This document shows, piece by piece, positions 1-24,724 of a stretch of DNA of 24,724 nucleotides. Each line of letters opens with the position of its first letter. Positions within the stretch are counted from its first letter, which is position 1. The stretch is from IMG/VR virus record IMGVR_UViG_3300025759_000660, positions 1-24,724 of that record; one strand, 5' to 3'. This stretch comes from a virus. The position numbers and the translations under genes were made by a program. The notes under the pieces were generated by a model that was not told the origin of the DNA, did no database searches, and worked only from the letters and a program-made list of their open reading frames with translations.

Positions 1-638
1 GTACCGCTGACGGCATACTTTCTATTGAGGCTAATCAAAGACTATACATTGATCAGATCCGTGAAGACCTTGGTGAAGAGTATGACAACCTAAGTAATAA
101 ATTCTTTGAGCAGCATAAAGATCGTGTCTGGATCTATGCACACTTTGGTGCTAGTGACTTTGATGAAATCATGTCTAGAATTAGATACATGATTATAGGC
201 TGTGGTTGTAAATGGGTAATTGTAGATCACTTACATATGCTGGTTTCCGCATCGGATGAAAGCAACGAACGTATTCTAATTGATAGAATCATGACGCAGT
301 TAAGGAAGCTTGTAGAACAAACAGGCGCTGGGCTAATCTTAGTATCCCACCTAAGAAGACTTGAGGGTAACAGGGGCCATGAGAATGGTGTTGAGGTTAA
401 CCTTAGTCATCTTAGAGGCTCCGGTGGTATAGCCCATATATCAGATTGTGTTATTGCCTTGGAGCGTAATCAACAAGCAGACAATCCTTTAGAAGCACAG
501 ACAACCCATATGCGTATTTTAAAATCTAGATACACAGGTGATGTTGGAATGGCGACTCACTTGCTATATGATAAAGAAACTGGTAGGTTATCTGAAACCT
601 TTCCTGATGAAGATGAAATAGAGGAGATAGAGCTTTGA
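1..638 (+). CDS. T7 gp4-like replicative DNA helicase, C-terminal part (5' end outside window)
   Basis: The reading frame is open from base 3, so the start and the Walker A region lie upstream. The 211 visible residues match the RecA-type helicase domain of T7 gene 4 primase/helicase, the hexameric ring that unwinds DNA at the fork. The Walker B strand is WVIVDH (visible residues 71-76). It is followed by a VSASDESNER stretch close to the T7 sequence, a SHLRR switch motif, the LRGSGGIAHISD segment, LERNQQ, and RILKSRYTGDVG, which corresponds to the region of the T7 arginine finger. The C-terminus is acidic (DEDEIEEIEL), as in T7 gp4, where the acidic tail contacts the polymerase. The stop overlaps the start of the DNA polymerase gene by four bases, which suggests coupled translation of fork proteins. 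Whether a primase domain is fused upstream cannot be seen. Confidence 0.95.
   Translation, partial: TADGILSIEANQRLYIDQIREDLGEEYDNLSNKFFEQHKDRVWIYAHFGASDFDEIMSRIRYMIIGCGCKWVIVDHLHMLVSASDESNERILIDRIMTQLRKLVEQTGAGLILVSHLRRLEGNRGHENGVEVNLSHLRGSGGIAHISDCVIALERNQQADNPLEAQTTHMRILKSRYTGDVGMATHLLYDKETGRLSETFPDEDEIEEIEL
621..626 (+). promoter_or_regulatory. ribosome binding site for the DNA polymerase TTG start
   Basis: GAGGAG lies 8 bases before the TTG at 635, inside the 3' end of the helicase gene. This spacing supports TTG, rather than any later ATG, as the polymerase start, because the next residues (KSLVFDIETD) already form the exonuclease I motif. Confidence 0.7.
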
Positions 639-2380
639 AGTCTTTAGTCTTTGACATTGAGACAGATGATCTTAATGCAACAAAAATATGGTGCTTGTCT
701 GCCTTAGATATAGATACAGAAGTTCAAGTATCTTTCGGCCCTTCTCAGTTGGAGGAGGGTTTAGAACTTCTTAAGAATGCAGATAAGCTTATTGGTCATA
801 ACATCATAGGCTTTGATGTTCCTGTAATAAAAAAACTTACAGGTGTTGATCTAACAGATAAGGAGCTTGTAGATACTTTAGTTTTGTCACGCCTCTTTAA
901 TCCTGTACGAGAAGGTAATCACGGCCTTGAACGCTGGGGCTATGCCCTTGGTTCACCCAAGATTGAGTTTGAAGAATACACAAGATACTCTGAAGAGATG
1001 CTTAAGTATTGTGAGCAAGATGTATTTCTTAACTACAAAGTTTACAATGAGTTAAAGAAAGAATCTAAAGGCTTTACAAAACAAAGCGTTGTTATAGAAC
1101 ATGAGGTATGTAAGATACTTTCAAAGCAAAGAGACTATGGCTTTCTGCTTGATGTAGAAGCTGCCTCTAAGTTACTAGCCCATCTTAATTCTAGAATAGA
1201 TACAATTACTAATGAGATACAGAAAGTATTTGTACCTAAGAAAGAATACAAAAAGATTTATCGTCGCTACAGCCCCAAAGGTAAGCTACTTAAAATAGGT
1301 CTGGATAACTTTGGTAAAGGTGTAAGACTTACAGATGAAGAACATAAAACTTTAGAGCATGAAAGCCATGTAACAAGAGTATACACTAAAGACTTTAACC
1401 CCGGATCGAGACAGCAGATAGGTGAATACTTACAGGAGTTTGGTTGGAAGCCTCAAGAGTTTACACCTACAGGGCAACCTAAAATAGATGAAAAGATATT
1501 GTCTGAGATTAAAGACATTAAAGAAGCAGAAGTAATAGCAGAATACTTAATGATTCAAAAAAGAGTTGCTCAAGTTAACTCTTGGTTAGATGAGTTAAAT
1601 GAAGACACAGGAAGGGTGCATGGCTTTGTTAACCACAACGGAACCATCACAGGTAGGATGACACATAGAGGCCCTAACATGGCCCAGATACCCAGCCTGT
1701 CCTCTTCTTATGGTAAAGAGTGTAGGGCTTGTTGGTCAGTGCCTGAAGGTTATAAATTAGTAGGCATCGATGCTAGTGGTCTTGAGTTGAGAATGCTTGC
1801 TCACTATATGAATGACAAGGAGTATACCGATGAAATCCTTAATGGAGACATACACACCGCTAATCAAAAACTTGCAGGACTTGAATCAAGAAATCAGGCT
1901 AAGACTTTCATCTATGCCCTTCTATACGGAGCAGGAGATGCTAAACTTGGAACAGTGGCAGGGGGAGGTAGAAATACTGGAAGGAACCTTAGAAAATCAT
2001 TTATTGATAATCTCCCATCATTTAAGAATCTTAAGGATAGAGTCTCTAGAGCATCAGCAAAGAATTACCTCAAAGCATTAGACGGACGTAAGCTTTACAT
2101 CAGATCAGAACACAGTGCTTTAAATACATTGCTACAAGGTGCTGGAGCTATTGTCATGAAGCAAGCATTGATTTTATTAAAAGATAAGATTAGAGATTTA
2201 GATGCTCAGTTCGTAGCCAATGTTCATGATGAGTGGCAAATAGAAGTAAGAGAAGACCAAGCTGATGAAGTAGGTAGACTGGGTGTTGAAGCAATTATTG
2301 AAGCTGGTAAAGTGCTTGAACTTAAATGTCCTTTGGACGGTGAGTATAAGATAGGAGCTAACTGGAGTGAAACACACTGA
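635..2380 (+). CDS. family A DNA polymerase, T7 gp5-like, with 3'-5' exonuclease
   Basis: A replicative DNA polymerase of 581 residues, against 704 in T7. The exonuclease domain shows D7/E9 in VFDIETD, D61 in IGHNIIGFDVP, and Y125/D129 in YCEQDV. The polymerase domain shows motif A at VGIDASGLELR (D379), motif B at RNQAKTFIYALLYG (R419, K423, Y427) and motif C at VHDEWQ (H531, D532, E533). Residues around 254-266 (FNPGSRQQIGEYL) match the T7 segment that directly follows its thioredoxin-binding loop. In this protein the loop region (about 198-253) is shorter and basic. No DnaJ-like CxxCxGxG repeats are present, unlike the polymerase reported for phage HMO-2011. Y427 corresponds to T7 Y526 and E. 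coli Pol I position 762. The start is TTG with a good ribosome site, overlapping the helicase stop as TTGA. Confidence 0.97.
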   Translation: MKSLVFDIETDDLNATKIWCLSALDIDTEVQVSFGPSQLEEGLELLKNADKLIGHNIIGFDVPVIKKLTGVDLTDKELVDTLVLSRLFNPVREGNHGLERWGYALGSPKIEFEEYTRYSEEMLKYCEQDVFLNYKVYNELKKESKGFTKQSVVIEHEVCKILSKQRDYGFLLDVEAASKLLAHLNSRIDTITNEIQKVFVPKKEYKKIYRRYSPKGKLLKIGLDNFGKGVRLTDEEHKTLEHESHVTRVYTKDFNPGSRQQIGEYLQEFGWKPQEFTPTGQPKIDEKILSEIKDIKEAEVIAEYLMIQKRVAQVNSWLDELNEDTGRVHGFVNHNGTITGRMTHRGPNMAQIPSLSSSYGKECRACWSVPEGYKLVGIDASGLELRMLAHYMNDKEYTDEILNGDIHTANQKLAGLESRNQAKTFIYALLYGAGDAKLGTVAGGGRNTGRNLRKSFIDNLPSFKNLKDRVSRASAKNYLKALDGRKLYIRSEHSALNTLLQGAGAIVMKQALILLKDKIRDLDAQFVANVHDEWQIEVREDQADEVGRLGVEAIIEAGKVLELKCPLDGEYKIGANWSETH

Positions 2381-2858
2381 AATTGAGCTAACAAAATACG
2401 AACAAAAGATAGCTGAGTTTATTGCTAAAGTAAGAACTAAAAGCTCTAGAGCATCAGGTATTAAAAATCTTAAGGTAGGCCCTCAGTCTGATCAACAAAC
2501 TGAACTTGAAGGCGCTGGGTCTGAGTTAGCCGCAGCTAAGATTTTAAATGTGTGGCCTGATTTAAATCCGGGTAAACCAGCCATTGAAGATTTTATTTAT
2601 AAAAACTTAACTGTAGATGTAAAGACAACTAAGTATCCTAACGGTAGACTTATATTACCTTTATATAAAAAGAATAAAGCTTGTGATTATTATATGCTTA
2701 TGATAGGCTCATTTCCAACGTATAAGTGTGTGGGTCTTGCGTCTAAAGAAAAGTTAATTGACGATTCTAATATAACTTCTTTTGGTAGAAACCTACACCA
2801 TACTTTAGAACAGAATGAGTTAAAAAGTGTGGAGGATTTTATAAATGAAATTAATTAA
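2367..2858 (+). CDS. PD-(D/E)XK-type nuclease-like protein, 163 aa
   Basis: I do not recognise a named family, but the layout fits a PD-(D/E)XK nuclease core. There is a conserved-looking helix LEGAGSELAAAK (E48, E53), an acidic residue near IEDF (D75), then a strand LTVDVKTTKYPNG with D84-x-K86, followed by hydrophobic strands. No extra DNA-binding domain or zinc site is visible. The GTG start at 2367 has AGGAG at 2353-2357 (9-base spacing) and lies 14 bases inside the polymerase gene. The gene sits between the polymerase and a second small nuclease-like gene, suggesting a role in processing replication or recombination intermediates, or in host DNA breakdown. The nuclease assignment is inference from motif pattern. 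Confidence 0.72.
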   Translation: MKHTEIELTKYEQKIAEFIAKVRTKSSRASGIKNLKVGPQSDQQTELEGAGSELAAAKILNVWPDLNPGKPAIEDFIYKNLTVDVKTTKYPNGRLILPLYKKNKACDYYMLMIGSFPTYKCVGLASKEKLIDDSNITSFGRNLHHTLEQNELKSVEDFINEIN

Positions 2859-3144
2859 CATAAAAGAAAAACATGACTCCAGCAGGATAGGAGACTTAGC
2901 AGAACACTATGCCATAACTTGGTTGTGGGATAACGGCTATCATGTATTTAAGAACTGTGGTTGTACAGGGCCTATCGATATTGTAGCTTTAGATCCTGAA
3001 GGAAAGGTTATTCTAATAGATGTAAAGTCTTATAAAGATGGTAGGCTTTCTGGTAAAACAGAAATACAAAAGAAACTTAATGTTCAATATTTACATTACA
3101 ACTCAGAGACACGTAAATGTAGATTTGTAAGGCATAGAAAATGA
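2845..3144 (+). CDS. small PD-(D/E)XK endonuclease-like protein, 99 aa
   Basis: A minimal nuclease core. Residues 14-21 (RIGDLAEH) carry the first acidic position (E20). PIDIVAL gives D45, and ILIDVKSYKDGRLSG gives D59-x-K61. This E...D...DxK arrangement is typical of small PD-(D/E)XK enzymes such as Hjc-like resolvases and intron-type endonucleases. At 99 residues it is close to the smallest size such a fold can have, so it may act as a dimer. It starts inside the upstream nuclease-like gene (14-base overlap) and its TGA overlaps the next ATG as ATGA, so three nuclease-type proteins are probably made together. The specific substrate cannot be read from the sequence. Confidence 0.78.
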   Translation: MKLINIKEKHDSSRIGDLAEHYAITWLWDNGYHVFKNCGCTGPIDIVALDPEGKVILIDVKSYKDGRLSGKTEIQKKLNVQYLHYNSETRKCRFVRHRK

Positions 3145-3983
3145 TTGTAGAAGATATTTATAGTACCTTAGATAAACTTAATGATGGTCCTTTAGACTTA
3201 TCTGAAGAGGTAATAGAAGAGTTTGGAGAGGCTATAAAAAATGTAATTAAAGAATGGTCTAAACCTCAAGACAGAAAAGGTTTTTACTTACGGATGTCTA
3301 ACATAGGTAAACCTGCTAGACAGTTATGGTTCGATCAGAAAACTGAATCAGAAAACAGAAGACTAGACCCCTCTTTATTTATTAAGTTTCTTTATGGACA
3401 TCTTCTAGAAGAAGTACTTCTTTTGTTAGTCCGTATGTCGGGCAACAAAGTCACTGACGAGCAGAAAGAAATAGAGGTTTCTGGTTTAAAAGGACACATG
3501 GATTGTAAGATAAACGGTGAAGTAGTCGATATTAAATCTGCTTCTGGTTTTTCTTTTAGTAAGTTTGCTAAAGGGCTTTTAGCCGAGGATGATCCTTTTG
3601 GTTATCTAGCACAGCTTACCGCCTATGAACATGCAGAAGGCACAGACAACGGCGGCTTTCTTGTTATTAACAAAGAAACGGGACAGCTTTGTTTTTACCA
3701 ACCAGAAGAACTAGATAAGCCTAACATCACAAAACATATTAAAGATCTTAAGCATAAACTTACTTTAGTTAACCCTCCTGCTTTGTGTTATCAGCCCATA
3801 CCTGAAGGTAAGTCGGGCAATATGAAGCTTCCTAAGAATTGTTCTTACTGTCCTCATAAGTTTGAATGTCATAAAGATTCTAATGATGGTAAAGGACTAA
3901 GAACTTTTAGATACGCTAAAGGTAATGTATACTTTACTAAAGTTAGAAAGTCTCCAAAGGTTGATGAGGTTTATGAACGCTAA
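3141..3983 (+). CDS. Cas4/RecB-like PD-(D/E)XK exonuclease
   Basis: 280 residues with the RecB-family nuclease motifs: GHLLEE (H87, E90/E91), D121 in GHMDCK, VVDIKSAS (D130, K132) and YLAQLTAY (Q158, Y162, the QxxxY motif). The C-terminus carries CSYCPHKFEC (C234, C237, C243) with C216 a little upstream, resembling the cysteine cluster that binds iron-sulfur in Cas4 and AddB. The N-terminal cysteine usual in Cas4 would fall in NIGKPARQLWF, where no Cys is present. Marine podoviruses commonly carry such a gene where T7 has the gp6 exonuclease, so host DNA degradation and recombination are likely roles. It is coupled to the upstream gene by an ATGA overlap. Confidence 0.87.
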   Translation: MIVEDIYSTLDKLNDGPLDLSEEVIEEFGEAIKNVIKEWSKPQDRKGFYLRMSNIGKPARQLWFDQKTESENRRLDPSLFIKFLYGHLLEEVLLLLVRMSGNKVTDEQKEIEVSGLKGHMDCKINGEVVDIKSASGFSFSKFAKGLLAEDDPFGYLAQLTAYEHAEGTDNGGFLVINKETGQLCFYQPEELDKPNITKHIKDLKHKLTLVNPPALCYQPIPEGKSGNMKLPKNCSYCPHKFECHKDSNDGKGLRTFRYAKGNVYFTKVRKSPKVDEVYER

Positions 3984-4242
3984 ACAAATTAAAAAAATAA
4001 ATAAACTATCAGACAAGCTTCTTATTAAATGGTTAAAAACCATTGTGCCTGAAGAAGCAGCAGATGATATTACAGAAGAAAACTTTAAAGTTATGCTGCC
4101 GGAAGCCCCTTACTTTGTAGCTAAAAGATCTAGGCACGTAACTTTTTATACACGCCGTTGGGCTAAACAGAAAATTAAAAAGCTTTATAAAGCCGGTGTA
4201 TCTTTAGAAAGCATTGAGGATATATCGTGGCTGCAAAAATAA
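3973..4242 (+). CDS. unknown basic protein, 89 aa
   Basis: I do not recognise this protein. It is short and basic, with an N-terminal Lys-rich helix (MNAKQIKKINKLSDKLL), an acidic middle (VPEEAADDITEENF) and a second basic stretch (AKRSRHVTFYTRRWAKQKIK). No Cys, membrane segment or signal peptide is seen. An earlier in-frame ATG at 3925 would overlap the exonuclease gene by almost 60 bases. The ATG at 3973 has TGAGG just upstream and fits the short overlaps seen elsewhere. It lies between the exonuclease and endonuclease I genes, so it may be an accessory DNA-binding factor, but that is only context. Confidence 0.72.
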   Translation: MNAKQIKKINKLSDKLLIKWLKTIVPEEAADDITEENFKVMLPEAPYFVAKRSRHVTFYTRRWAKQKIKKLYKAGVSLESIEDISWLQK

Positions 4243-4721
4243 GATCTGGTGTTCGTAAAAGAAGAGTTAAAAGACCGACAGAAAAAAATGTTGTGAAAGG
4301 CTATGACTCTAACTGGGAATATGAATTACATTCTGGTATTTTAAAAGACTGGAAGATTCATTCAGAAAAGATTAGCTATGTGGTAGAGCATACATATCAT
4401 CCTGACTTTATAAGAAAGCTTGATAAAAAAATAATTTACCTTGAAGCTAAAGGAAGGTTCTGGGATTATGCAGAACATAATAAATATGTATGGGTTAAAA
4501 AGGCTCTTCCTAAAAACATAGAGCTTGTATTTTTATTTGCTGACCCTGCTGCCCCTATGCCCGGAGCAAAACGAAGAAAGGATGGGACTAAAAGGTCACA
4601 TGCTGAGTGGGCAGAAAGGAACGGATTTAGGTGGTACAGTGTCTATAGTATTCCTAAAGATTGGATTGACTCTTCATGCCGTATTGAACTTAATCCCGAT
4701 TATCCAGAGGAGCAAGAATGA
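4227..4721 (+). CDS. endonuclease I, T7 gp3-like Holliday junction resolvase
   Basis: 164 residues matching the T7 endonuclease I family, which cuts branched DNA such as Holliday junctions during packaging and recombination. The expected catalytic set is visible: E31 in SNWEYEL (T7 E20), D60 in TYHPDF (T7 D55), and E73-x-K75 in IYLEAKGRF (T7 E65, K67). After these comes VFLFADPAAPMPG, a Lys/Arg-rich turn, then HAEWAERNGFRW, comparable to the T7 YGEFCEKHGIKF region. The length is close to the 149 residues of T7. The N-terminus is strongly basic. The GTG start at 4227 has GAGGA six bases upstream and overlaps the preceding gene. It ends in an ATGA overlap with the DUF3310 gene. Confidence 0.93.
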   Translation: MAAKIRSGVRKRRVKRPTEKNVVKGYDSNWEYELHSGILKDWKIHSEKISYVVEHTYHPDFIRKLDKKIIYLEAKGRFWDYAEHNKYVWVKKALPKNIELVFLFADPAAPMPGAKRRKDGTKRSHAEWAERNGFRWYSVYSIPKDWIDSSCRIELNPDYPEEQE

Positions 4722-4990
4722 AACAGCACACTAAAAAGAAAGTTGGTATTGATGACGCAACCCCTCAAGAGTGGGACAATGTTAACAGACCTCAGCACTA
4801 CAACAACGGAGATATAGAATGTATAGACGGAATCCGCGCCATGTTAAGCCCCGAAGAGTTTGTTGGTTATTTACGCGGAAACAGTCTGAAGTATCGTTGG
4901 CGTTATCCGTACAAAAACGGAACGGAGGATCTAAGAAAGGCGGCATGGTACGAAGATAAGCTGTTGAAGGTCTTGGAACAAGATGGATAA
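4718..4990 (+). CDS. DUF3310 family protein, 90 aa
   Basis: The core NRPQHYNNGDIECIDGI ... GNSLKYRWRYPYKNG ... DLRKAAWYEDKLL is the signature of the DUF3310 family, common in T7-like and marine phages and present in the C-terminal part of T7 gp1.7, a nucleotide kinase involved in thymidylate metabolism. Here only the short DUF3310 unit is present, with a 20-residue polar N-terminal extension. Its place just before the ribonucleotide reductase suggests a link to nucleotide supply, but no enzymatic activity can be assigned from the motif alone. The start overlaps the endonuclease I stop as ATGA. Confidence 0.9.
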   Translation: MKQHTKKKVGIDDATPQEWDNVNRPQHYNNGDIECIDGIRAMLSPEEFVGYLRGNSLKYRWRYPYKNGTEDLRKAAWYEDKLLKVLEQDG

Positions 4991-5165
4991 GAATTACATC
5001 GACCGGAAAACTGTTCGTAGGGACAAGTACCATAAAAAACGTAAAGGTAAAGTGACTAAAGATAATAAAAACTTTAAAAGTATTCGGTTAGAAGAATTAA
5101 GAAAAATAGACGCAGATGAGGAGCTGTTTGATGGATCAGTATCAACAATACATACACAAGAGTAG
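4983..5165 (+). CDS. small Lys-rich unknown protein, 60 aa
   Basis: I do not recognise this protein. The first half is highly basic (DRKTVRRDKYHKKRKGKVTK), the second half acidic. It starts 8 bases inside the DUF3310 gene and runs 35 bases into the ribonucleotide reductase gene, whose ribosome binding site lies within it. Without it, the 140 bases between DUF3310 and the reductase would be the longest gap on the plus arm, which supports it being real. No function can be inferred. Confidence 0.6.
   Translation: MDKNYIDRKTVRRDKYHKKRKGKVTKDNKNFKSIRLEELRKIDADEELFDGSVSTIHTQE
5118..5123 (+). promoter_or_regulatory. ribosome binding site setting the ribonucleotide reductase start
   Basis: GAGGAG seven bases before the ATG at 5131. 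An alternative in-frame ATG at 5116 overlaps this site itself and cannot use it, so 5131 is preferred. Confidence 0.75.
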
Positions 5166-7002
5166 ATATGCACGTTACATGGATGAAGAGAAACGTCGTG
5201 AAGAATGGGGAGAAACAGTTAATCGTTACCTTGCTTTCTTTGTAGAGCGTAACCAGCTTGGAGACTCAGAAGCCGAAGAGCTATTTGAATCTATTACTAG
5301 ACAAGAAGTAATGCCTTCAATGCGTTGCATGATGACAGCAGGAGCAGCATTACACCGTGACAACGTAGCAGGATTTAATTGTTCTTACCTTCCTATCGAC
5401 AGCCCTCGTTCCTTTGACGAGCTAATGTATATTTTATTATGCGGCACAGGTGTAGGCTTTAGTGTAGAACGTGACTACGTTAACAGCCTTCCAGAAGTCG
5501 CTGACAGCTTCCATGAGACAGACTCTACCGTTGTTGTATCTGACAGCAAGGTAGGCTGGGCAAGCGCCTTCAGAGAATTAATAAGTCTTTTGTACGCCGG
5601 TAAGATACCTAAGTGTGATCTTACTAGGGTACGTCCAGCAGGGGCTAGGCTAAAGACATTTGGAGGCAGAGCTAGTGGTCCACAGCCTTTAGCAGAACTA
5701 TTTAATTTTACTGTTGATATGTTTAAAGCTGCAACAGGACGTAAGCTAACGTCACTGGAGTGTCATGATCTAGTATGCAAGATTGCAGACATTGTTGTTG
5801 TAGGTGGTGTGCGTAGGTCAGCTCTAATTTCTTTGAGTAATGTTACTGATAACCGTATGGCTAATGCTAAGAATGGTGAGTGGTACTTAGGTAACGGTCA
5901 ACGAGCCTTAGCAAACAACAGTGCTGTCTATTCTGAGAAGCCTGACTTTGATACATACTCTTCTGAGATGAAAAGATTATATGATTCTAAGTCTGGTGAA
6001 CGTGGTATTTTCAGTCGTATTGCAGCACAAAAAGTAGCAGCACGTAATGAGCGTAGAGATGCCTCATTTAAGTTTGGTACTAATCCCTGCTCTGAGATTA
6101 TCTTACGACCTTATCAGTTCTGTAACCTGTCTGAGGTTGTTGTGCGGGAAGATGATACACTTCAAACACTTAAGAAAAAGGTACGGACAGCTACAATCCT
6201 TGGTACTTTGCAAGCTACTATGACTGACTTTCGTTACCTGCGTAACATTTGGAAAAAGAATACAGAAGAAGAATCGTTGCTTGGTGTATCTATGACAGGC
6301 ATCATGGACTGTAAGCTTACAAACGGATCGACGGGTGAGGCTGCACTAGGAAGACTCTTAGAGACTCTTAGGGACATTGCAGTAGAGACTAACAAAGAGT
6401 GGGCTAACAAGCTAGGCATCAACCAATCTGCTGCTATCACCTGTGTTAAGCCTTCGGGTACTGTATCTCAGCTAACTGACAGCGCCAGCGGTATTCATCC
6501 TCGCTTCAGTGAGTACTACATTAGGACTGTACGAGCAGACAAGAAAGATCCTCTTGCTACAGCTATGATTGATGCAGGGTTTCCACATGAAGAAGACGTA
6601 ATGAACAGCTCTAACTGGGTGTTCAGCTTCCCTCAGAAGGCTCCTAATAAAGCCGTAACAGTAGAAAGCATGGGTGCTATGGAACAGTTAAAGCTGTGGA
6701 AGGTCTATCAAGATAGCTGGTGTGAGCATAAGCCTTCTATGACTTGTTATTATAACGACGATAACTTCTACTCTGTGTGCCAGTGGATCTGGGAAAACTT
6801 TGATAGCGTTAGCGGCATTAGCTTTCTTCCAGAAGCAGAGCATGTGTACAAGCAAGCGCCTTACCAGAAGATAGACAAGGCTACGTATCAAAAGCTTTTA
6901 AAAGAAATGCCTAAAGATATGGAGTGGGACATTGAAGAGTTAGACGACAACACTGAAGGCACTCAAACCTTAGCGTGTGTTGCGGGGGTTTGTGAGATAT
7001 GA
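5131..7002 (+). CDS. nrdJ: adenosylcobalamin-dependent class II ribonucleotide reductase, monomeric type
   Basis: 623 residues. The enzyme reduces ribonucleotides to deoxyribonucleotides using a cobalamin-generated thiyl radical. Expected residues by analogy with the Lactobacillus leichmannii enzyme are all present: C84 in FNCSYLP and C331 in FCNLSE (redox pair), C320 in GTNPCSE (thiyl radical) with N318 and E322, and a C-terminal relay pair C616/C621 in ACVAGVC. The spacings (11 between the second and third cysteines, 5 in the tail) equal those of the Lactobacillus enzyme (C408/C419 and C731/C736). The N-terminus (RYARYMDEEKRREEWGETV) matches the usual start of phage forms. It is shorter than the roughly 740-residue bacterial enzyme, so some regulatory sequence may be reduced. 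The host or its environment must supply B12. The stop overlaps the next gene as ATGA. Confidence 0.97.
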   Translation: MDQYQQYIHKSRYARYMDEEKRREEWGETVNRYLAFFVERNQLGDSEAEELFESITRQEVMPSMRCMMTAGAALHRDNVAGFNCSYLPIDSPRSFDELMYILLCGTGVGFSVERDYVNSLPEVADSFHETDSTVVVSDSKVGWASAFRELISLLYAGKIPKCDLTRVRPAGARLKTFGGRASGPQPLAELFNFTVDMFKAATGRKLTSLECHDLVCKIADIVVVGGVRRSALISLSNVTDNRMANAKNGEWYLGNGQRALANNSAVYSEKPDFDTYSSEMKRLYDSKSGERGIFSRIAAQKVAARNERRDASFKFGTNPCSEIILRPYQFCNLSEVVVREDDTLQTLKKKVRTATILGTLQATMTDFRYLRNIWKKNTEEESLLGVSMTGIMDCKLTNGSTGEAALGRLLETLRDIAVETNKEWANKLGINQSAAITCVKPSGTVSQLTDSASGIHPRFSEYYIRTVRADKKDPLATAMIDAGFPHEEDVMNSSNWVFSFPQKAPNKAVTVESMGAMEQLKLWKVYQDSWCEHKPSMTCYYNDDNFYSVCQWIWENFDSVSGISFLPEAEHVYKQAPYQKIDKATYQKLLKEMPKDMEWDIEELDDNTEGTQTLACVAGVCEI

Positions 7003-7208
7003 AAGAAGGTAATTTAATTTCGTTTAGAGTTATTATTGATCATAGGGGGAGACTAAGTACTGAGCTTAGTTCCTTCCCCGAAGATGAAATTAAAAATGTT
7101 TTTTCGGATGTACATACCCAAAATTATATCAGGAACATTCTTAGAGAAAGTCATCTTAAGTTAGATCCTTTACATTCTTATTTAGAAAAACAACTACAGG
7201 CATTATAA
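6999..7208 (+). CDS. unknown protein, 69 aa
   Basis: I do not recognise this protein. It is mixed in charge, with likely beta structure at the start (NLISFRVIIDHRGRL) and a helical C-terminal half (IRNILRESHLKLDPLHSYLEKQLQAL). No Cys or membrane segment. It is coupled on both sides: ATGA with the reductase upstream and TAATG with the next gene. It may be an accessory of the nucleotide module, but nothing shows this directly. Confidence 0.7.
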   Translation: MKEGNLISFRVIIDHRGRLSTELSSFPEDEIKNVFSDVHTQNYIRNILRESHLKLDPLHSYLEKQLQAL

Positions 7209-7417
7209 TGGACGATATATATTTTACACCTGAGACAAGACTGTCTACTGTACTTAGAACTAACTCTGAAATTATTACGGCTTTAGCCTCGATAGAATTA
7301 GCTGAAGAAAACATTGAAATAATTACGAGTCTTTTAAAGAAGCATTCGGACTTTGTTATTGAGCTATCTAACAAAGCCGCTAAAGCAGAAAGATTAGATA
7401 TAAGATCAGTTAATTAA
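7208..7417 (+). CDS. unknown helical protein, 69 aa, last gene of the plus arm
   Basis: I do not recognise this protein. After a short N-terminus (MDDIYFTPETRLSTVLRTN) the rest is predicted by eye to be two amphipathic helices. It starts through a TAATG junction with the gene before. Its last 12 bases overlap the tail end of the oppositely oriented gene that ends at 7406, so it marks the boundary of the plus-strand module. Confidence 0.7.
   Translation: MDDIYFTPETRLSTVLRTNSEIITALASIELAEENIEIITSLLKKHSDFVIELSNKAAKAERLDIRSVN
7406..7417. other. tail-to-tail overlap of the two transcription units
   Basis: The plus-strand stop TAA is at 7415-7417 and the minus-strand stop TGA at 7408-7406, so the two arms of the genome overlap by 12 bases. 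The sequence holds a TTAATTAA palindrome, but no GC-rich hairpin followed by a T run is seen on either strand within about 50 bases. Confidence 0.85.
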
Positions 7418-7657
7418 ATCACAACTGAGCAGCCACTGTTTGGGTATAACAATCTCAGCGTCTCCCTGTTCTGGCTGACCTTCCTCATCTAAAATAAAAT
7501 GAGGACATATAGTCATTGAAATATCATCTTCACGTAAGATTATACCGCAAGATATAACCTTTGCAGGTTTAGTGCTGACTAGCTCGTCTATAGATCGCCA
7601 GCCTACGTTACCCCCGCCTGAAGCATCAATCCACGTTGCTTTGTGTATCCTCACCAT
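7406..7657 (-). CDS. conserved phage protein of unknown function, 83 aa
   Basis: The pattern TWIDASGGGNVGWRSIDEL, then SCGIILREDDISMTICPHF, then IVIPKQWL recalls a small beta-rich protein seen in many marine phages, function unknown to me. Two Cys are mid-protein and one near the C-terminus; there is no signal peptide. The ATG at 7657 overlaps the stop of the preceding gene as ATGGTGA. No strong ribosome site is present, so translation is probably coupled. A TTG at 7675 is possible but adds only six residues. It is the last gene of the minus arm. Confidence 0.75.
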   Translation of the reverse strand: MVRIHKATWIDASGGGNVGWRSIDELVSTKPAKVISCGIILREDDISMTICPHFILDEEGQPEQGDAEIVIPKQWLLSCDLIN

Positions 7658-7947
7658 TTTGTACGGTCTGCCCAATAAGCTGCTGACATTTTACCTTTCT
7701 TAATATTCTTAGCATGACGAGCTTTAAAACTAGCTCTTTTCTTTTTCATTTTATCGGACTCACCAGCCTTAGGTTTACCTGCTGTACTAGCACCTTGCTC
7801 ACCAAAGCGGATTAATTTTAAATTATGACCTTCTTGAGCCAACACAACATGAGATTTTTTAGGATGGTCAGGGGTTCTTTTAGGTTTATTAACGCCTTTG
7901 AGCCTATGTTTTTTAATTAGGTTTTCTCTACGTGTTTCGTGAGCCAT
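7651..7947 (-). CDS. small basic conserved protein (DUF6321-like), 98 aa
   Basis: The C-terminal half (GKPKAGESDKMKKKRASF followed by KARHAKNIKKGKMSAAYWAD and RTKW) recalls a motif common in marine phages that I associate with DUF6321; that name is from memory. The N-terminal half is basic too, with HNLKLIRFGEQGAST in the middle. No Cys and no membrane segment. GAGGA lies 8 bases before the ATG. It belongs to a run of tiny Lys-rich genes at the end of the late module. A minor virion or DNA-binding role is possible, but nothing in the sequence proves it. Confidence 0.82.
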   Translation of the reverse strand: MAHETRRENLIKKHRLKGVNKPKRTPDHPKKSHVVLAQEGHNLKLIRFGEQGASTAGKPKAGESDKMKKKRASFKARHAKNIKKGKMSAAYWADRTKW

Positions 7948-8020
7948 CTATATATTCCTCTTCTTTTTTATCTAGCCAAACTATAATTAGTAGTAGCAGT
8001 AAAACTACTAGAGTCCTCAT
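7928..8020 (-). CDS. 30-residue single-pass membrane microprotein
   Basis: An ATG at 8020 opens a 30-codon frame ending with TAG at 7930-7928. The product starts MRTLVVLLLLLIIVWL, a single hydrophobic helix, and ends with a charged tail DKKEEEYIDGSRNT. The ATG overlaps the stop of the upstream 85-residue gene as ATGA, the same junction type used elsewhere here, and the frame fills what would otherwise be a 69-base gap. It overlaps the next gene by 20 bases. It could be a lysis accessory or a small membrane regulator. It is short enough that chance cannot be excluded. Confidence 0.5.
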   Translation of the reverse strand: MRTLVVLLLLLIIVWLDKKEEEYIDGSRNT

Positions 8021-8274
8021 ACTTTTCGATAAGTTCTAGTTTTCTTTGCAATCTTTTTAGGCTGTTTACTATGCTGCTTACCCGCCTTTGTGTCTTTGCG
8101 TTTCTTTGCGCTGGTTTTTGCATATTCAGTAGAGCTTAAAGACTGTCGAGCCTTTTTAGGCAAGTATCTTTCACCCGTTGCTTTAGGCCCCTGAGTAGAA
8201 GGCTTACCAGATTTAGTACCCCAATCTTGTTTTGTCCAAGCCTTTAAAGACTTCTGAGACTTTTTAAGAGCCAT
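8017..8274 (-). CDS. very basic small protein (DUF5872-like), 85 aa
   Basis: I count 27 Lys/Arg against 4 acidic residues. The segments KAWTKQDWGTKSGKPST, GERYLPKKARQSLSSTEYAK and KKRKDTKAGKQHSKQPKKIA recall a short domain found in marine phage and other virus genomes that I associate with DUF5872; the name is from memory. No Cys, no membrane helix. Such a charge suggests nucleic acid contact, for example a minor virion protein packed with DNA. The ATG is reached through a TAATG junction with the previous gene. Confidence 0.8.
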   Translation of the reverse strand: MALKKSQKSLKAWTKQDWGTKSGKPSTQGPKATGERYLPKKARQSLSSTEYAKTSAKKRKDTKAGKQHSKQPKKIAKKTRTYRKV

Positions 8275-8453
8275 TACTTGTACCCTCCACCCTGAGCTTT
8301 GTATTCTTTAGCTAACATTTGAGCCTTACGTGCTGACCATTGACCAGCTTTACCTCCCTTTGAACCTGCTTTAATTTTATTAAATAGATTCTTACGCATA
8401 GTAGGCCTAGTATAGTTACCTGCTTTATTAACCGTAGATTTTTTTTGTGCCAT
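8274..8453 (-). CDS. tiny basic conserved protein, 59 aa
   Basis: The product (NKAGNYTRPTMRKNLFNKIK, then GSKGGKAGQWSARKAQMLAK and EYKAQGGGYK) has 15 Lys/Arg and one acidic residue. I recall near-identical small proteins from marine phages but know no function. The start at 8453 is fixed by GGAGGA seven bases upstream and a TAATG junction with the holin-like gene; a longer frame from 8513 would overlap that gene by 60 bases and is less likely. Both ends use TAATG junctions. Confidence 0.82.
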   Translation of the reverse strand: MAQKKSTVNKAGNYTRPTMRKNLFNKIKAGSKGGKAGQWSARKAQMLAKEYKAQGGGYK

Positions 8454-8836
8454 TACTTTCTCCTCCAAACACGAATACCATAAATGGCTGCAAACACTGC
8501 TAGTATTAACCACTGATACCAGTCAGGTGTTTTAGATAAAGCAGCAAAGCCATCTTCTACATACTGAACAGTACCCGGAATAAAACTAAGAACCATAGGA
8601 ATAGAAAGAAGAAGTAATACAAACTCATCCTTCCATCCAGAGTTACGAATCTGTTCAAGCTCCCAAGAGTTGTCCATTTCCTGTCCTCTCATAGTAGCCT
8701 CTAGCTTCGTTCTGTGGCGAGCTTCTTCAATCTCTAAGGTCTTTACCTTTTCTTGGTGTTTACGCTCGCTACGGGCTGATACAGCGTCTACAACCTTGCC
8801 TCCTAATCCACCTATCAAGTTACCTATAATGCTCAT
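8453..8836 (-). CDS. holin-like membrane protein, 127 aa
   Basis: An N-terminal short helix (IIGNLIGGLGG) and a charged coiled segment (about 20-65) are followed by two clear membrane helices, about 70-90 (DEFVLLLLSIPMVLSFIPG) and 107-124 (YQWLILAVFAAIYGIRVW), and a WRRK tail. This fits holins of the gene-transfer-agent or three-helix type (PF11351-like), which open the inner membrane so that endolysin can act. Its place two kilobases from the M15 peptidase in the same operon supports lysis. AGGAG is seven bases before the start. Confidence 0.8.
   Translation of the reverse strand: MSIIGNLIGGLGGKVVDAVSARSERKHQEKVKTLEIEEARHRTKLEATMRGQEMDNSWELEQIRNSGWKDEFVLLLLSIPMVLSFIPGTVQYVEDGFAALSKTPDWYQWLILAVFAAIYGIRVWRRK
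8461..8466 (-). promoter_or_regulatory. strong ribosome binding site for the 59-residue basic protein
   Basis: The minus strand reads GGAGGA seven bases before the ATG at 8453. It lies within the last codons of the holin-like gene, combining a full Shine-Dalgarno match with a TAATG stop-start junction. Confidence 0.75.
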
Positions 8837-8845
8837 AGCTTTCTC

Positions 8846-9355
8846 CTAGTTCAAAGGATTAGATAAGTAATCCATTCCTGACCACAGATCTTCTATTTCT
8901 GTATCTATTTTCTTTAATTTAGAATCTACATCTTTTAAATCTTTTGTCATTAGTTCAGCCTGTGTAACTGTAACACGCATAGATTCTAGTTCTTTTTCAA
9001 GCTCTATTACTTTCTCGTTGATTGTAAGCAGCTTGGCTTGTTGCTCTGCTATAGTTTTTAAATTAACCCCTAGCTCTGCAAGCTTACCTTGTAATTGATT
9101 TACGTCATTAGCAATAAGTTCCTGCTGAATCAGTTTTATTTGTTCCGCTAACTCAGCCTCAACACGACCTACCTCTTCTGTAATAGGAACAACATCAGGT
9201 ATCTGTAAGGCTTCTACCGCTTCTAGACGGCTGTAGAGGCTGCTTGCAGTCCATACACCGCCTCCTAGTGTTGTAGCTAGGCTAAGTAATATAGCGATGT
9301 ATACGCCTTTAAAAGACGTACCACCGATTGTTAGTTCTGTTTCCGCTAAACTCAT
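8846..9355 (-). CDS. membrane-anchored coiled-coil protein, 169 aa
   Basis: One membrane helix at about residues 17-38 (VYIAILLSLATTLGGGVW) is followed by some 110 residues of heptad-like, charged coiled coil (for example LAEQIKLIQQELIANDVNQL) and a C-terminal SGMDYLSNPL. The short N-terminus before the helix suggests that the coiled coil is periplasmic. That layout is like an inner-membrane spanin, and the gene is in the lysis region, but no partner lipoprotein was found, so this is only a possibility. I recall similar proteins in marine phages without a known function. The start at 9355 shares a TGATG junction with the previous gene and has GAGGA upstream. Confidence 0.8.
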   Translation of the reverse strand: MSLAETELTIGGTSFKGVYIAILLSLATTLGGGVWTASSLYSRLEAVEALQIPDVVPITEEVGRVEAELAEQIKLIQQELIANDVNQLQGKLAELGVNLKTIAEQQAKLLTINEKVIELEKELESMRVTVTQAELMTKDLKDVDSKLKKIDTEIEDLWSGMDYLSNPLN

Positions 9356-10200
9356 CAGTCGCAATCCTCGTTAAACATGAAACATCTGTAGCCTAATGCA
9401 GTAGGGCCAGTTAGATACAACTCACTTTCAGCTCCTGTCGCTAACCAATCTGCCTCACTTAAGTAAAAGTCCATGCCAAACGATCCTTGTTGCCCATTTA
9501 TGTACACCGCACTAGCGTTGTTAGTTCCAGTGTGAGACAGTTTTACCCACTGTTGATTCTGAGAAAATGTTAGTGTGCCTTCGTTTGCATTAGTATTATT
9601 ATTTTCAGCTCCTTGCTGTAAAAAAGCTACTGCGTCTTCGTTGGCTGCTACACCTAGATATGCTGAAGCATTGTTACCATGTTCTTCTATATCATCTAAA
9701 GATTGATTGTAGGTGTCTACTTGATCCTGTGTAATTGTTAATGTTGACTCGTTTGCAACAACGTATTCTTGAACTTCTGCTTTATCGTCGGGAGTTTCTG
9801 CCTCAGCAGCAATCTCTGCAACCTCTACGACCGCAATCATTTCTACTACTACGTCCGTGAACTCTTCTACGGCAGTATTCATCAGTTCAAACTCTGTGGC
9901 TGCTTGTGCCTCCAATAAGGCTTGGACATCTCCATAGGCTTGATAGTCTCCCATGTTGCCCAAAGCGGTGTTGTAAGCATTTAACTGAGCAGTGCTTATG
10001 TGAGCAGTCCCAGCAAGGCTACCGTTTGTCAAAGCTCCTCCTGTGTTTGAATAAGCATAACCAGCACCAGCAAGTTTGATACCTCTGTCTATTTGATTAA
10101 CAAGTGCAGTGCTAGAAGTAATTAAAGCATCTAACTCATTGGAGTGAGCTACGGAACTTAATAGACACAGAGATAACATCATCATTATTCTCTTCATCAT
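9355..10200 (-). CDS. exported phage protein of unknown function, 281 aa
   Basis: A signal peptide is clear: MMKRIMMMLSLCLLSSVAHS with likely cleavage after AHS (residue 20). There is no proper lipobox, since the residue before C12 is Leu. The mature protein is acidic and polar, with an Ala/Glu/Val-rich helix near 110-145, two Asn/Thr-rich stretches (STLTITQDQVDTYNQSLDD; GTLTFSQNQQWVKLSH) that look like beta units, and a C-terminal pair C273/C280. I do not recognise a function. It lies in the lysis region next to another exported protein, so it may act on the envelope or alter the cell surface during late infection. Its first 65 bases also encode the tail of the neighbouring gene in another frame. 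AGGAG is nine bases before the start. Confidence 0.85.
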   Translation of the reverse strand: MMKRIMMMLSLCLLSSVAHSNELDALITSSTALVNQIDRGIKLAGAGYAYSNTGGALTNGSLAGTAHISTAQLNAYNTALGNMGDYQAYGDVQALLEAQAATEFELMNTAVEEFTDVVVEMIAVVEVAEIAAEAETPDDKAEVQEYVVANESTLTITQDQVDTYNQSLDDIEEHGNNASAYLGVAANEDAVAFLQQGAENNNTNANEGTLTFSQNQQWVKLSHTGTNNASAVYINGQQGSFGMDFYLSEADWLATGAESELYLTGPTALGYRCFMFNEDCD

Positions 10201-10855
10201 TAATAGTTTCTCCTATTTTCAATATCTTGTTGTACCACTCTTGTGTTTCTGTGTAAGTAGGATACGCAGGTCTTTTGCTAAATGTGGCATGTACGCGCAT
10301 CTTTACTTTTCCGTAGTCTGGTATGTACAACTCAGGCTCGCGCTTCATCAGAAGGAAAGCCCTTTTACCTACAACAAGTTTACTGCCAGAAAGGATAGGA
10401 CAAGGCGTACCTGAAACAAACATGCTTCTCCATACGTCCGGGTCTTCACACATCCTAGCAATAGCAGCAACTTTCATGCCTAGATCGCTTAAAACTTTAG
10501 CATCTCTACGCCTGTTACAATCGTTATCAGATTTATAATTACCTTTGGTAATACCGACTATGCCTGTCTGAATGCTTCCTCCCTGCCCTTGTAGACAAGT
10601 TTCTACTCCATTAGACATATATGTAGGCGCTATTGCAGAGCCTACTGGCATTTCAGAAGAGCTTCCTGCTCCGTTGTACGTATTACTTATTGATCTATCT
10701 TCTGTTTGGTTGTGGCTGCTTACAGTACTTCCTACGGTATTAGTATTTAAACTACCCTCTTGGCTGTTATCGCTGTCTGTTGTATCTCCCATAACAGCTT
10801 GGTCTGCTGCAAAGGATAACAAAGGCAGCATAAGTAAAAGTAATAACCAACGCAT
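10136..10855 (-). CDS. exported four-cysteine phage protein, 239 aa
   Basis: The signal peptide MRWLLLLLMLPLLSFA is followed by an Asn/Ser/Thr-rich linker (about 22-75). The core has four cysteines: C87 in VETCLQG, C113 in NDCNRRR, C136 in ARMCEDPD and C152 in GTPCPI, likely two disulfides in the periplasm. The motif SAIAPTYMSNGVETCLQGQG and the LGMKVAAIARMCEDPDVW helix recall a protein widespread in marine phages, function unknown to me. The C-terminal tail is acidic (NDEENNDD) and is encoded by bases that also encode the signal peptide of the next protein. GAGG in the upstream stop region lies eight bases before the ATG. Confidence 0.87.
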   Translation of the reverse strand: MRWLLLLLMLPLLSFAADQAVMGDTTDSDNSQEGSLNTNTVGSTVSSHNQTEDRSISNTYNGAGSSSEMPVGSAIAPTYMSNGVETCLQGQGGSIQTGIVGITKGNYKSDNDCNRRRDAKVLSDLGMKVAAIARMCEDPDVWRSMFVSGTPCPILSGSKLVVGKRAFLLMKREPELYIPDYGKVKMRVHATFSKRPAYPTYTETQEWYNKILKIGETINDEENNDDVISVSIKFRSSLQ

Positions 10856-10865
10856 TTAACTAGCC

Positions 10866-11234
10866 TCAATAGCTCCACACCCAAGGACGAGGACGGCCTT
10901 CATCCCACTCAAGGTCATCTAAATGTATAAATCTATTATTGCCTTTTTGATTAACGCCTATGCCAGTCATACCCACCCTTAGCGCAGCATCTAAAAGCTT
11001 ATGAGCTTTGTCTCCACTAACAGCAATATCTATAGCGTGACCCGAAGCGTGTGCGCCGGGAGTTTTTTTCTTACGCTCAATGATGTGATCCTTACAGCGA
11101 TAAGCAGAAGTAACAACAAAAGGAAATCCTAACTCATGGCGTAGTGCTTCTACTTTAACCATGAAAGATTCATCCATCCCATCAGCGCCACAGTGTTGAC
11201 ACTTAAGTTCTTCTGTGCTAAAATATTTATACAT
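10866..11234 (-). CDS. M15-family zinc peptidase endolysin, 122 aa
   Basis: A small peptidoglycan peptidase (Peptidase_M15_3-like). The zinc ligands expected for the family are visible: H62 and D69 in AHASGHAIDI and H104 in RFIHLDD. The spacing of the first two equals that of the T5 endolysin H66/D73. VTSAYRCKDH precedes them, as is usual. The N-terminal CQHCG pair and C47 are common in this family. No signal peptide is present, so a holin is needed for access to the wall. It probably cleaves a peptide bond in the stem peptide. The start is a TAATG junction with the 1187-residue gene, with AAAGGA six bases before. Confidence 0.93.
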   Translation of the reverse strand: MYKYFSTEELKCQHCGADGMDESFMVKVEALRHELGFPFVVTSAYRCKDHIIERKKKTPGAHASGHAIDIAVSGDKAHKLLDAALRVGMTGIGVNQKGNNRFIHLDDLEWDEGRPRPWVWSY

Positions 11235-14200
11235 TATTTATCCTTTAGTAAACTATATGATCTACTTTTAGCTGCTTTAATAGCAGTATCCATGTCTTTA
11301 TACGTAGGAAGTGTTTCTCCTGTAATAAAATCAACAGCTCCATCTTTAGTTAACTGAGATTCGACAAGCTTTTTAAATAATCGTTCGGGTATTTTATTTC
11401 CTTTTTTATCTATAGTAGGATAGTTAACCCAATCCCCGTTATCTAGCTGTATTGTTTCAGTACGTTCTGAATATTTACCTTTTTCATCTTCATAAACTTT
11501 ACGGCCCTTAGTAGTTACTTTAGAGCCTTCGTGTAAACCCAATCTTACCAAAGGATCTACTTCACCGCCTTTACCAAAACCCATACGTCTTAAAGGATCT
11601 TCTTCATCCATGAAAGCAGTACCGGCTTGTACGTTGTAAGGAAGCCCTGTCATTTTATCTATACGCTCATCGGGTTCAGGAGAAGCTTGAGGTATGTCTA
11701 CTTCACCTCCTTTTTTAAACTCAAAGCGTCTAGGAGGTCTTTCAGGAACTGTGTAGTCTCTCATTTGAGAATCTAAATCTCTAATAAAAGTATCGTAGTC
11801 TTTCTTAGCTTCCGGGCTAATAGTGTTTATAGCTCCATAGAACGGAACTTTTTCACCTAAAAATCTAACGGGGCTATCACGTTTAATTATTTTATAAATG
11901 TCTTGGCCTACAGGCCCCAACATAGAAGAAACGTAAGCTGTTTGACTTTGATATATTTCAGCAGACTTATTAGCCCTTGCCATCATATCTGCTATTAAAC
12001 CGTTACCGCCCCAACGCTTTACAGCTTCAACATAAATTTCTTCTTCTGATTTAAACTTCTCGCTTTCACCGTGGCTTCTAGCCCAGTTAGTCCATCGAGC
12101 CGTTTCTGTCATAATAAGACCAGCAGCCAATGTTTTAGGTACGTTACCTACAGGATCACGCATCATTTTAGTAGCTGCGTTTTTAAGAATAGTATTTGAA
12201 AAAGCAGCGGGGTATCCCATAAACTGAAAAAGAATAGAAGTTTTAGGATTAGATAATAAAGTAGGCTTTAGTCCTGACTCAGGAGTCGGCGTTAGAATAA
12301 CCTCATTAGTATAACGCGAAGCCCCTCTTTGAACTGCTGTGTAAAACTCATCGTCTTCTTTAGCGCCTCTTGCGATCCACTGAAGACCCTTGTTTATATC
12401 TACACCTAATTCTTTAAGCTCATCGCGCATAGCTTTAGTGCGACCAGAGTCCTCTAAGTTTCCACGCGCAGAAATCTTTTTAAGGTTTTCTACAATAAGT
12501 TCTTTACCCGTAATAAACGAAGTTAGCTGAACAAACTTTGTCCACTGATCCAACATAGTAAATCTAAAAAAGCCGTTGTTCACGCTTCTACTAAAATTAG
12601 AATTAAGTGTATCACCTGAAAGTCTTTCGGCAACATCACCAGCAGCCGTATCTACAGCAATAGAAAATTTATTTAACTCTCTCCAGATTTCAGGCTCTTT
12701 TAAGTCGTGATTCTTTTTTAAGAAATCTATTAAGTTTGTTTGAATTGTTTGTCTACCAGCTTTAGAAGCCTGAGAAAAACCTTTAATAGTGTTAACTACA
12801 CCAGCCTTTTGAACATTAATAAATATTTCTGTGACACTAGATAGTGTAGCTAAAGGTAAGTATGCGAGGCGATTAGCCGTAGAGTAAAAGTCTACTACGC
12901 CACTAAATGTTCCTTCCCAGCGTTTAACATCTTCACCTGTAGCTGTCCTATAAAGATTTGTAATTCTGTCACGATCTTTTTTACTTAAAGTTTTACCAGC
13001 GTCTGCCATTTCAGCAGCTATAGGGTTTAACCAACGCTTTTTAAACTCATTAAGATTTTTAACACCAAACACTTGTTTTTTAGCTAACTGCTTTGCTGTT
13101 TGAAAACTATAATTAATTAAAACTTTGTTGATATCTCCTTCTAGAAATTCTTCAAAGTCATTATCTTTAAGTTTAGTAAAAGCTCTTTTAGCAAAAAAAC
13201 TATTACCAGCAACACTTCCTTCGCCTATTTGATTTTCTATATCGAGCATTTGAGTTATAATTGCCTCTGCTTCGGTTAAGTCCTCGGCTTCTTCAGCTTC
13301 AATAAGCTTTCTTGCAAACTCTTCAGGATTATTTTCTATAGCTTTACGGTTCCAGAAACGTGGCACATAGCCCTCAATAGGCTCATCAATATAACCAGCA
13401 TCACTAAGTTCTTTACCAAGCTTATCTAATACATCCCTACGTAAAAAACCTGCTATAATATTTATGTTTTCATTATCCGCAGTTTCGCCGCGTAACGCCC
13501 TCATTAACTCGTTGTTTACAGGGATTGTTAAATCACCTTTTACATTAGTCTGAATAGGCTCCATAGCCAGTTTTACTTTTGTATAATACTCACCAGATAT
13601 TTCTTTCATGACTTCATAAAAGTCTTGTTGATCGTATTCCCGCTCACCCCAAATATTACGACCTAAGTCGTATCTAAATTTCTTTTGAAGTTCTTTAGCA
13701 GAGCCAGAATAAGAAGTATAAGAGTCTAAAAGAGACGCAGGTTTAAAGGCTATAGTCGCACCAAAAGAATTTGCTATTCTGCCCAGCTCAAACAAAAGTT
13801 TATTTTTAATTTTTTTAGGTTCTGTGTTAGCCGTAGTCTCTTCTACAAGATCTTGAACTTCTTCTTTAGTAACTTTACCGCCTCCTAAGTCTTCTACTAA
13901 ATCATCAAATAAATTTGTTTGTGTAGGAAGCTGTTCTGGTTCTTCAGTATCAAACAAACCTAACTGACGCGGAGCTTTTTCTTCAACCTCGATTAGCTTC
14001 TCTTCTGAAGGAGCTTCTAAGTCATCTTCTTTAGATTTTAATTTAGGCGTACTTACTTCTTCTTTTAAATCCTCAATTCTACGAGCATTCTTAGTAAGAC
14101 CTCCAGACAAAGAAGAAATTGCAGCTCCAAGGCCACCACCTAACACAGCTCCTGCGCCGGTCATTAGGGCTACTTCTGTTCCTGAAACAGCATCACGTAT

Positions 14201-14797
14201 ACCAGCATTTATTTCTACATTTTGTCGAGCATAGTTATCTAGACCTGTCCAAGCACTACCAGCTATAGCACCTCTTGTAGCTGCTGCTGAAGTAGACTCT
14301 GAAGTCGCAAGTTTTTTAAGGGTTGCTTTAACACCAGACTTAACTGTTTCTTTTGCAGCTACGCTAGAGCCTCCTGTAAAAACAAGGCCTAACAGGTTTA
14401 AAGGATCTGAAACTATATCTATGCCATAATCCATAGTAGCTTCTAAACCTTCTTTCCATCCTTTTATTTCAGTCTTGTTATCCCAAGTATCTCTAAGTCT
14501 TTGGTAAGATTGTTTTACATCTTCTGGCATTTCTTCGTCTAAAAGACCTCTAGTTAAAAGATCCGTTAGTCGCATATCTTCATCACGTATAGACTCTGAA
14601 ATATCTTCGTAGCCTTGTGCGCCTCCTACTGTAGGAAACTGTTTGGCTACCCAACTAAAATATTTTTCAGCGTCTTCTTGAACTTGAGGATTACTTTCAA
14701 ACTGTGTAACACTCATTTTTAAATTTGCAGGAGGTGTATATAAACTAACCTCGTCAGCGTCTTGGACCTGAGTATAATCTTTTTTATATATAGCCAT
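11234..14797 (-). CDS. giant internal virion / DNA ejection protein, gp16-like in position, 1187 aa
   Basis: A very large, mostly helical protein without signal peptide or recognisable enzyme domain. Visible parts: an N-terminal helical region with DIVSDPLNLLGL (about 128-138), a Gly/Ala-rich hydrophobic stretch at about 207-233, an acidic linker (about 240-330), a long central helical region, and a tail with two KGGEVD-type motifs (GGEVD at 1030-1034 and 1077-1081) flanking PDERIDKMTGLPYN. The last 90 residues (RKVYEDEKGKYSERTETIQL, then DNGDWVNYPTIDKKG) look like a separate beta-rich module. No transglycosylase motif like that at the N-terminus of T7 gp16 is seen. Size and place after the 178- and 765-residue genes resemble T7 gp16, which builds the ejection channel. 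The role is inferred from context. Confidence 0.8.
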   Translation of the reverse strand: MAIYKKDYTQVQDADEVSLYTPPANLKMSVTQFESNPQVQEDAEKYFSWVAKQFPTVGGAQGYEDISESIRDEDMRLTDLLTRGLLDEEMPEDVKQSYQRLRDTWDNKTEIKGWKEGLEATMDYGIDIVSDPLNLLGLVFTGGSSVAAKETVKSGVKATLKKLATSESTSAAATRGAIAGSAWTGLDNYARQNVEINAGIRDAVSGTEVALMTGAGAVLGGGLGAAISSLSGGLTKNARRIEDLKEEVSTPKLKSKEDDLEAPSEEKLIEVEEKAPRQLGLFDTEEPEQLPTQTNLFDDLVEDLGGGKVTKEEVQDLVEETTANTEPKKIKNKLLFELGRIANSFGATIAFKPASLLDSYTSYSGSAKELQKKFRYDLGRNIWGEREYDQQDFYEVMKEISGEYYTKVKLAMEPIQTNVKGDLTIPVNNELMRALRGETADNENINIIAGFLRRDVLDKLGKELSDAGYIDEPIEGYVPRFWNRKAIENNPEEFARKLIEAEEAEDLTEAEAIITQMLDIENQIGEGSVAGNSFFAKRAFTKLKDNDFEEFLEGDINKVLINYSFQTAKQLAKKQVFGVKNLNEFKKRWLNPIAAEMADAGKTLSKKDRDRITNLYRTATGEDVKRWEGTFSGVVDFYSTANRLAYLPLATLSSVTEIFINVQKAGVVNTIKGFSQASKAGRQTIQTNLIDFLKKNHDLKEPEIWRELNKFSIAVDTAAGDVAERLSGDTLNSNFSRSVNNGFFRFTMLDQWTKFVQLTSFITGKELIVENLKKISARGNLEDSGRTKAMRDELKELGVDINKGLQWIARGAKEDDEFYTAVQRGASRYTNEVILTPTPESGLKPTLLSNPKTSILFQFMGYPAAFSNTILKNAATKMMRDPVGNVPKTLAAGLIMTETARWTNWARSHGESEKFKSEEEIYVEAVKRWGGNGLIADMMARANKSAEIYQSQTAYVSSMLGPVGQDIYKIIKRDSPVRFLGEKVPFYGAINTISPEAKKDYDTFIRDLDSQMRDYTVPERPPRRFEFKKGGEVDIPQASPEPDERIDKMTGLPYNVQAGTAFMDEEDPLRRMGFGKGGEVDPLVRLGLHEGSKVTTKGRKVYEDEKGKYSERTETIQLDNGDWVNYPTIDKKGNKIPERLFKKLVESQLTKDGAVDFITGETLPTYKDMDTAIKAAKSRSYSLLKDK

Positions 14798-14805
14798 GCT
14801 TTACC

Positions 14806-17103
14806 TTATAAATAGAGTGCTGCTAGTACTTGATTAGTAAAATCTTCGTCATATACTTTAGCTAAAGATTGTCTTACATCCATATCTTCCCAACCCCTAA
14901 GCTCTTTAATAGCATCAGCTACGTTTTTAGCCGAAGTATCTATAGAAGATAAAGTTTCTTCAAATTCACCTAACTTAGCCCTTCTTCGTTGGCCCGTTTT
15001 AGTTTTAGAACCGCCCGGAGGCTCATTAGCTATTTGATCTTCTAAGTTAAACTTTTGCTCTATAGACTCTTCAAGCCTTAATCTAGTTTGTCTATTCATG
15101 TAAATAGGTTTAGTATCCTGACCTAACTCAGCTAGTTCAGCATTAACCCGAGATAACTCTTCTTTTTCAGAACTTCTTGTTCCTGCTGGAGCGTCTGTAG
15201 TCCTAGCTTCTAACTCTTCTTTTCTCTTTAGAAGTTTAATAGAAGGATCTTCAGCCGCTTCTGCTTCAGCTCTTTGAGCAGCCCTTTGAGCAGGTAAATC
15301 AGAAGTATCTAAAAGAATACCACTTTGTAAGTTAGTTTCTGTTTCAGCCAATCTAGCCGCTTCATCTTTCTCTATAGTAACTCCAAATAAAGAAGCAATA
15401 GGTGCGCCTCCTTCTCTAAAAGGCATAGCAAACACAGAGCTATTTCTAGAAACCATTGCGCCTGAAGAGTCTTGGATAACTGTCTGACCAGCAGCTAAAC
15501 TTTCTTGGATAGCCTCTTGAACATATTTAAGAGTTTCTGGGCTGCGTTTAAGCCTATCCATGTATTCTGCCATTTCAGGAACAGACACTAAAGATCTAAC
15601 CATGTTTGTTTTTTGTCGTTGATCCATAGAAACAGCGTATGTACCACCTGCTCTTTGCTCTACTTTATCTAAACCAAGCAAAACTAAGGGGCCTAAGATA
15701 TTTCTATTTTGACCCACAACTTCTGAAACTAAGTTTTGACCTAAACCTTTACCGGCTCCTTCGTCTGAAGTTGTAAAGTCTATAGTCATTAACTGAATCT
15801 CTGCTGCAATGTCATTAGCTAAAGTAAGATCTGATACTTCAAAAGCTGGTACATCAGCACCGCCAAAAACTTTGCTGTTTATGTTTTGACCAAGCAAGTA
15901 AGTTGTTCTATTGAAATTGTCAAAGTATTCTTGATTAATATCATCACCGCCTAAAGTAAAAAAGTCAGCAGCAGTTTTTCTTTTTTCTTTTCTATCCCCA
16001 CTTTGATCTATAGCTGCATCAAAAGCAGCACGACCTTTATCAGCATTAGCATCTGAAACTTCAGGTACAGTAGCCGGGAAATAATCAGGAGAAATTTTAC
16101 CTGTAGACATTGTTTCAACAACCGCATTGTTTGCCCCTACAGCAATAGCTACTTTTACTACTTGTCCTGTATGTTGATTTACACGTTCTACTATTTCAAC
16201 CTTAGCTCTTTCACCCGCTACAAAAGCTTTGCTTGCTTCATTTCCTGCAACTGGATTTATTGTTGTTTTTAATTCACCTGTTTTGATATTTTTAATTGTT
16301 ATTTTTTCAACTGGAATGGAAATATTATTAGGATCTTGTTTATATATTATTTCACTGCTTACTCGTTGATTTTCATCTTTAAGTTCAAATTGCTCTTTAA
16401 CAGCATCCCCAAGTTTTACAGCACCTGCTGCAGACAGCCCTTGTTTATAAGCTGTTGAGGCTGCCGTATAAGCCTCACTATTTTTACTAAACTTACTGTT
16501 TAAAACAGAATCTACAAAGGCTTCTTTGTTCGGTTTATCTTTAGAAAAAGAACCTAAAATAGCATCCCGCACATTACGATACGCAGGATTTCTATTTTCA
16601 ACAAAAGTATTATAATCTGAATCAGGAGTTAATTTTAAAGCGGCCTGTCTTGCTCTATTAAATTTACCATAAAGTCCATCGCCATCGACAGTACCTACAA
16701 TTTCTTCTGTTCTTCTTGTAATTTCTTTTTCATAAGCATCAGGATCTGCTAACATACCTTCTTCAACATTTAAGTCATACTCGGCTTTAATTCCCGGCCT
16801 TACTTTACTTATTAACCAGCTTCTAGCACCACCTACAAACCTATCAGCAGCCTCTCCATCTTTAAGAGTTTGAGAAGCATCATCATAGCTTCTTTTATAA
16901 GCAAGCTTGTTAGCTAAAACATCTTCGTTTTGCATCCATGACTCAGCTTTTTTTTCTAAGGCTTTATTAGCAAAACCAAGACCTAACTTAGCTACACCAC
17001 CAATAAGTGCATATTTGTCAGCCCTGCGAGCTTCTTTTCTAGCGCGTCTACTTTGTTCGCCTTTACGCTCTAAAAGACTAAATCCTAAATCGTCTATCGC
17101 CAT
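14806..17103 (-). CDS. internal virion protein, gp15-like in size and position, 765 aa
   Basis: A large helical, charged protein, close to the 747 residues of T7 gp15. The N-terminus is basic (LLERKGEQSRRARKEARRAD), followed by a short hydrophobic helix (ALIGGVAKLGLGFANKAL, about 32-49). The middle is rich in aromatic and Asn residues, and the last 150 residues are a charged coiled-coil-like region (PSIKLLKRKEELEARTTD; REELS-type repeats) ending in VLAALYL. I see no enzyme motif, Cys cluster or signal. It lies between a 178- and an 1187-residue gene, the order of T7 gp14-gp15-gp16, so a part of the DNA ejection apparatus is likely. It starts at a TAATG junction. Confidence 0.78.
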   Translation of the reverse strand: MAIDDLGFSLLERKGEQSRRARKEARRADKYALIGGVAKLGLGFANKALEKKAESWMQNEDVLANKLAYKRSYDDASQTLKDGEAADRFVGGARSWLISKVRPGIKAEYDLNVEEGMLADPDAYEKEITRRTEEIVGTVDGDGLYGKFNRARQAALKLTPDSDYNTFVENRNPAYRNVRDAILGSFSKDKPNKEAFVDSVLNSKFSKNSEAYTAASTAYKQGLSAAGAVKLGDAVKEQFELKDENQRVSSEIIYKQDPNNISIPVEKITIKNIKTGELKTTINPVAGNEASKAFVAGERAKVEIVERVNQHTGQVVKVAIAVGANNAVVETMSTGKISPDYFPATVPEVSDANADKGRAAFDAAIDQSGDRKEKRKTAADFFTLGGDDINQEYFDNFNRTTYLLGQNINSKVFGGADVPAFEVSDLTLANDIAAEIQLMTIDFTTSDEGAGKGLGQNLVSEVVGQNRNILGPLVLLGLDKVEQRAGGTYAVSMDQRQKTNMVRSLVSVPEMAEYMDRLKRSPETLKYVQEAIQESLAAGQTVIQDSSGAMVSRNSSVFAMPFREGGAPIASLFGVTIEKDEAARLAETETNLQSGILLDTSDLPAQRAAQRAEAEAAEDPSIKLLKRKEELEARTTDAPAGTRSSEKEELSRVNAELAELGQDTKPIYMNRQTRLRLEESIEQKFNLEDQIANEPPGGSKTKTGQRRRAKLGEFEETLSSIDTSAKNVADAIKELRGWEDMDVRQSLAKVYDEDFTNQVLAALYL

Positions 17104-17639
17104 TATACTTTCTCCAATAAGCTCTTAGGTTGAGGCAGCTCTTCGATCTTTTCCTCGATGCTTGCAGGTAAAATACCTTCAGGAACTTTCATAGATCCTT
17201 TAGCTTGTTTAATTTTACTAAACTTTTCTTGGGCTATGTTAACCCCTAATAATTCAGCTTCTGCTTCGTCTTCTTTTTCTTCATCTGTATAAAGTTTATA
17301 ATCAATACCAGCACGTTCTGCTAAAGCCATAAGAATATAAGTAGCCGGTTCTATGAGGAGTAACATTAAATCAGGGTTCCACTTGCCTTGATTAAAGCCT
17401 TGGAACAAAAAGACCTGTGCAATATCCATAACGGGTGTACCGTCTTCTATGGCAGTCATCATAGTTACGTATGTTTCTTCTTCAGTTAATATTTCAAATA
17501 GATACTCTGAAGCCTTAACGACATTAGTAAACTCAGATGGTTTTTCCCAAGGATAAGGATTTTCAGGATCATTTGTTAATGACTCCCCCGGAATAGGTCT
17601 ATCCATTTTAGAACTATACTTTATAAAATCTTCATTCAT
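17103..17639 (-). CDS. conserved virion-associated protein, 178 aa
   Basis: The motif MDRPIPGESLTNDPENPYPW and the hydrophobic helix NPDLMLLLIEPATYILMALA recall a protein found in many marine phages, including tailed phages of other morphologies. Its function is unknown to me. It is acidic overall, with EEKEDEAEAELLG in the C-terminal third. It overlaps the preceding gene as ATGA and the next as TAATG. Its place before the gp15- and gp16-like genes matches T7 gp14 (196 residues), an internal virion protein, but I cannot show sequence similarity to gp14. Confidence 0.8.
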   Translation of the reverse strand: MNEDFIKYSSKMDRPIPGESLTNDPENPYPWEKPSEFTNVVKASEYLFEILTEEETYVTMMTAIEDGTPVMDIAQVFLFQGFNQGKWNPDLMLLLIEPATYILMALAERAGIDYKLYTDEEKEDEAEAELLGVNIAQEKFSKIKQAKGSMKVPEGILPASIEEKIEELPQPKSLLEKV

Positions 17640-18829
17640 GCTGCGGCATACCTTTGTTGTTGTTGCATGTAGTACATGTAAGGACTCATTTGATTAAAGT
17701 CATAACCCTGTGTAAAAGCACTATATCCATAAGGCCCTTGAGACATGTCTGTTGCAAAAGCTTGTTGAGGTTGATAACCAATAGTAGGTTCATATAATGA
17801 TTGAAGTTGTGCGCCACCACCGTAGAACACATCAGGATCTTCTGCGGTCATAAGTTGAGCTTGTTGTGTTAAATCCATTGTTTGTTGCACAACACCTAAT
17901 GGGTCGCTTTCAAATTTTCTTTTAATAGTAGATCCAGCCCTTTCTAGTAAAGAAGCCGTTGGCGCTGGCGCTGGTGGTGTACCTTGCACACCTGCCTGTG
18001 GGTCAGACATTCCAGTAGTAGTAGAACCGGAGACACGCTGTTTTGTGTCTGGGTCGTATTGATAACCAGTTTCAGCCTCAAGTGTAGTAGCAGGAGAAAA
18101 CTCATAAGCTTCTTGTGTAGGTGCGCCTTGCAAACTAAGTGTTTCCTGAGTAGGGATTATACTACTTTGTGGCTGCATAACAGCAGCGTTAGGTAAAGAT
18201 TCCATACCTGCAGCATTAAAGCCAGCCTGACTTATATCAGTACGTAAAACTGTACCAGCTTCTATAACATTACCGGAAATGTTTGGATTTAACTCACGTA
18301 AAGTACTTTCTCTTATACCTGTTTTGTTAGCAGCGTCTGCAAAAGAAGTATCAGCGCCGAAAGAAGTAGAACCCTTAAAAGGATCTAAGATTCTAGAACC
18401 TGTATCTAAAGTTCTAGACCAAGCACTGTCGTTACCAAAGAAGTTAGTGGCTGCACCTTCGATGCTAATACCCGGAATTTTATTTAATGCAGTCTTAGCA
18501 AAGTTACTAACTCCGTCAGTTATTGTACCAAAAGCATTACCCGCTGTAGTAGCAAACTTATGTGCTGTATTTAAAACAGTTCCTAAGCCTCTAGCTAAAC
18601 TTCCTCCAAGGCCTTTTCCCGCTACACCCATTAAACCTTTGGCTGCAGCGCCTAGACCTTTCATCAGAAAGCCTCCTACATGTGGCATAATAAACATCAT
18701 ACCTAACTGACCGACAATACCAAGTTTACCTACAAACTTACCAATGCCCTTAACAGCTTTTTTAATTTTACTGCCGATCTTTTTAAATACTTTTTTTATG
18801 CCTTTCCAAAGGCTACTGAAAAATCCCAT
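17636..18829 (-). CDS. virion protein with amphipathic basic N-terminus and LysM-like motif, 397 aa
   Basis: The first 35 residues (FFSSLWKGIKKVFKKIGSKI, then KKAVKGIGKFVG) form a cationic amphipathic helix like a membrane-active peptide. A Gly/Ala/Met-rich hydrophobic stretch follows to about residue 85. Residues 161-197 (SFADAANKTGIRESTLRELN, then EAGTVLRT) fit a LysM peptidoglycan-binding motif, though degenerate. The last 150 residues are Gln/Tyr/Pro-rich and probably flexible. The combination suggests a protein carried in the virion that crosses or perforates the envelope at infection. It sits among ejection protein genes. GGAGG lies six bases before the ATG, within the last codons of the upstream gene, with a TAATG junction. 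The function is inference. Confidence 0.8.
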   Translation of the reverse strand: MGFFSSLWKGIKKVFKKIGSKIKKAVKGIGKFVGKLGIVGQLGMMFIMPHVGGFLMKGLGAAAKGLMGVAGKGLGGSLARGLGTVLNTAHKFATTAGNAFGTITDGVSNFAKTALNKIPGISIEGAATNFFGNDSAWSRTLDTGSRILDPFKGSTSFGADTSFADAANKTGIRESTLRELNPNISGNVIEAGTVLRTDISQAGFNAAGMESLPNAAVMQPQSSIIPTQETLSLQGAPTQEAYEFSPATTLEAETGYQYDPDTKQRVSGSTTTGMSDPQAGVQGTPPAPAPTASLLERAGSTIKRKFESDPLGVVQQTMDLTQQAQLMTAEDPDVFYGGGAQLQSLYEPTIGYQPQQAFATDMSQGPYGYSAFTQGYDFNQMSPYMYYMQQQQRYAAA

Positions 18830-21800
18830 TAATCGCCTCCTAATGCGGTTATTATACCAGTAACTAAAGTTTGTATATTCTTTGAAGAAAAAGACTCGCC
18901 TTCATTTGCAAGGGCTGTAGCAAACAAAGTAGTTCTTCTTTGCTGATCATTTTCGTAACCTTGCCTTAAATAACTTACTTCATCCCTTAACTGCTGCCAC
19001 ATAAAGTTTTGTTCAGTTGTAGTTAACTGAAAGCTTTGTCGAGCAGCTTCTTGATTAGCAGCATTTTCTGCGGCTGTAGTAGCTAAGTTAGCTTGTCTAC
19101 GCCACTGAATATTAGATTGTTCAATAGCTTGAGCATTTGCAGCATTCCATTGTTCACGTCTAAATTCGTTTTCTGCGTTATACTGATCAACCTGTACAGA
19201 TAATTGTTCAGTAAATTTAGCAGCTTCTAAATCATTACCAGCGTCTATTGCAGCCATTCTATTTTTTTCAGTTAAATTAAACTGAGACATATTGTTAGCT
19301 TGAGATACATTAAACTGCCTTAAGTTAGATTCTAAGTTAGCGACAAACTGCTGCATTTGATTATCAGAAGTAGCATTAAACTGTTTAGCAGCATTTTGAG
19401 CAGCCTGATTAGAAAGTAATCTTTGTTGCTTTAACTGAGCTTCAAGAACACTTGATTGTTGTTCGTTACCTAAATCAGTTAAATCTCTTTGCAAGAAGTT
19501 TCTTGCATTTTCTATAGAAGCTTTAGTAGCTAAATCAGCTTCTGCAATATCTCTTTGAGACAATAAAGTAGCTTGTTGTAAAGCAGACTGTTGTCTATTA
19601 TCTAAATTCTTTAGAGTTAAAGTCTGCATAAACTGACTGTTAGCAATAGCCGCTTGCTGTTCAAAATCTAAATCTTTCATATCAAGATTAGCATTTAACT
19701 GAGCATTTAACATAGCAGCATTTTGAGCGTTGCTTAAGTCAGCCAAACCTAACTGCTGCGCTAACTGAGCATTTACTTGAGCAGCTTGCATTCTTTTTTC
19801 GAAACCCTGTAAATTAGCAACATTAGTAGCCGTCATGTTTTCAGAGTCAGCTTGGTTCTTAGAAGTTAAATTAGCAAGAGTAATTTTTTCTTGTGCGCTT
19901 AACTTGGCAAGCTCTGAGTTTTGTCTAAGCTGTTCATTCTGTGACATTACATTAACGTAAGTCGTAAGCTCTTGGAGCCTAAAGCGATTGGCTTCAGTAA
20001 AGTTTGCTGAGTCAGTAGCAGCTCTTTCAGCTAAGTTAGCCATTTCCATTTGCTGCTCGTTAGACATATTAGCAAGTTCCATTTGCTGTGCCATTGAAGC
20101 ATTAGTCTTTTTAAAGTCTACAAGGTTTTGTAAATTAACAAGACGCTCTTGGTTTTCTGCTGTCATACTATCTCTTGCAGCAGCATTCTTTTCAGTAAGA
20201 TTCATCATTTCCATGCGAAGACTAGAATCAAGATTGGCTTTTTCCATGTCTTGAGTTAGCTCTGCTTGGCGCATTATTCTATTTACATTAGCTTGATACG
20301 AAGCTAGTTTAGACTGTTGAGCAGCATTTAAGTTTTCTCTTCCTGCTAAGTTAAGAGCTTCTAAGTTTGCTAAGTCCATACGACTGCCAGCATCTAAATT
20401 AGCTAAAGCAGTTTGCTGTCTCTGTGAAGATTCTTGAGAGGCTTTTTGTTGAGCATTTTGAATATTAACCATCCTAACTTGCTGCTCTTGTTGGGCAGTT
20501 GTCAGTACAGCTTCTTGTTCAAACTGACCTTGTTGCATTTTAATCTGTTGCGCCATCTGTGCAGTCTGTGATGCTGCTGTCTGACGGTTAGAAAGATTTT
20601 GCATACGAATCTGCATAACATTTTGAGCAGAGGCTAAGTTAGCTTGTTGTTCATTACTTAAGTTTTGCTGTGCGCGTTGCTGCAAGGCTTGTGCATTACT
20701 TTGTGCCATAGGTAAGGCACTTTGAATAATAGCATTGAAAAGAGCATCACGGCCTACTGTAGAAACACTAAGACCTCTTCTAGCCATTTGTTGCTCAACG
20801 GCGGCTACTGCAGGTCTAGCCCATGTAGGAGTCTTACCTTCTTCCATACCAGCCAAAAGGTTTTCCATCTGAACAGATACTAAAGCTTCTTGAGGTAAAG
20901 CAGCTACAGCAGCCTTAACTTCAGGAGCTGTATTAGGATCATCTAATTGAGCCTCTACAGTTGCAGGATCTTCTGACACCGCAGCAGTAATCTCAGGAGG
21001 CATATTGCCTACAACAGACATCATGTCAGCCGCAGCAGCTTGTCGAGCTTCTCCGGTAACTGCTTGCATCTGAGAAGCTGCTAGAGTTGGTACACCACCT
21101 ATCTGAGCTGCAGTACCTTTAGGAGCATCTCCTGTAATAGCTCTTCGACCTTGTAAGTCTACGCTAGGAGTTTCTCCTAGTTTTTCTTCGATGCCTTTTG
21201 CAGCAACACCTACTTGAGCTTCACGTTGATTAGCAATAATAAACTCAGGAATCTTTTCTAAATCGACACCTTCAGACGATACAATATCTAAAACATCTTT
21301 AGCTTCTCTAGCCGATATAGTATTTTCAGTTCTTGTACGAACTTCAGGATCTTGAATTGTATTTAAATCTATACCATAAGACTCCGCTGCTTGTGCTGGA
21401 CTAGCATAGGTTTTAGCAGCCCTATCAGTTGTAGGTACTTGAACTTTAGCTTTAGTAACCTTATCTTCATCTAAATCCTGTTCTGCAGCAGACACTGTAA
21501 AAGGTTCTTCATCGCCTATTGTAGCAGCGGTAGCTTCTTGTACTTTTTCTTCTTTATCTCTAGTAGCTGCATCAACAGTAACCTTGTCTTCGCCCACAGT
21601 AGCTGCATCTACTTTAGCAGCTTCTCCTGAGGCTCCGAAGTCTCCTTCTAACTCAAACTCGTCTATTAAGTCTTCAGGGCTTCTTGTAAATGTATTACCT
21701 CGACCATCTTGAAATCTAATTTTACCATCGCTACCGACTTTATATTTAAGACCTGTTTTTTCTGCAAAGGCCCTAGCGACATTCTGAGCATCATAACCAA

Positions 21801-22443
21801 AAGGAGCTTCTTCAGCTTGTTTAGCCTCTCCTGCGCCTGTACTCGAAACATCTGTAGCAGTAACAGTTCTATCTTCTGTGCTTATATCTTTACCTTCTGT
21901 TTCAAGAGCTTCAATATCTTCGTCTTTAGTTGTAATAGACTTTTCAGCTTTTTTAAAATCTTCTTCAGAAACTTTAAATAAGTTTTCAACTTCACGCGGA
22001 GTTAAATACTGAGGTTTTGCTCCGCGAGGCTGATAAATAAAAGAGTTTTTATCTTCTGCCCAGCGTACAGTAGCGCCTTTACCTGCTTTTCCTGCAGCGG
22101 CTTCGGCCATACCTCTATAATCCATAGATATTTCTACACCAGCTTTAGCAACCTCTGGCTTTTGAACTTCGATGCTTGGAAGATCCGTCGGAGTTTCTAC
22201 AAGCTTACCAGCAGCCGGGTCCATAACAGAAACAGGATCAGGAGATGTCTTAACAGGGACATCAGGATTATTTGGGTCGGAATCATACTGATCTGCGACA
22301 CCATCACCATCAGTATCTTTTGGATTTTGATCAAAACCACCACCAGAATTTTTAAGGTAACGAGTCCCACCTTTTGTAAAAGCAGCTCTTTTCCTTTTCA
22401 AAGCCTTTAAAGCCTTATTAGTGTTCCTATTTTTTTTACCCAT
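18829..22443 (-). CDS. giant repeat protein: Ca-binding loop plus 54 hendecad repeats, 1204 aa
   Basis: The N-terminus is Lys-rich (residues 1-30). Residues 43-61 (KDTDGDGVADQYDSDPNNPD region) form a thrombospondin-type-3-like calcium loop with D43, D45, D47, D51 and D54. Two related units follow at 111-163 and 221-269, joined by acidic linkers. Residues 540-580 hold WARPAVAAVEQQMARRGLSV and GRDALFNAIIQSALPMAQ, a stretch I recall as conserved in marine phages. Residues 581-1174 are an unbroken 11-residue repeat array, free of Pro and Cys and rich in Gln, Asn, Ala and Leu. The last 30 residues hold a short hydrophobic helix (LVTGIITALGG). It is likely a structural or ejected virion protein; no enzyme motif is seen. 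It lies directly before the LysM-like gene. Confidence 0.88.
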   Translation of the reverse strand: MGKKNRNTNKALKALKRKRAAFTKGGTRYLKNSGGGFDQNPKDTDGDGVADQYDSDPNNPDVPVKTSPDPVSVMDPAAGKLVETPTDLPSIEVQKPEVAKAGVEISMDYRGMAEAAAGKAGKGATVRWAEDKNSFIYQPRGAKPQYLTPREVENLFKVSEEDFKKAEKSITTKDEDIEALETEGKDISTEDRTVTATDVSSTGAGEAKQAEEAPFGYDAQNVARAFAEKTGLKYKVGSDGKIRFQDGRGNTFTRSPEDLIDEFELEGDFGASGEAAKVDAATVGEDKVTVDAATRDKEEKVQEATAATIGDEEPFTVSAAEQDLDEDKVTKAKVQVPTTDRAAKTYASPAQAAESYGIDLNTIQDPEVRTRTENTISAREAKDVLDIVSSEGVDLEKIPEFIIANQREAQVGVAAKGIEEKLGETPSVDLQGRRAITGDAPKGTAAQIGGVPTLAASQMQAVTGEARQAAAADMMSVVGNMPPEITAAVSEDPATVEAQLDDPNTAPEVKAAVAALPQEALVSVQMENLLAGMEEGKTPTWARPAVAAVEQQMARRGLSVSTVGRDALFNAIIQSALPMAQSNAQALQQRAQQNLSNEQQANLASAQNVMQIRMQNLSNRQTAASQTAQMAQQIKMQQGQFEQEAVLTTAQQEQQVRMVNIQNAQQKASQESSQRQQTALANLDAGSRMDLANLEALNLAGRENLNAAQQSKLASYQANVNRIMRQAELTQDMEKANLDSSLRMEMMNLTEKNAAARDSMTAENQERLVNLQNLVDFKKTNASMAQQMELANMSNEQQMEMANLAERAATDSANFTEANRFRLQELTTYVNVMSQNEQLRQNSELAKLSAQEKITLANLTSKNQADSENMTATNVANLQGFEKRMQAAQVNAQLAQQLGLADLSNAQNAAMLNAQLNANLDMKDLDFEQQAAIANSQFMQTLTLKNLDNRQQSALQQATLLSQRDIAEADLATKASIENARNFLQRDLTDLGNEQQSSVLEAQLKQQRLLSNQAAQNAAKQFNATSDNQMQQFVANLESNLRQFNVSQANNMSQFNLTEKNRMAAIDAGNDLEAAKFTEQLSVQVDQYNAENEFRREQWNAANAQAIEQSNIQWRRQANLATTAAENAANQEAARQSFQLTTTEQNFMWQQLRDEVSYLRQGYENDQQRRTTLFATALANEGESFSSKNIQTLVTGIITALGGD
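18922..20703 (-). repeat. 54 tandem 33-base units encoding 11-residue (hendecad) repeats
   Basis: Translation of this stretch can be cut into 54 consecutive 11-residue units with no insertion or deletion. Typical units are LANLTSKNQAD, LADLSNAQNAA, LKNLDNRQQSA and LTDLGNEQQSS. By hand count, position 3 is Asn in 29 of 54 units, and position 1 is Leu, Met, Ile or Val in 23 of units 10-40. Position 4 tends to alternate between Leu and Ala in neighbouring units, giving a 22-residue super-period in the later half. The DNA repeat is too diverged to be obvious at base level. Confidence 0.88.
21637..22113 (-). repeat. diverged internal duplication in the 1204-residue protein
   Basis: Residues 111-163 (bases 22113-21955) and 221-269 (bases 21783-21637) align by eye: both run from an A-x-A-x-K-x-G helix start through a basic/aromatic strand and an RG turn to a S/TP-x-E helix with an aromatic end and an ED/GD-F. 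The intervening sequence is acidic and low in complexity. Confidence 0.55.
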
Positions 22444-22448
22444 AATGC

Positions 22449-22619
22449 TTACTCTTCATCTTTTTTAAAAAGGTTTCTTACGGTGGGAGTTTCCCAAATT
22501 CTAATACAAGTCCATACAATGGTCGCTAAAGCAGCTAGAGGCGGTAGCCAACCAGCTAACGTCCCAACGGTGCCACCGATAGCTACTGCGTCTATTACTG
22601 CTTTAGTTTCCTCCTGCAT
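22449..22619 (-). CDS. small holin-like membrane protein, 56 aa
   Basis: The product begins MQEETKAVIDAVAIGGTVGT and continues LAGWLPPLAALATIVWTCIR, ending with the charged tail NLFKKDEE. One hydrophobic hairpin or a long helix (about 12-40) with a WLPP break fits small phage holins, and I recall close relatives in marine phages. The ATG at 22619 shares a TAATG junction with the preceding gene. It would serve in membrane permeabilisation, alone or with the second holin-like protein at 8453-8836. The stop at 22449 is six bases before the 1204-residue gene. Confidence 0.8.
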   Translation of the reverse strand: MQEETKAVIDAVAIGGTVGTLAGWLPPLAALATIVWTCIRIWETPTVRNLFKKDEE

Positions 22620-22777
22620 TACTGTTTAGCCTTTCCAATGTTAATAGCTAACAAATCTATAAATTTATATAGTTTTGCAATCCACTCATCGTCTTTAGGT
22701 GTTGGTGTGGTAGCAGCTATAAGAGATGCTACAGTTACAATAGTTGTTAAGGTTGTTACAATTTCCATTAAATCCAT
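22619..22777 (-). CDS. small membrane protein, 52 aa
   Basis: The frame begins MDLMEIVTTLTTIVTVASLI, a hydrophobic N-terminal helix, then TPTPKDDEWIAKLYKFIDLL and a basic end NIGKAKQ. The TPTPKDD-W motif recalls small proteins of marine phages with unknown function. The chosen ATG at 22777 lies in a TAATG junction with the gene before; an ATG two codons earlier (22783) is also possible, as AGGAG at 22792-22788 could serve either. It pairs with the holin-like gene that follows immediately. Confidence 0.75.
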   Translation of the reverse strand: MDLMEIVTTLTTIVTVASLIAATTPTPKDDEWIAKLYKFIDLLAINIGKAKQ

Positions 22778-23070
22778 TACCATGGTACTCCTGCTGCTTG
22801 AGTTGGGTTCTTGTCTGCTTCAATCTGAGCAGCCAGCGATGCCTCAATAGCGTCTTGATCTAACTCTGCTTGTACCCAGCCTATTACGTCAGCTTCAGTC
22901 AGCGAGTCATAAGCAATGAAGCCTGATGCAGAAGGGTCTGGTGTAAAGCCTACAGTGCCGTAGTTTGAAGCAGAGAAGTCACCGTCTACCGCAGTAGCTC
23001 GCCAGTGTGCGACGATTACGCCACCGTCAGATAACTCACGTTCTAAAGTTGAGATTGTCCAAGTTGTCAT
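22777..23070 (-). CDS. conserved phage protein of unknown function, 97 aa
   Basis: MTTWTISTLERELSDGGVIV starts a beta-rich N-terminal half (VAHWRATAVDGDFSASNYG). DSLTEADVIGWVQAELDQDA follows, and the protein ends ADKNPTQAAGVPW. I recall this protein in many marine phages next to tail fibre genes, function unknown. No Cys, signal or membrane segment. AGGAG is seven bases before the ATG, and it lies 12 bases after the tail fibre gene, suggesting a virion or fibre-associated role. Confidence 0.82.
   Translation of the reverse strand: MTTWTISTLERELSDGGVIVAHWRATAVDGDFSASNYGTVGFTPDPSASGFIAYDSLTEADVIGWVQAELDQDAIEASLAAQIEADKNPTQAAGVPW
22788..22792 (-). promoter_or_regulatory. ribosome binding site for the 52-residue membrane protein
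   Basis: AGGAG on the minus strand is 4 bases from the ATG at 22783 and 10 bases from the ATG at 22777. It does not settle the start alone; the TAATG junction at 22777 is the tie-breaker. Confidence 0.5.
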
Positions 23071-23082
23071 GTTTGTCTCCTG

Positions 23083-24724
23083 TTAAGATTCTAGTTGTGC
23101 GACTCTTGCGCGTAGGCTTTGGATTTCTTTGAGCATCATTGGAACTAGTTTGCTGTAGTCAACGCCCATCATTTCTTCTGAGTCAGCATCGCCAGACACA
23201 GCTTCAGGTGCAACGCTCTGCAACTCTTGTGCAACCATGCCGTACTTCTGATGTGACCCGTCAGCTTTCCAGTCAAACGAACGCACTTGGATAGCGTCAA
23301 TGTCGTCAGAAGCAGAAGGTGCGTCTACGATGTTTTCCTTGAGGCGTTGGTCTGATGAAGTGTTGTAGGCTGTAGCTGACGATGTACTTGTTATGCTTCC
23401 TACTACAGACGTTCCATTCCTAAACTGTGCATGAGTATGTGAACCGCTTCCCCAACTTTTCCAGTTTGGATTAGAGCTAGTGCCTGAAAAAGCGTTGCCG
23501 TATGATCTGCTAGTAGCATCAGAAATGCTTGTAAGACCTACCAGCAAGTTGCCATCATTTGTCAGCCTCATTTTCAGCCCGGCACCAGTGTTGAAGTCGT
23601 AAGTCATCTCATTGCTAGTATTGGCAGAGATTTGAAATCCGTTAGTTACTCCAGAAATTGCGCTGATCAGTGTGCCGGTAGCGACTCCACTAGCCGTAAT
23701 ATTTTGCACACCGCCTGATAGGTAGAGGTCTTTGAAGCGGGCGCCTGAACTCCCTAAATCAATAGCGGCATCTCTTGATGCGGGGGTAGCCGCAGAATTA
23801 TCAAAAGGTAGAACGGAATTTCCAGTATTGTAAAAATATATCCCAGTCGAACCTGTTCCGATTGAAAGCCTATCATCTGTGTGGATTCTTCCTGCGACAG
23901 CTCCATTTTTACCAAACTGTATTTGTGTAGCGTGAGCTAGGTCATCACGATTTAGGTTTATGTAGCCACTACCAACCTCTGCGCTATTTGCATCAGACGC
24001 ACTACCATCTACCCCTGCCGCAGAGCTGATTCCAATCAGCAAAGGACTCCCTGCTAAAACACTGCCTGACAGGTGGAGGTCTTTGAAGCGGACAACATCT
24101 CTTCCTAAGTCGATGGCTGCATCTCGCGCCGCATTTGTAGACCCATTGTGCGGTACTAAGGCATCTCTTAAAGAGTCAAAGAATAAAGATGTATCGCCTG
24201 AGCCAACATGGATTTTTGACGATAAAGTACCAATCGACCCGACTGTGGTGCTGGAATCTTTTTTAAATACTGCAATGTCGCCGTCCGAATTTTTGCGATT
24301 TAATACTACAACATCATCTCCATCCGCTGTCGCTAGAATTCTTCCTGTGCCGAACAAATTAATACCAACGGTTTCAAGGGCAGTTGTAGCCTTCCCCACC
24401 AGCAAGTTGCCGCTGGAATCTATGCGCATGCGTTCTGAAACACCGTCGCCATTAACAAAAGCCAAACCGTTAGAGCCGTTAAGTGTAGATAAGAAAAATC
24501 TTGCGGTTCCGTTTTCGTTAAAGCGTTGAGAAACTGCGCCGCTAGTTGCGTTCAAGCCTAACACTACTCCGGTGCTACTTATGTGTAGTGGGTAGTCTGG
24601 GCTAGTACCAATCCCGACGTTGCCATCTTCCTGCACCCTAAATAACTCCGTACCTCCTGAAGTTCCTGTGCGATCTTTACCGATTATAAAGTCTTCACCA
24701 GCGCTGTTACCGTCGCTATCAATG
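23083..24724 (-). CDS. tail fibre or spike with C-terminal S74 chaperone domain (5' end outside window)
   Basis: The frame stays open to base 24723, so the start lies beyond the window; the GTG at 24636 is internal. The body is made of short beta units (VQEDGNVGIGT; MRIDSSGNLLVGK; MRLTNDGNLLVG), as in trimeric fibres, with a 117-residue duplicated unit containing RDAAIDLG and RFKDL-LSG. The last 90 residues (bases 23355-23086) start SDQRLKENI and contain FDWKADGSHQKYGMVAQELQ and VDYSKLVPMMLKEIQSLRAR. These mark the Peptidase_S74 intramolecular chaperone, which trimerises the fibre and cuts itself off near the conserved Ser-Asp. The fibre would bind the host surface. No catalytic depolymerase domain is visible in the part present. 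Confidence 0.93.
   Translation of the reverse strand, partial: IDSDGNSAGEDFIIGKDRTGTSGGTELFRVQEDGNVGIGTSPDYPLHISSTGVVLGLNATSGAVSQRFNENGTARFFLSTLNGSNGLAFVNGDGVSERMRIDSSGNLLVGKATTALETVGINLFGTGRILATADGDDVVVLNRKNSDGDIAVFKKDSSTTVGSIGTLSSKIHVGSGDTSLFFDSLRDALVPHNGSTNAARDAAIDLGRDVVRFKDLHLSGSVLAGSPLLIGISSAAGVDGSASDANSAEVGSGYINLNRDDLAHATQIQFGKNGAVAGRIHTDDRLSIGTGSTGIYFYNTGNSVLPFDNSAATPASRDAAIDLGSSGARFKDLYLSGGVQNITASGVATGTLISAISGVTNGFQISANTSNEMTYDFNTGAGLKMRLTNDGNLLVGLTSISDATSRSYGNAFSGTSSNPNWKSWGSGSHTHAQFRNGTSVVGSITSTSSATAYNTSSDQRLKENIVDAPSASDDIDAIQVRSFDWKADGSHQKYGMVAQELQSVAPEAVSGDADSEEMMGVDYSKLVPMMLKEIQSLRARVAQLES
23713..24133 (-). repeat. two copies of a tail fibre segment, offset 351 bases
   Basis: The plus strand reads GAGGTCTTTGAAGCGG at 23725 and again at 24076. 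Flanking bases stay similar over about 70 bases (23713-23785 against 24064-24133). The exact 351-base offset is 117 codons, so whole protein units were duplicated in frame. Confidence 0.8.

Follow-up and report, generated by a model that had tools for sequence, protein, structure and literature searches.

A protein of an HMO-2011-type podovirus carries a hendecad (11-residue) array that keeps its register without slips throughout its family, changes in length mostly by blocks of ten units and is encoded by a gene lying directly before a conserved module. To act as a fixed-step rod or DNA-delivery tube is probably the purpose of the array. The window, i.e. the whole stretch of DNA analysed, comprises the 24,724 bases of an IMG/VR virus record, in which the gene and the parts of its protein are arranged as follows.

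18829–22443, minus strand: gene of the 1204-residue hendecad-array protein, homologue of HMO-2011 gp25 (open reading frame and translation, tblastn relatives, dN/dS)
21004–22443, minus strand: N-terminal region, residues 1–480, variable and of low complexity (translation; hardly conserved in alignment A1)
20701–20835, minus strand: conserved head before the array, residues 537–581 (TPxWA..RGL..S..ALPMAQ), the N-terminal anchor (alignment A1)
19054–20703, minus strand: hendecad array, 50 well-supported units, residues 581–1130 (autocorrelation and family-profile unit scores)
18931–19122, minus strand: conserved tail at and after the array end, residues 1108–1171 (EQSNxxWRR...LRD), the C-terminal anchor (alignment A1)
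18922–19053, minus strand: residues 1131–1174, weakly fitting the repeat and part of the conserved tail (unit scores of -0.4 to -8.7)

The head anchor has invariant P539, W541, A542, P578 and A580 in alignment A1, and the tail anchor invariant N1111 and R1169 together with a near-invariant W1114. Close to the N-terminus, residues 43–66 (window 22246–22317) form a thrombospondin type-3-like calcium-binding motif, DTDGDGVADQYDSDPNNPD; among the proteins collected by then, similar motifs were present only in L020, L040 and the near-identical L004.

The earlier note, made from the sequence of the window, had described 54 consecutive units covering residues 581–1174 (window 18922–20703), and this stretch can indeed be divided into 54 x 11 residues without insertion or deletion. 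As a check that note had named autocorrelation at lags 11 and 22 against shuffled sequence; both peaks are present (identity autocorrelation, z = 6.7 and 8.6 against 1000 shuffles), together with lags 33, 44 and 55 (z = 5.3, 9.0 and 9.4), while values at lags 10, 12, 21 and 23 are below zero and strong peaks fall at multiples of 11 only. When scored on the family profile, units 1–50 are positive except for two that are slightly negative, and units 51–54 score poorly, so that the array proper ends near residue 1130. About 50 units are thus well supported, and the last four belong with the conserved tail. Recounting reproduced Asn at position 3 in 29 of the 54 units and the absence of both Pro and Cys. 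The lack of Pro is informative, with 6 prolines in 76,967 residues of the non-redundant family arrays as opposed to 5.2% upstream of the array; the lack of Cys is uninformative, because the family is also devoid of Cys upstream of the array. Gly makes up about 1.3% of array residues. The repeat is therefore confirmed, and it is stronger than first stated.

Relatives of the array protein were found by tblastn in 26 phage records, among them Puniceispirillum phage HMO-2011 (gp25), Roseobacter CRP phages, the pelagiphages HTVC033P/103P/104P/115P and phages of Vibrio, Aeromonas, Pseudoalteromonas, Sinorhizobium and Rhizobium. They are annotated as hypothetical, bar one that is unannotated and one labelled 'huntingtin' (the ctYwJ313 copy, L010:4017-6608, MW202701.1), a label presumably derived from Gln-rich composition. 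HMO-2011 gp25 and its counterparts in CRP, HTVC, CHOED, MQM1 and phiM6 phages share head and tail motifs as well as register, i.e. they are true homologues, and differ from the window protein in unit number. The window protein itself has the features that define the gp25 family, a PxWA...ALP(I/M)AQ head and an NxxWRR tail around an in-register array. HMO-2011-type phages, short-tailed in the isolated relatives, are among the most abundant marine viruses (PMC9038755). The phage records and eight collection scans provided 577 proteins in total, and a single scan of bacterial genome contigs confirmed no relative. Searches of Pfam, PHROG, NCBIfam and PDB sequences with the array protein yielded no family: in PHROG, matches were restricted to the S74 domains of two homologues and one marginal match of unknown function, and PDB sequences gave no match to protein or family profile up to an E-value of 10. 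Structural comparison of the AF2 model by Foldseek likewise gave no match in the PDB, and in BFVD retrieved unnamed viral proteins, some of them evidently relatives.

The register is preserved in all relatives. Homologues with insertions that break it, which the earlier note had named as evidence that would speak against its reading, were looked for with a dynamic programming scan that allows phase slips; none occurs between long runs in the 577 proteins (198,180 array residues). In the first 417 proteins, which also contain 0 slips, the same scan detected 150 of 150 artificial insertions of 1–10 residues. Independent agreement comes from the span between the ALPIA-type head motif and the NxxWRR-type tail motif: divided by 11 it leaves a remainder of 6 in 484 of 485 proteins, the exception, L450, having a single-residue insertion at the array end beside the tail motif. 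The array codons are under purifying selection (dN/dS of 0.10–0.23 against four relatives), which together with the preserved register supports the proposal that selection acts on the period itself.

The length of the array, in contrast, varies, and it does so mostly in blocks of ten units; this quantum is a new element, absent from the first reading. Counted as hendecads between the head and tail anchors, the window's lineage has 28, 38, 48 (the window), 58, 68, 78, 88 and 98 units, and a second lineage 20, 30, 40 and 50. The first count in the window's lineage reached 28–78; the values 88 and 98 came with a later collection of relatives from that lineage, made after the pattern had been seen, in which 43 of 52 new non-redundant proteins fell on the 28–98 ladder. 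Off-ladder numbers also exist (10, 13–16, 19, 21, 24, 25, 27, 31, 32, 37, 41 and 51), several being one unit away from a ladder value. Counting step events by parsimony (tree of 196 columns) gave noisy results at deep nodes, and disjoint closest pairs with unequal unit number were used instead, grouped by flank identity. With flanks at least 80% identical, 11 of 12 pairs differ by exactly 10, 20 or 30 units, and at looser flank identities the difference is a multiple of ten in 16 of 23 (70%) and 27 of 42 pairs (60%). The binomial probability is about 1e-10 or less if residue classes modulo ten are taken as equally likely, a figure that is overstated, as the proteins share ancestry. The lone very close pair to break the rule, possibly owing to an assembly artefact, joins L468 (32 units) to a relative of 78 units whose flanks are 83% identical. 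One step corresponds to 110 residues, or about 16.5 nm of helix. In whole-unit alignments, most length differences fall within a single contiguous block in the first half of the array, and about the last 20 units are conserved.

How the step arose is a separate matter from what the protein does. It may be a mutational by-product, left by an ancestral 330-bp duplication and later recombination between blocks, the step itself being devoid of function; this concerns the quantum only and is compatible with any role of the protein. We consider such an origin possible but doubtful. The confinement of most length differences to a single contiguous block agrees with it, as does the clear self-similarity of long arrays at 10 units. 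The DNA copies, however, are now only ~40–52% identical, and no exact run exceeds 23 nt at any lag tested. In addition, the window's lineage shows self-similarity also at 5 units, and its DNA identity at 5- and 10-unit spacing is about equal (e.g. 0.42 and 0.41 in L548), so that recombination guided by DNA similarity should also produce 5-unit steps, yet differences of 5, 15 or 25 units are absent from the 42 close disjoint pairs. Finally, the inner periods differ between the lineages, 5 units in one and even units in the other, and the step of 10 is nevertheless common to both. We infer from this that the ten-unit modules are under constraint.

The gene is the first of a putative ejection-protein module, in support of the earlier assignment to a phage virion module. 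Immediately downstream on the same strand are the following genes.

17636–18829, minus strand: 397-residue neighbour with a basic/hydrophobic N-terminus, candidate membrane component (weak tape measure similarity, sub-threshold LysM)
17103–17639, minus strand: 178-residue conserved module partner (no more than 3 kb downstream of the array gene, on its strand, in 258 of the 297 loci with sufficient flank)
14806–17103, minus strand: 765-residue protein, gp15-like by size and position only (gene order; no family match)
11234–14797, minus strand: 1187-residue gp16-like internal virion protein (PHROG matches)

The 397-residue neighbour has matches in 52 loci. The 1187-residue protein matches PHROG 342 'internal virion protein with endolysin domain' (4e-11), PHROG 7348 'endolysin' (8e-172) and PHROG 6958 'virion structural protein' (1e-20), and a gp16-like protein is located downstream of the array gene in 38 of 60 loci with enough flank. 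The arrangement resembles the gp14, gp15 and gp16 modules of T7/P22-type phages in that proteins of ~160–190, 370–810 and 970–1390 residues directly follow the array gene; in both the window and Slicky01, the last of them matches families of internal virion or virion structural proteins. Compared to those modules, the array gene is an extra, upstream gene. It is thereby encoded in an internal virion protein module, one criterion for an ejection protein. Elsewhere, the window contains a ribonucleotide reductase with a match to the B12-dependent class II insertion domain (5116–7002), three small Lys-rich proteins in a row (98, 85 and 79 residues; 7651–8513) and, downstream of an M15-type endolysin (10866–11234), a probable holin-like protein of 127 residues and a membrane-anchored coiled-coil protein of 172 residues (8453–9364).

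Structure prediction supports the earlier view of a helical protein. The AF2 model of residues 482–1204 of the window protein (18 related sequences, single chain) is nearly all helix at a mean pLDDT of 49.6, and that of a 20-unit relative (35 sequences, single chain; mean pLDDT 60.6) has one 108-residue helix at the array end, with block-mean pLDDT mostly 62–83. In the window model (18832–21000), helix breaks recur about every 55 residues midway along the array, a spacing that agrees, at low confidence, with the 5-unit half-repeat. We agree that a single continuous helix would be longer than the capsid, the more so as relatives reach 98 units, or ~162 nm. A beta-solenoid with an Asn ladder, prompted by the N-rich position 3 and a strong 2.2-residue harmonic, is disfavored by the AF2 models and by the helix-forming, proline-free composition. 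Also rejected were regular Gly-marked hairpins every 55 or 110 residues, as conserved Gly sites are few and irregular. Some near-invariant Gly sites stand out in the Gly-poor arrays of 20- and 30-unit relatives, e.g. in 39 of 40 at position 1 of the 17th unit from the tail, and are possible hinges.

With 11 residues mapped onto three helical turns (98.2 degrees per residue), big hydrophobics and Ala occupy positions 1, 4 and 2, 10 (partly 6), Gln and Asn positions 3, 8 and 9 (partly 5 and 6), and the charges gather at positions 7 and 11, on the side facing away from positions 5 and 9. In 98% of permutations the one-faced hydrophobic moment is larger than that observed. Two lobes are favored over one by hydrophobicity and conservation combined (P=0.022); hydrophobicity alone gives P=0.13–0.14 for two faces, which is not significant, and conservation alone reveals no single face (P=0.87). 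Position 5 is rather variable. Hydrophobic residues thus seem to form two seams and no single core stripe. Tetrabrachion-type stalks are right-handed hendecad coiled coils with one hydrophobic core stripe. The window family has the 11-residue helical period in common with them and differs by its two apolar seams, by Asn/Gln at conserved positions and by its far greater length; the equation of strict hendecads with an ordinary right-handed coiled coil in the earlier note was hence too simple.

A further parallel is offered by the phiX174 DNA pilot protein H, a decameric helical tube 17 nm long that is built from hendecads and heptads (PDB 4JPP; PMC7354561). The lumen of this tube is lined mainly by Gln, Asn and Arg, with 18 of 23 inward residues being Asn, Gln or Arg (PMC7354561). 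We took the three H hendecads from Table 1 of PMC7354561 and scored them on the family profile, with the phase expected beforehand from the helical wheel, in which H positions 8 and 1 coincide with family positions 5 and 9. The hendecads fit in that one phase (+5.7 against -12.8 for the next phase; shuffle P=0.002), which brings the recurrent H glutamines to family positions 5 and 9; the comparison covers only 33 amide-rich residues. Both are thus long amide-rich helices with hendecads and Gln on the same face. They differ in that a stretch of 121 residues in H contains three hendecads and eleven heptads, whereas the window family, of dsDNA podoviruses, has ~10–98 hendecads in strict register; sequence homology between the two is not recognisable.

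Our favored, if tentative, reading is that the array is a very long, proline-free alpha-helical rod within an ejection-module protein, and that such helices assemble into a Gln/Asn-lined conduit or rod resembling phiX174 H. It is from the module position and the phase-specific H fit that we infer packaging, ejection, barrel and lumen. The protein would be packaged in the head and ejected before the DNA. Its helices would then associate side by side via the two apolar seams (positions 1-4-8 and 10-2-6 or 9-2-6), creating a barrel with an inner face of uncharged Gln, Asn and Ser (positions 5 and 9) and with the charges of positions 7 and 11 directed outward, as in the H tube. The ten-unit step would represent one structural module of the rod, such as two 55-residue half-repeats that have to be added together. 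With slightly less confidence, the protein could act as a ruler, i.e. an in-register rod or tube that is lengthened or shortened mainly by 110-residue modules, each a structural unit of a DNA-delivery conduit. Several observations count against a conduit: AF2 confidence is low and was obtained on single chains, arrays of 58–98 units (96–162 nm) are far longer than the envelope needs, the two faces lack significance by hydrophobicity alone, and the variable position 5 would make up half of the proposed lumen. In the accessible literature we found neither virion proteomics of relatives or a homologue shown in the virion, nor an account of how HMO-2011-type short tails deliver DNA.

Alternatively, the array may be an internal core or scaffold rod, that is, a packaged helical bundle or ruler with no DNA-carrying lumen that serves to set a distance or to keep the other ejection proteins in place within the head. 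We regard this as unlikely, although it shares the module context and the helical, proline-free array, accommodates the longest arrays of 98 units, which exceed any envelope, and would be suited, as a folded bundle, by the low-confidence helix breaks near the 55-residue period. Glycines are rare in the array and their conserved sites do not follow regular 55- or 110-residue steps, and such a rod leaves both the amide-rich composition and the phase-specific H fit unexplained.

An external fibre or whisker, i.e. a rod formed by a homotrimeric coiled coil on the surface or tail of the particle and bearing exchangeable chaperone domains at the C-terminus, appears more unlikely still. The Peptidase_S74 domain is best known from tail fibres. 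It is absent from the window array protein and was detected in homologues, 2 of 18 by Pfam and 9 of 167 non-redundant relatives by motif, the latter ending in an S74-like domain, which speaks for a fibre and against a conduit. The fusions to hendecad protein C-termini include L015:2097-4511 (CRP-738) and L018:2712-4571 (CRP-3), and the CRP-3 homologue is matched, in the S74 domain and in part of its array, by PHROG 6121 'virion structural protein'. Another 11 of the 167, including L003, L180 and further 20-unit relatives, have a C-terminal domain of the CWVAREVYG...RW...APKW type, the most confident part of the L180 AF2 model (block pLDDT 84–92) and one with no PDB match. Long rods would suit fibres as well. 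A trimer, however, depends on a single hydrophobic stripe, for which the one-face moment is unusually low; moreover, most relatives, the window included, are devoid of such a C-terminal domain, and the window encodes an S74 fibre separately (23083–24636). S74 is also no proof of a fibre, since PHROG 4287, annotated as DNA ejection protein, contains an S74 part. The same PHROG was rejected as direct support for an ejection role, as it matches only the S74 tail of the CRP-738 homologue.

A membrane-coating amphipathic helix, suggested by the 11- and 22-residue periods of the apolipoprotein and alpha-synuclein families, is highly improbable, as the array has no single amphipathic face.

In conclusion, a rod or tube built in fixed steps as part of the ejection module is the reading we favor for the array. 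As natural length variants number in the hundreds and follow fixed steps, the question of what determines ejection-conduit length would become directly testable, and the family provides a natural series for studying very long hendecad assemblies.
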